From Amphibalanus amphitrite (lineage: Eukaryota > Arthropoda > Thecostraca > Balanomorpha > Balanidae): a stretch of 64,000 nt of DNA. Under the pieces are notes generated by a model. That model made no database searches. It saw only the letters and a program-made list of their open reading frames with translations, and was not told the DNA's origin. Position numbers and translations under genes: made by a program. The stretch covers positions 558,001 to 622,000 of the forward strand of contig NW_024881563.1 of NCBI RefSeq assembly GCF_019059575.1, in the 5' to 3' direction. Positions 1 to 64,000 of the stretch are shown here, in pieces; within the stretch, counting starts at the first letter, position 1; the number at the start of each line of letters is the position of its first letter.

Positions 1-136
1 GATATGAAAATTCTTCTAAATCCATAGGCTTTAATGCTAAATTGACTATATTTGAGAGGGTTTTATGAAGATACATGACCAGATACAGAAAAAAGCGAAA
101 GGCTATCTTGTAGATTAAATCGTCTACTTTCTGCGA

Positions 137-432
137 CTTTTGAAGTGTTTTTCAATCTGAGGTACAGAAATCGTGTTCCCAAGAGACTGAAAGTAGCCAT
201 GCTTTACATAAGACCCAATGGCAAAAATTCGGAATCTGACGAAATTGGCCATTTTTACGTCTGATTTATGAAAATTCTAGACAGGATATATAAAAACCCG
301 AGATGCTATCAGGTGGGAAATTTCATTGTTATTACCGCTTTTTGAAGTGTTTTTCGATCTGAGACCGGCAAATCGTGTTCCCAAGAGACTGAAAGTAACC
401 CTGTTCTACAGCAAGATAATGGCAGAATTCTA
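137..432. repeat. degenerate tandem pair, ~200-bp period
   Basis: Positions 137-231 and 337-432 are diverged copies of one another. Both carry the pieces 'ttttgaagtgtttttc' and 'cgtgttcccaagagactgaa', followed by a similar block ending in 'caga/caaaattc'. No open frame is shared, so this is a simple non-coding tandem repeat at the window edge. It may continue to the left of the window. Confidence 0.7.
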
Positions 433-2072
433 ATATTTGATGGAAGATATCTTAGGTGATAATAACCTTACTACTAATTGCAATGCTTCATTGGAAAGCT
501 CAACACTGGCACTATCATCGGTCTTTGCATTGCTATTTCACAGAACAACAAGAAATAACGTTTTGAAGCCTTTGAATATTGACTTACTTTTCATCGATGG
601 GCTCGATCCCCACCACCACCAACAATTTTCCGGGAGGTCAGGATTTTGCAGATATTTAAGCAGAATTGCAGTGTTGTGATTCGGCTACGGCACTTCAATA
701 CACATTTTAAGAAAACTGTTTTTTTTCTTAGCATGAGTTAGGTCTCAGAAACAGCAACATGTCGATATAATGAGGAAAAATAAGTGCAAATGATCACGCA
801 AGAGAGTATTCTTAGCTCCCTAGCAACCACCTAGCAACGTAAGGCAAAATAGTAAACAACTCCTGTTGATATCAGGTACTCAGCCTTGGAAGCACACTAG
901 ACGGTCACCATACTGGGCTTCATACTGAATTTTGCATACCAAATGGATGTTTCCAACTAAAATTATTTTTTTTTCGCGAAATTTATCTTTGTTGCTCTAC
1001 TATTTTTCGTAAAACCGAGATATACAAACTTCATGATATCAAAAATAATATTGTGATAATGAAAACCGCCATATAAAACAAGATAATTGCTGAGATCATG
1101 CCTACTAAACTTGGTCCTACCCCCTAATTCAATATACCCTGGCTACAACCACCACAGTATATAAAGTTCCGCATGTGGTTAGGTTTGGTTGCTGTTTTAT
1201 TTAAGGGTAGGTTTTTACACTTCAGGCTAAAATGAGAATTATCTTTACATCATTATCCTTGGTGTAGCATTGTTGATGCTTTTTGTCTTGCACAATTGGC
1301 AGTCAGTTTCAGCATTCAGTGGCACAGAATTGGAATTTGTGATTCAGAAACTTGCATTTTTCACACCTAGCATTTGAAGGCAGTGCTCATTCCTTTTGAA
1401 AGCAAGTGGATTTTTTAAAAATAATTTTTTAGGTAATTCATTTTTACCGAATATGATTATGAGACCATTGTTACTAATTTTGGTATTGTTACGGCAACTG
1501 TAGCATGAGTGGGCATATGCTGTGGAGACTGGAGTGAATAAAGTCACTATTGGCTTGAGATTTTTTTTTAGACATTATGGAGCAGCCTGGGGAGATACGC
1601 AGAGGCGAGTCTAGGCACAGCCAGAAGGGGGACCAGCAGTCAGCACAACACACAGTGAGCACAAGGGGAGAAGATGGTAAAAACTATTGCCTGGATCCGC
1701 CTCTGTGGACATCCCCAGGCATGCCTCTGTGGACATCCCCAGGCTGCTGCATGTAAAAATGTCTCAAGCATCTAGTGACGTCATCCTCATTGCAGCAAAT
1801 GCACACTCATTCTGTCTGCTCTACCTTCATCCAACTATGAGTTTTGTGTGAGAATGACATTTTTACATTGGTGGAGCTTGTGTGCGCATGGTACACATAA
1901 TAAGCCATGCCGGCAGCATTGCTGCAATGAATAGGAAACAGTTCCAGGGCCAAAATACATACCACCTACTACCTTGCCAAAATACATGACATACCACCTA
2001 CTGTGCATTTATCTAAGTACTAATAAGCCATGGATTATCATTTGACATACCAGCACGCACACAATTATGAAG
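433..2072. other. no recognisable gene
   Basis: This AT-rich stretch has only short chance open frames. The one small structure I see is a 22-bp direct duplication (1699-1720 and 1723-1744, 'gcctctgtggacatcccc'). No transposon ends or exon-like splice pairs are convincing. Confidence 0.5.
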
Positions 2073-2080
2073 CCAATGCG

Positions 2081-2241
2081 GGACGACGGTGAAAACAGGG
2101 TGCCTGGGGCGATTTGATCAAGGTTCGTGAAATTTACACGTGACGTTAAACGTTTAGCATGAAGAAGGCCCACGAAGGGAGAGAAGTTCTAAATGTCACG
2201 TGACCAATATGACCTCCGGCGCCCTGTTTTCACCGGCGTCC
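2081..2241. mobile_element. 161-bp MITE with 8-bp target duplication (hAT- or P-like)
   Basis: The element starts GGACGACGGTGAAAACAGGG and its other end reads as GGACGCCGGTGAAAACAGGG on the opposite strand, giving a terminal inverted repeat of about 24 bp with two mismatches. It is bracketed by a perfect 8-bp direct repeat CCAATGCG (2073-2080 and 2242-2249). Eight-bp duplications are known for hAT and P superfamilies; assignment to one of them is inference because there is no coding sequence. CACGTGAC occurs twice inside in opposite halves. Confidence 0.85.
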
Positions 2242-2789
2242 CCAATGCGGTTTTTCTTTGGCCTGGGTTGTTTATCCGTGGTTCCAAGGAATACTCCAGC
2301 AGAAACAATACCAAAAATTGCAAAGCTACCTGTTTGATTTTGATCATGCTAATTAATGAGCAGCAATATTTTGTTGCTATCAAATATTTCCTTGTGTCGG
2401 ACGACATAGGTAGGTAAATAGCTGAGACTGATGGGTACCTTCTTTGTCCTCAAGGGCACTGATACTGAATGTAAACAATGTTCTTGTGACATAACAAACA
2501 AGTTTTCATTACCTTATGAAACTAGTTTCAAGTTCAATGTCTTTAAAATATTCACTTTTGATGAAAAATACATATTTATCACTAATAATCATGAGTGATC
2601 ATGGGCAAGTGCGCCACAATTGGCACTAGCCCTCAAATATTGTCGAAGCAGGCTATATTTTAAGTCCAGACAGCTTCACCAAAGAAAAACTACAAGAAAA
2701 TAGCCTTACTGTGCAGCAAATTTGAGGTAGCAATGCCAACTACTTTAAGGAAAAACTCAATCACAGAACACCAAAACTGCCCACCGAGC

Positions 2790-2935
2790 ACAAAACTGTC
2801 ATGGCGGCGTCCGTTCCTCGAGAAGAGTCGCCGGTGATTGGTCGGTGACGCAGATCTGACGTAAGCAAGTTGCCGGCGACTGCCCGGCGATCGCCAGCGA
2901 CGATCGCCAGCTAACGATGTCAACACATGTCTACT
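2790..2935. repeat. left half of a GC-rich foldback, split by LINE 1
   Basis: Short repeats of the type 'gtcgccggcgac' and 'ttgccggcgac' are frequent here. TGACGTAAGCAAGT at 2857-2870 reappears reverse-complemented at 7491-7504, immediately after the 3' tail of LINE 1, and the neighbouring 'tgacgcagatc' also matches the far side in inverted form. I infer that LINE 1 landed in a foldback element whose halves are now 4.5 kb apart. The exact outer ends are not clear. Confidence 0.5.
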
Positions 2936-2942
2936 ACACTTC

Positions 2943-3698
2943 ATGAAAGTTTGGAATGCTGTGCTAGACGTACACTGCCCGGTCAGACGTGTGCGTGTCG
3001 CCAGACCACACTGCCCCTGGCTCGCTGAGAACCCGGACTTAACGGCGCTCATGGCAGAACGGGACGCCGCGCGAGACACGTGGCTGTGTCTACGCACGCC
3101 GGAGGCCAGGAGTGATTTCACGCGTCTCAGGAACCGGGTGAAAAGTGAACTCATCGCGGCGAAACGTGAGTTCCTATGCAGTGAACTGGAGTCGGGGGAC
3201 CATCGCGGCTTTTGGCCCACCTTCAAGAGGTTTGCGATGGCGTCGCCGAAACTTGCGGGGGACGAACGTCAGCTATCGCCGAGAGAGGCCGAAACGGCTG
3301 CTGATCGGCTAAACCTCCATTTTGCCGCCGTGGGACCGACCATAGCATCTGAACTCCGGACGACAGTGGAGCCTAACCGCGGCTCCCCCCGCCCGCCGAC
3401 CGTGTGTGCTGCGGGATTCTCACTGCGCCCTGTGACGCTCCCCGAGCTGTCGAGCTGCGTGAGCCGTCTCAGTGCGTCAAAGGCTGTCGGCTTGGATGGT
3501 GTTCCGCTGAAAGCCATTCGGGAGTGCTTCCCAGTGATCGGCCCTTACATTTTGAAACTTGTAAATCTATCCATGACGACTAAAGTGTTCCCGGAGAGCT
3601 GGAAAACGGCGTGCGTTGTTCCGATTCCGAAAACCGGTGACCCGTCAGTGCCATCCAATAACAGGCCAATATCCCTACTAAGTGTTTTATCCAAAATA
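2943..3698 (+). CDS. LINE 1 (CR1/L2-like) ORF2, 5' segment: linker and start of reverse transcriptase
   Basis: This open frame of about 250 codons begins MKVWNAVLDVHCPVRRVRV and ends NNRPISLLSVLSKI. In non-LTR retrotransposons this region joins the endonuclease to the RT: the RPIS block is an early RT motif and 'SASKAVGLDGVP' upstream is the usual GxDG stretch. The apurinic endonuclease domain is missing, so the copy is 5'-truncated near 2925-2940. The frame is interrupted at 3698 by insertion of LINE 2 and resumes at 6056 in register (S-K-I then V-E-K). CR1/L2-like is my judgement from the RT style and the simple-repeat 3' tail; a Jockey-group relative is the alternative. The GC-rich codon use contrasts with the AT-rich LINE 2. 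Confidence 0.8.
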
Positions 3699-6049
3699 GA
3701 CCAATAAGCATACTGCCTTTTATATCGAAAATACTAGAAAAACTAGTACATACCCGACTTGAGCATTTCTTTGAACATAACAAAATCATCACCGAATTTC
3801 AGTTTGGTTTTAGAAAAAGCATGAGCACTTACATGCCCCTTCTTTTGGTTCAAGAAAAGGTAAACCAAGCATTTGAAGCAGGCAAAGTTGTCTGCGGCTT
3901 ATACCTTGACCTCCGAAAAGCATTTGACACTGTGAACCAAACCATTTTACTTAAGAAACTGTATGCTTACGGTATACGTGACAATGCACTTATGATGCTG
4001 AAATCATATTTAGAAGGCCGCACACAGTGTGTTGAGGTAGAGCATGTTCGCTCCAGCCTTGCTTCGGTTGATATCGGTGTTCCCCAGGGCTCCATCCTTG
4101 GGCCACTTCTGTTTTTAATTTACATCAATGACTTTCCCTCCATTTCTGATGATATAACTGCATATCTGTATGCAGATGACACAGCCATTTTCATTGAAGG
4201 CAATGATGAAGCCCATTTGCAAAGAGTCATCGACGCCACAATGCCCAAGATAGCTGTTTGGTTTCAAGCAAACCAATTATCTTTAAATACAGACAAAACT
4301 TTTTGTCAGCTCTACAATAATTCTAAACGCGCTGTCAATGTGTCTGTTTTGCTCTCTGGTGCACATATTAAATTTGTTAAAACAGTTAAGTACTTGGGCA
4401 TGTACGTAGATGACGATCTGAAATGGAAATCACACATTTCACACCTTTCTACAACGCTGACTCGTAACGTTGGACTCATAAGCAGAGCTAGGTATATATT
4501 GGTACCTAAACAGCTGCTTCTTTTATATAACGCACTTTTCCTTCCGTATATCAACTACTGCTGTATGCTTTACAGCAACACTTATATTACAAACGTAGAT
4601 AAGCTCGAGAAATTACAAAAGCGTGTGGTCAGAATGATTGATGGCGAACATAGACTCGCACACACAGCACCAATTTTTAAGAAACTGAAAATACTTAAGT
4701 TGAGAGACATTGGTAAGCAGCAGATGCTTCTGCTAATGCATAGAAAGTTGAAAGGAACTTTGCCTTCATCTATTGACAGACTTTTTACGATACTCGAACC
4801 GCTTCGAGATACTCGCTCGACCCATCATTTCCACGAGTTCTTCTCAGAAAAAAATTATCGCAGCTACACTACTAGGTGGTCTGCACCTAGAATTTGGAAC
4901 TCAATAATTGGTCCTAAGTTCACAGATATGGAAGCAGTTCCACTAACTAAGAGAGAAATCAAGGATTTCTCAAAGCAGTTTTTTATCGATCAATACTGAT
5001 ACCATTGCCAACACTGACATTATTGTTCTTGTGTTCCACCTGCGTTCGTAAACATACGAATACCTGCCAATGAAATGATCCCCCATTTTATTTATTGTGG
5101 GTATGTACGTACATTTACCTAATAATGTATTTTTTACCCGCTCTCTCACAGGTACATACTTGCACAGTACATAGTTATATGTACACAATTACAGAATTTG
5201 TCTTTAATGCATATCACTTATGCATACCTAATTTTGGAACATTGTACATCTCTGTAACTGGGTAGGTATGTTCTAACTGGGTACCTAGATCGCCACAAGA
5301 GGTGGTGGTATTTAGTGGTCCTTATGTCTTTTCCCTGTGTCTTTTACTTCTTCTCGAACTTTTATCCCACATTTTTGTTTTGCCCTTTTCTTTTTGTTAA
5401 GCTTTGCTTTTTCTCCCTATAAACATCATACAGTACGTACAGTACTAACTGTATGTCTTTGAATCATCGCCATCGCTCAATGACCTAGCTTTCTTGCTAT
5501 TTACATTACTTGCTATTTGTATACCGGTCGTCTCGTCTTGTTTTGTGTACTTACAAGTCACACTTAAGTTCTCCTGGATACGTAACAATACGTAAATCAG
5601 CCCTACGATACTTCCCACCGACCTGGGTTTACCGAGCAACAAGCTTGCTTAGCTCGGTATCCCTTTTCGGTGAGGATCTGACTCCTCCGGGTGTGACTAG
5701 GCTCTGTCCCTCTTGTATAATGCAAGCTTTGCATGCGCTTATTACCACTAACCCCTGGATCACTCTCTCCTTCTTACTATCTTCTTTGGGAATGGTGTAG
5801 CGGCCAGTCAAGCTATATTTAGTCTTGACTTCTTTGCCTCTTCTTATGACATTTTACTAACTTACTAAGTATTGTATTTAGCTTTGTTTTTGTTTGCTTT
5901 CCTTTTCTTAGCAGGGAGTGTCGCGACTTTCTTCATATTTTTGTCTTGGGAGGTGTTAACGTAAGGTGCTGTTGTCGCGTGGGTCAGTGGGTGGACACTC
6001 CTGGTCGTCTGATCGTGGGCGGCGGCTTAGAAAAAAAAAATTAAAAAAA
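3699..6049 (+). mobile_element. LINE 2: 5'-truncated non-LTR retrotransposon inserted into LINE 1
   Basis: The insert consists of an RT-coding part (3701-4999), about 1 kb of non-coding 3' UTR, and an A-rich tail (6031-6053). The 6-bp AAAATA occurs at 3693-3698 and again at 6050-6055, consistent with a short target-site duplication at the poly-A end. The host LINE's reading frame continues across the insert. The 3' UTR (5000-6030) is T-rich with no other gene. The intact RT frame suggests LINE 2 is relatively young. Confidence 0.85.
3701..4999 (+). CDS. LINE 2 reverse transcriptase, 3' part of ORF2
   Basis: The uninterrupted frame of about 433 codons runs from RPISILPFISKILEKL to a stop at 4999-5001. 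RT landmarks appear in order: EFQFGFRKSMST, DLRKAFDTVNQTILL (first catalytic Asp), GVPQGSILGPLLFLIYINDF, YLYADDTAIF (catalytic YADD, codons at 4169-4180) and KYLGMYVDDDLKW. A C-terminal region typical of Jockey/CR1-group LINEs follows (YINYCCMLYSNT, LEKLQKRVVRMI). The protein would copy its own mRNA at a nicked target. The 5' truncation removes the endonuclease and the first RT block, so there is no proper start codon (the first Met is at 3821) and the copy cannot be autonomous. Confidence 0.88.
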   Translation, partial: PISILPFISKILEKLVHTRLEHFFEHNKIITEFQFGFRKSMSTYMPLLLVQEKVNQAFEAGKVVCGLYLDLRKAFDTVNQTILLKKLYAYGIRDNALMMLKSYLEGRTQCVEVEHVRSSLASVDIGVPQGSILGPLLFLIYINDFPSISDDITAYLYADDTAIFIEGNDEAHLQRVIDATMPKIAVWFQANQLSLNTDKTFCQLYNNSKRAVNVSVLLSGAHIKFVKTVKYLGMYVDDDLKWKSHISHLSTTLTRNVGLISRARYILVPKQLLLLYNALFLPYINYCCMLYSNTYITNVDKLEKLQKRVVRMIDGEHRLAHTAPIFKKLKILKLRDIGKQQMLLLMHRKLKGTLPSSIDRLFTILEPLRDTRSTHHFHEFFSEKNYRSYTTRWSAPRIWNSIIGPKFTDMEAVPLTKREIKDFSKQFFIDQY

Positions 6050-6055
6050 AAAATA

Positions 6056-7312
6056 GTGGAGAAAGTTGTGAGCACACAGCTGACGACCTACCTAGCCGAA
6101 ACCAATCTGCTCCACCCATCACAGTTTGGTTACAGGATGCAACACTCAACCGAGGACGCCGTTCTCGTCGCGATCGAACGCGTGACTGATGCCATCGATG
6201 AGGGACATGTGTCGTCGCTGACGACGATCGATCTGTCAAAAGCGTTTGATTGCGTTGATCATAGACTTCTCCTCGCCAAACTGTCATGGTATGGTATCAT
6301 TGATGTGGACTGGTTTCAAAGCTATTTAAGTAACCGAAAGCAAGTGGTGCGAGGCGGGAAACTTACCCTACCTGTGACGTGCGGTGTGCCGCAGGGTTCT
6401 ATTTTGGGTCCAATTTTGTTTATACTTTTTACAAATGACATCTATTCGCATGTGACCCATGGCCGACTCATATCATACGCCGATGATACGGTACACATTG
6501 ATGGAGCGCGCCCTGATGGACCGGGTCTAACCGACCTGAAAACAAGACTCACCCTGACCATGTCTGAGCTTCAGTCGTGGTTCAGAAACAATTTGCTTAA
6601 GATGAATGAAAAGAAAACTGATTTTATGATTGTTGGAACAAAACATAACTTGACCAAATCTTCAGGAATTTGTATCGAAGTCAGTAATTCGTTAGTAAAA
6701 CAGTCCAGTCACATAAAATTGCTCGGTGTCACAATCGACCCTGGTCTTACATGGAGCGCTCACATCTGTAGTGTTATCAAAAAGTGCAACAGGATTCTTG
6801 TTTCTCTGTATAGGTTCCGCCACTATTTCACTCAGATTGCTCTCAAAACCATCATTCAGGCATACGTGTTCCCTCATCTAAACTACTGTCTGTGCGTCTG
6901 GGGTGGGGCGACCGGGAGCCTACTTCATCGCATTCAAAAAGTGTTAAATTTCGCTGCTCGCATTGTAACAGGCTGCAAGAAACGTCAGCATGTAACGCCT
7001 GCACTTCTGTCACTGGGATGGCCTAAGATAGAGTCCATGGTGGCCTACCGCGACGCAGTAAAAACATATAATGCGTTAAATTCGGAGGGAGTGCCAACCG
7101 ATGTACGAAATATGTTTGTCACGCGCGAAACCGTGTCTAGTCGAGAAACCCGAGGGTCTGTGGAGTGTAGCCTGCAGCTACCGCGACGCAGATTGACGGT
7201 GGCACAGAAACACTTTTCATACCGAGCGGCGGCGGCATGGAACCGGCTCGCACCAGCAGCGCGAACCGCGACGTCGATGGCAGCTTTTAAAGCTATCATT
7301 AGAAGTGCCTGA
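6056..7312 (+). CDS. LINE 1 (CR1/L2-like) ORF2, 3' segment: reverse transcriptase
   Basis: This continues the frame that broke at 3698. The sequence IVEKVVSTQLTTYLAETNLL is followed by SQFGYRMQHSTEDAVL, DLSKAFDCVDHRLLLAKL, GVPQGSILGPILFILFTNDI, SYADDTVHI (YADD at 6475-6486), HIKLLGVTIDPGLTW and YVFPHLNYCLCVWGG. The C-terminus ends AAAAWNRLAPAAR...FKAIIRSA, a usual end for L2/CR1-like ORF2. A short 3' UTR (7313-7468) ends in a TGATA repeat tail (about 7469-7491), typical of CR1/L2 relatives rather than poly-A LINEs. Apart from LINE 2 the RT frame is open, so LINE 1 was fairly young when interrupted. Confidence 0.85.
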   Translation: MEKVVSTQLTTYLAETNLLHPSQFGYRMQHSTEDAVLVAIERVTDAIDEGHVSSLTTIDLSKAFDCVDHRLLLAKLSWYGIIDVDWFQSYLSNRKQVVRGGKLTLPVTCGVPQGSILGPILFILFTNDIYSHVTHGRLISYADDTVHIDGARPDGPGLTDLKTRLTLTMSELQSWFRNNLLKMNEKKTDFMIVGTKHNLTKSSGICIEVSNSLVKQSSHIKLLGVTIDPGLTWSAHICSVIKKCNRILVSLYRFRHYFTQIALKTIIQAYVFPHLNYCLCVWGGATGSLLHRIQKVLNFAARIVTGCKKRQHVTPALLSLGWPKIESMVAYRDAVKTYNALNSEGVPTDVRNMFVTRETVSSRETRGSVECSLQLPRRRLTVAQKHFSYRAAAAWNRLAPAARTATSMAAFKAIIRSA

Positions 7313-7468
7313 TGTATTTTATCGAGTGTGCTCTGATGTATATGTCAGTTTTAATTCGTTCTTAATTTACATTGTATGCTTTTACTTGTCTATTACTCGC
7401 TTATCTTTGTATACCCATTGTACTGACGCTAAACCGTAAAAGCCACCTTGTGGAAGGTTTAAATACAC

Positions 7469-7491
7469 TGATATGATATGATATGATATGA
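7469..7491 (+). repeat. (TGATA)n 3' tail of LINE 1
   Basis: About four and a half copies of TGATA directly follow the LINE 1 3' UTR and directly precede the right half of the split foldback. A microsatellite tail instead of poly-A is characteristic of CR1/L2-type LINEs. Confidence 0.75.
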
Positions 7492-7597
7492 CTTGCTTAC
7501 GTCATATCTACGTCACACACGATCGTTGGCTGCCGGTCGCCGGCGACTGTTGCTGTCGCCGGCAACTGAAAAGTTGCTACGTGTGACAGGGCCATTA
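7491..7597. repeat. right half of the foldback split by LINE 1
   Basis: It begins with ACTTGCTTACGTCA, the reverse complement of 2857-2870. It continues with 'gtcgccggcgactg' and 'gtcgccggcaactg' blocks like those at 2870-2920. It ends 'acgtgtgacagggccatta' against the next transposon. Confidence 0.5.
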
Positions 7598-8397
7598 CAG
7601 GGTGATTTTTTTTAACTGTTAAAAAGTAAATGTCAATGGTGGTCCCTAAATCGAAAAATCGCGTGCAAAAAAGCAATGCACGTGATAGATAAATCTGGGA
7701 CATTTTGTATGGTGTCATAATTTCTCCCTTTTAACCGAAGGCCTTGGCCCCAATGGAGCCTGGAAATGTCCCACCTATCGGGCACGCATGGTCCACCGCC
7801 GTTCAGTAAGGAACGGCACAAAACGATGATTTTGAAGCATTGAGGCAGTTCGAAGCATGCGATCATCGAGGAGACACCCCAGAAAGACGTTAAATAATGC
7901 ACGAACAAGCTTGTAGTCATAAATAACCTTCAAACGGTTCATCTGGCGTATGTGCAGCCTCTGAAGAATCAGTCTTCAGGGAGAAAGAAAAACAACGAAT
8001 CAGACACCACGAGGGCCGCCAGTATCGAAATCCTCGACCTGCCCTTAATAGACGTCTAGTTTTTGGACCCAGCTATGGCAGATATAACAAGAAAACATTG
8101 GAAATATCTGGCAGAGCTGAAAATGGGTGATAGGAGCCTTTTCAGTCCGCCTGATGAGTATGTGAGTCCATGGTGCTGTTCAACACGTGCTCAGGCGGGC
8201 TGATTCGTGTTGGTGAGAGAGGGGGCAACTTCAAGCACAAGTAAAACACACGATGGACGTTCCTTTAACATCGTGTCTGCATGAAATTAAGATGTCCCAG
8301 CATGCTTGTCATCCTGGTATATAATTTTGCAATATATATTTGTATTTTAATGCCACTAGACCCCATTACTTTTTAACAAGTAAAAAAAATCACCCTG
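7598..8397. mobile_element. 800-bp DNA transposon relic, CAGGGTGA termini
   Basis: The left end CAGGGTGATTTTTTTTAACT and the right end (CAGGGTGATTTTTTTTACTT on the minus strand) form a terminal inverted repeat of about 33 bp that continues through GTTAAAAAGTAA. TA precedes the left end; the right flank is AG, so the duplication is not preserved. CAGGGTG ends with TA targets suggest a Tc1/mariner relative. The minus strand has only short broken frames and I could not recognise a transposase. Confidence 0.7.
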
Positions 8398-8400
8398 AGG

Positions 8401-8655
8401 GCCCCTGAGCCTCAGAGGGCCCCGTCACGCGCGATTAGGGGCCTCTTCATGCGCTTAGAGGGCCCTGCCGTGTACTCATAGGGCCTTTATGTACCTTAGA
8501 GGGCCCCGTCTAGCAATCAGGGCCCTTATCATATGCTCGGAGGGCCCTTGCCAAGGAATGAGGGGCCCCTTCATGCGTTTAAAGGGCCCTCTCTTGTACT
8601 CAGGGCTTTTCTGTAGCTCATAGGACCCTCGTCAAGCGTTCTGGGGCCCTCTAAG
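8401..8655. repeat. GGGCCC minisatellite, locus 1
   Basis: Roughly ten diverged units of 24-28 bp each contain (A)GGGCCC followed by a variable 'gtcatgcgctca'-like spacer. The same core recurs in much longer arrays at 13.6-15.9 kb. No coding potential. Confidence 0.8.
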
Positions 8656-8660
8656 CGTCA

Positions 8661-8732
8661 GACTGACCGGGTCGGATTATTGCCCAGTGTCGCCAGACTC
8701 TGACCGGGTGGGATTCTTTGCCCACTGTAGTG
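8661..8732. repeat. 35-bp tandem duplication next to an exon
   Basis: Two units, 8661-8695 and 8696-8732, share 'tgaccgggt.ggatt.ttgccca.tgt'. They end about 35 bp before the splice acceptor of the exon at 8768. Confidence 0.65.
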
Positions 8733-8767
8733 TACGACTTTGATCGGTGGTACTTTGCTGCTGACAG

Positions 8768-8944
8768 GCGATGGGTGCGGCGGCCGTGATGAGTCCAATG
8801 ATGGTGCAGGCGATGGCCGGTCAGCTGGCCCAGATGGGCCTTCCGCCCATGAACATGGCCCAGATCCAGAGCCTGCTACTGCAGCAGATGATGAGCCAGA
8901 AGCTCCCGCCGCCTCCGAGCCTCTTCTTAGGAGGAGACTCTAAG
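8768..8944 (+). CDS. internal coding exon, probably strawberry notch (upstream part)
   Basis: An acceptor (ctgctgacag, AG at 8766-8767) is followed by 59 codons reading A-MGAAAVMSPMMVQAMAGQ...LPPPPSLFLGGDSK, with a donor AAG|gtgggt at 8945. An in-frame TGA at 8762 means the frame opens at the acceptor. The Met/Gln/Leu/Pro-rich composition fits a low-complexity segment before the conserved domain of sno, a nuclear co-regulator with a helicase-like core. Ending in phase 0, it can join the recognised sno exon at 48421, which opens in phase 0. A stronger-looking donor (GG|gtgagt, 8949) would give phase 1 and break that match. That this is an exon is fairly likely; that it is sno is inference from strand, phase and proximity. 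Confidence 0.5.
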
Positions 8945-9434
8945 GTGGGTGAGTCGGAACGCGGCTGCTGCTTGTTACGTTGGTATTCGGTTCTTTGGTT
9001 TGTTTCTGTTAGTACGACAGGCTAGGGTGTGTGTGGAGCGTGAGCCCGGGTGAGTGTGGTCATTTGTCGCATTGCACTCATTGTGTCGCCTGACAAATGT
9101 GCTCCGGCCCTTGCGCAACATGATGCGAACAAGACCAAGCGAATATGATTTAGTTGACATGTGCGTTGTGCGGCACGTCGTGCTGCATGTTTTCGTCTAG
9201 ACAGCGAGTTGCGTGGAAAAGTGCTGATTTTATCGCTGTTTTAGGAGCCGGCAACTGGACGGGATTTTCGTTATAATTTTTAGTTCCAATTGCTTTATTT
9301 CACAGTGTTTGGTTGTTAGATATTTAACATCTTTTAAAAATAATAATTTGCTTAGCAAAGTTTGTAACCAGCGTTTCATTTTTCTAAGTCAACCATTGGA
9401 TTCCTAAAAAGTACACCACCACTGCAATGACTAA

Positions 9435-9872
9435 AGGAAATAGTTCACTTTTAACATGGGGTTTTGAACTGGAATAGCAGTTTCGTAGCTTCAGCTGAGA
9501 CTAGCACAAATCAGGAGCTTTTACGGCCCAACGATCACCCTAGATGAAGATATTCCATTTCCTGTTCCGTAAAGAGTGCCTTGCTTAGTAATGCGTGCCT
9601 TGCTGAGGAGTGCAGCAACGTCATCGTCACCCAATCAGCATGCTGCTTACAGCCAATGCAGCATGCGTAGTTTTGAACTACGCAATATGATTGGTCAGTG
9701 TGTAATAAGTTTCCGCGTCAAACATTATTTTATATAGAATATAGTTCTTCCTAAATTGAAATATAAAAAATAATCATTTTTCAAAAACGTTTTATGCTAT
9801 TTTCGGATCATTTTGAGCATAAAAATCATATATCCATTGCAAAAAACGAAGTTCAGGAAAGTGAACAACCCT
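9435..9872. mobile_element. Kolobok-like MITE, TTAA target (decayed)
   Basis: The left end AGGAAATAGTTCACTTT and the right end (AGGGTTGTTCACTTTCC on the minus strand) form an imperfect inverted repeat. The flanks are CTAA (9431-9434) and TTAA (9873-9876), consistent with a TTAA duplication with one change. TTAA plus AGGG...TTCACTTT termini resemble Kolobok/T2 elements. No coding sequence. The weak inverted repeat implies age. Confidence 0.5.
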
Positions 9873-9876
9873 TTAA

Positions 9877-10029
9877 ATAAACAACTGGAGCAGCACTTGG
9901 CTGTGTTCTAAGGGTCGTGTTTCAAAATGTCTGGTGGTCTTTTTTATAGCTAATTTGAAATATTTGTCAGTGACTTGTATCAAAATACAAGAGCATGTTG
10001 ACTGAAAACAATTTTCTACGGACCAGGTC
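9877..10029. other. nothing recognised
   Basis: A short intronic stretch with no gene, splice-site pair or repeat that I can support. Confidence 0.4.
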
Positions 10030-10142
10030 TGTGGAGTCAGAGTCGGAGTCGGAGTCGGAGTCGGAGTCGGCAGTTTTGCCCGGAGTTTGAGTCGGAGTTG
10101 GAGTCGCCAAAATGTTACCGACTCCGACTTCGGATTCGGAGT
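10030..10142. repeat. (GAGTCG)n microsatellite, locus 1
   Basis: 'gagtcggagtcggagtcg' repeats degenerate into 'gagttggagtcg' and then reverse into 'accgactccgacttcgg', so the array contains an internal inverted part. The same 6-mer occurs at 11463-11745 and 42601-42730, suggesting a dispersed family rather than independent slippage. Confidence 0.85.
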
Positions 10143-11462
10143 TTACACTGCATGGCTTAAAGTCATGCCCTACATCTAGTTGCTTGACGATATTTCGCTC
10201 ATTGACCTTTCAAAATGAGAATTTGTTGAAGCCAAGGACATAGGGGAGAGGCGGGCGAATTGGGACTTGTATCTAAGGCCATATTTATTTAGGCATTATT
10301 TGAAAAGTATTGTAGCCATGCTGTTTTGTGCAACACCAATAAAAGTTCGGTCATTTATTTGCATCATGCCATCAAAAAACACCGTGCCTGCATAGTAAAT
10401 AGTAATGTGGTTATATTTGGACAACAACACTCATTTTGAGGAGAATACAGACATACACAGTAGAAAAGGAACAGACACGAGGCTGACTTGGGAGTTGGGA
10501 CGCATAAAAATTTGGTATTGGGACAACGACATTTCGAATTATGTGTCGTGTCTATGTCTAGGCAATCATTTGATACATTGGAACTCACTTCACACTGTCT
10601 GTTTCGTTAAAGGACGGGATTGTTAAGCACGATGACGATGCTTCCATAGAGTGCATATTTTCCTTACCAGAGTGTTATGTGCTCCGTGCTGTGCCAGGAA
10701 GTGACACGTCACACCTTTAGTGGCCACACGTTCATAGCGATTATAGTGACGGCGACTCACGACACATCGCGATCCGTATAGCCGGCCGCTGCGGGTCCTG
10801 CTCGGACTCGCTGCGGAAGGACAGGGCGCCGGCGCACTATGGTTGGAAACGGCCTCACGGATGGCCGTGGGCAATTTCGGAATATATGTATATTTGGGGT
10901 GTCATTCTGTTGGAAATTGATGGAATGTTTTGAATTGGGCAGAAAAAAATTATTTAGTTGCGCATTTAGTCTCCATTATTGTACGTGGAATCGGGAGTTT
11001 CTGATAGTGGCTTTTTGGTGCGCCGTCAAAGGTTTAAACAACCACGCTGGTGATAGCATGTGGAGTACCTCCATGACGTTGTAAAACTGGATTATTATAT
11101 ATCAAAATAATCCTTGTTATGTTGGCTATCGAGTGGAGTGACTCTTTTTCCCATGCGTGTTCAAAATCAGGAACGGCATTGCATTCTGTTTGCAGTGTCA
11201 CCACAACAATATTTGCAAAATTACGTTTATGTTTCATTGGACATACAAAAAGTTCTCCATCGACCTCCATTGAGCTTTTTGGCAGAATGAATCTCTGTTC
11301 AATTCTGCGTAAGGGGAACGTAAAAGCAGACTGCGCACTTGTGCGCAAAATCGTCCGTGAAGCTTCATCTCCCGAGGCGTACCTACCCGTCGCTTCGTTA
11401 GCACCAGGTCGGCTCGTCAGTCTTGCAATCGATTATCCTTATAAATAATGGTAAGAAGCAGG
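10143..11462. other. no recognisable gene; one GC-rich patch
   Basis: Only chance frames are present. The patch 10770-10875 is GC-rich; its piece 'cactatggttggaaacggcc' followed by 'tcacggatggcc' occurs reverse-complemented at 13019-13052. This marks a dispersed repeat that I could not delimit. Confidence 0.45.
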
Positions 11463-11745
11463 GTTGTGGAGTCGTGGTGGCGCCAACTCCGACTCCGACT
11501 ACGACTCCGACTCCTGACTCGTTGCCATGACTCCGGGCGACTCTGTCTCCGACTCCGGACCCCTGCCAGTGTTTCGGAGTCGTGATGGAGCTGTTCCGAT
11601 TCGGACCGACTCCGACTTCCACTGCGGGCTCCTGACTGACCCCGACTCCGACTCAGACTCCTGGCTCGTTGCCACGACTCTGGGCGACTCTGACTCCGAC
11701 TCCGACTCTGACTCCGACTCTGACTTCGACTCCGCACCCCTCGTA
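11463..11745. repeat. (CTCCGA)n minisatellite, locus 2
   Basis: Long runs of 'gactccgactccgactc' are interspersed with 'tgactcgttgcca' and 'cggacccc' spacers. This is the same hexamer as locus 1 on the other strand. It is open in several frames (Ser-Asp or Arg-Ser repeats) purely because of its period, so I do not call protein from it. Confidence 0.85.
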
Positions 11746-11841
11746 AGAAGTAACTGCTCGCCCCTGCACCTGGTGTATGGATATCGTGCAAACGTGTATG
11801 GATATCCTGGAGTATGGATATGGATATCCACCGACAGAGCA

Positions 11842-12597
11842 GACATACAGACATGCTGTAAACGCCATTACACTGCCAATACCATGGCAAATCAAATGGC
11901 TATCTATGGTTTTTGATCATCGTTCTACATTTTCCAAAATCTTGAACTGAATGTTGGCAATTTCTCGTGACTACTTCACGACCATGATGCATGCATTTCT
12001 GAAATTGATCTTTTTCAACCAGCCACGTACTCGTATGATAAAATGAATGTCACCATCGTGTTCTACGCCCAAAAGTACCCATAAAACATGTGTCATGCAT
12101 GGGCTGCGAATAGGTACCAGTTTTAATTTTCGGGGTTATGTGCTTACCTGATTGACCTGACTTTGACCCTGGCCAGTGGCCTATGTTTGACTGACCCCTA
12201 CATTGATCTGACACTCTTTTAGCACTTATATGAAGGGTTGTGACAGTTGTGACAGTTGTGACAGATTGTTTAGGACCAACTGATGACTGAATTTATTTAG
12301 GACCAACTGATGACGATATAATCGAAACGCGAAACGCGAGGCACCGATTGCGAGGTTCTAAAGTCCATGCTACTGAAAGCCCGATTTCAAGTGTTTGACC
12401 TGACCTTGACCCGACCTCTGACCTCGAAATTCAGCTTTAAAGTATTCATGTGAATCGTCTCGTCGCGTTCTTCTTTCGTTTGCCGCGCCTCGTGCGTTTC
12501 GCTGCGCCTATTTGTTCGCGAGTTATCGGCTGGGGGCGTTGAACGCCCCCCCCCCCCGGCAAACGGCGGATGGGGAAGTACCCCAGCAACTGCCGGG
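11842..12597 (+). mobile_element. 5'-truncated copy of TTAA element A (unoccupied hairpin)
   Basis: From 'agacatacagacatgctgtaaa' on, this follows element A (19397 onward) closely, including the AGGTCA/TGACCT-rich body. It ends ccccagcaactgccggg followed by TTAA (12598-12601). At 12534-12556 it carries the hairpin ggggcgttgaacgcccc. In element A at 19.2-21 kb the centre of this same hairpin is occupied by another 892-bp element. The left end is missing; the copy begins beside the CTCCGA minisatellite. Confidence 0.75.
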
Positions 12598-12601
12598 TTA
12601 A

Positions 12602-13599
12602 TCTGACGCATATTTTGTCATTTGATCGTCATTTTATTTCTTACTTTTTTGCCCAATCTAAAAAAAATCATAAATACTCTTTCTCCAAATTTTTGACCCT
12701 TTATGACCAATAGTAAGACACTGTGCGTCACTACGTTGTTATTTCTCGCCCTAAAGCATAACAACAATATCCATTCAGTAATAGCAGTATTCAAAACATG
12801 TTCAAAATGCCTCACGATATCGATAACATAACGAAAGACATAGGCGACTTATAACATACTTGCAATGATGACGTCACACACGCGTGACGTGACGTGACCT
12901 CGTCATTTCTGAGTTACTGTATGATGCACGAAAGACACTGGTATACCTATGCAAAGTTTCATCGCAGTCGGTCTACGCATTAACAAGTTATGGGCAAAAC
13001 ATTTTTTCGCGTTGACCCCCGGCCATCCGTGAGGCCGTTTCCAACCATAGTGCGGCGGAGAGATAGCCGGCCGCGGCATCGAGACAGTCGGGCGCGGCCG
13101 CACCGACACACCGACAGGCACACCCGGCCACGGCCGCACCGACACGGCCACCGGAGGATCCCGTGCACAGTGTGCAAATGGGGTTCTCGAGTGGCCATAA
13201 ATACCAAAAAGTCAAAAGTGTTTTGGGCAATTTTTCGCGTTAATTGCGAAAATCTGACCAAAAGATGTATCGCACCATCAATGATCCGATACGCCATCAG
13301 AGGCCGCGCCGCGGACAGGTGGGCGCGGCGATACCTAGGCCGCGTGGGGGTTACACTGGTGTTCGGGAAGGGCTATGTCAACGCGAGGCAGGCCGCGGGG
13401 GAGCCGGTTTCGGCGCCTGTCCGTATTTGTCGGCGCCTAACAGTGCAGCGGTGCGTTTATGGCGGAGGGAGGGGAAGCGGTGTAGTGTCGGCAAGGCCGC
13501 ACACAGGAGAGGGCACACGCCCCCCCCCCCCCATTCGAGTTGGGGCCCGTAATCTTTAGACCGCCGAAGACCATGTAAAATGAACTGAAATAATGATTG
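12602..13599. other. no gene; GC-rich repeats and a poly-C run
   Basis: The stretch 13019-13160 is rich in 'ggccgcaccgacac' motifs and includes the inverted match to 10837-10872. A run of 14 C residues lies at 13521-13534. Open frames here follow from base composition (Arg/Pro-rich) and I do not support them. Confidence 0.45.
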
Positions 13600-14281
13600 A
13601 AAAGACCGGGAGGGCCCATCTCGTTCCCCAGCAGGCCCATACGAGTCCATAAATGCCCAGTAGCGCAGCCAGGGGATATTGTGAAATTTCAATGGCCCTC
13701 AAAAGACCTCAAAGGGCCCACAGATGGGGTCACCGGGTCCTCAGATGGTCTCGAAGGGCCCTCGGTTAGCGTCAAATGGCCCTCATCTGGTGTCAAATGG
13801 CCCTCAGATGGCCAAATGAAGGGCCACAAGATGGCCTCAAAGGGCCCTCAGATGGGTTCAAAGGGCTCTCAGGACCATGGGCGCAAAATGACCTTAGCAG
13901 TCGGCGCGCCCTAAAGCCCCAATCAACAAACAAACAAAGGGCTCTCAGCCAACGTTAAACCTACCTCAGAAGACCTTAAAGGGCGTCAAAGGGCCCTAAA
14001 CCTGCGTCAGAGGGCCCTGAGCTCGCGTCAAACGACCCTCCGAAGGCCTTAAAGAGTCCTTAGCTTGTGTCAGAGGGCCCCCAGCTGGTGTCAGTGAGCC
14101 CTCCTCAGCTGGCGCCAAAAGTCCATCTGAAGGCATCAAACGGTCGTCAGCTGGAGTACAACGGTCCTCAGATGCCGTCACGCGGCCCCCAAAAGCCTCA
14201 AGGAGCCCTGATAAGGTCTCAAAGGGCCCTCATTTGGCCTCAAAAGGCCCTCCGCTAGCGTTAACCGGACTTCAGAAGGCC
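13600..14281. repeat. GGGCCC minisatellite, locus 2, left block
   Basis: About 28-30-bp units follow a 'caaagggccctcagatggcgt' theme with heavy divergence. One small non-repeat insert (about 13880-13940) includes 'acaaacaaacaaa'. The array resumes after the Kolobok-like MITE at 14286-14782, so the MITE split a single array. Confidence 0.85.
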
Positions 14282-14285
14282 TTAA

Positions 14286-14782
14286 AGGGACTATCCCACC
14301 TTCTAAAATGTTGTTAAAACCAGTTAAATTGTGCCCAACTTTAAAGATTGGATGACCAGGAACACGGTTCTGGCATTTATTTTTCATTAAACATCTTAGG
14401 CTTCCCATATTCCAAACACAAACTTTCAAATATGTGACGTCACAGCCCAAAATTACCTCCTTCCCCAGGCCACCTTACTGTCATAAAGCTGATTCTTTTT
14501 ACTCTGTAGGCACCACAACAAAGTTCAGACCAAGTTTTAAGCGATTTTTCAACGAACAAACCCATTTAAATCAGAATGACTAAACGAGGTGACGTCACAC
14601 TAACGGTCGCTCCATGTTGAAGATAGGGCCTTGTACAAGGCCCATTTTCAAATGAAGGGAACAAATTTCTTCAACACCAAGAGGCCGCGGGGGTTGCAAC
14701 CTAGATAGATAGTGGTTTCTGAACCTCGCCGCAAACTTGGCTATCTCAACTCAAACCCCATGTTAAAGGTGGGATAGTCCCT
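14286..14782. mobile_element. Kolobok-like MITE with perfect 17-bp TIR and TTAA duplication
   Basis: The two ends are AGGGACTATCCCACCTT in exact inverted orientation. TTAA flanks both sides (14282-14285 and 14783-14786). TTAA-AGGG termini are the style of Kolobok/T2 DNA transposons. The 497-bp interior has no long frame, so it is non-autonomous. It interrupts the GGGCCC minisatellite, hence is younger than the array. Removing it restores 'ggccttaaagggccc', a normal unit boundary. Confidence 0.9.
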
Positions 14783-14786
14783 TTAA

Positions 14787-15291
14787 AGGGCCCTTATCTG
14801 GTGTCAGAGGTCCCCCAGCTAGTGTCAGAGGGCCCTCAGTTGGCGCAAAATGGCCATCAGAAGGCCTCAAACGGTCCGTAACTGGAGTCCAACCGCAACG
14901 GTCCTCAGGTGGCGTCAAGCGGCCCTCAAAAAGCCTCAAAGGCCGCTTAGAAGGCAGCAAAGGGTCCTCATATGACCCCAAAGGGTCCTCTGCTGGCGTC
15001 AAACGGACCTCAGAAGGTCTCAAAGGGCGTCAAAGGGCCCTGAGCTCGTGTCAAATATAAAAACGCCCTTAGCTGGTGTCAGGAGGCCCCCAGTTGGTGT
15101 CAGCGTACCCTCAGCTGGTGTCAGAGAGCCCTTTGGCATCTACTGGCCATCAGAAGGCCCCAAACGGTCCTCAGATGGCGTCCAACGGTCCTCAGCTGAC
15201 GTTAAGAGGCCCTCAAAAGGCCTCAAAGACCCCTCGGCTGCTGAAGAGGCCCTTTTTTATAAATTTAGTCCGAATGATTGAATGGGTGGAT
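14787..15291. repeat. GGGCCC minisatellite, locus 2, middle block
   Basis: It continues the 13.6-kb array with units such as 'ggtgtcagagggccctcag' and 'ggcgtcaaacggtcctcag'. It ends against the tRNA-derived SINE at 15292. Confidence 0.85.
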
Positions 15292-15597
15292 TTGAGGAAT
15301 CAGAGCCCGCACTAAGCATGGCTTGTTGTGCTGACCCTGACCCCACCACCCGATCGCGCAATTCCAGTTGTATGGCAGAATTTTGTCCGAACGTTTAACG
15401 TGCCCTCACGACTGGACACGGCCCCCTCCGCTCACTCACGTTACCTGGCTTCTGTGCGGCCCCTGCCACAGACACGCACGCCATTACACGTAGGAGCTAA
15501 ATGTGGCCGCCCGCACCGGGGCTTGAACCGGACTCTCACTACCTGCCAATCGTCGAATTCCGGCGCTTTAATCCACTCGGCCACGGAGGGGACGAGT
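15292..15597 (-). mobile_element. tRNA-derived SINE (class II tRNA head)
   Basis: Read on the minus strand from 15597, the head gives TGGCCGAGTGG (A box) and, about 50 bases later, GGTTCAAGCCC (B box). These are RNA polymerase III promoter boxes of a Ser/Leu-type tRNA. Stems do not pair well enough for a working tRNA. About 210 bp of unrelated body follow, as in tRNA-derived SINEs. It sits inside the GGGCCC minisatellite. The external flank 'gagtggattaaa' (15595-15606) is an inverted copy of part of its own A-box region. Confidence 0.65.
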
Positions 15598-15606
15598 GGA
15601 TTAAAC

Positions 15607-15720
15607 CTTAGCCTCAAAGGAAACTCAAGAGACGTTAAACGGCCCTAAAAAGGCTTGAAATGGCCCTCTGCTGGTGGCAAAGGGCTCGCATATGACGTCA
15701 ATAACAGCTTTGTCAAAAAC
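15607..15720. repeat. GGGCCC minisatellite, locus 2, right block
   Basis: Units such as 'gttaaacggccctaaaaagg' and 'aaatggccctctgctggtgg' show this is the same array resuming after the SINE. Confidence 0.7.
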
Positions 15721-15724
15721 GGAC

Positions 15725-15905
15725 CTGAGAGACCTTGCCGGTCCCTGGTTATAAGGGACTCCTGTCTCTTGCAGTAACCTGAGTGGCCCACGTTTACTGA
15801 GGGGCCCCTGGTTATTGAAGGAGTCCCTGGTTACTGGAAGGGCCCCTGGTTTTCAGAGGGTTCCCTGGTCACCTGGTGGGTCCCTGATCAATTGAAACCT
15901 CCCGA
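15725..15905. repeat. CCCTGGTTA minisatellite
   Basis: About eight units of 20-22 bp follow the pattern 'ggggcccctggttactga', adjoining the GGGCCC array. The shared ggg-ccc core suggests one array type drifted into a shorter period. Confidence 0.75.
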
Positions 15906-16706
15906 TCATCTGAGCGCCCCCTGATTGCCTTGGTCTTGGCGTTGGCGTACAGTTTAAAGTCGTCGGCACACTGCGGCCTCCTCTTTCTCAACAAGTCCCT
16001 CTATTTCTTCTGCAGCGAGGGCGATTTCGTCAAAATACTCCTCCATCGCGAAGCCTCGTGCGCAAACGCAGTCTTCGGGGCGCTCGCTGCGCCAACGCTT
16101 GACGCCAACTGACGGGCTCCAAATGGAACAGATGGACTCCGAAACGAACGTGGGAATGCCGACACATGATCCCTCCAAATTTACAGAGGAGGAGATGTCC
16201 CTGACAGCCCATTTGCAATAGGGGTCACTTTTACACTATAGACGTATGGGGAATTCGACCTTATCGACATGGTACTACGAGGTCAGCTGATCTGCTTGGC
16301 ATTTAAATCGTAGTAAAACTGGCATTTAAACGCTGCGAAACAACTTACGTACAACGTAGCTCCGATGGGCCGCTCTTTCTTTTTCATCCCTCCGATTTTC
16401 TTCCGATCAAGAGAAGTTTCGTACCGAGAGAAGTTTCGCAGCCACGTCCGATATAACTTACGATAGCACGGATCCCCCCAGCCATGTCGTAAAATGACTG
16501 TCAGATACTTGCAAGTTCAAACGCCGCAAGCGTGCGTTCATTTAATACAAACTGCAAAAATTATGCATGGCAATGATCCCTAAAGCCTGCTGCTTCTTAT
16601 GACGGGTCACAAGAAGCCGTGTCATTTTTGGTTTGGCGGTGATCTAATCATTTTCATCATGTTGCAATCGCAGTTTTTTACTAAAAATATTTGCTTTCGT
16701 TTTACC
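15906..16706. other. no recognisable gene
   Basis: Mixed-composition intronic DNA. Short frames occur on both strands without splice or family support. Confidence 0.45.
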
Positions 16707-16708
16707 TA

Positions 16709-17669
16709 CAGGGTGTCCGGATAGTTCTGGCGCTTTTCAACATTTTCTAAAACAAATGCCATTGGTTCATAGATACTTATCAATGGATCAAAACAATGAC
16801 CAGGGACACCAAGCCACATGCTTCCGCTACGTGCTCATTCAATGTAACCACCGTCGGCGCCGACGACGGCCTCGACGTAGGGGAGGAAGCGTCTGCGGGT
16901 TTTGACGATGCGGGGCATTTCCAGGTCCTCCCATGCTGTCATGATGCGAGTCTTCAGCGACTCCAGGTTGGGGTGAGAAATGGCCTAGATCCTGTTCTAC
17001 AAAACGCGTAGCACGCCTTAGTCGAGTGGGTCAGGTTAGGAGAATAAGGCGGCCTAATCTCATTTCGCCACGGTGATCTGGCCCGGCAAGCTCCTCTGTC
17101 AGTTTAGCTTGAATGGCGGCGGCGTTGTTGGAGGGTGCTCTGTGCTGTTGAAATGCGAAGTGACCCTTAGGGCATGTCGTCTTGACCCTCGGGTTGATGT
17201 GGCTGTCCAGGAACCCCTCGTGGGCCAGCCTGTTATTCATTTATTCGACATTGACGAAGATGATGGGACATTTTTGTCCATCAGACCCCCGCACTTTCTT
17301 CGATTGCCGCGTTGAAATGCTGCTCCGTTCCCATATCGCGTTCGAAACGGTCTGAGGATATTTTTTTAAGGAATTCCCGAGTCGAAATAAACCTTTACCT
17401 GCTAAACCATTCATCGAAAAACGCCGCATCGCGCTGCAACTCGCGCCTCGTTCAAGTCGCACCCGGCCGCCGCGCGCAGGCATTCAGCGACAAGGCGCAT
17501 CTTCGCCCATCTACCCATCACTGAAAACGATTTCAAGGTCATATTTACACGACCCCTGGCTGAGCAATCAACGAGGGGTCATGTCTGTGATGATTGGCTG
17601 AATGTCCAATAATCACAGCGCGCGTTACACGGCGTCCAAAAGAAGCGCCAGAACTTTCCGGACACCCTG
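16709..17669 (-). mobile_element. mariner-type transposon relic with transposase remains
   Basis: The ends CAGGGTGTCCGGATAGTTCT and (minus strand) CAGGGTGTCCGGAAAGTTCT form a TIR of about 27 bp, flanked by TA on both sides (16707-16708 and 17670-17671). The minus strand retains pieces of an IS630/mariner transposase: FAFQQHRAPSNNAAAIQAKL resembles the 'FQQDGAPAH' second catalytic block with Asp replaced by His. Nearer the 3' end, SLKTRIMTAWEDL and VVGADGGYIE match the usual mariner C-terminus. Several frame breaks and the 961-bp size (full mariners are about 1.3 kb) make it a dead, internally deleted copy. Confidence 0.9.
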
Positions 17670-17690
17670 TACAGCAGTTTACACAGTGTG

Positions 17691-18177
17691 TGCCCGTTAG
17701 TGCACCATACCATAGCATCCCTAACCATTTCTGAGACACACCGTGAAAGAATTAAGGCGCTAGCACAGGGCAGACCGGCGCTATTGAAGTTTTTGTCCGG
17801 CGCGGTCGGGGCGGATTGCCTTCACCGCGGATTGCAATTTCGACAGACCTTTAACTTTGACCTGCTATAAGTAGGTCAAATATTAACCTTAAGTCGAAAG
17901 TAATATGCTCACTCGCGAGATCTTGTCAAGAGCAATCCGTTAGTTTTTGTCGCGAGGCGCTAGGACACTTCGTTTAGGAACAGCAGAGGGATGCACCGAC
18001 GAACCCCCGCTGTGGCCGCCCGCCCGCGGCGCGGCCGCCCACCGCGCCGCTGCACCCGACCGCAACGGACGAAAACTTGAGTAGCGCCGGTCAGCCCTGT
18101 GCTAGCGCCTTCATTCTTTCACAGTGCGGCTCAGAAATGATTAGGGAATGCTATGGTATGGTGCACTAACGGGCACA
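17691..18177. mobile_element. ~490-bp foldback element
   Basis: The left arm (17691 to about 17825, starting gtgtgcccgttagtgcacca) recurs inverted at about 18045-18177. The arms are about 130 bp and roughly 90% alike by eye. The centre is GC-rich (18000-18050). No open frame and no clear target duplication. It lies 20 bp from the mariner relic. Confidence 0.75.
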
Positions 18178-18186
18178 CGCTATGTA

Positions 18187-18407
18187 CGGCCCTCCAGCAA
18201 AAGAGTGGTTGGTTAGCCTATGTGCTTTTGGTGTAATAACTTTGAATGACAGAGACACTCCTTTAAAATGACTCAATATAAATGAGAAGAGGGTTCGTGC
18301 ACACACTTCGGCAATGGTTTTCAACAGCCATTTGACGTATTCATTAATGCAGATCGCTTATTGTGATGTTGGCAACCAACCACTAAAGCCAACCACCTGG
18401 AGGGCCG
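18187..18407. mobile_element. 221-bp MITE with TA target sites
   Basis: The ends are CGGCCCTCCAG in inverted orientation, with TA at 18185-18186 and 18408-18409. The motif 'gtggttggtta' near the left end recurs inverted twice near the right end. Tc1/mariner-like by target only. Confidence 0.65.
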
Positions 18408-20011
18408 TACACTGAGCACTTCACTGAGGGCACTGTAGGTGAAACGAAAGCAAATATTTTCAGATAAAAAACCGCTATTGCAACATGATGACAAATCAGT
18501 TGGGGAAACCACGAGGAGCCAACCAAAAATTGGATTAGCCAATCAACGGCTGGAGTGGGCGGGGCGATGACCATATATGGTCATAAAATCAGACAACTTC
18601 ATCTTTTTAATGCATTCTACACTCAATCGGTGCACAATTAACTGGCGGCTTTAAATCGCAGAGTTACAACACAAGGTCAATCAGTGATTGGTTAACACGG
18701 ACGGACGTATAAATAAACTGGACTGACAATCCCAATGGACCTCCTATGGAAGATTGTGAAGCCGACAAGGCGCCATTTTACGTTGCCAAAAAACCGTGCT
18801 GTGAAAGGTCATCGAGCCAATACAATTGAAATTGCGTCTAAACGGATGATCGGATCAAGACGCTGGTGGTACCGTTCGACGCGTAATGCCTTGAGGAAGG
18901 TGATGCTGGATGCCACAGATCACCCGGTGTCACATGGCGCGTGCCACGTGCCGACGAACTTACAAAGGGCAAAAATCTTTAAGCGACGCTCCAAATCAAA
19001 CGAAGGGCGGCATAGGTGCCAAACTCACAGGTCACATGTCCCAGTGTTCGACCACTAACATATGGTATGCTCGGCATCAGGGGGTGCGGAATGCACGCGC
19101 TAGGGGCGAAAAACATGTTTTGAGGAGGCATCCTCCGATTCCGGAAAACCTTGACCTAGGCACACCAAATTTGGCACACTGACACTACTGGACACGCGCT
19201 TTAACCCGCGAGTTGCTGGGGGGGGGGGGGGCGTTAAATTTGGGTACCTGTAGGGAATTGATTGAAGTTTATTGTGACAACGTTTCAAAAAAATCGGTCG
19301 GAAAATTTTTGAGATATCGAGGTTTTAGTGACGTCATGATTTCTGAGTTTTGACCAAAAACGGTATATGTTCAAAAAATCATATAAAATCACAGAATAGA
19401 CATACAGACATGCCGTAAACGCCATTAGACTGCCAATACCATGGACAATCAAATGGCTATCTTCGATTATTGATTATCGTTCTGCATTTTCCAAAATCTT
19501 GAACTGAATTTTGGCAATTTCTCGCGACTTCTTCACGACCATGATACATACATTTCTTAAATTGAACTTTTTGAGCCAAAAACGTACACATATGATAAAA
19601 TAAATGTCACCATCGGGTTCTACGCCCCAAATTACCCATAAAACATGTGTCGCAGGCTGCGAATATCAGTTTTGATTTTCGGGGATATGTGCCTACCCGG
19701 TTGACCTGACCTTGACCCTGACCTATGCTTGACTGACCCCTATATGGAGCTGACACTCTTGTAGGCCTTATATGATGGATTGTGCACCGTTTTGACAACG
19801 TTTATGACGAGAGGCGCCCATTGCGAAGCCCTGAAGTCCATGCTACTGAAAGCCCGATTTCAGGTGTTTGACCTGACCTTGACCCGACCTGTGACCTCAA
19901 AATTCAACTTTAAAGTACTCATCTGAAGCGTCTCGTCGCGCTCTTTCGTTTGCCGCCTCGTGCGTTTCGCTGCGCCTATTGGTTATCGAGTTATCGGCTG
20001 GGGGCGTTTAA

Positions 20012-20903
20012 CCCTATTAGTGGCAGGCTCCTGGTTACCCCCTATTAGTGGCAGGGGGGGCTGTTTACGACCCCCCCTTGATATCTCGAGATCTAATGGG
20101 CCGATTTTCAAAATTCAAACGGCATTCGATTTCGCTCAACGTGATCTACATTTCTAAAAAATAAAAATTAAAAAAAAATGTCAATAGGGGGGTAGAGGGG
20201 GGTAAAAACGGGCAAATTGCAGATACATTTTAGACTGTTTATCACGGCCAGGTTTATGAACCAATCTTAACGCAACTTTTGCTGATCGATAGAGAATGAA
20301 CCAGGAATTCACATGGATCCTAAAAATATGCATTTTCAAAAATCATAGGCGGATACAGATCATTGAGATTGGGGGTACACAAAAAGTATAGTAAATAAGG
20401 TTTTTATTGGTACTGTTTCTAAAAAGGGTGGCAATGGTCTTGTTATGTTACAATTTTCTTATGAGAGAACGACTACAATTGTATTGGTCATGCATAGGCG
20501 GTGTCAGGGCACCTATGTTGGAGGTAAAACATAACCCCCCTTTTTGGACGTCTGGATCCGCCTATTATAGCAAAAACGTGTCAAAAGAGGATGCACAATA
20601 ACTTTGTATATGTTATCACATGATACCTTTCATTTACTGTTCGTAAAACTGGTGCATACAGTTATAATACATCAGCATCGTGATCTTCGCCCAAATGACT
20701 CGCTTCACGAATAGGACCCCCCAATTCCCAGTGCTCTGGAGCCGCCCCTGGTAAAGTTATGAACTTGAAATTTTCAGGGAGTGTGCCCAATTTAGTTTTA
20801 GGAAAAGTCAGAAAATTTCAGCATCGTAGCTTCAGCGGTTTCGGAGATATTCCCGAAAAACCTGAGGGGTGGATAAAAACAACCCCCCCTGCCACTAATA
20901 GGG
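20012..20903. mobile_element. TTAA element nested inside A's terminal hairpin
   Basis: The ends CCCTATTAGTGGCAGG are exact inverted repeats, flanked by TTAA at 20008-20011 and 20904-20907. The terminal motif is repeated just inside the left end (about 20040), followed by the hairpin ggggggg-ctgtttacga-ccccccc. The unoccupied site is seen in the A copy near 12540 (gcgttgaacgc). A hAT-like MITE sits within it (20344 to about 20570). Confidence 0.9.
20344..20570. mobile_element. hAT-like MITE (GGCGGATCCAG ends)
   Basis: It begins CATAGGCGGATACAG and ends ctggatccgcctatt. This is the GGCGGATCCAG terminal family also seen at 25215, 57722 and 60383. No target duplication is certain here ('caaaaat' against 'caaaaac'). 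Confidence 0.55.
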
Positions 20904-20965
20904 TTAACGCCCCCCCCCCCCAGCAAACGGTGGGTGGCGAAATACCCCAGCAACTGCCGGGTTAA

Positions 20966-22682
20966 GGTGCTGTACAAAATAGAATATCCATCTCCTGTTG
21001 GACCCCAAAGGTGCGCTGTGCACTTGCAAAAAAATTGTCCGCGCCGGGCGGTTGGGATGCTTGGACACCCCATGTGGATTTACATAAATATCTCGAAAAC
21101 GGCGTTGTGTAGCGCCGCCGTTTTTTGGCACACCTTTTCATACATCTTTTTCACACATGCTGCGTAACTTTCAGACTTAGGTCACTCAAGGTTAGGTCAT
21201 CAGGTTACGTCCAAGTGACCTTACCTTAGGAAAAGTTATAGTGCCCGTCATAGCTACACAGACTGAGCAATCGGTTTAAAACGAGCAGCGATTGATAAGA
21301 GCAACAGCATATACGAAGCTCTACCTCGGAATTTCAATATCACTGACCTAGGGTTCTGTTGATTTCGCAATTTTTCTATTACAGTTAAGTCAATGGGAGA
21401 CAATTGAACTGCGCTTCTGTGCACGAAACTCATATAAACGTACTAAACAATGCACTCAAATAACGGGACAGGGGTGGCAGGGAAACGTAACGAACTTAAT
21501 CGGGAAATTGCACCTGTGACCTATCTTTATGTCCTAGGGTTATTTCCTAGGGTGAACCAAGGTCATCAAAGGTCAGTGACCTTGACCTACCCTTCACGTG
21601 ACCTTGACACCTACCATATTGCATGGGACCAACAACATTTCACATGTTCGAACGTACAACCACAAAAAGACTGGAAACGGCGGATAATGTGGGCTGACTT
21701 ACGCCGAATCACGATTTTGACCAAACACGGTCTCGTGAGATATCAGATACTGATTTACCGCTACTCAGTCAAGTTCGAACCATTTCTTGGCCGCAGTCAC
21801 CGGTCCAGGCCACCACATAGGTAATCGTATTACACCGCGACTGCTCAATGCTCAGCTCGTATTGTAAAAGCACTGCGGCACAGCATAGATGCAGGCGCTT
21901 GGCTACTGCCATCTATGGGTGAAAGATGAAGATAATGGTTATTGCGGTACAGTATCACTGCAGGCGGAAACAACGTGGACAACAAAGATGCCCGTATGCT
22001 GCGCTGGCCGGCGATTGAGGCGTAACTTTGCGTTGCTGGGTAGCAAAAAGTTTAGGGGCCCGAATTTGACAACATAAATGATTTGCCGTGCTGGTGGTCG
22101 GAGGTCGCAAAATCAACAGAACCCTAGGTCAGTGATATTGAAATTTCGAGGTAGAGGTAGGTACTCGACGTATATACTGTTGATCTTATCAATCGCTGCA
22201 CGTTTTGAATCGATTGTTTAGTCTGCGTAGTGCGTAGCTATGACGGGCATTATAATTTTTCCTAAGGTAAGGCCACTTGGACGTAACCTGGTGATCTAGC
22301 CTTGAGCAACCAAAGTCTGAAAGTTATGCAGCATTTGTGAAAAAGATGTATGAAAAGGTATACAAAAAAAAAAACGGGGGCGCTCCACAACGCCGTTTGC
22401 GAGATATTTACATAAATCAACTTAGGGTGTCAAAGCATCCCCACCGCCCGGCGCAGATAATTTTTTGCACGCGCAGAGCACACCTTTGGGGTCCACCAGG
22501 AGATGGATATGCTCAATAACTATGCTGGAATGCATTCTGGGTGGCCAGTGTAAATTTGGCACTTTGAGCTTGCCAGCGCTACCCGCCCTACCCGCATATG
22601 TGACACAGAGTGCAACATCAAAAGGTTTGCACGTGCACAGCACGTGCACCGTGTACCCCAGCACACCTATTTGTACAGCACC
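20966..22682. mobile_element. TTAA element B: foldback with ~420-bp arms
   Basis: The ends GGTGCTGTACAAA are inverted repeats; TTAA flanks at 20962-20965 and 22683-22686 are shared with neighbours A and C. The left arm (20966 to about 21385) and right arm (about 22110-22682) match for about 420 bp once a 149-bp MITE is removed from the right arm. The loop of about 720 bp (21386-22110) has no recognisable frame. The arms include 'aggtcatcaggttacgtcc' and other half-site motifs. Confidence 0.85.
22519..22667. mobile_element. 149-bp MITE inside B's right arm, TA sites
   Basis: It is absent from the matching position of B's left arm, so the insertion boundaries are clear. It starts actatgctgg, ends ccagcacacc, and has TA on both sides (22517-22518 and 22668-22669). 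It contains the E-box-like repeat gcacgtgcacagcacgtgca. Confidence 0.65.
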
Positions 22683-22686
22683 TTAA

Positions 22687-23890
22687 CCCGCGCCCTGGTG
22701 GGGTATGTTTATAACGCGACCTGGTGGGGGGGGGGCTATTTTTTGCCCCCCCCCCCTCGTATCTCCGAAACTACTGGACGGATCCGCAAAATTCAAACGG
22801 CGTTCGAAAGGCCTGTCAAATTTGTCGAGAGAAACCCAATTTCATTGACCTCGGGGTCACCGATGACGTCACAGGTCAGGTCAAAGATGACATGTTTCAC
22901 CGTTCACGGGTCATCTAGGGAATGCGCTATAACACCGAATAAAACGCATTTTGTCGAGAATCAGCGATAGGGCGTCAGTTGCCTAGTAGATATGTTGCTA
23001 TTAGAGATCACTGACAATACCAGGTCAGGTCACAGGTCAGGTCACCAAGGGTCACAGGTCAGGTCACATGAGCCCAACTTTGCTAAGGTTGTGTGATGTA
23101 TGTTTTATGGCCAATTTTTCATTTCCAACTCAATGGTGTTGGTTATAAGATTATCAGGTATGGCTTAGGTCACTTTCTGGTGAAGTTCAGGTCAAGGTCA
23201 TGTCAAGGTCAGGCCAAAAAAGGTCAAATTTTAAAGTTGATATTTTTGCATAAAATGGGTATTAATTCGATGCAGCTCGTCACGGGGAGTCTAATGGTGG
23301 TCTTTGTTTTGCGCTACGGGGGTCTAGAATTGCTAAAAATTGAGTTTGAAAATTTGACGTCATCAATTTTGAACAGTTTTTTCGCTGTAACTTCGCCAAA
23401 AAAGAGGTATCGATCTAAAATTTGGTATGTGGATGGAAGGCGGTAAGGACTATCACATATATTCCGGTTTTTGCGAAATTCAATTTTTTTTTGGATTTTT
23501 CGATGATTATATCCAAAAAAATATTTTTTTGCTTTTTGGGGGTCAAAATCCAAAAATTTAAAAAATCCGAGATAGCAGTTTTGTAGCCCTGTCAATTCTA
23601 CAGCTTTTATGTCATTATCATTTTTCTGTATTTGCAAAGCTATAGGCCTGACAGCTCTTCCCGCGAAACCCTTTTTGGGGTCGAAAACGGCAGAACATGA
23701 CGTCACTCTGACGTCATTTCCGGCCAACCTATCATAGCCTTTGGAAAATTTTTGGTCACAATGTGTAAAATTGATGTCCGGGGGGGGGTACTGAAAGTTT
23801 GGTGACGATCGGCGCAGCGGTTCTGGAGATATATCAAAAAGTCTAGAGGGGGGGGGGGGCAAAAAATAGCCCCCCCCACCAGGTCGCGGG
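22687..23890. mobile_element. TTAA element C (CCCGCG family, 1.2 kb)
   Basis: The left end CCCGCGCCCTGGTGGGG and right end (CCCGCGACCTGGTGGGG on the minus strand) are flanked by TTAA (22683-22686 and 23891-23894). A second copy of the terminal motif (cgcgacctggtgggg) and a poly-G/ctatttttt/poly-C hairpin lie just inside the left end, with a similar hairpin at the right end. The body (22850-23230) holds dense AGGTCA and TCAAGGTCA motifs. Members at 37710-38908, near 37631 and at 39370 share this design. No coding frame is supported. Confidence 0.85.
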
Positions 23891-24060
23891 TTAAAGCGCG
23901 TGTCCAGTAGTGTCAGTGTGCCAAATGTGGTGTGCCTAGGTCAAGGTTTTCCGGAATCGGAGGATGCCTCCTCAAAACATGTTTTTAGCCTCTAGCGCGT
24001 GCATTCCACAGTCCACACCCCGTGATGCCGAGCATACCATATGTTAGTGGTCGGACACTG

Positions 24061-24169
24061 CTCGGGGTTACATGAGTAGAGTTAATACGCATTACAAACG
24101 GACTACAATGGTGAGCGAATAGGAAAATCCGTTCCTGATACGCATTTACTTGCTCATGTAACCCCGGTA
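24061..24169. mobile_element. 109-bp MITE (GGGGTTACATGAG ends) in D's right arm
   Basis: It is absent from D's left arm. Inverted ends cggggttacatgag; ACTG flanks both sides (24057-24060 and 24170-24173). Same terminal family as the 1.4-kb element next to the sno exon at 48.4 kb. Confidence 0.75.
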
Positions 24170-24503
24170 ACTGAGACATGTGACCTGTGAGTTTGGCACC
24201 TGTGTCGCCCTTCGTTTGATTTGAAGCGTCGCTCAAAGGTTTTTGCCCTTTGTAAGTTTGTCGGCACGTGGCACGCGCCATGTGACACCGGGTGACCTGT
24301 GACATGCATCATCACCTGCCTCAAGGCATAACCCGTCGAACGGTACCACCAGTATCTCGATCCGATCATCCGTTTAGACGCAATTCTAATTCTATTGGCT
24401 CGATGACCTTCCAGAGCACGGTATTTTGGCAACGTAAGATGGCGCCTTGTCGGCTTCACCTGAATGGAGGTGGTTGCGGGTCCAGTTTATTTATACGTCC
24501 GTG

Positions 24504-25206
24504 TTGGCAAATATGGCGGATTGAAACAGACGCGCTAAAAATGTAAGCAGTACCATGGTTTAAAAATGTCATTATTTTTATTATTTTGTTTATGTTTTTT
24601 TTTTAAATTTTGGTTAAGTTATCATTTTTAAATTAAATATCTTTGTTTATTGTAATTAAATTAAATCTTTTAACGATTTTCTTTCAAAACATCAATCCAT
24701 TTATTGAATGGCCAGCTGATTGTGACGCCCAGAACCTGCAGAAAAGGCGTTTTCCTATCGCCATTTTCGAGTCAATTCGCCGAATTTAATCAAATCACGC
24801 TAATTCCTAGTGGAAAATGGAAGCCTTTTCTCTCCGATAAGTGGACGCGATACCGCAAGTACCGGCTTGTTATACCGTTTTTCACCTTTAGTAGCGGGGG
24901 CTGCATTTATGCCCATATATGATCATCAAAAGTCCATTTATTGACCAATCAATTTTTTGACTTTTGCCTCGTAGTTTCCCCAACTGAAATAGTTCGATCA
25001 ACGCCAAACCTAAAACCAAATATGAAAGTGTGAAGCAAAAAAATCATGACATTCATCATACTTTTGGGTTTTCTCACTAAATATTTCATACCTGTGGGCT
25101 GTGCTTATCAAATAGATAAGCATAGATGAAAAGTTTGACACAAAACAGTAAGCTTCAGAAATAAATTAACCTAACCTAAGCCTTCACCCTATGTAGCATT
25201 CTATCA
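24504..25206. other. no recognisable gene
   Basis: AT-rich DNA after the TTAA nest. Short frames only; no ends or repeats delimited. Confidence 0.45.
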
Positions 25207-25214
25207 CCATAATC

Positions 25215-25695
25215 CAGGGGCGGATCCAGAAAATCTCCAAGGGAGGGGCCATTAGAAACCAGGAGCCCCCCCCCCATAATCCCACCTGTTGGAGGCCCCA
25301 TCTTCCCACTTGTTGGGCCCCCCCCAAAAAAAACTGCGTCTATTGAGCTTATCTAGCTGTTCAGGCAACATCTCAACATCTGTGCAGGCTTGGAGGCCCT
25401 CTGTGCAGGTTAGGAGGCCCTGTAAAAGTGGTCATCTCTGTGAGTATAAGAGACCTCCAAGTTATGAAAAGCTTTACCAATCTTCTAACAAAGAAGTCTT
25501 CTCAGCTAGTCTTCTAAGAAATAACTAAGTGGGTAGGTTAAAAAAAACTCATCGGATTTCGGCCACTTTATTTTCAGCCACTTTATTTTCTTTTCAGCTT
25601 TTTAACTTTTTAACTTTTTATTTTATTTTTGAAAAAAATCGGCCAAGGGGGGGGCCATGGCCCCCATGGCCCCCCCCCCCTTGTATCCGCGCCTG
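25215..25695. mobile_element. hAT MITE with 8-bp duplication
   Basis: It starts CAGGGGCGGATCCAG and ends gtatccgcgcctg (CAGGCGCGGATAC inverted). A perfect 8-bp duplication CCATAATC lies at 25207-25214 and 25696-25703. CAGGGGCGGATC termini plus an 8-bp target site are diagnostic of a hAT subfamily common in animals. The interior carries poly-C/poly-G tracts and no transposase. Confidence 0.9.
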
Positions 25696-25703
25696 CCATA
25701 ATC

Positions 25704-26260
25704 TGACCATAATATTGCGTGTCAACGACCACGACCACAGAAAACACAATAAAAAATACATTTCTAAAGTGAAATATCACTCTGTTCGCAATTTTGTCAG
25801 GTGGCACAATACCACCAATCAGCACGAATATTTGGCTAAAATGACGACACTTTAAACCAACGTTGACGACCATAAAAACCAATCCTGTGCGATAATTAGT
25901 GCTAATAATCTTACTGACAGGCTCGCGAACAGAATGCAAACTAAGTCACATGTAAGCCAACATGACGCATCTGATACAAATGCAAGGTTTTGGCGGGACT
26001 GGTGTTATTATTTGTATTGGGCATTGGTACCAGTTCTACCATTGGGTTACTAGGCCCGCTAAATAGGTATATATTGTTTACATATATCATACACTGTGGT
26101 TTGTATGACATTGGTCGGTACCAAGGGCGGATCCAAGGGGGGCCAACTGTGGCATTGCCCCTCCCAAAAGGACCACGTGTCATTTGGCCTCTCCCAAAAG
26201 GTCTTGATTTGTATCATCAACATTACAATATGGCTTATCATGGCAGTGCATGGAAGAAAA
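25704..26260. other. no gene; fragment of a GGCGGATCC repeat
   Basis: 'caagggcggatccaagggggg' near 26128 looks like the left end of another hAT-family repeat. Its continuation appears to have been interrupted by the Penelope-like element. The rest is unrecognised. Confidence 0.45.
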
Positions 26261-26948
26261 TAAATCTGTTTACGTTTCTCAGTGCTTGTGCGAGGATCAT
26301 ATTAAAGCATTTTGATGAACGATTAATGACCTTACCCTCGTAGTTTGAAAAGTTAGATCAAAACACTTGTTTATTAATAATTTCGAGCACAGCTCTTCAT
26401 CAGAATACAACTAGCTAAAAATGTCACGATAAAAATCCAATCATTGACTGCATAACTCATTGCAAAATATTTCCCGCCAAACATTTTTTGCGCGCAAATT
26501 CTCGAGAAAATAGTACAATCAGGTTCAACCGTTTTCAAGATCTAACAGCATGTTTGACCTAAAAATTAAATAAAGTGTTACACATCCAACCAACAAAAAT
26601 ATATCACTTTATAATACCTCGACCAATAATTTGAGGCTATTGCTTACATGCATTGTTAAAAGCTTATTAAAAAAAACATTCGCAATCAACCTGCCTATCT
26701 CTACTGATATTAATATCACGATAGCCTAAGGTCAAATAGCCAACGCTAATATTCTTTTAACATTCATGTCACACCCCATGGTAAAACATCACAAAATCAC
26801 AATGCGAACAAAAACACACACACAAACACCTATTAGCTCATCAGTACGCGCATACATATTCATTATATATATCTTCATGAGTGTCACAAATGTGGCTCAT
26901 CACATGATCGGCCATGAGGTCACGTTCGAATTGAGGACAGTCTTTCGA

Positions 26949-29900
26949 TCTATATTATGATTTATAACATGTCTGTACGACGTGCGTGCATCCGTGTGTC
27001 ATGTCTTATGTGTCTTATTGCGCCTGAAAGGCGCCGCGTAGCGACGTGAAATTTGGCATGTCGAATTGGTGGGTTGATGTGACCTCTGTATTAAAATTTG
27101 GGACGGATTGGCCCAGGGGTGCGCCGTCAGCACGCGCTCGCGTGCGCCATAGGGTTAACACAGGAAACGGTCAAATCGAAGATCGGGCGAAAACCGGCCT
27201 GCGGCGCCCACTTCCCGGGCCCAAAACTCGGCGACAGATTGCCGTAGCGAGGTGGGGCTGCCACCACTGGATAGAGGAGAGATGGGCCTAGCGTATTGAT
27301 ATGGTTTCATAGTATAGCACGCGCCACGTGCAAGACAGCACCCCCGGTTGTCAAAAAATGACCGATTTCGTGCATTGTAACGGGAAATTCGATGCCGCTG
27401 GAAAACGGCTTGACGGAATGAAATCGGTGTGGTGCCATTTTACAGACAAATGGATGTGTAATCAGAGAATAGCAAACAAAAAGTGATGATCCGTACCATT
27501 TCCTTAATAATCTATATTATGATTTATAACATGTCTGTACGACGTGCGTGCATCCGTGTGTCATGTCTTATGTGTCTTATTGCGCCTGAAAGGCGCCGCG
27601 TAGCGACGTGAAATTTGGCATGTCGAATTGGTGGGTTGATGTGACCTCTGTATTAAAATTTGGGACGGATTGGCCCAGGGGTGCGCCGTCAGCACGCGCT
27701 CGCGTGCGCCATAGGGTTAACACAGGAAACGGTCAAATCGAAGATCGGGCGAAAACCGGCCTGCGGCGCCCACTTCCCGGGCCCAAAACTCGGCGACAGA
27801 TTGCCGTAGCGAGGTGGGGCTGCCACCACTGGATAGAGGAGGGATGGGCCTAGCGTATTGATATGGTTTCATAGTATAGCACGCGCCACGTGCAAGACAG
27901 CACCCCCGGTTGTCAAAAAATGACCGATTTCGTGCATTGTAACGGGAAATTCGATGCCGCTGGAAAACGGCTTGACGGAATGAAATCGGTGTGGTGCCAT
28001 TTTACAGACAAATGGATGTGTAATCAGAGAATAGCAAACAAAAAGTGATGATCCGTACCATTTCCTTAATAATGAAAAATTAATTTGAAAATTTATTTCG
28101 CGCGGAGCGCGGTGTCCTTTACAACATCAAAACGTATTGAAAACGCTGATCAATCGCTATGAAACCTACATATTCGGAAAAAGCATTCTTTTCTGACCAA
28201 TATCCACCCAAAATATTATCGAAAAGTAAATAAACTTTTGTGAAAATGACTCAAACATACGACCGTGTTTTGTTAACGTTACAGGTATTTTTCGACAAAA
28301 TCCGATCGATGGCTTATGGCCGGCAGGTCATACAACTTTTGACAATAGCTTTCAAAGCATGGGCTGCAATGCACCGCCCGCCCAGCGGAATCCCAAATAC
28401 TTGAAATAAGCGCTAACAAGTAAACAGTACATTTTTGCACTAGGAATAACTCAGCAGCTACTGGGCCGATTAAACTGAAACTTGGACTGTGGGTGGAGGG
28501 GGCACTCATCTGGCGATGCATGGTCATTTGTGACAGGTAGGGTGGATCGATTGCACGTGCGCACGTGAGGGGTCCATTTATACATCTCAAGAACGGCTGG
28601 GCCGATTTCGCTCAAATTTTGTACACTGATAGCGACAATTTAGAAAGGTGGCTGGCACAAGTCATCTGGAGTCTCAGTTTGCGCGTGCGCACGTGCAGTG
28701 GGCCAGTTTTATATCTCAAGAACGGCTGGGCCGATTGCGCTCAAATTTGATACGTCACTTTAATCGAGTATGAGAAGGGTAACTATGTGTAGGTTATTAG
28801 TAAGGTAGGGTATGGGTAGGTTAGGGTAGGGTAGGGTAGGATGGGTTTGAGTTCGATAAAGGCAAACCATGAGAAAGGCTCTAACAACCCGCAACCAGCA
28901 CCAGCATAACATGCCGTTCAAACAAATATCCAACTCCGACAAAATAAGACAAATAAAAATCATAAGTTCCCACATCCAAACTAATGCCCACTCAAACGCA
29001 TCTATCAAAACGCACAGTTATAGCGCAAAACATGCCATCTAGTGAAAAATTAATTTGAAAATTTATTTCGCGCGGAGCGCGGTGTCCTTTACAACATCAA
29101 AACGTATTGAAAACGCTGATCAATCGCTATGAAACCTACATATTCGGAAAAAGCATTCTTTTCTGACCAATATCCACCCAAAATATTATCGAAAAGTAAA
29201 TAAACTTTTGTGAAAATGACTCAAACATACGACAGTGTTTTGTTAACGTTACAGGTATTTTTCGACAAAATCCGATCGATGGCTTATGGCCGGCAGGTCA
29301 TACAACTTTTGACAATAGCTTTCAAAGCATGGGCTGCAATGCACCGCCCGCCCAGCGGAATCCCAAATACTTGAAATAAGCGCTAACAAGTAAACAGTAC
29401 ATTTTTGCACTAGGAATAACTCAGCAGCTACTGGGCCGATTAAACTGAAACTTGGACTGTGGGTGGAGGGGGCACTCATCTGGCGATGCATGGTCATTTG
29501 TGACAGGTAGGGTGGATCGATTGCACGTGCGCACGTGAGGGGTCCATTTATACATCTCAAGAACGGCTGGGCCGATTTCGCTCAAATTTTGTACACTGAT
29601 AGCGACAATTTAGAAAGGTGGCTGGCACAAGTCATCTGGAGTCTCAGTTTGCGCGTGCGCACGTGCAGTGGGCCAGTTTTATATCTCAAGAACGGCTGGG
29701 CCGATTGCGCTCAAATTTGATACGTCACTTTAATCGAGTATGAGAAGGGTAACTATGTGTAGGTTATTAGTAAGGTAGGGTATGGGTAGGTTAGGGTAGG
29801 GTAGGGTAGGATGGGTTTGAGTTCGATAAAGGCAAACCATGAGAAAGGCTCTAACAACCCGCAACCAGCACCAGCATAACATGCCGTTCAAACAAATATC

Positions 29901-30012
29901 CAACTCCGACAAAATAAGACAAATAAAAATCATAAGTTCCCACATCCAAACTAATGCCCACTCAAACGCATCTATCAAAACGCACAGTTATAGCGCAAAA
30001 CATGCCATCTAG
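26949..30012 (+). mobile_element. outer 1,532-bp non-autonomous Helitron, split by an identical copy
   Basis: It begins A|TCTATATTATG at 26949 and ends gccatCTAG|T at 30012: the 5' TC and 3' CTRR ends inserted between A and T that define Helitrons. Segments 26949-27510 (562 bp) and 29043-30012 (970 bp) total 1,532 bp, exactly the length of the inner copy. No target duplication is made; removing it restores a continuous Penelope-like coding strand. No Rep/helicase gene is present. The interior contains 'gcacgtgcgcacgtgca' modules and a 'ggttagggtagggtagg' stretch. Confidence 0.92.
27511..29042 (+). mobile_element. inner 1,532-bp Helitron, nested in its twin
   Basis: It starts TCTATATTATG after A (27510) and ends CTAG (29039-29042) before T (29043). 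The host A^T site lies inside the outer Helitron at 'ccttaataA^Tgaaaaatt', which is continuous in this inner copy at 28072-28073. By eye I find one substitution between the two 562-bp segments and one between the two 970-bp segments, so both insertions are recent. Without the ends analysis this looks like two separate tandem duplications (562x2 then 970x2). Confidence 0.92.
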
Positions 30013-31034
30013 TTCCTGATAAAGATCGACTCCGCAATCTTTCGATCTGGGTGATCTTTGGCCCTATACAGAATTCTAGCCTCGATGGGGGATGGAGTGA
30101 GGCCAATGCCAGGATGGCACTCTGTAAAGTGATCACCCATAGGCGTGTCCTCCTTTCTGTTGGCGATATCCCGGTAATGTTCATTGAACCTCAACCGTAT
30201 GGGTCTCTTGGTTTCCCCCACATACTCCGTCATGTCACCATTTTCCATACATGCCTTGCATTGTAGCGAGTACACAACATTTTTTACAGTACACTGTCCT
30301 CCGAAACCACTCTTACAGATGTTGCAGCGGTTTCTGCCTGGACAGAGCGGCTGTGTAAAAGCTGAGCGAACTAAACTTTTTCTGAGTTTGTTTTCATTCT
30401 TCCACGCAAGCCTGACGTTAAGTCCCGATCTCTTCACCACATACTTTACTTTGTGTAGCAAGTTCCCATCAATGTACGGCAAAGTCAAAAATCCATCAGA
30501 TCCCACTTTACTTTTGTTAACGTTCTTGTTTTTCTTAGCTCTGCTCAACCTCACCTCCCGGATCAGCCTTTTTAACAATTTGGGCGAGTACCCGTTCCCC
30601 AACAATAAAGAACGAATCTTTTCCACGCTGGTATCTTCCTTACTCTGGTTTGACAAATTGTTCAAGGCCCTGTGAAACATATTTCTGATCATGTTGTGCT
30701 TTGTGGCTTTGGGGTGTGCTGAATCTGCATGAAGAACAATCCCCGAGTTAGTCGGTTTCAGATACAATTCTGTCTCTAGTGTCGCCTCCCCTGTGCTGGT
30801 AGTAGCTATAGAGACCAAGGTGTCCAAGAAGGGGACCCCTCTTTCCTTGTCAGAATAATCCAAGGTAAACTGTATCTTTGGATGCAGACTATTTAGATAC
30901 CGGAGGAACTCCAGTAGTTCTTCCTTACCATGTGTCCAAATCCCAGCGTAGTCGTCAATGTACCGCACTAGGAAGTCTGGTTTGTGGGCTGCATTGGAAA
31001 GAGCTTGTTGTTCCAGTCTATCCAAGAAAATTAT
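30013..31034 (-). CDS. Penelope-like element: RT C-terminal part and GIY-YIG endonuclease
   Basis: The minus strand encodes the end of the Penelope RT, including RYIDDYAGIW (YIDD catalytic motif) and PFLDTLVSI. A linker with a Cys-rich stretch (CPGRNRCNIC) follows, then a GIY-YIG nuclease domain: VVYSLQCKACM and YVGETKRPIRLRFNEHYRDI. RT plus GIY-YIG is unique to Penelope-like elements. The nuclease is thought to nick the target that primes reverse transcription. The segment is bounded at 31034 by the 675-bp insertion and at 30013 by the Helitron; coding strand continues beyond both. Confidence 0.9.
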
Positions 31035-31709
31035 TACGGAGCGAGCGAAGCGAGCGTAGTCTTTCCTTAGATTAACGGAAATTTCTGAGTATGAGCGGCC
31101 GGCCGGCCGGCCGTGGTCACGCTTTTGCGAGGCTTATATCTCAGCAACCACTTGACCGATTTACATGCGGTAATTTTTGTAGGGTAGCTTCATTCCTTCT
31201 ACCAAGTATTGCACTATTCCCGATGCATGTGGGTGACCCCTTATGCACGTGCCACGTGCAAAACGAAGAGGTGTCACTTTTGTAATTGTTGCAATATCTC
31301 GGTAACTACTTGGCCGATTGCGCTGAAAGTTGGCATGTAGGTAGGCACCCACTAGGCACTGCATATCCATGTGCCAGAGTTGGGGTGCTGCTGCACGTGC
31401 GCACGTGCAGGGGTCGTTTCCAGATCTCGAGAACGGCTGGACCGATGGCGCTCAAATTTGGTACACAGTTAGGGACCGGTTAGTAGGGCGCCGTGCACAA
31501 GTCAGTTGGGACCCATTTTGCACGTGCGCACGTGCAGAGTGCCGCTTCCAGATCTCGAGAACGGCTGGGCCGATTGTGCTCAAATTTGGCACATCGCTAG
31601 AGACCGGTTAGTAGGGTGCCGTGCACAAGTCAGCTGGAGGTACCCCCTCGAAATTTCGCACGTGCAAGGCTCACCCTCTCGCTCGCTCCGTTAGTCGCCC
31701 CAAAAGACG
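31035..31709. mobile_element. 675-bp element inserted in the Penelope RT, 4-bp TTAT sites
   Basis: TTAT occurs at 31031-31034 and 31710-31713, and the coding strand is continuous when it is skipped. Inside the ends, 'acggagcgagcg' (31036) and 'cgctcgctccgt' (31680) form an inverted repeat. The body has three repeats of 'tcgagaacggctgg.ccgat' and 'gcacgtgcgcacgtgcag', the same modules found in the Helitron 970-bp part, so it is related in content though not in ends. Superfamily unknown. Confidence 0.75.
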
Positions 31710-32889
31710 TTATACTGGTTGCTAAGGGTGGAGCACACGGGTTCCCCATGGCAATGCCCTCTTTTTGACGAAAGAAATCTTCTCCAAACGAGAAAACATT
31801 ATTCTGGAGACACTGATCTAAGAGAGTGCAAATGTCACTGACACTAAGGCCAAACATCTCTATGTCCTGCTCGTGTGTTTCTAGCTTTTGTTTAGCTGCC
31901 TTTATTGCCTCCTCTACCGGGATACTCCCGTAGAGATTGACAACATCTATACTGAAGAAAATGTCCTCGGCTGAGAGCGGCTGAGCCCTGCAGTGGTCCC
32001 TGCTTCTAGCCAAAAAATCCCTGGTGTCCCAGATATGTGTTGGAATAAAGGCCAGCAATTGTTTCAGAATGTTCTCAAGCAAACAGGCCGTCTTCTCTGT
32101 GGGTCCCCCTGATCCTGACACTACCGGTCGTAAGGGCACCCCCGGCTTGTGATCCTTAGGTAACCCGTAAAATACTGGTGTTCTACTGTGCATGGGAGTT
32201 AGTTCCTCCATCAATTTGTCAGGTAACTTACCCTTAGCTACTGATTTGAAAGTCTGCTTCGTTTTAGCCTCTACCTGTGGTACTGGATTCTTCCCGAGTT
32301 TGTCGTACTTATCTGTGTCACCCAAAATGTCATTAGCTTTACTCTGATAAACCGCTCTGTCCATAATAACGAATCCTTTACATTTATCACTCGGTTTTAC
32401 GATGACATCGTCACTAGACGCTAACTCTTTGATAAACCCCTTTTCTTGTTCTGTTACGTTAGGAGCATCTGTTTTGTGGTTTTTGTACAAACGCACTAGG
32501 TCAAGCTTAAGCTTATGTAGATCCCTCTCTGCCTGTGGCTCAGAAGGAGGTGGGAATCTTTTAGCCGTATCAGGGAAAGTGAAATTCAGGTTCGGAATCG
32601 TACCTCGCCCGGCACGAGGGCCATCCCGGCGTGATCCGTCCCTGTCATCTGGCTGTTGTCCTGACGAGACGTCCTCCAGTCCTCCATCCGCGGGTGCGGC
32701 TGACGGGTCAGTGGCCAGCTGCTGCCGTACATGAGCCTCCTGTGGCTGATAGCTGCCGTCCTGTTGTTCAGTCCCGTTGGGCGCAACCACTCTCTCGGGG
32801 TGGCACGCTGCTGTAGAAGGTTGAGCTGTAGCCTCCTCTGGTGTTTGCTGCTGTTGTCCAGGGATCGGTGTTACTCCCTGATTGACCAA
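31710..32889 (-). CDS. Penelope-like element: N-terminal region and RT N-terminal part
   Basis: Read from 32889 downward, a Gln/Pro-rich leader is followed by a conserved Penelope RT: KPSDKCKGFVIMDRAVY, PVFYGLPKDHKPGVPLRPVV, FFSIDVVNLYGSIPVEEAI (first catalytic Asp) and EGIAMGNPCAPPLA just before the 675-bp insertion. The start at 32889 is tentative. Upstream sequence to 33010 would be 5' UTR with the inverted terminal repeat. Confidence 0.88.
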
Positions 32890-33027
32890 TCCAGACGTGA
32901 GCCGGCCTTGTTTCCGACGCTCGATGTCATCTTTCCAGCGTTTTGATACAAGTTACAAGTGTTTTGATCTAACTTTTCAAACTACGAGGGTAAGGTCATT
33001 AATCGTTAATTAAATCTGTTTACGTTT

Positions 33028-34011
33028 GTCCCCGTCTTGAAGCATGTTTGGCTTGCTCTCAAAACCTGTTTGCCCCTCTCAAAACACTGGTTGGGAGCTG
33101 CCATTGTTATTATACCTACCTACGAGAATAATTCAGAAATGGAAAACATTGCAATTTTTGGGATTCAGATTGGGATCGGAGTTTACATAAGGTTCTAACT
33201 ACTAGCCCACAAATGTATGTGTCCCTATCATCTTGTGTCATAATCTGATGGTGCTATTTCATTTTTATTTGCTATTTCTACTTCATAATGCAGCTTGATA
33301 TGTAAACTGTTGCAGTTGATGCTTTCGTTTTTAACACAACCAAATGGTTGGATTAAACACGGCAACAACAGCTGGTATGTGGCAGGTTTCAATAAGATCT
33401 TGTTAGGGCAGATCTTGTCAGACTCAGAAAAGGGCCAGTTTCAAGGAACTTTTGGGCAGCACTTAGTACCGAATTGCAGGCAAGGTTGAGTATATGGTAT
33501 ACCCAAATTGAAATATCTTGTAAGTTGTAATACAATATCTCACACTCAGTGGCGTATCCAGGATCTTGAAAAGGGGAGGCCAAACCTGCTCAAGGGGCCC
33601 CACCCTTACCTTAGGGGCCCCAGTGCACACAGCCGCTATCCGGGTTCAGAAGTGGCCAATACCCTAATTTTCGACAAATTTTAAAGCGTGCTTTTCTCAC
33701 ATTTTCTGGTCGTAAATTGATCAGACTGTATAAAGTATCATCCAGAAAAAAATATTACTCATTCTGGCACAGATTGGTGGGCTCCCAAAGTACACCGTTT
33801 TGTTTTGCTCCGTGAGACCGAGCTTGTGCTGCGATTTTCATGTAAATGTTGACGAGTCTCCTGTCATATTCTTTGCTTGAAAATGCGTAAGTAAGATATC
33901 AGCTAAAAGGGGAAAATGTGCGGAATCCATTGATAACAAAAGTGCATCTAAAAAACTTCCCACTCAGTTATTGTTAGCTAATTGTTGCACACTTGCACAA
34001 AGCAGAAGGGC
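33028..34011. other. no gene; one hAT-like end
   Basis: 'cagtggcgtatccaggatctt' at about 33547 resembles the GGCGGATCCAG hAT terminus; no partner end was found. Otherwise unrecognised AT-rich DNA. Confidence 0.45.
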
Positions 34012-35553
34012 TTCACATTGCCCCAAAAGACGGTAAATAACTTTTGAAAATACCCATCTCCAATTTTAGTGTTTTCTGGACCAAAATTTTGCGAGGAATC
34101 CGATGGTGTGGTCCCCGAGATCTGAAAAATTTCCATTTTGGAGATATCATCTATTTTTTTGAAAAATAAATATTCGTCAGGCACAATAGTCAAATAAATT
34201 GAAAATATAATGAGTCAATTTTTGTAACAACACTAGAATGTGTCGAACATGAATTAGAGATATGTTTTAGCTGAGATGATACTATATCTGCGCATACATG
34301 TGCATGAACTAGTACATTAACCCTCGTCGGCCGAGAAGGGATGGGGCGGGTGCCGCCTCATAGGGCTTTTCGCGATAGCTTAAAACTCGCTTAGGGTAGA
34401 CAGCTGAAACTTGGTATACCTAATCTTTTATTCAAACTGGATCTTTTCACCTCAACTGCGTTTTCAGGTCAGGTCAGGTCACTGACCTATGACGTCATAA
34501 ATAAACCTCTGCGAGGTCCTCAGATGTTGCAAATTTGCAACGCCCTCAGTGCCAGAGGAACTTTCACAGGAAGATGAAAGTTACGGGACGTAGTATCCTT
34601 CTGAGGTCTCACAACTTGTTTATCTCGGATTTAACGTAAATGTCACATGAGGTCAGGTCGGTCACGTGACCTCACCATTATAAGTCAATGGGGGAAATAT
34701 TGAAACTGTTATTTTGGCGCCGGAAATGATCTAAAACTATCCCATGCACATGAAATCGTGGTTTCATGATCGGACCTTACAAAGAGTGCATGAAACCAAG
34801 ATTTCATGTGCTTGGGACAGTTTTTAGACAATTTCCGGCGCCAAAATAACAGTTTTCATATTTCCCTCCATTGACTTATTATGGTGAGGTCACGTGACCG
34901 AACTGACCTCATGTAACATTTGGGAAAAATCTGAGATATACAATTTGTGAGACCTCTAAAGGATACTACGTCCTGTAAGTTTCATCTTCCTGTGAAAGTT
35001 CCTCTGGCACTGAGGGCGTTGCAAAGTTGCAACTTCTGAGGACCGTGCAGAGGTTCATTTATGACGTCATAGGTCAGTGACCTGACCTGACCTGAAAACG
35101 AAGTTAGTGTCAAAAGATCCAGCTTGAATAGAATATTAGGTATGCCAAGTTTCAGCTGTTTTCCCTCAGCGTGTTATGAGCTATCGCGAAAAAAAAAACC
35201 TATGAGGCGGTATCCGCCCCACCCCTTCTCGGCCGGCGAGGGTTAATGTACTAGTTTATGTACATGTATGCACAGATATAGTATCATCTCAGCTAAAATA
35301 TATCACTAATTCATGTTCGATACATTCTAGTGTAAATATAAATATTCACTCATTATATTTTCAATTTATTTGACTTTTGTGCATGACGAATATTTACTTT
35401 TCAAAAAATAGGTGCTATCTCCAAAATGGAAATTTTTCAGATTTCGGTGACCACACCATCGGATTCCTCGCAAAATTTTTGTTCAGAAAACACTAAAATT
35501 GAAGATGGGTATTTTCAAAAGTTATTTACCGTCTGTTGGAGCAATGTGGCTTG
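34012..35553. mobile_element. outer foldback occupied at its TTAA centre
   Basis: The arms 34012-34316 (305 bp) and 35247-35553 (307 bp) are inverted copies, e.g. 'gacggtaaataacttttgaa' at both extremes. They meet at 'actagtaca-TTAA-tgtactagt', a perfect palindrome, and the 922-bp inner element sits exactly there. As with element D, the arms would have no spacer without the insert. No coding sequence and no clear outer target duplication. Confidence 0.85.
34321..35242. mobile_element. inner TTAA foldback, 922 bp
   Basis: The left end CCCTCGTCGGCCGAGAAGGG and right end (CCCTCGCCGGCCGAGAAGGG on the minus strand) are flanked by TTAA (34317-34320 and 35243-35246). The arms of more than 400 bp are inverted copies around a short centre near 34780. 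The body includes 'caggtcaggtcaggtcactg' and 'tgacgtcataa'. The whole 34.0-35.55 kb region is therefore a palindrome inside a palindrome. Confidence 0.9.
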
Positions 35554-35715
35554 AGGATTTCAATATTTACATAGGCCTACCAAAAAACGCACAACGTGCT
35601 TCACATCGAGACAACGTTCATAACATATACCGTACAATTGCGATTCATTTGCTGAAAAAATTAGGTCGGCATCACACCGCCGGCAAAAGTTATTACAGTT
35701 CTAGTGACGCTAGGT

Positions 35716-35754
35716 CGCCGCCCGGCCGACCCCGGTCAGGTCGGCCGGGCGGCG
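35716..35754. repeat. perfect GC-rich hairpin
   Basis: Stem cgccgcccggccgacc (35716-35731) pairs perfectly with ggtcggccgggcggcg (35739-35754) around a 7-base loop. It lies just right of the double foldback. Purpose unknown; it could be the remnant end of another inverted-repeat element. Confidence 0.8.
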
Positions 35755-36299
35755 GCCGCGCAGCTGACGTCCGTGCGGTTAGCAGCTGACCAATCAGCTG
35801 CGAGAGAGGAGCGCGGTCCGTCTAATCGCCCCCGGCAGTTGCTTGTGCTGAGGGGTGCTCGTCGCTCGTGTCGATTGCATTTGTTGGTTGTCGATTGTCG
35901 ATTGACTTGTGGGTATACTTTCTGGTGACCAATAAATGTACGTCGTCTTAACTGAATGTAGTCTGATCAAATTCAATAAAGAAAAAGACATCCAGCCAAC
36001 AGAACATCGTAAGAATGTCCGATATGGTTGATAACATTCAGAGTTTTGGGGAGCAGCCATCGACCAGAATGAACCTTATTGGCTTTTTATGTAACATTTG
36101 CATTGCTTTTGGAAAGTTTCAGTCAGATATCTTCAGAAATGGCAATGTTATCGGCTTTTGCATTTTACCGTAGTCGGTTAATCACAATTTTCGATATTGC
36201 AAAGGCAATTTCAGTACGTTCTTGACATCGAAAACCAAAACGAATAGCATCATCATGTTCCAGAGCTCAAATTGCATCCAATGCACATCTTTTTTGTTG

Positions 36300-37631
36300 A
36301 GAATGTTCAACTTCAAAATTTGACCTTTTTGACCTCGCCGTGACCTGAGCTTCATTTGTCGAATGGAAATAGTTTCGAACCGGACAACCCAGATGACATC
36401 ATTTTTAGATGCTTTTGCCGAAATGGATCATTAACGATGTGTCGCATGACCTTAAAAATGTATACATTTCCTTCCATGACCTTTTGTGACCCATGACCTT
36501 TCCATGACCTTTTGTGACAAAGTTAGGTTTCGTTTGTCAGCTATTCCTATCAGAAACCGTTTGAATTTTTAGTATTGAACGAGTAGTTTCGAAGACAGCA
36601 GGGAAGCTATGCAGAATATCCTCCCGTGTCACCCACGTTATGGGATATACCCGTCATCCGCGGATTACAAGCAAAAATATTTTTACGGCAATGCTAGATC
36701 AGCAGGATGCTCATACGTTTCCATACGTGACCTGAAGGGTTACTTCACATATAATAAAAATTCCTTGGCAAAATGTCAACTGGTTAACGAGTTATCGCAT
36801 TTTGGCCACTTCCGAACTCAAATAGCGGCTGTGTGCACTGCAGTGGTAGCATGCTTAATCCGCGCACAGGTGCGGTTCTTTGCCACTTTCGCCATGTGAG
36901 GGAGCCTTTTTAGGCACACTTGGCAATCTAAAAAAACTCTGAAAGCTCATTCTGGCCTCTGAAAGCCCCTTTTCGGCAACAGAGTGAACGACTCTGGCCT
37001 CAGCCGGCCCCATAATGGCCTCAGGAGAACGGAAACAAAAATAGCAGCATTCGATTCGCCGTGCATCAAAAACTGCATCAGATAGACACCTTTTTAGGCC
37101 TTAACAACCAACTTCAAAATTTGACCTCACTTGACCTGACCTTGACCTGACGTCAACCTGAAATTCATGCGGATGTGGTCCATATTAATTATTGAGCGTG
37201 CCTATTGATTTCTATGAATAAAATGACCCATAAAACATGTATCGCACATGCCCTTTTCTATATTTCGTTTTTAGTGACCTGACCTGACTTTGACCTTGAC
37301 CTTTGCATGATATGTTATGCAACGATTATTGTCTTGGTAGCCTAAGAACACGTTTTGGGCAATCAGTCTCAGTCCATTCTTAGGCAACTACGATGCAAGG
37401 CCGATACTGTAGAAACTTGTATTTTGTACCCTTGACCTGACCTTGAACTGAATTCTGACCTACTTAAGCATTAAATTTGGGCTCTTAAGATCCGCCTTGT
37501 TAAGAGCTTTGGATTGCCGTTTTCTCCGTCTTTCTATGACCATCGGTTCGGAAGTTGGACAGGAGGGGGGGGGGCAGAATCTGCCCCCCCCAGCAGGGCG
37601 CGTATGGCTGAATAGCCCAGCGGGGCGCGGG
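36300..37631. mobile_element. CCCGCG-family TTAA element, right end only
   Basis: The right terminus (CCCGCGCCCCGCTGGGC on the minus strand) is followed by TTAA (37632-37635). Just inside it are the repeated terminal motif (cgcgccctgctgggg) and a poly-G/cagaatctg/poly-C hairpin (37562-37590). The body leftward has repeated tgacct motifs. I could not find the left end, so the start is approximate. Confidence 0.6.
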
Positions 37632-37709
37632 TTAAGTCACGAATTTTTGTCATTTCTCAGTTACATAACGTGTTTATGTAAACTAGCGATCGCATAAAAA
37701 CTTTGTTAA

Positions 37710-38908
37710 CCCGCGCCCGGCTGGGGGTCCTGGATTTCCACGCCCTGCTGGGGGGGGGGGGGTGTTCAAACACCCCCCCCCTTGTAACTCGGCTCCTGGG
37801 CCACGTAGCGATACGCGGAAGGCGGCGTTCGAAAGAGCGTCAAAAATAATGACGAAATCACTTCAGTCAATTTTTTTGGTCAGGTCAAAGGTCAGGGCAC
37901 CAGAGGTCATTGAAGGCAAAATTTCGCCGATTTCCAGGTCGAATGTCGAAAATGTCCAAGAAGCCAACGCATAACTCGGGAACCAATAGAGCTACAGCGC
38001 CGCGGAAAAGTGCATTCGATAGCCCTATTAACGCCCTTTCTGAGTAATTCTCTCAGATTTGACCTAACGTCAACGGTTTTGCCTGCAGGGGGCAAAAACT
38101 GCACAAATAGCCGATTTTTTTGGAAACAGTTTTTCTGCAATAACTTTTGACCAAAGCCTTGTACGAGCTTACTTTTACCGGCATCGTGTTCCTCTCGTTA
38201 AGACGCATCGAATGAACTATAACTTGACCTTGAAAGGTCAACTTGAAAATTTGACCTCAGGTCAAGGTCATGACCTGACCGGAAAGGGTCATGTTGCATA
38301 TCAGTCGATTCGTATCGTCGAGCTGAACACATATAAGGCGTTTTTATCGCTCTATCATGCCTCTATCAAAAGTTATTTGCGAAAAACTGTTAGATACCAT
38401 TCGTGACCTTAGATGACCTCAGGGCACAAACAAGGGTCATGGACACCATTTTCATGTTCAGTGTGTCTAAACCACTTGTAGTTCGGTGTTTGGGAGTGTT
38501 TATAATGTCTTCCGTCCAAAAGAGGCGCATTTCAATTTTCTCCCATTGACTTATAATGGGGAGGTCGCAAAATTGACCTGACCTTAGGTCATCGATATCA
38601 AAATTCTGAGATATACATTTTGTACATGCTATTGCTCTTAGCAATCGCTAAAAGTTTCAAAGCGATTGGTCACTCGGTGTAGCTATGACAGACATTGAAA
38701 CTTTTTATGAGGTGAGGTCACTTCAAGTGACCAGGTGACCTGACCTTGAATGACCTTGGTCTGAAATTTTCACAACATGTGTAGAATGGATGTATGATAA
38801 GGTGTACCAAAAACGGCGGTGCTCCTTGCCGCCGTTTTTCAGATATTCGCGAAAAACCACAAGGGGAGTGTTCAAACACCCCCCCCCCCCCCCCCAGCAG
38901 GGCGCGGG
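37710..38908. mobile_element. CCCGCG-family TTAA element, complete (1.2 kb)
   Basis: The left end CCCGCGCCCGGCTGGGGG follows TTAA (37706-37709). The right end (cagcagggcgcggg) is followed by TGAA (38909-38912), one change from TTAA. The left subterminal region has the second terminal motif and the hairpin poly-G/tgttcaaaca/poly-C. The body is rich in aggtca motifs, and 'aaaacggcggtgctccttgccgccgttttt' (38809-38838) is a further internal hairpin resembling one in element B. Length matches element C (1,204 bp). Confidence 0.85.
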
Positions 38909-38912
38909 TGAA

Positions 38913-39365
38913 GCTCACACCTGACATTTTGGAAGAAAGACAATTTGTTCTATGAAATACACAGACAGCTCAGAATAACACTCGGAAAACTAGTTTTTTT
39001 TTTTTGCCCAACCCGCACAGCGGCTAGAAAAGGGTTGCTTAGACTTCCCAGAGTTGCACGACACATAAAATAAAAAGGCAAAGGCAAAAACCGTGCAAGG
39101 ATTCTTCCCATTTTATGAATATTGGCGTATCTCTATTTTTCTGCTTCCCAATTCTCCCGCCTCTCCCCTACCCCTGTTGGCTGTTTTAGACGAGCGTTTT
39201 CATTGAAAAACGCTGAAGACGGCTGCTGCCTCAAAACCTGTTTTTATTTTCGCATGCTATTTAAAAGTACTTTTTTACATTGCAAGGCCTTGGAACGCGC
39301 AAAGGGTCGCTTCACCCAAGGTAAAAACAGGGGCGGTTCCCCCACCAACTTACCATTTTTCCCCA
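38913..39365. other. nothing recognised
   Basis: Short unique stretch between two TTAA elements. A T11 run is at 38994-39004. No supported gene. Confidence 0.4.
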
Positions 39366-39369
39366 TTAA

Positions 39370-40110
39370 CCCGCGCCCCACTGGAGTCTGCGTATAACGC
39401 GCTCTTCTGGGGGGAGCGGGCTATTCATAGCCCCTCCCCCTCCTAACTCCGAAACTACTGGGCGATCGTCAAAATTCAAACGGCGTGTGAAAGCACCGGA
39501 AAAATTGTCGAGTGAATCCTAATTTTATTGACCTCGAGGTCACCGATGACGTCACAGGTCAGGTCAAAATAAAAATTATCGATGTTCGGCTTGTTTAGAT
39601 TTTGGGCACTGGCCGCCGTCTTACATGTCAGATCAGGCTCAATTTTGGTTTACACACTCGTGAACAGCTGCTTTAGATACCCTGAGGATACCAAACTTGT
39701 ACTTTGATTTTCAGGTCAAGGTCAGGTCACCATAGGTCACGGAAATCCTATATCAATTGTCGGTCACGTGACACATGTTTTATGGTCCATTTAGGCCATA
39801 GATTTCGAATTCGATGTTGTTTTTGTCATTCGAGGTCATTTTGAGTTGAATTTAGCTTAGGTCAGGCCACTAGGTAGTAAAGGTCAAATTTCAAAGTTGA
39901 AATTTTTCAACAACGAAGGTGTGTATGGGATGCAGTTTGAACTCAGGAATACGATGGTGCTATTTATATTGGTATACGATGTCAAATACATGCTGAAAAA
40001 AAAAAATTGATTTAAAAAATTTATAATTGTGAAATTTTTGCTATAATGCTAATAACTTGGCTGTTTTTGTCTGGCAACTTGGTAGAGTAAGTCATAAGCA
40101 TGTGTTCTAT
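39370..40110. mobile_element. CCCGCG-family TTAA element, left end (right end lost)
   Basis: TTAA (39366-39369) then CCCGCGCCCCACTGGAG, a second weak terminal motif, and hairpin gggctattcatagccc. The body repeats element C: 'ccgaaactactgg', 'aaattcaaacggcg', 'gatgacgtcacaggtcaggt'. No right terminus appears before the next repeat at 40128. Confidence 0.75.
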
Positions 40111-40127
40111 CACTTCTTCTATCTTAC

Positions 40128-40925
40128 TATTTAAACAGGATCCGTCTGTTAGTCTGTCTGTCCGCCACGCCGTGTAGTGGGTTCAATTCCACTCGCCTAC
40201 AGGCCAGACGGTACGGCGCAGGGGGTTGAAATTTGCACACCTTATAGGTGACAGAGCGGGTCAGCGTCTTTTCTAGGTTCCGACTCGCTGGGGTGCACGG
40301 TGGGCACGTGGCGGGCGCCGGAAGAACGCCAATGAAATTTTGATCGGTTCGTAGATCTTCATTGAGAGCAGGGGTCGACAAACTTTGTGGACTAAATGCA
40401 TGCCGATCGGCGGCGGGTGCCTCGCATTGGCGGATGGGCAAGTTATTGATTTTGATAAATGGTGTCGAAAAAATGTGTTGATTGTCACTAAATGGGTAGG
40501 TACAGTTTGTGATAGGAATTTACAAATGCACCGCGTTTGCCGCAATGCGCCATTTGCGTCTCAAGGCGTCATTTTTGCCACAAATCGCAAAACTTTGTCT
40601 AAAATGGTCCGATAAAGGTACAATTTGGTGCCGGAATGCATGCTCGAACGAACGGTACAGATGCGCCGCATTTGCTGCAATGCCCCAAATTTGTCACAAT
40701 GCGCCATTTTGAGTCGCAGGTTGCAAAATGGCCATAATTTTGTCAAATGTGGTCCGATAAGGGTACAATTTGGTGCCAGGATGCATGCTCATAAAACAGG
40801 TACAGATGCGCCGCCTTTGCCGCAATGCGCCACATTTGTCACAAGGCGCCATTTCCGACAGATACGATTAAGGGTGATGGAATGGCACGGATAGGAGCAG
40901 GGCTAACACTTTTAAAGTCTGCTTT
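40128..40925 (+). repeat. dispersed repeat G, copy 1
   Basis: It begins 'tatttaaacaggatccgtct' and is about 90% like 41619-42275 over its first 310 bp. Its 3' half contains three modules of 'gcgccg.ctttgccgcaatgcgcca'. It ends 'acttttaaagtctg'. Non-coding; frames in it are open on the minus strand in both copies only by shared descent. Confidence 0.8.
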
Positions 40926-40972
40926 TTTTAGTACTTATTGGATCCAATTATTCTGTGACCTGACATGACCCA

Positions 40973-41290
40973 GTGGTAGGTAGTGGTAGTGGTAGGGGTA
41001 GTGGTAGTGGTAGAAGGTAGAGATAGGGGTAGGTAGTGGTAGTGGTAGGAGTAGTGGTAGGGGTAGGTGTAGTGGTAGGGGTAGGGGTAGGGGTAGTGGT
41101 AGGGGACCGGGGTAGTGGTAGGGGTAGTAGTAGTAGGGGTAGTAGTAGGGGTAGTGGTAGGGATATGAGTATGGGTAGTGGTAGGAGTAGTGGTAGGGGT
41201 AGTGGTAGGGGTAGGAGTATGGGTAGTAGTAGTGGCAGGGTAGGGGTAGTGGTAGGGGTAGTGGTAGGGGTAGGGGTAGTGGTGGAGGCA
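40973..41290. repeat. (GGTAGT/GGGGTA)n minisatellite
   Basis: About 315 bp of 'ggtagtggtaggggtagtgg'-type six-base units. Translation gives Val/Gly or Tyr/His/Pro repeats in every frame, so no protein is called. Confidence 0.9.
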
Positions 41291-41618
41291 AAAGCAGAAC
41301 AGTGGCCCGGGCTGATCCCTGCGGACGAGAGGTGACCTATGTGACCTGGCCTGACCCAAAGTGACCGGGGCTGACCCCTTTGACCCGTATTGACCCCGTA
41401 TCACCCAAATTTCATCCAACAACGCCCTCAGAACAGTTCTTTTTTAAATTCTCTTCACATTTCCGTCCATATCTATGCTTCTAGACGACACATCGACATG
41501 AACCAAACACCATTCGAAAGCAAATTGGCTGGTGCCGCAATTTTTTCCTACCACGCAGCAAAGCAAGTGGCGCAGCCGCTTGTTAATATACTATTTGAGT
41601 AGGATTGTCTACCTTTAC
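41291..41618. other. spacer between the two G copies
   Basis: 'gtgacctggcctgacccaaagtgaccggggctgacccctttgacccgt' (41340-41390) is a short run of tgacc-type repeats. The rest is unremarkable. 'tatttgagtaggatt' at 41593 looks like an aborted or truncated start of a related repeat. Confidence 0.5.
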
Positions 41619-42275
41619 TATTTGAACAGGATCCATCTGTCTGTTTGTCTGTCCGCCACGCTGTGTAGTGGGTTCAATCTGTCACGCCTACAGGGCAGAC
41701 GGTATGCCGTAAGAGGTTGAAATTTGCACACCTTATAGGTGACAGAGCGCGTCAGCGCCTTTTCTAGGTTCCGACTCGCTGGGGTGCACGGTTGGCACGT
41801 GGCGCGCGCTGGAAGAACGCCAATGAAATTTTGATCGGTTCGTGGATCTTCATTGAGAGCCGGGGTCGACAAACTTTGTGGACTAAATGCATGCCGATCG
41901 GTGGCGGGTGCCTCGCATTGGCGGATGGGCAAGTTAGTAATTTGAATAAAAAGTGGCTAGAAAATGTGTTGATTTTCATTCAATGGGAACAGTTTACATA
42001 TTATACAAGCATAAAAATGCACCGCGTTTGCCGCAAGGCGTCACATTGGTCACAAGGCGTCATTTTTGCCGCAAATCGCACAGTTTTGTCAAATATGGTC
42101 CGATATGGGTGCAATTTGGTGCAAAGATGCATGCTCAATCACCGGGTGAAAATGCGCCGCGTTTGCCGCAATGCGCCACATTTGTCACAAAGCGCCGTTT
42201 CCGACAAATACGATTAAGGGTTATGTAATAGCAATAATTGGAGCAGGGCTAGAAGCACTTTTAAAGTCAAGAGTG
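41619..42275 (+). repeat. dispersed repeat G, copy 2
   Basis: It begins 'tatttgaacaggatccatct' and ends 'acttttaaagtcaag'. It has fewer 'gccgcaatgcgcc' modules than copy 1, accounting for its shorter length. Confidence 0.8.
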
Positions 42276-42443
42276 GCCTCCCGCGCCCACTACCGGCCGC
42301 GGTCGGGTTAGCCGCTTGGTTCACGTGATCGTGTGACCAGCAAGATGTCCGTGGTGCCAGAGCCGGTAAAATTGCAGTTGTTCAGCACTCGGGAGGGACA
42401 ACATAACATGCGGCACCAACCGCGCATCAATTTCGGGACACCC
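42276..42443. other. lone mariner-like terminus
   Basis: 'gggacaccctg' (42432-42442) followed by TA is an orphan CAGGGTGTCCC end of the mariner type. I found no partner end on the left. Confidence 0.4.
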
Positions 42444-42600
42444 TGTATTGTATGTTCGATGCTAATGATAATCTCTGTAATGACAAGAAATGTTTCAGTC
42501 TAGCATTATATTCAATTATACAGCATGGCATCGCTGTTTTGGTGACTTGCCAACCGCTGTTTTGGTGACTTGGAAAAGCTCCACCCATGGATTAAAAGAT

Positions 42601-42730
42601 CTCCGACTTGAAATTTGATTCATTATTGTCCGAAGTCGGAGCTGAAGTCGGAGTCGGATTCGGAGTCGATATTTTGACGCTGGAGTCTGTCGGAGTCACC
42701 TTAAAATCCATCGACTCCGCAGCCGTAGAA
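42601..42730. repeat. (GTCGGA)n repeat, locus 3
   Basis: Degenerate 'gtcggagtcggattcggagtc' units, with inverted 'ccatcgactccgcagcc' at the right side. Same hexamer and mixed orientation as loci 1 and 2. Confidence 0.75.
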
Positions 42731-43173
42731 GGTACGAACAGCTCGTTTCCTGATTTAAGAATTTTAGAATCGCTATCTATACATCTTCCGGTTGCGACAA
42801 AAAATAAACGACACATCATCGGCATATCCTCTCAAGGTCACCGCTTAGCTCTGTGATGTGTGTACATACGTAATGGTGTGCAACTGCTCTTTAGTTATGT
42901 GCTTTGTCCATTGTATAACCGTCGCGCGTCGTCATCATTAGTTTGAACAATTCTCCACCTGGAAAAAGTGTACTTACTGAGTTTTCCATGTGTGCTTATG
43001 TGTGTGCAAATAATTTTGAAATTGTCAGTTTCTCGCGCTTTGGGCTTCCAGCATACCATTTTATACAAAAATTTAATTGAACTTTTTCAACTTGTGTCTG
43101 TGGCTAACATTCCTAAAGGCAAGATTACCGCAGGAAAATAGCTGCCGTATTCGAGAAAAAATTGAGGCTTAAT
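42731..43173. other. nothing recognised
   Basis: Unique intronic DNA with no gene, transposon end or repeat that I can support. Confidence 0.4.
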
Positions 43174-46100
43174 CATTGTTTAAATATCCATTTGAGTAGG
43201 ATTTGGCGTTATTTGAAGTGCTCAGTTTTTGCAGCGAGCTTTTCCTGTTAGGGCTTGCGAGATACCCGCGGAAACACATATCTCTTCAGCATTGCGCGCC
43301 ACACAGGAATGCGGCTGATTCACGTGCTTTTGTGAGCGAGGTGCTTCCCTCCGGGAGAAATTCGCCGTCCCCATATGCTTAACACAGAGCCGAGCGGCGG
43401 CTGACAGGTGGCCGGCTCTCGGGAGATCGGCAGCCGACACTCGAAAAATCGACAAGCCGCCGCTGAATGCGCGTGCGGCAGTGCTGAGCCGAGTCGTTCC
43501 CACGGTCTGAGGTACCCCCAGTTTGAAGATTCGGCTGTAGAATATGTAGTTTTAAATACGTAGTTTGACGTAAATCTCGGAAAAGTGAGATACGGCCAGA
43601 AATGAGTGTGGGTCCCTCCGTTCTGAAGATTCTGATCGACGCCGATTGAAATAATTCGCCGTGCATATCTCGGCTTATTGACGACCGATTGACACGGGAT
43701 AAACACCGATCGATACCAAATGGCTCTGTGGGGGGTGGGGGGGGGGGAGTAGAGTGGCAAGTTTTCCTACCCTACGAACCCGGAATTATCCCGAGGGGGT
43801 AGGTGTGGGAGTAGAGTCGGGGGAACGGGGGGGCAAGTGCAAGTACCAAGTACTTTCGCAAGTACCAAGCAAGTACCAAGTACTTTTACAAGTACCAAGC
43901 AAGTACCAAGTACTTATGGAAATACCAAGCAAGTACCAAGTACTTTGGCAAATACCGAGTACTTATGCAAATACCAAGTACTTTTGCAAGTTCAGCAAGT
44001 TTTTCGCCAATATCGAAGCTTCTAGACGTCCGATCGTCACCGGAAAAACACCATTCAATCCCAAATTTTCTCCCGAATCTGTTTATGGCCAAAGCGACGC
44101 GGAGCGAGCCAAGATATCTTGTTTATTTAAATATCCATTTGAGTAGGATTTCGGGTTTTTTGAAACGCTCAGTTTTTGCAGCGAGCTTTTCCTGTTAGGG
44201 CTTGCGAGATACCCGCGGAAACACATATCTCTTCAGCATTGCGCGCCACACAGGAATGCGGCTGATTCACGTGCGATTGTGAGCGAGGTGCTTCCCTCCG
44301 GGAGAAATTCGCCGTCCCCATATGCTTAACACAGAGCCGAGCGGCGGCTGACAGGTGGCCGGCTCTCGGGAGATCGGCAGCCGACACTCGAAAAATCGAC
44401 AACCCGCCGCTGAATGCGCGTGCGACAGTGCTGAGCCGAGTCGTTCCCACGGTCTGAGGTACCCCCAGTTTGAAGATTCGGCTGTAGAATATGTAGTTTT
44501 AAATACGTAGTTTGACGTATATCTCGGAAAAGTGAGATACGGCCAGAAATGAGTGTGGGTCCCTCCGTTCTGAAGATTCTGATCGACGCCGATTGAAATA
44601 ATTCGCCGTGCATATCTCGGCTTATTGACGACCGATTGACACGGGATAAACACCGATCGATACCAAATGGCTCTGTGTGTGTGTGGGGGGGGGGGAGGGG
44701 GTAGAGTGGCAAGTTTTCCTACCCGACGAACCCGGAATTATCCCGAGGGGGTAGGTGTGGGAGTAGAGTCGGGGGAACGGGGGGGGGGGCGAGTGCAAGT
44801 ACCAAGTACTTTCGCAAGTACCAAGCAAGTACCAAGTACTTTTACAAGTACCAAGCAAGTACCAAGTACTTATGCAAATACCAAGCAAGTACCAAGTACT
44901 TTGGCAAATACCGAGTACTTATGCAAATACCAAGCAAGTACCAAGTACTTTGGCAAGTACCGAGTACTTTGGCAAGTACCAAGCAAGTACCAAGTACTTT
45001 TGCAAGTTCAACAAGTTTTTCGTGAATATCTAAGCTTCTAGACGTCCGATTAACACGGGACGAACACCAATCGATCCCAAATTTTCTCCCTCATACTTTG
45101 ATTGCCAAAGCGACGCGGAGCGAGCCAAGATATCTTGTTTAATTATCCATTTGAGTAGGATTTCGGGTTTTTTGAATTGCTCAGTTTTTGCAGCGAGCTT
45201 TTTCTCTTAGGGCTTGCGAGATATCTGCGTGCACACATATCTCTTCAGCATTGCGCGTGACATGGAATGCGGCTGAATTCACGTGCGATTGTGAGTGAGG
45301 TACCCCCAGTTGGAAGATTCGGCTGTAGAATATGTAGTTTTAAATACGTAGTTTGACGTAGATCTCGGAAAAGTGAGATACGGCCAGAAATGAGTGTGGG
45401 TACCTCCGTCCTGAAGATTCTGATCGGCGCCGATTGAAATAAGTCGCCGTGCATATCTCGGCTTATTGACGACCGATTGACACGGGACAAACACCGATCG
45501 ATACCAAATGGCTCTGGGGGGGGGGGGGGGGGAGTAGAGTGGCAAGTTTTCCTTGACCCGACGAACCCGGAATTATCCCGAGGGGGTAGGGGTGGGAGTA
45601 GAGTCGGGGGAACGGGGGGGCGAGTGCAAGTACCAAGTACTTTCGCAAGTACCAAGCAAGTACCAAGTACTTTTACAAGTACCAAGCAAGTACCAAGTAC
45701 TTATGCAAATACCAATTTGGCAAGTACCGAGTACTTTGGCAAGTACCAAGCAAGTACCAAGTACTTTTGCAAGTTTAACAAGTTTTTCGCCAATATCGAA
45801 GCTTCTAGACGTCCGATCGTCACCGGAAAAACACCATTCGATCCCAAATTTTCTCCTTAATCTTTTTATCGCCAAAGCGACGCGGAGCGAGCGCAAGATA
45901 TCTTGTTTAGTTATTCATTTGAGTAGGATTGCGGCTTTTTTGAAACGCTCAGTTTTTGCAGCGAGCTTTTCCTGTTAGGGCTTGCGAGATATCTGCGTGC
46001 ACACATATCTCTTCAACATTGCGCGCCTCACAGGAATGCGGCTGAATCACGTGCGATTGTGAGTGAGGTACCCCCAGTTGGAAGATTCGGCTGTAGAATA

Positions 46101-46700
46101 TGTAGTTTTAAATACGTAGTTTGACGTACATCTCGGAAAAGTGAGATACGGCCAGAAATGAGCGTGGGTCCCTCCGTTCTGAAGATTCTGATCGACGCCG
46201 ATTGAAATAATTCGCCGTGCATATCTCGGCTTATTGACGACCGATTGACACGGGATAAACACCGATCGATACCAAATGGCTGTGGGGGGGGGGGGGGGGG
46301 ATAGAGTGGCAAGTTTTCCTGCCCGACGAACCCGGAATTATCCCGAGGGGGTAGGGATGGGAGTAGAGTCGGGGGAACGGGGGGGGGGGGGCGAGTACAA
46401 GTACCAAGCAAGTGCCAAGTACTTTTACAAGTACCAAGCAAGTACCAAGTACTTTGGCGAATACCGAGTACTTATGCAAATACCAAGCAAGTACCAAGTA
46501 CTTTGGCAAGTACCGAGTACTTTGGCAAGTACCAAGCAAGTACCAAGTACTTTTGCAAGTTCAGCAAGTTTTTCGCCAATATCGAAGCTTCTAGACGCCC
46601 GATCGTCACCGGAAAAACACCATTCGATCCCAAATTTTCTCCCGAATCTTTTTATGGCCAAAGCGACGCAGAGCGAGCCAAGATATCTTGTCTAATTTTC
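43174..46700 (+). repeat. four-copy tandem array, 0.77-1.0-kb units
   Basis: Units start at about 43174, 44122, 45130 and 45903 with 'gtttaaatatccatttgagt' and end 'gccaagatatcttgtttaa'. Each has the same order: 'cagtttttgcagcgagctt', 'ggtacccccagtt', a poly-G run, 'gaacccggaattatcccgag', a (aagtaccaagc)n minisatellite, then 'cgcggagcgagc'. Units 1 and 2 contain a block of about 180 bp missing from units 3 and 4; the deletion lies between GAGGT direct repeats. Minisatellite copy number differs in every unit. Non-coding; frames shared by the units are by-products. Confidence 0.9.
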
Positions 46701-46927
46701 ATTTGAGGTTTTATTGCGCATCATTGTCTCACGTGTCTCACGTATATTGTTTCACTTGACTAAAGGACGGTTTCCAAAATCAAAATTAATCAAGGACGTG
46801 CTAAATACCGCATCAAAGCGACTTTGCACTAAGCGTTGCTCTTCCCCTGAGCTGCATCCAGTTGGTGTCCCACTGTGCCCTGTCGGCCGCTCGGCCCCAC
46901 GACTGGGGAGCCTGGCGTCCCTCACTT

Positions 46928-48370
46928 ACCGGGGTTACATGAGCGATCCGTTCCAAATACGCACTACGCTAATGCGCATCAGCTCCCCACAAACGTATCT
47001 ACGGCACCGGTTACATAAGACTTATTCGTTTTATCTACGTCAAACGGATCTCGTTTGGCTCACCCGGGCTGACTCCTCGACGGCCGGTAATCCGCATCAC
47101 AAACGGAATAGGATTAGCGTACAGTCATGGCGCAGTTGCGGCATTTACCGGGACGACTGAACTAAATTTTAAAAACTTATATCATTTGATAGGCTCAAAA
47201 ACATTTAAAATTAACATGAAATCAAAAAATGAAGACAAAATTTTCTTGTTTTAAGTCACTGCGCACAGATTCGCCATGCAGCGACAGCAGGGTGGTCAGA
47301 AAAAATTATCTATCAAAATATTTCATTCATTTTGTTTTTGATCTTTATCAAATTCACCTTCAAAGACTAAACCGAAATACCAACATTTCTTTTTGCTATT
47401 TTCTACGAGGCAGCCAATAAAACAAATGCTTAGTATTTTGCATTTTGACGCTTCCATTCAGCAAAGAATAGTTCTTGTGAAATACGGCCCGAATCGTGTG
47501 CCTCGGTTACATGAGCGATCCGTTCCAAATACGCACTACGCTAATTCGCATCAGCTCCCCAAGAACGCATTCAGTGCACCGACTACATGAGCAAATTCGT
47601 ATGTATCAGTGACGTCAAAAGGATCCAGTTTGGCTCTCGGCCTGACGAAAGGTAATGCGCATTACAAACGGAATAGCATACAAATGTGGCGCACTTCCGT
47701 AGCAATAGAGGTGACTGAATTAAAAACTTAATATCTTATGTCTTTTTTGCATTTAATCTGCTCAAAACATTCTCAATTAACTTAACAAAAAAAAAGTTAA
47801 ACATAAAGTTGTCTTGCTTTGACTCATTGAGCACTTGCCTCTCTTGATTCGTCTGTAGTGCTGTCAGAAAAATGTTTCAACTGAAAGTACTTTGATATTC
47901 TCTTTCTGGTTTTCACTATATTTATTTTAGAAAACTTGACAAAATACCGACATATTTTTTTAATTATTATTTCAAAAGAAGCAAATGAAAAAATACCTAT
48001 TATTTTGCATCTTAATGTTTCTTTTTGGAAAGAAATACATGTTCATGTAATACGTATCTAATAGTTCATGTAGTAGTTCATGTGAGTAGTTCATGTAATA
48101 CGTATCTTGGTCCTATTCGCTTCTAAGCCTCTTTCCCAGCGGATTGTGTTCGGACCGCCGATTCGTATTAGCAGGTGGATACATGAGTCGGTAGTACGCT
48201 CCTGATTCGCATTAGCGGTGAATCCGATCGTGATGCGTATTTGCTTTGCTCATGTAACCGCGGATCGGATCGCCGATTCGTACTAGCAGGTGGCTACATG
48301 AGTCGGTAATGCGTTCCTAATTCGAATTAGCGGCTAAATACGTATTTACTGTGCTCATGTAACCCCGATA
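46928..48370. mobile_element. 1.4-kb TIR element ending 50 bp before the sno exon
   Basis: The outer ends are taccggggttacatgagc and, inverted, gctcatgtaaccccgata, with ACT on each side. The same motif recurs inside (47505, 47580, 48170-48300), so it may be several related MITEs merged. It matches the 109-bp MITE at 24061. No coding sequence is supported. Its right edge lies only 50 bp from the splice acceptor at 48420, so it may border the branch-point region. Confidence 0.65.
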
Positions 48371-48420
48371 ACTGCCCAGTCGGCTGTTGGGCCCCTGACT
48401 GAGCGTCCCTCGTTCCCCAG

Positions 48421-48511
48421 CTGGCCGCTCCGCCCGAAGACGAGCACGGCGAGGAGGACGACGACGACATGGGCGTGGTGGAAACATACGCCGACTACAT
48501 GCCGGCAAAAT
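48421..48511 (+). CDS. sno: strawberry notch exon
   Basis: A polypyrimidine acceptor (cgttccccag, AG at 48419-48420) is followed by 30 codons plus one base, with donor AAAT|gtgagc at 48512. The peptide is LAAPPEDEHGEEDDDDMG then VVETYADYMPAK. Vertebrate SBNO1 has an acidic tract then MGHAETYAEYMP-K-L at the same place. The leftover T suits the Leu codon that follows in the family. Strawberry notch is a nuclear protein with a helicase-like domain acting in Notch/EGFR signalling and transcription in animals; this segment lies just before that domain. The exon enters in phase 0 and leaves in phase 1. Downstream exons were not recognised in the rest of the window, so the next intron probably exceeds 15 kb. 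Confidence 0.9.
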
Positions 48512-50150
48512 GTGAGCGAACTCGAGCCGACTGGCAGCGCGCGGCCCCGGCGGCCGGTCACCGGGGACTCTTCTTTAAGCTCTCATTCGACTTCACTGAA
48601 AACTTCTTTACTCTTTCCTGGAGAGTTACTCCGCTGGGAGGGAGGACGAGGCACGCAGGCGTTCAACTCTTCTCATTTACCCCGCTTACATGAGTCAGCG
48701 AAAATTCCGTTTAAAACGAATATTTCCGTTTAGCGAAAAGTGCGCAAGTTTCGACTCATGTATACTGGTTTGGGCGCGCAAAGACGACGATAATTCGGAA
48801 CGGATACTTCTGATGAAAATAATGGGAAACGTCCGTTTAGGACGTCAGGCCTAAACGGATTTTTTTTGCGCATCTAGCAAAAAATGACATCAATGTGCAT
48901 GTTTTATTGATGATTTTTGTTTACACATTAAAATAACGTCATATTTATCTTGAATGGTAGGTCTAATGACAATGAGATCCACTTTTGGCGCCTGATTTCG
49001 CGCCATTGTGACAGATTCATAAAGTACCTACAAAGTGTTGGAGGAAGTCCTATGCTTCAAAAGGGAAGCATTCTAGTCCAAGATTACTTTACTACTCAGG
49101 CTGGTTCACGAGGGAAAAAAGGGCGCCGTAGTCACGTCACGGATTTGGTAGCAATCTGGTAGCAATTTTTGCAGACATCAATGGCGCACGTGTTGTTTGA
49201 TCATCGCCAATCCTATTTTACTGCACTATTTTGGTATTTCACTGCCATGTATTGTAAATCACCTTTGAACAGGGCTGGGAAATCTCATTCTTTCATAGTT
49301 CATACCCCAGTAGGTAGCAGATATCGCTTTATTGTTCCATCAATTGTAGCAAAATCAACATTTCTCTCTTCCGTACATCATAAAGAAAAATACAATAAAA
49401 ACATCAAAATTCGCACATTCTTAAAATGGAGGTACCACCAGCCAGTGATCTCGTCGGCGAATAAGAACAAAGCATCTGTAAGACTAACACAAGTTCAAAA
49501 CGTCAGCTTTGTGCTCCATTTTATGACGAATCTGGCGGCTCTTTGTAGCAGTTTCCATTGTAGTAAATGTAGCATCACTACTTCTTCATACTCTGAGTCG
49601 TGAAACAAAAGGTATCTGCTACGCCTTTTTATGCGCTATCTTTCATATGAATATTGCAAAAAGGAGTTTCATTATTTGTGAAATATTCAAATGACATATT
49701 TACGAAACAAAACAAATTGTTTTTAAAAGGGCATTGTTCAATGATCAATAAAAATACGAAAAGAATCAACTCATTCTGCCCATGGCATCTCTAAAAAGCC
49801 ATCTTTTATGATACAGTGTCCTGCAACGTCTTTAATCCTTTTTGATGACGTCATACACAATTTTTTTCAGTTTTTAATGTATTTTATTGTTAAAATCATA
49901 CTCATTTGAACCAAATTAGAGTTTAAAAGAATTATTGAATATTTTTTGTACGTTTTATTAAGAAATCTTGTCAAAAATATGCAAATTACGTCATTGCTGT
50001 TTGTGTATTTTGTTGATGCATTGTTTCTGGCGCATTAGAGACAATTCTAGTTGTCGTTTCGCGTGGATAGTTCAGTTGAGTTTGATGAGTGTTTCTGGGT
50101 GTTTTTGAATTATTTCAGCTATTTTAGCTATTATTTTGCCTCTATTTTAG
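48512..50150. other. start of next sno intron; decayed MITE, no gene
   Basis: 'ccccgcttacatgagtcagc' (48680) and 'cgactcatgta' (48752) look like another decayed member of the GGTTACATGAG family. The remainder (48950-50150) is AT-rich with chance frames. Confidence 0.45.
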
Positions 50151-50299
50151 GAAAGTGGGATATTCCAGGCCTAATTTCAAGTGTTGCAATGACAACTGTC
50201 CCTAAAGCGGCGTGCAGTACACAGTTAAAGAGGAAGGAAGCCGCCCAGCACGCAAAGCAAGATGTTAGTGAGATACCTATGATCGAATTTGCGCAGAAG
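50151..50299 (+). CDS. unassigned exon with a start codon
   Basis: A good acceptor (ttttgcctctattttag, ending 50150) and a good donor (GCGCAGAAG|gtgaga, 50300) bracket 149 bp. Inside, ATG at 50189 opens 37 codons ending exactly at the donor in phase 0: MTTVPKAACSTQLKRKEAAQ through EIPMIEFAQK. The first 38 bp would be 5' UTR. The Lys/Glu/Ala-rich peptide is not one I recognise, and it does not fit sno, which needs phase 1 entry and LK-type continuation. It could be the first coding exon of a nested gene or of a transposon gene. A pair of splice-like sites around a short ATG frame could also arise by chance. Confidence 0.35.
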
Positions 50300-51217
50300 G
50301 TGAGATCTGATTGAAATATTGATCAAGTAAAGCCCAGAAAAGAATTTTTTATTTACTTTTTTACATGTTCAATTATTGTATTAACTCTAAACCTTGATTG
50401 GTGGCAACTGGCAACTTTTGTACAGCGGGTTCGGCTGCACAATGATTGTAAATTGTTGACCAGACTGAGCAGCCAAATCAACCTGATTTCTTTCAAATAC
50501 TTTCTGCCTGAGTAGGCTGATACCATCTGAATCCTGAAGTTGCTGGAATGTTGATAGGAAAATTCTAGGGCTCACTGGAGCTCTCTGGTGCTCTCAGGTG
50601 GTGCTGGAACTTGCCCTGAGAAAGCCCTACAGCACCTTATTTTGATATTTGTATGCTTTTTTCTAAACCTGAGTAGTGAGTACCTACAAAGAGTAAAAAA
50701 TAAGAAAAAGAACATTCACAGGGGGCATAAGCAAAACACTGTATCTGTTTTTGTTTGTGCAACCAACTAAATAAAAACATTCAAAGCTCAATTTGAGAAT
50801 AGATAGAAAATGAAAGTGGAAAGCTCTGCCCAGAATTTTGATTACTTGTAAAATCATTTTCTCTAGCAGAAATGCAAATGATGTGAGGAACATTTGTGGC
50901 AATGTAGCTAATAAAGAGTTTCTCGTAATATCTGGTATGTAGCAGATTCAGCATTTTCCCAGCCCTGCCTTTGAAAATTAAAACAAAGAAATATTCGTAA
51001 CCCAGTAAGTCAGTTATTCTTTGAGGCAGCTTTCTGTAATTTATGGAGCCTTCATGAACAAGGCCCTCTAACCAGGTCATGAAAATGTATGTAGGTATGA
51101 ATAATTAGAACTTTATTTTCTAAGTTTGATAGAAATACAATTTCCCCTTACAATATCAAAAGGCTACCTGCCTATTTCAGCCAACCAATGAAATATTTGT
51201 CCAGAAGGAGGTAGGTG
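50300..51217. other. no supported gene
   Basis: One minus-strand frame (50387-50575, ending LYKSCQLPPIKV) has protein-like composition, but no splice context or family supports it. Otherwise AT-rich. Confidence 0.4.
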
Positions 51218-52290
51218 CTTCTGAGCAGACTTGTGCCTCGACCAAAAATCAAGATCCAAGATCCGCAAGATCCCACAGTATTTCATAATTTCAGGATCCA
51301 AGATCCCCAAAATCTCACACAAAATCAAATTGCAAGATCCAAGATCCCCAGGATCCCACACAAAATCAAAATTTCAGGGTTTAAGATCCACAAGATCCCG
51401 CGCAAGATCAAACTTCCAGGATCCAAGATCCCGAAGATCCCAAGCAATATCAAAATTGTAGGATCCAAGATCCCCAAGATCCAATGCACAATCATAATTT
51501 TAGGATGATTTATCTGTTATTTGCAACTGCAAACGACTGCAACTGACTCAGTTCTAGCCCTGGAGAAGCACTAAATAGACATGTACATTGTACATGCTAG
51601 TGATGTAAATTTCAGAAATTTTTGATGCACATGTTTGTGATGTAAATTTAAGAAAATTTTGAAACCAATGCCAAAGTGATACCGACCAAATTTTGTATCT
51701 ATCATTGATATATCACAAGCTCTGCTAGCGCCAGCATACGACGCTAACTGGCAAATACCTAATCCAGTTAATAGTACCTACGGCCCACAAAGTCTAAGTT
51801 GTGTTTATGCTGGCATATACTTTGAAACCTTGAGCACCTTAGTTAGTAGAGTATGTTTTCCTTCCATTATAAAGTGAGTTTAACAGTTGTACATGCTAAT
51901 GTTTTGCACATTGGTTTTCCTGGCTAGATATTCATCCTCACGAGATTTGAATTTGCCAGCAATACATAGATAGGTTTGGTAGGCATTTAATCATGGTAGA
52001 CTGATGTGTAAAATATTCCTGTTAAAAACTAGGATCCAAGATCCCCAGGATCACTCGACAAATCCGAAACCCAGATCCAAGATCTCCAAGGTCCCTCGAC
52101 AAAATCAAAAGCCAGGATCCAAGATCCCCAGGATCCCTCGACAAAATGATGACCAGAGTCCTGGATCCCCAGGATCCCTCGGCAAAATCTGAAGTGTTGT
52201 ATCCAAGATCCCTCAAGATCCCGGATCTTGGATCTTGCAGATCCTGGATCTCGGATCTTTTTGGGATCTTGGCACAAGTCTGCTTCTGAT
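51218..52290. repeat. GGATCCAAGATCC minisatellite region with inverted flanks
   Basis: Two arrays (51246-51505 and 52029-52275) of about 45-bp units 'aggatccaagatccccagga' plus 'cacaaaatcaaaat' spacer are separated by about 520 bp of unique AT-rich DNA. The outer flanks 'ttctgagcagacttgtgcc' (51220) and 'ggcacaagtctgcttctg' (52271) are inverted copies, suggesting the region is one inverted-repeat element or a partly inverted array. No protein is called from its periodic frames. Confidence 0.8.
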
Positions 52291-53610
52291 TAGGTACTGA
52301 CATCTCTTATCTACACCAATATTTCAGGATAATGACAGAGAAGCTGTTTAAAAATTCTGCATATGAAAGGGTTGTTATGCACATTGCAAAACATATCAGA
52401 TAATGCTTCCGAGCCATCTCATTCACCAACACACATCAATCCGGCTCCTAGCTTCTGTTAAGGAAACATTCCAAAATAATGCATCATTTTATTTCATCGA
52501 GCACCTTGCAAAAGACAAATAGCAAACACACCACCACCAAAAACAGAAAAATGGTCAACAGGTAGGTACCTACCTGCTGATCTAGTCGTGTTGTGTCATG
52601 CGCCTTTGAAAAACTTTAGCAGTCATAGTTGAATAAGCGCCCCAAACTTAGCCATTCATGCATGAAACGTGTGCAAATTCTGGTTGAGCATGTTCATAAA
52701 ACTGAAACTAACAGCTGGTATTAGGTATATAATTATAAAAGAACAAAAACCACAACAGAGCTTACTCTACAAGGTATAACCATGAATTTTAAAACTAAGG
52801 CACCAGATATTGCGCTGCTGATACATGCAGCGGCGCAGCTTATTTTACCGCAATATTCAAGGTACTAAATATTTGGACATGTTTTGCAGGATGATAACTA
52901 CCGTCAAGATAATGTTGGAATAATATTTATTAGATCTATTATTGAAACAATACATAATATATCTAAATGAAAATACAATCAAACTGCGATTCTTCTACAG
53001 TGGAATTCAATGCACTCAAGCATAAAACTGAAAAGTGGTGTGTACTTGCACTTCCTCCATTTTTCCTAACGCATCAGCCAAGACTATGAGTGCTACAGAT
53101 TTTGCTCACCTGTATTGTTTATTCAACTACTACGCTGTTCTCAATAAATGAATAACTTTGCTGTAACGACATAAGCATTGTAGGAATGGTTGGTGGTAAG
53201 CAAGGGACAATCACAGTGATTTGTGGTCACACATTTGAACCGTGCTTTGTATGTGAAAAACAGAAAAAAGCATTCTAGAAATGTAGCAGAAATTTAAATG
53301 CCAGAAACGGACCTGAGGAACGGCGAAGCCTACCACCCACATAAAACACAGGCTTTCATTATGTCAAAAACAGATGCTGTATTATCTAAAGCGCTGGATT
53401 GGGGAACACAAGTGTACCCCCCCCCCAAAAGAAACTAACAAAATGCATTTTTCCACACAGTGGATATCACTAAACATGGCGAGGTGACAGTATATGACAC
53501 CATACGCGCGACCACATAAAAATGCAGCACGCGCGGACACGGGGCAAGGACGGTGGCACAATATGCCGATACCCAAGAAGACACAAGCCTAGGTCAAAGG
53601 TGACGCCGAA
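52291..53610. other. no recognisable gene
   Basis: AT-rich intronic DNA. A poly-C run (about 53418-53426) beside 'ctggattggggaacacaag' is the only oddity. Confidence 0.45.
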
Positions 53611-53621
53611 GCCACCGACCC

Positions 53622-54405
53622 GATTTCGTCGGAAAATACGTGTAACGTTAAGAAAACACGGTCGCATGCTTGAGTCATTTTCACGAAAGTTTATTGACTT
53701 TTCGATAATATTTTGGGTGGATATCGGTCAGAAAAGAATGCTCTTTCCGAATATGTAGGTTTCATAGCCAGCGATCAACGTTTTCAACACGTTTTGATGT
53801 TGTAAAGGACATCGCGCTCCGCACGAATTCAATTTTATTTTTTTTTTCATTATTAAGGAAATGGTACTGATCATCACTTTTTATTTGCTTTCTTATCATT
53901 ACACGTACATTTGTCTGCAAAATGGTACCACACCAACTTCATTCCGTCAAATCGTTTTCCAGCAGCATCGATTTTTCCTTCGCAATGCACGAAATCGGTC
54001 ATTTTTTGACAACCGGGGGTGCTGTCTTGCACGTGGCGCGTGCTATACTATGAAACCATATCAATACGCTAGGCCCATCTCTCCTCTATCCATTGGTGGC
54101 AACCGCTTCTCGCTGCGACCACCCATTGCCGAGATATCAAGCCGGAAAGCGAGCGCCGCAGGCCGGTTTTCGTCCGATGTTCGTTTTGACCGTTTCCCGT
54201 GTTAACCCTATGGCGCACGCGAGCGGGTGCTGACGGCGCACCCCTGGATCAATCAGCCCCAAATTTTAATACAGAGGTCCCCCACGCCCACACATTCGGC
54301 ATGCTAAATTTCACGCCGATACGCGGCGCCTTTCAGGCGCAATAAGACACATAAGTCCTGACAGACGCGGGCACGCACGGACAACTTATAAATTCATAAT
54401 ATAGA
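53622..54405 (-). mobile_element. Helitron copy X1 (3'-truncated)
   Basis: Minus-strand relative of the 27.5-kb Helitron. It starts inside the 970-bp part ('ttcgtcggaaaatac'), crosses the 'tcattattaaggaaatgg' junction at about 53850, and ends at its 5' terminus (cataatataga, i.e. TCTATATTATG). It is clearly more diverged than the nested pair, so older. Confidence 0.75.
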
Positions 54406-54409
54406 TAGA

Positions 54410-55195
54410 CTAGACGGCATGTTTTGCGCTATAACTGTACGTTTTGATTAAATTGGTTTTACGGATGCATTATGCTGGGTTAAAAATCGTTGATTTGTAT
54501 TATTTGGATCCCTACCCATACCCTACCCTGCCCATACCCCACCCTGCCCATACCCTACTCTGCCCATACACTGCTCATATCCTCCACATACTCTACCCTA
54601 CCCTACTCATACCCTACTCATACTCGATTGAAGCTGTGTACCAAATTTGAGCGCAATTGGCCCAGCCGTTCCTTAGATATAGGGCCGACCCCTCACGTGC
54701 GCACGTTCAGTCGGTCCACCGCACCTGTATCACATGACCATGCATCGCCTGGTGAGTGCCCTGCCCACCCACAGTTCAATTTTCAGCACAATCGGCCCAG
54801 TAGTGGCTGAGTTGTTGCAAGAATAAATTTACTTTATTTACTGGCGAATCCCCTTAGCGAGCGGTGCCCTGCGCCGGTGTTCGTTGTCAAAGTTCAATGA
54901 CCTGCCGGCTCTGCTACTTTTCGTTCAGTTTTGGCAGCGAAGAAAATGAGCCAAGAGCACGTGCTCTCCGCTCGGCGCCAGCCGCGGCCCGTCATGCGAG
55001 AGAGATTCACGCGCTGACGGCGCACCCCTGGACCAATCAGCCCCAAATTTTAATACCAAGGCCGCCCACGCCCACAGATCGGGCATGCCAAATTTCACGT
55101 CGCTACGAGGCGCCTTTCAGGCGCAATAAGACACATAAGACATGACACACGGATGGATGGAGAACGCACGGACGACTTATAAATCATAATATAGA
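54410..55195 (-). mobile_element. Helitron copy X2 (internal deletion derivative)
   Basis: It begins A|CTAGACGGCATG (3' CTAG end), carries part of the 970-bp region including a 'taccctaccctgcccat' stretch, and then jumps into the 562-bp region ('gctgacggcgcacccctgga', 55013) to finish with cataatataga. It directly follows X1 with four bases between and directly precedes copy Y. Confidence 0.75.
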
Positions 55196-55552
55196 CTAGA
55201 TGGCGTATTTTGCGCTATAACTGTGCGTTAGGGTGTGTCATCGAGGGGGTGATTCTCGCAGAATCAAACGCCGTAAGGTTTTTCCTTGGCACATTGATCA
55301 ATAATGAATTTTCATCCATATCCGAGTCCACCAAAATTAAAATTCGTGCGGCGCCAGCCGTTCAAAGTTTTGGCGCCCGGCGTTGCAGTCTCCAATGCTG
55401 AGCGTCACCCAGCACTGCGAGTAACACCAAGTATTGTTGGAGGTAATAATGCAAAATAACTACCGCTGAAAATGATGCTTTTGAGCGCTTCTAAGGCTGA
55501 TTGTTGCAAAAAAGCATGTCCTTAGAGTGTCCAATTATTCTTTTTATTGTGC

Positions 55553-56038
55553 TCAATGAATTAAATCGAGCATGGCTTCTGAAACTAAAGAAGAAGCTGC
55601 CCGATTTTGAGAAGCGGGCGGGGTGGAGGCGGAGACGGCAAGTGACTCAGATTCGTCTTCTGAAAACACCGACTCCGTGGTATCCTCTGGGCGGTGCTTC
55701 TTCTTCTTCTTCTTCTTCTTCTTCTTCAGCATGTCATCTCGTGTGACCTGGCCCGTCTCCACCAGGAAGTCCCGGATGAGTCCAGCCTCGGTGGAAAGGA
55801 TCTCCCTCAGCGTCGGCAAAGGGCCCCACGGGCGGGTCCGTGGCCCCTGGTAGGCGGGGTAGTCGACCAACAGGTGTTTGGCCGAGTCCGGTTCGTCGCA
55901 ACGGACTTTTTCGTCAGACTCGGCCGGACCAAGTCGGAATCGGGTGTCTCCGGTGAGTGGGTAGCAGCTCACGCGGAGCTGTGCCACTGTGATCGACGCT
56001 CGGCGGCCCAGTTCTCTCTCCGTGGCCCAGAGCGCCAC
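55553..56038 (-). CDS. captured non-LTR retrotransposon C-terminus, left arm
   Basis: A frame of about 160 codons begins MALWATERELGRRASITVAQ. A Cys/His-type segment VRCDEPDSAKHLLVDYPAYQ follows, then GPLPTLREILSTEAGLIRDF, a poly-Lys run coded by the (CTT)n tract, and an acidic tail. The 'C...H-LL..P' block followed by 'GP.PTL..IL' is the style of the tail of LINE ORF2 after RT/RNase H. A 5'-truncated fragment now forms part of a TIR. Whether it is expressed is unknown. It is about 95% like the right-arm copy. Confidence 0.6.
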   Translation of the reverse strand: MALWATERELGRRASITVAQLRVSCYPLTGDTRFRLGPAESDEKVRCDEPDSAKHLLVDYPAYQGPRTRPWGPLPTLREILSTEAGLIRDFLVETGQVTRDDMLKKKKKKKKKKHRPEDTTESVFSEDESESLAVSASTPPASQNRAASSLVSEAMLDLIH

Positions 56039-56275
56039 ATCGTCCGCATTCGCAGATGTGTACCTCCAGTTCCCGAGCCGCAGTTATAGCCGGTCATACG
56101 AGCCTGCAGGGTTAGCGTCCGATGGCTGCGCTGGTCCTTCAGGAAGACAGCCTCCTCCTGAGTGACTGTGGGCGATGAGACTTGTGCACCTGCTCTGAGA
56201 GCTGCATTTGCATTTGGCGATATCCAGGAGTTGTTGAATTATGCAGTGGCGGCGCTTTGCTGGTTCCCTGTGTCG

Positions 56276-56654
56276 TGCTATAATTGTCGTATGGGCATTT
56301 CCTAATCAGCTACGTTTTTTTCGCCTCGTGAGTTATGATCCGGATAGCATAGGGCCCTGCCGAAATTGACACGGCCGCGTACAAAACATTTCGTGATAGG
56401 ACAGCCGGCACTTTTGTCCCAACAGCGACTGCTGACTAAAGCAGAGGCCTTCAGTTATGTCAGGTGGCTGAGTGCTCAAAGAAGAAATCCAACAAGTAGT
56501 GCATTTAGGGCCGTGGCGAAAAAAAGGACAAGGCAACTCTGAACTAATGAAGGAATCCCTGTTCGCGATCTATGTAAAACACACGACGAAAGTGATCAAA
56601 AGGGACTGCTATAAGCCCTACAGACAGCCCTACAGACTTCTGAACAAAACACCA
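56276..56654. other. unrecognised centre of inner inverted repeat
   Basis: Loop between 56103-56275 and 56655-56830. No family recognised. Confidence 0.4.
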
Positions 56655-56830
56655 GACACAGGAAGGAACAAAGCGCCGCCACTGCATAATTCAACAACTC
56701 CTGGATATCGCCAAATGCAAATGCAACTCTCAGAGCAGGTGCACAAGTCTCATCGCCCACTGAGTCACTCAGCAGGAGGCTGTCTTCCTGAAGGACCAAC
56801 GCAGCCATCGGACGCTAACCCAAGGCTATA

Positions 56831-58334
56831 GAACTCCAGGTAAGGACACCAGCCGTTTGACCTTGAACGCCGCCGGCCGGCCGATGACGTCATTGGAGGC
56901 AAGCCGGCTCGGCGGACACACAAGGCGAATGCATAACGGAGGGGCGTTGGAACGTTGCGGGAGCCGGGGAGATATTTTAATGTGGTTGTATACCACCATT
57001 GTTATGTTTATTGATCTACAGACTGCATTCTTTTAAACCTCGATGCACTCTAGGCCTGGATGGTTCGTACATTCGTGGAACGATCACCCCGTCCGAAGTC
57101 CGTGGTCGAAGCTGTCATAGTATTAAAGACACTAAGACGGGTGCAATAACGGCGATCCGATCCCGTCTCTGGCGAATCTAGAGGGGTCGTAAGGACCCAG
57201 GCCGAATCTGACCGTCTATTTTTAGGGAAACGGGGTGGGTGAATTGACAACCGATGACTTAAGAGATAATGAGAAGAGATCCCGTCGTCGATTGTTGTTT
57301 GACAGACAACACATGTTGTACTGGACGTATGACCATCAGAGGTAATGCCTGAACGTAGGCAAGCATAATTGTTCTGTCATACTGTTTAGGAATATAAAAT
57401 GGTAATGGAGATTATTGAGGATATGATCTCTACATTACAGGAATTCGCTAATTACTACGGCCCATAGGGGCACCGCCGGAGCTGTTGTTTTGCCATCGGT
57501 CCCAGGCAACTCCAGGGAGCTGCAGTACCCGGCGGCCAAAGCGGCCCACCTCGTCGACTCGCAGGTCCTGTGGGATTCCGTGATGCTTTAGTGCTTCACC
57601 CACAGAAGCACGGGCATAGCAGTAGGATGTGGGGCTAGGTGTCTGTCCACCTCTTCATTGAAAGAACAACGTATACAGCGCCTGGTCCCGCCGAAGCTCG
57701 GTATCGACCGTGACTTATTCACAACTGGCGGATCCAGGAAGCGGTCTTGGACACTGCGGGGGCTTACCCCAAAAAGGTTTCTCGGAATTAATTTAAAAAA
57801 CTCTGATTTCGATTCCTTGCGCACTGCTGTGCAGTGTGATTAACCAACATTTCCTCAGAAAAGTTGTGAAGTTTTCTTTGATTCTCGAAAAGCGATTTCG
57901 GGCGCTGCCAATGTGGGGGAAGACATTTGCCCCAAATGCCTTCCCCTGGATCCGCCAGTGGGTTACCCCACTCCGAGCTTGACTAAAACCATTTTCAAAC
58001 CCCTCCAGAAACCGATGGTAAGGTGAATTTAAATCCAATAACTCATCTCTGTCTGCCCGCCTAAATATGTATACAACACATGGTACGGCACCCGGCCCTG
58101 TCTGAGCTATGAGCCGATCGCGATATTTTCGGCTTTCCCCAACCCAAGCTCGATTAGGAACGTTCTCCTTCCCCACCCGATTGCTGATGTCAATTCAAAT
58201 TCAATACCTCATCTCTGTCGGCCCGACCATAACCCATTCATTGCACACCGTTCAGCGCCCCGCCCCGCCAGAAGTATCCTAGCGCGCTGAGCAGTTGCCT
58301 CCAGCCGCGTCATCGCGAGGCCCCGCGCGGCCCA
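56831..58334. other. unrecognised interior of the 4-kb element
   Basis: Apart from the hAT-like MITE at 57722-57960, no transposase motif could be identified. Minus-strand RRCIRCSFNEEVDRHL (about 57660-57700) has a C-x2-C pair but too little context to name. Confidence 0.4.
57722..57960. mobile_element. hAT-like MITE inside the 4-kb element
   Basis: It starts caactggcggatccagg and ends cctggatccgccagtg. Same terminal family as 60383-60647, including 'tttcgattccttgcg' and a 'gggg.ttacccc' stretch. Flanking 8-mers do not match, so the duplication is lost or the ends are slightly off. Confidence 0.65.
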
Positions 58335-58453
58335 TAAATTAATACATTGCGCGAATAGCCGTGTCGCCCCCCTGCGCTAACCCTGCAGGCTCGTATGACC
58401 GGCTATAACTGCGGCTCGGGAACTGGAGGTACACATCTGCGAATGCGGACGAT

Positions 58454-58948
58454 GTGGCGCTCTGGGCCACGGAGAGAGAACTGGACCGCCGAGCGTCGAT
58501 CACAGTGGCACAGCTCCGCGTGAGCTGCTCCCCACTCACCGGAGACACCCGATTCCGACTCGGTCCGGCCGAGTCTGACGAGAAAGTCCGTTGCGACGAA
58601 CCGGACTCGGCCAAACACCTGTTGGTCGACTACCCCGCCTACCAGGGGCCACGGACCCGCCCGTGGGGCCCTTTGCCGACGCTGAGGGAGATCCTTTCCA
58701 CCGAGGCTGGACTCATCCGGGACTTCCTGGTGGAGACGGGCCGGGTCACACGAGATGACATGCTGAAGAAGAAGAAGAAGAAGAAGAAGAAGAAGAAGCA
58801 CCGCCCAGAGGATGCCACGGAGTCGGTGTTTTCAGAAGACGAATCTGAGTCACTTCCCGTCTCCGCCTCCAGTTCCACCCCGCCCGCTTCTCAAAATCGG
58901 GCAGTTTTTTCTTTAGTTTCAGTAGCAATGCTCGATTTAATTCATTGA
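58454..58948 (+). CDS. captured non-LTR retrotransposon C-terminus, right arm
   Basis: Inverted counterpart of 55553-56038. MALWATERELDRRASITVAQ...VRCDEPDSAKHLL...GPLPTLREILSTEAGLIRDF then 11 Lys from (GAA)n and an acidic Ser-rich tail. Upstream frame (LGNWRYTSANADDVALW) looks like continuing LINE sequence. Having the frame open in both arms may reflect recent arm homogenisation rather than selection. Confidence 0.6.
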   Translation: MALWATERELDRRASITVAQLRVSCSPLTGDTRFRLGPAESDEKVRCDEPDSAKHLLVDYPAYQGPRTRPWGPLPTLREILSTEAGLIRDFLVETGRVTRDDMLKKKKKKKKKKKHRPEDATESVFSEDESESLPVSASSSTPPASQNRAVFSLVSVAMLDLIH

Positions 58949-60382
58949 GCACAATAAAAACAGTAATTGGACACTCTAATGACATGCTTTTTGCAACAAT
59001 CAGCCTTAGAAGCGCTCAAAAGCATCATTTTCAGCGGTAGTTATTTTGCATTATTACCTGCTGCAATACTTGATGTTACTCGCAGTGCTGGGTGACGCTC
59101 AGCATTGGAGACTGCAACGCCGGGCGCCAAAACTTTGAACGGCTGGCGCCGCACGAATTTTAATTTTTTGCAAAAACGGTTGCTATGCCGTGTGTTTGCA
59201 GGTCTCAGTGCCAAGGAATTTCTTTACGGCATTTGGTTCTGTTACTGATGACACACCCTACTGTGCGTTTTGATAGATGCGTTTGATGGGACATTAGTTT
59301 GGGTGTGGGAACTTGTGATTTTTATTTGTCTTATTTTGTCGGAGTTGGATATTTGTTTGAACGGCATGGTATGCTGGTGCTGGTTGCGGGTTGTTAGAGC
59401 CTTTCTCATGGTTTGCCTTTATCGAACTCAAACCCACCCTACCCTACCCTAACCTACCCATACCCTACCTTACTAATAACACATAGTTACCCTTCTCATA
59501 CTCGATTAAAGTAACGTACCAAATTTGAGCGCAATTGGCCCAGCCGTTCTTGAGATATCAAACTGGCCCACTGCACGTGCGCACGCGCTAGCTGAGACTC
59601 CAGATGACTTGTGCCAGCCACCTTTCTAAATTGTCCCCAACAGTGAACAAAATTTGAGCGAAATCGGCCCAGCCGTTCTTGAGATGTTAAAGCGGACCCC
59701 TCACGTGCGCACGTGCAATCGATCCACCCTACCTGTCACAAATGACCATACATCGCCGGGTTATTGCCCCCTCCACCCACTGTCCAAGTTTCAGTTTAAT
59801 CGGCCCTGTAGCTGCTGAGTTATTCCTAGTACAAAAATGTACTGTTTGCTGGTAAGCGCAAGTGTTTGGAATTCCCCTTTGCGGGCGGTGCATTGCAGCC
59901 CATGCTTTGATAGCTATTGTCAAAAGTTGTATGACCTGCCGGCCATAAGCCATTGATCGGATTTTGTCGAAAAATACCCGTAACGTTAACAAAACACGGT
60001 CGTATATTTGAGTCATTTTCACAAAAGTTTATTGACTTTTCGATAATATTTTGGGTGGATATTGGTCAGAAAAGAATGCTCTTTTCGAATATGTAGGTTT
60101 CATAGCGATTTATCAGCGTTTTCAATACGTTTTGATGTTGTAAAGGACATCGCGCTCCGCGCGAAATACATTTTTGAATTAATTTTTCATTATTAAGGAA
60201 ATGGTGCGGATCATTACTTTTTATTTGCTTTCCTATCATTACACGTACATCTCTCTGCAAAATGGTACCACACCGATTTCATTCCGTCAAGCCGTTTCCC
60301 AGTGGCATCGCTTTTCTTCCCACAATCAGTGGCGGCGGATTCGATTTTGGCGTGGGGGGCAAGATCCCAGTCGAGATGATGT

Positions 60383-60647
60383 CATAGGCGGATCCAGAAA
60401 GGCGTTTTCGACGCTGTAGGGGACATACCCCCCCCCCCCCCCAAGTGTCCAAACTCCAAAAACTCCTCGGATTTCGATTCCTTACGGACCTACTGCTGAA
60501 CAGTATAAAGCAAAAAAAAAAAATCCCGATAAAAGTGTTATTATTAGGAAACATAAGATACGTTTTGTCTATTTCGGGCAATGCAGGGGCCAGGGGGAGG
60601 GAGAGTAAACATTTGCTTTAAATGCCCGCTCCCTGGATCCGCCAGTG
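60383..60647. mobile_element. hAT MITE, 8-bp duplication with one change
   Basis: Ends cataggcggatccag and ctggatccgccagtg; flanks GATGATGT (60375-60382) and GACGATGT (60648-60655). Interior has a C14 run and 'ctcggatttcgattcctta', as in the copy at 57722. Confidence 0.8.
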
Positions 60648-60655
60648 GACGATGT

Positions 60656-61552
60656 AACGCTTTTCGTATTGCTGTATTAGAAAAAAAAACTCCAATGGGA
60701 AAAATTGTGCCATAACCCGATCGCATATCAGATGTTGAAGAACGGTGCCAAACCTTTTGAAGTAGGCGAGCGCTATTCTTCAATGAGGTAACTTGTTACC
60801 ATTTCCTCTGTTCATTTTACGTTCGATTTCAGTTTAACCTTCCTTTAAAAAGTATTTCTGAGACAGATATCAACTGAAACTAGCTCACAGCGGGAGGAGA
60901 CCGCTTAAACATTCAGAGACAGTCGGTCGCATCTAAACCTATTGGGACAGCGATCCGCCAGAAACCCTTCCCAAGGCAGTAGTTCGCCAACTAAGCTCAC
61001 CGAGACGGGCTGTCTCGATGGATTTATACAGTAAGCCTACAGCTAACTAAGGCCCAAACGCTCGTCAAGTTGGGAACGGAGGGCTGATGTGAGGGAGCGC
61101 GGCGGCGGGCTGGGGTGAAGGAACGGTGGACTGGAACGAGAATCCAGAAGCTCTGGGTGGGGCGTTTCTTTATTAGGGCTTTAGCGTACGCTGACTGCGG
61201 TAAGGTCCAAATTATCACACCAAATTTTGCCACGACATCTACCGGTTTAGGCACTCGAGAATCAGCGGCCAGTGGTATCTGCAAAGACGAAGCATTTCCT
61301 ACCCAGCTTCAGCCTGGTGTCAGGGCGCCTCAGGTGGCTTTAATTACAGTTGCACATGCCAAACGACCTCAGTGCAGCCATTCTGTGGCCGAAACCATTC
61401 GGAACAGACTTCAAGAAAAGTGAGACAAGGTTAGTGCTATCGTTAAGTGCCATTATAGACTTGGGCCCCGTTGGCTTGACCCACTGGAAGGTGGTAACTT
61501 TATCGGACGCTGCGGGGCATACTCATTTTTCCAAAATGCCTTAGATTTTGCT
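60656..61552. other. no supported gene
   Basis: Overlapping frames on both strands at 61024-61423 look protein-like, but I recognise no family and see no convincing splice sites. Confidence 0.4.
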
Positions 61553-61560
61553 TTCGTGTT

Positions 61561-61713
61561 CATAGGTGGCGGAACGGGGAGGGCACCGGGGCACCGTGAT
61601 CCCCTTTGATTTTGGCATTTTAACGTTAGCCCTATGGTAGTTGTATGGAAAGAATGGGACCAAAAGTCGGCAGTGCCCCCCCCCCCTTAATTGAAGGTGT
61701 TCCGCCGCTACTG
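61561..61713. mobile_element. 153-bp hAT MITE, perfect 8-bp duplication
   Basis: It starts cataggtggcggaac and ends gttccgccgctactg. TTCGTGTT flanks both sides (61553-61560 and 61714-61721). Contains a C13 tract. Diverged from the GGCGGATCC family but built alike. Confidence 0.85.
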
Positions 61714-61721
61714 TTCGTGTT

Positions 61722-62320
61722 TGATGCTCTTCATTCTATAGCCAGCCTTTAGACAGAGGGGGCCCACTAATGATCAGTGCCCTAACCCTCAAAAGTTTCC
61801 AACATTAACTTTTACTTTTTTAATAGTGAAAACTGAAATAAAGCGGATACTGAACTGTGAACATCCGGTTTTTACACTCGCCCCACACAAGCCTCCGAAT
61901 GCCCAAAGCAGATCTCAGAAGGTCACAGTAACGGGATAGCGCTGCCCCTCGAGCATGAACTTCAAAGGTAGTTAATTTTGCATATGTTGATACTGGTTGT
62001 TGAAAAAGTTTGTGTTTATTCGATTGAATTAAAATAAAGTTACCAAATTTTAACAGTTTTATTTTAAGTATGCCGTCCTTGGCTTAAAAATACACGCAAT
62101 GTTGGGGACGTCGATTGACCTTGTCATTCCCGTTTAATCGACGTCGGTACAAAACTGAAAAGTGCACAATGATTTCACATTTTTTACAGCCAAGAAAAAT
62201 TCAGCGTCTACCTTGGAGTTTTCTTAATTGAATTTCATAACAGGAAGCTATGGAAATTAATTTTCCTAACTGTTTTCCATCTCTTTGTTTGGACGTCTGT
62301 TTTTTACGTCACTCCTCTTG
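61722..62320. other. nothing recognised
   Basis: Unique AT-rich DNA to the left of the small promoter-like region at 62.3 kb. Confidence 0.4.
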
Positions 62321-62321
62321 C

Positions 62322-62349
62322 TCGATATAATATCCCTCCTATGACGTCA
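62322..62349 (+). promoter_or_regulatory. possible promoter: TATA-like box and CRE
   Basis: 'gatataatatcc' (62325-62336) and TGACGTCA (62342-62349) occur about 80-100 bp before an ATG at 62425. Both are plausible core promoter/CRE motifs, but such short motifs are frequent by chance. Confidence 0.25.
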
Positions 62350-62424
62350 ATATTTAGAGATAGCCGTTGGCTCTTCGGCTGATTTTTGTTGAAGCATATT
62401 TGTTGTTGACTGTTGTGTACGATC

Positions 62425-62478
62425 ATGGACAAGAACTTAACATCTTCAAAGTGTTGTTTTTGTGTTTGTGGTGAATAA
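62425..62478 (+). CDS. tiny Cys-rich frame, possible first exon
   Basis: MDKNLTSSKCCFCVCG then a potential donor (TGTG|gtgaat at 62471); read through, it stops after 18 codons. KCCFCVCG could be the start of a Cys-rich domain. I have no family match; it is listed only because of the promoter-like and poly-A-like neighbours. Confidence 0.2.
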   Translation: MDKNLTSSKCCFCVCGE

Positions 62479-62651
62479 TTGAAGTTTGTATTGTACTAGG
62501 GGTAAACTGGCATTACTTTGTGTCTATATATGATCATTTGAGGTGCCTTGAGGTGCTATTATTAAAAATTGACAGTGAAAATCGCTAATTTCAAGAGATT
62601 TAAGGGATCTTCAGTGGCTTAGGCTCCGCACCGATATCGACGTCTTTTGAA

Positions 62652-62992
62652 ATAGTGACGTCCTTGCGGCTTCAATCACACTCTCCGGAAAATCAATTTC
62701 AGGACACTCTGCCAACAATGCCATCACTGATATCACACAACCATCCTCAGCGCCTAGCATGAATTCTGACACAACACCATCACCCATCACTGCCGATAGC
62801 CACACTTATAGTCGCTCTCCACCATCTCCAGCAGTTGATAACCCCAGCATATCCGCTCGTTTAGCACGCTACCGTGAACTGTTCCAACAAATAAAATCAG
62901 AATTCAGGGCGCAAGGACTCGAGGTCGAGACTAGCCGCGACTATATGGACGATCCAGAGCTGGCTTACTACTTTACACGCGGGGCAAACTAA
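62652..62992 (+). CDS. unassigned reading frame, possible terminal exon
   Basis: The frame is open from about 62652 (first Met at 62759) to a stop at 62990. It begins Ser/Thr/Pro-rich and ends in a charged, helix-like segment: ARLARYRELFQQIKSEFRAQ then GLEVETSRDYMDDPELAYYF. It is followed by about 110 bp of AT-rich sequence and AATAAA at 63104. The composition shift and the poly-A signal make a real C-terminal exon plausible. No family is recognised. Confidence 0.35.
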
Positions 62993-63103
62993 TGTTCCTG
63001 CGTGCCAGCTGTGTTAAGCTGTCAATGTCTCTGCTTTTTTGTAAAGTGTCTGTAATTTAACCATGTTTGAAGTGTACGATGAATATATATATTTTCAGTA
63101 AAA

Positions 63104-63109
63104 AATAAA
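63104..63109 (+). terminator. AATAAA polyadenylation signal
   Basis: AATAAA 112 bp after the stop of the 62652-62992 frame, followed 20-30 bp later by GT-rich sequence (gcatgattgtttgttcc), the normal layout of a cleavage site. Confidence 0.35.
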
Positions 63110-63129
63110 AATTGAGTGAATGGTCTGCA

Positions 63130-64000
63130 TGATTGTTTGTTCCATTGTACATCTCCATGCGAAGAAATAACAGAAAAATGTTAAACGGTTTTGATTTTAT
63201 GCCGATTTTCCTCGATCGCTGCATGCCGTATCAATTGGCCGGTTACCCTACCACATCAAGTACTTGGATAGGCTCACCTAACAGTACGTTCATGTGTTGT
63301 AACATTCGATGGTGTTTTTTGGTCAACCAAGGTAGACATATGTTGATTGTCGAATGAGTCAGTGACTGATGAAGCACATTGTAAGCACATATTCATCAGA
63401 ATAACTAGTTTGGTCACCAGCTAAAGGGTCATTATGCTATACTACGAACATGTAAATATTGCTTGCTGCTAAAAGTACCCAACATGAACCCTCTGCACGT
63501 TTATGACCACGACCGATTCAGCGGTGTTGCTCATGTCGAACGTTCGATGCACTTCAAGTAGATGGTGATAAGTCTTCTCGGGTGCAATGGCATCACCATT
63601 ATCAGTAGTTATTAGGCATATCGGTGAGGTTTGACCAGGTGGGCATCATCGGGATTCTGAGACAATGGGTTACGCAATCGGCAGTAACGTTAACAATGTA
63701 TAATATTTTCATGAAAAATTTGCTTAACCTATAAGCAAAAAGGTAGTAGCGATAGATACAGTGGCGAAGCTGTTAAAACTTCAACTTTTTTAAGCTGCAG
63801 GTAGGGGTCCTTTTCGAGCAACTTAAATTGTGCGTTTTTCTGTAGTTCGTATTTTATTGCAAATTTCTTTCAGAACTTTTCGAAATTTTCAAAAAGGTTA
63901 TTCAGAGCATTCATTGTTCAATTCCACATCAGCTTAAGCAAAAATGACGAAAAAACATCAAACGGTTTTCATTTTACAGCGATTTTACTATACCATTACC
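63130..64000. other. nothing recognised to the window end
   Basis: AT-rich unique sequence with no supported gene or repeat. 'aacggttttgattttatgccgattttcct' (63184) and 'aacggttttcattttacagcgatttta' (63962) are similar 27-mers, a possible 780-bp-spaced duplication. Confidence 0.35.

Follow-up and report, generated by a model that had tools for sequence, protein, structure and literature searches.

The centre of a fold-back element, D, holds a nest of TTAA-bounded elements in the window (the whole 64,000-nucleotide stretch of DNA that was analysed; Table 1). The nest is real, and it is probably, with appreciable doubt, the product of ordinary nesting, in which non-autonomous TTAA elements with piggyBac-type ends entered the fold-back element and one another. 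The locus offers a clear case of nested, apparently piggyBac-like MITEs with conserved unequal ends. A general rule directing these elements to palindrome centres, proposed in the first-pass annotation, is weakly supported.

Table 1. Positions in the window of the elements, arms and partial copies discussed in the text.
Feature	Position	Strand	Tip	Description
D (fold-back element)	18696-24503			Bounds confirmed
D left arm	18696..19204	+	CACGGAC...	TTAA at inner end
D right arm	23891..24503	-		Holds later insertion, roughly 105-110 bp, near 24060-24170
A	19201..20965	+	TTAACCCGCG...	Putative piggyBac-like non-autonomous element; short-spaced end left, long-spaced right; interrupted by E
E	20008..20907	+	TTAACCCTATTAG...	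900 bp including both TTAA; in right subterminal palindrome of A
B	20962..22686	.	TTAAGGTGCTG...	Long-inverted-repeat element at A/C junction
B inner part	21035..22463	.		Both arms resemble right third of J
C	22683..23894	-	TTAACCCGCG...	Putative piggyBac-like element; left end long-spaced, right end short-spaced
A2	11834..12601	+		Left-truncated second A copy without E; intact hairpin GGGGGCGTTGAACGCCCCC
C2	39366..39568	+		Left end of another C-like copy; flank unrelated
G	14282..14786	.	TTAAAGGGACTATCCCACCT...	505-bp TTAA element of another type; non-palindromic target
O left arm	34014..34316	+	CACATTGC	GCTT flank
F	34317..35246	.	TTAACCCTCG...	Palindromic; same end present twice
O right arm	35247..35548	-		GCTT flank
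K	36855..37635	.		Related by right end; left end tentative, without G-run palindrome; non-palindromic target
J	37706..38912	.		Related element; non-palindromic target; right tip TTCA (read inward) for TTAA

The nest at the centre of D

The first-pass annotation described D as two arms of about 500 bp that meet at TTAA, and its coordinates are right: the arms differ at 34 of 490 aligned columns, gaps aside (93.1% identity), and join without a spacer at TTTAAA. It also placed the block formed by A, B and C exactly at this centre, which the joined flanks of the block bear out: 59 of their 60 positions match, and counting from the dyad the perfect arm is 34. The flanks of D itself, TTGGTTAA and TTGGCAAA, agree at six of eight positions. 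An ungapped palindrome scan with spacers of up to 40, run on the window in its present state, found no open palindrome of D's size; the centre of F itself and two short palindromes were all it gave. The inner 113 columns of the arms of D hold 3 of the 34 mismatches, a deficit whose p value of 0.026 rests on a cut chosen by eye, and divergence rising outward was dropped as evidence.

A, B, C, E, F and G are each bounded by TTAA with inverted tips. Both A and C are complete TTAA elements that abut at the centre of D, with B between them, and they are independent of each other, since A2 ends, and C2 starts, in a TTAA beside other flanking sequence; the right end of C2 was not found. Within A, joining the flanks of E gives GGGGGCGTTTAACGCCCCC, where the TTAA lies half a base off the dyad and the perfect arm is 9. 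The earlier claim that E sits in a hairpin of A is confirmed by A2, which shows the hairpin free of E and reads TTGAA where E's TTAA site would be, with the correction that the hairpin is A's own subterminal palindrome, as the piggyBac-type unequal ends with subterminal palindromes indicate. This palindrome is probably a transposase-binding site; its counterpart at the left end of A is cut short at the TTAA.

Ends of piggyBac type

A, C, E and J look like piggyBac-like non-autonomous elements, an assignment made from their ends because the 10 ORFs scanned included no transposase (two gave reverse transcriptase, RVT_1, and eight no match). The TTAA duplication is exact on both sides of A, C and E, and J has TTAA on its left and TTCA, read inward, on its right. 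The subterminal palindromes are closer to one tip than to the other: 14 and 41 bp in A, 14 and 40 bp in C, 15 and 43 bp in E, and 14 and 41 bp in J, whose left tip motif contains a G run of its own at 14, with the run belonging to the palindrome at 41. Similar distances come from copies with one readable end (C2, 40; K right, 41; A2 right, 41), and no such unequally placed palindrome was seen in the left end of K, in F, in G or in the outer ends of B. These features are shared with non-autonomous members of the piggyBac superfamily, namely the TTAA duplication, a CCC tip, and a subterminal palindrome 26-28 bp further from one tip than from the other; in Ifp2, 19-bp repeats are described 3 and 31 nt inside terminal repeats of about 13 bp, a difference of 28 (PMC12324416). 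The tips of E and F are CCCT, in line with the motif CC[C/T]T as given in PMC2872659, whereas those of A, C and J and the right tip of K are CCCG, the left tip of K is TCCG, and the palindromes here are G/C runs.

The window was compared with itself at default scores, and Rfam and tRNA searches gave no matches. Three tip patterns searched in viral contigs gave 0 matches each. The tip of A and C had five matches in prokaryote contigs, which were taken as chance: blastn of the window against the five loci found no match at E up to 1e-3, and with E up to 10 the best 12 rows listed had E of at least 0.044 over 21-29 bp, nine of the 12 being the searched tip itself. One of these loci (L003) is bacterial-looking sequence.

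Palindromes at TTAA sites

The palindrome near 34 kb spans 34014-35548; TTAA marks boundaries within it at 34317 and 35246, and the joined site has a perfect arm of 12. It crosses the TTAA boundary without a step, and its outer and inner arms are equally diverged (24/306 mismatches in O versus 44/450 in F, Fisher p = 0.44; identities 92.2% and 90.2%). F lacks the unequal ends of A, C, E and J; both of its ends are copies of one end, so it is not counted as an independently inserted member. The whole palindrome looks like an inverted duplication across an element boundary, not an insertion at a centre.

B was reported to occupy a palindromic site shared by A and C, and its position, TTAA and inverted tips stand. 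Its joined flanks, which read CGGGTTAACCCG, have a perfect arm of 6. B looks composite, an inverted duplication that spans an element boundary rather than a centre insertion. Because the arms of its inner part resemble the right third of J, this part reads as one J-like end that was duplicated in inverted orientation together with about 74 bp of adjoining flank; the computed match begins about 22 bp inside the tip of J, and the boundary letters, placed by eye, are TTGT and TTAT with no clean TTAA. Arm identity in the B core is 88.5%, and the shell matches at 47 of 53 positions locally; the arm identities of D, O, F, B core and B shell give no order of events. Inverted duplication across an element boundary mimics insertion at a palindrome centre, which calls for caution. 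The first-pass alternative, that the palindromes arose through inverted duplication, comes close to this reading of B and the 34-kb palindrome.

Perfect arms longer than 7 bp were found at three TTAA sites (D, 34; the 34-kb palindrome, 12; E, 9), all three occupied, and, within one base of the centre, at none of the 294 TTAA sites in the window as it stands, a comparison that is post hoc since the window was chosen because of these palindromes. Joined-site arms are 4 in G, 3 in the tentative K and 2 in J. Seven insertion events were counted (the first and the second of A and C, B, E, G, J and the tentative K), and the target was palindromic in three, one of these being formed by two element tips; it was non-palindromic in G, J, the tentative K and whichever of A and C came later, in either order. 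The count excludes F and the core of B, which are read as inverted duplications, as well as A2 and C2, each of which lacks one end, and H and I, which are not clearly TTAA elements. Hosts offer few TTAA sites: three in D (one of them in the later insertion), one in the outer arms of the 34-kb palindrome and four internal sites in A. Of the proposed targeting rule, the TTAA bounds, one block at a palindrome centre and the occupied long-arm sites survive, but the non-palindromic targets tell against its generality. Unoccupied palindromes with an intact TTAA centre, which the annotation suggested looking for, were sought in the window by the ungapped scan, and none of D's size was found; the hairpin of A2 is open but carries TTGAA.

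Explanations of the nest and comparison with known systems

Under ordinary nesting, a transposase supplied in trans would insert elements singly into whatever TTAA is open. As every insertion duplicates TTAA and adds TTAA sites at element tips, the nest would grow in both directions, outward and inward. Palindromy is in any case a property of fold-back elements and of element tips, some of the few TTAA sites in D, O and A lie at dyads, and B and the 34-kb palindrome would arise as inverted duplications over an element boundary; a mild physical ease of insertion where TTAA readily unpairs may contribute. The scarcity of host TTAA sites, the non-palindromic targets of G, J, the tentative K and the later of A and C, and the existence of A2 without E all support this reading. 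Against it stand the spacerless centre of D on TTAA (by estimate a coincidence of about 1 in 16 if the palindrome arose unlinked to TTAA), the lack of an open palindrome of that size in the scan, and the occupation of every long-arm site, which undirected insertion does not predict, as well as the missing transposase in the scanned ORFs and the tentative left end of K without a G-run palindrome.

The occupation of every long-arm site is what would be expected if a TTAA-specific transposase preferred the TTAA at a palindrome dyad, a bent and unpaired target being eased by a cruciform or by a transposase-bound subterminal palindrome. E lies in just such a predicted binding palindrome of A, and in the piggyBac strand transfer complex the target is described as severely bent, with TTAA unpaired in a conformation essentially that of the TTAA hairpin intermediate (PMC7351741). 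PGBD5 peaks are also reported, in a preprint, at repeats called hairpin- or cruciform-prone (PMC12324416), but this binding may not carry over because PGBD5 is described as having no cysteine-rich domain (PMC11707139). Such a preference is nevertheless unlikely: G, J, the tentative K and the later of A and C entered non-palindromic targets, host elements offered few alternative TTAA sites, and with B and the 34-kb palindrome explained by inverted duplication, two or three independent events are left, picked after the fact. The bolder version, in which a eukaryotic piggyBac-like transposase would recognise TTAA held open at a palindrome tip (in a cruciform, or where transposase already occupies a subterminal palindrome), so that fold-backs and the elements' own ends would serve as homing targets and each nest would expand outward from its centre, is a doubtful one. 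Alternatively, a TTAA element in one arm could have come first, a nearby break allowing its inverted tips to anneal and repair to copy the flank across, which would make a spacerless TTAA-centred palindrome automatic. In its favour, the left tip of A and the right tip of C, which form the outside of the block, share 13 of the 16 bases that follow TTAA; B and F suggest that inverted duplication is frequent at this locus; and fold-back inversion by way of hairpins is on record for yeast (PMC7467729). This course is also improbable: D and O each have tips of their own and what are likely target duplications (GCTT on both sides of O, six of eight positions in D), so both palindromes appear to have been mobile as elements, and the left tip of A and the right tip of C differ after 11 bases, a count that includes TTAA, so that copying, if it occurred, has to have switched inside that stretch.

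Two further accounts concern what is left to be seen. If unstable spacerless palindromes of 1 kb are lost unless a central insert lets them remain and assemble, the absence of an open palindrome of such size from the ungapped scan would follow, and long spacerless palindromes are indeed unstable; E in a 19-bp hairpin is left unexplained, and this account is quite improbable. Amplified DNA can carry inverted chimaeras, and an assembly or amplification artefact could give false inverted repeats, but in both D and O the two arms have diverged by 7-8% and have separate indels, one D arm has its own insertion, and the boundaries have tips and flanking repeats, which makes an artefact exceedingly unlikely.

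Ordinary nesting is therefore preferred. A palindrome preference, if real, would tie the unpaired-TTAA chemistry of piggyBac structures to genomic landing sites, account for the nesting of such elements in one another, and open target choice by DNA shape to direct testing. Among the literature matches listed, no title or abstract opening describes a eukaryotic element with a palindrome-centre rule, which is no proof of absence in print. A plant study by Jiang and Wessler in 2001 reportedly dealt with insertion preference in nested MITEs.

Galileo is a fold-back transposon. D and O have long inverted arms, as do fold-back transposons and palindromic MITEs (e.g., Galileo; PMC4168063), although the flank duplication of D is imperfect, and D and O are likened to them by arms and not by superfamily. 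In Acropora corals, CMITE and CMITE-IN are described as a comparable nest, a piggyBac-like MITE that entered a TTAA within a second TTAA-bounded element and so made a larger one, with tandem arrays as well; there, however, the target TTAA lies between two direct repeats rather than at the centre of an inverted repeat, and the arrays are ascribed to slippage (PMC2872659). A preference of mobile elements for palindromic targets is reported for bacterial insertion sequences that enter REP palindromes, but that report is based on 981 insertion sequence copies in 19 genomes and the target is a sequence family, whereas the present window is eukaryote-like and holds few events (PMC1525189).

Layout of the nest

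The nest of TTAA elements described in the first-pass annotation is borne out: the boundaries of the fold-back element D and of the elements inside it were re-read, as was the symmetry of the D arms. These arms, mismatched at 34 of 490 aligned columns, join at a TTAA flanked by 60 positions, 59 of them symmetrical. The elements belong to ordinary families; the nest itself is unusually clear.

Elements of the nest and second copy of A (window coordinates)
Element	Position	Description
D	18696-24503	Fold-back element, arms joined at TTAA
A	19201-20965	Within D, TTAA both sides
B	20962-22686	Within D, TTAA both sides
C	22683-23894	Within D, TTAA both sides
E	20008-20907	Within A, TTAA both sides
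A2	11834-12601	Second copy of A

A and C are evidently separate elements, since A2 matches A as far as the right TTAA, with a different flank beyond, and the second copy of C (C2) begins at its own left TTAA, preceded by a different flank. A2 lacks E and is uninterrupted across the E site (GGGGGCGTTGAACGCCCCC), so E inserted into A at its right subterminal palindrome, half a base off the dyad. The centre of this palindrome is GTT-N-AAC, with TTAA present only if N is T or A. The left subterminal palindrome of A (19201-19260) is truncated at its TTAA (GGGGGCGTTAAATTT...), as if some event had occurred there too; A2, the sole other copy of A, lacks the left end.

Window-wide, G+C is 45.6% and the CpG ratio 0.93; two of ten scanned ORFs gave a reverse transcriptase match, and tRNA and Rfam searches of the window gave zero matches. 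Overall the window looks eukaryotic.

Origin of the palindromes

Inverted duplication, previously offered as the alternative to targeted insertion, holds as the simpler reading for B and the 34-kb palindrome (34014-35548); for D no firm choice is made. A single inverted duplication including the boundary between the outer arms (O) and inner part (F) would explain the 34-kb palindrome with no central insertion needed: the arms of O and F are equally diverged (24/306 versus 44/450 mismatches, p 0.44), the palindrome carries on smoothly past the TTAA boundary, and both ends of F are copies of one end. The matching divergence is weak evidence, and F may yet be an independent insertion. The O arms have the tip CACATTGC, with GCTT flanking both sides. 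Similarly, each arm of B aligns with the rightmost third of J, another TTAA element (298/400 and 239/354 positions), from about 22 bp inside the J tip, and the boundary by eye is TTGT in one arm and TTAT in the other; B would more simply be an inverted duplication of one end plus some flank.

Among the large cases, D alone requires either that an element inserted at the centre of a palindrome or that fold-back copying started from the element tips. The left tip of A and right tip of C are identical only for their first 11 bases, TTAA included, so the symmetry of D itself stops at the TTAA; a weak inverted match extends to 19225 because these tips are related. D has its own tips, and its flanks, alike at 6 of 8 bases, suggest together with them that D moved as an element. 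Insertion of a TTAA element into a pre-existing D would be the simpler course. Some ease of entry at its centre is plausible, as TTAA is unpaired in the piggyBac target complex (PMC7351741).

The right arm of D carries an insertion of about 105-110 bp (~24060-24170) with inverted tips (CGGGGTTACATGAG), possibly with ACTG on both sides by eye. Outside D lie 54-bp inverted repeats (18496-18549 and 24934-24987, 76%); D may thus lie off-centre in yet another inverted-repeat element.

Proposed targeting of palindrome centres

Insertions at palindromes stand, but they do not establish the general rule proposed with them, and a piggyBac-like transposase that targets TTAA opened at a palindrome tip is unlikely. 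Among the 294 TTAA sites present in the window, perfect arms centred to within one base never exceed 7 bp, whereas at the joined sites they reach 34 for D, 9 for E and 12 for the 34-kb palindrome; all three such sites found are thus occupied, which speaks for the rule. However, the hosts offer little choice of TTAA: D has it at three places (one within its later insertion), O at one, and A at four internally, one of these in the hairpin used by E and another in the left hairpin that is cut short. Moreover, the TTAA elements G and J and the tentative element K have non-palindromic targets (scores 0, 0 and 1), as does the later arrival of A and C (0 in either order), and the B site owes its palindrome to the facing tips of two elements. 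Palindromic targets account for three of seven insertion events read. This count omits A2 and C2, each missing one end, as well as H (26323-33002) and I (55337-59163); these two carry TTAA and tips that match (joined-flank scores 6 and 4) but are not clearly TTAA elements.

Inverted repeats of 60 bp (26311-26370 and 32955-33014, 96.7%) enclose a region with two long ORFs that by eye resemble Penelope elements; Pfam gave zero matches for them. An inverted pair of ~790-bp copies (55333-56117 and 58375-59167, 96.5% identity) has a lysine-codon run in the ORFs of both, and 43176-46707 holds direct repeats of several hundred bases to >1 kb, 87-93% alike, with shorter repeats within.

Element ends and likeness to piggyBac

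In a side-by-side comparison, one end of A, C, E and J passes from the tip motif directly into a G-run palindrome starting 14-15 bp from the tip; at the opposite end the tip motif is followed by a spacer, another motif copy and then the palindrome, which starts at 40-43 bp, an offset of 26-28 bp. In the left end of J, the first G run (at 14) is part of the tip motif, whereas that of the palindrome lies at 41. Spacing is likewise 40-41 in the left end of C2 and the right ends of K and A2; among the ends inspected, the G run is absent from the tentative left end of K, from F and G at either end, and from the outer B ends. All four palindromes folded form hairpins, clearly better than shuffles for C left, J left and K right (z -3.3, -4.7 and -3.6) and not clearly so for the open A2 hairpin (z -1.7). 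No transposase was seen in the ten ORFs scanned. On the basis of unequal spacing and hairpin-forming palindromes, we assign A, C, E and J by their ends to a putative piggyBac type. Their offset resembles the unequal placing of the piggyBac 19-bp repeat, at 3 and 31 nt (PMC12324416) and likewise unequal in PMC11707139; this repeat is bound by the transposase cysteine-rich domain (PMC7351741). The CCCG tips of A, C and J are a departure from piggyBac.
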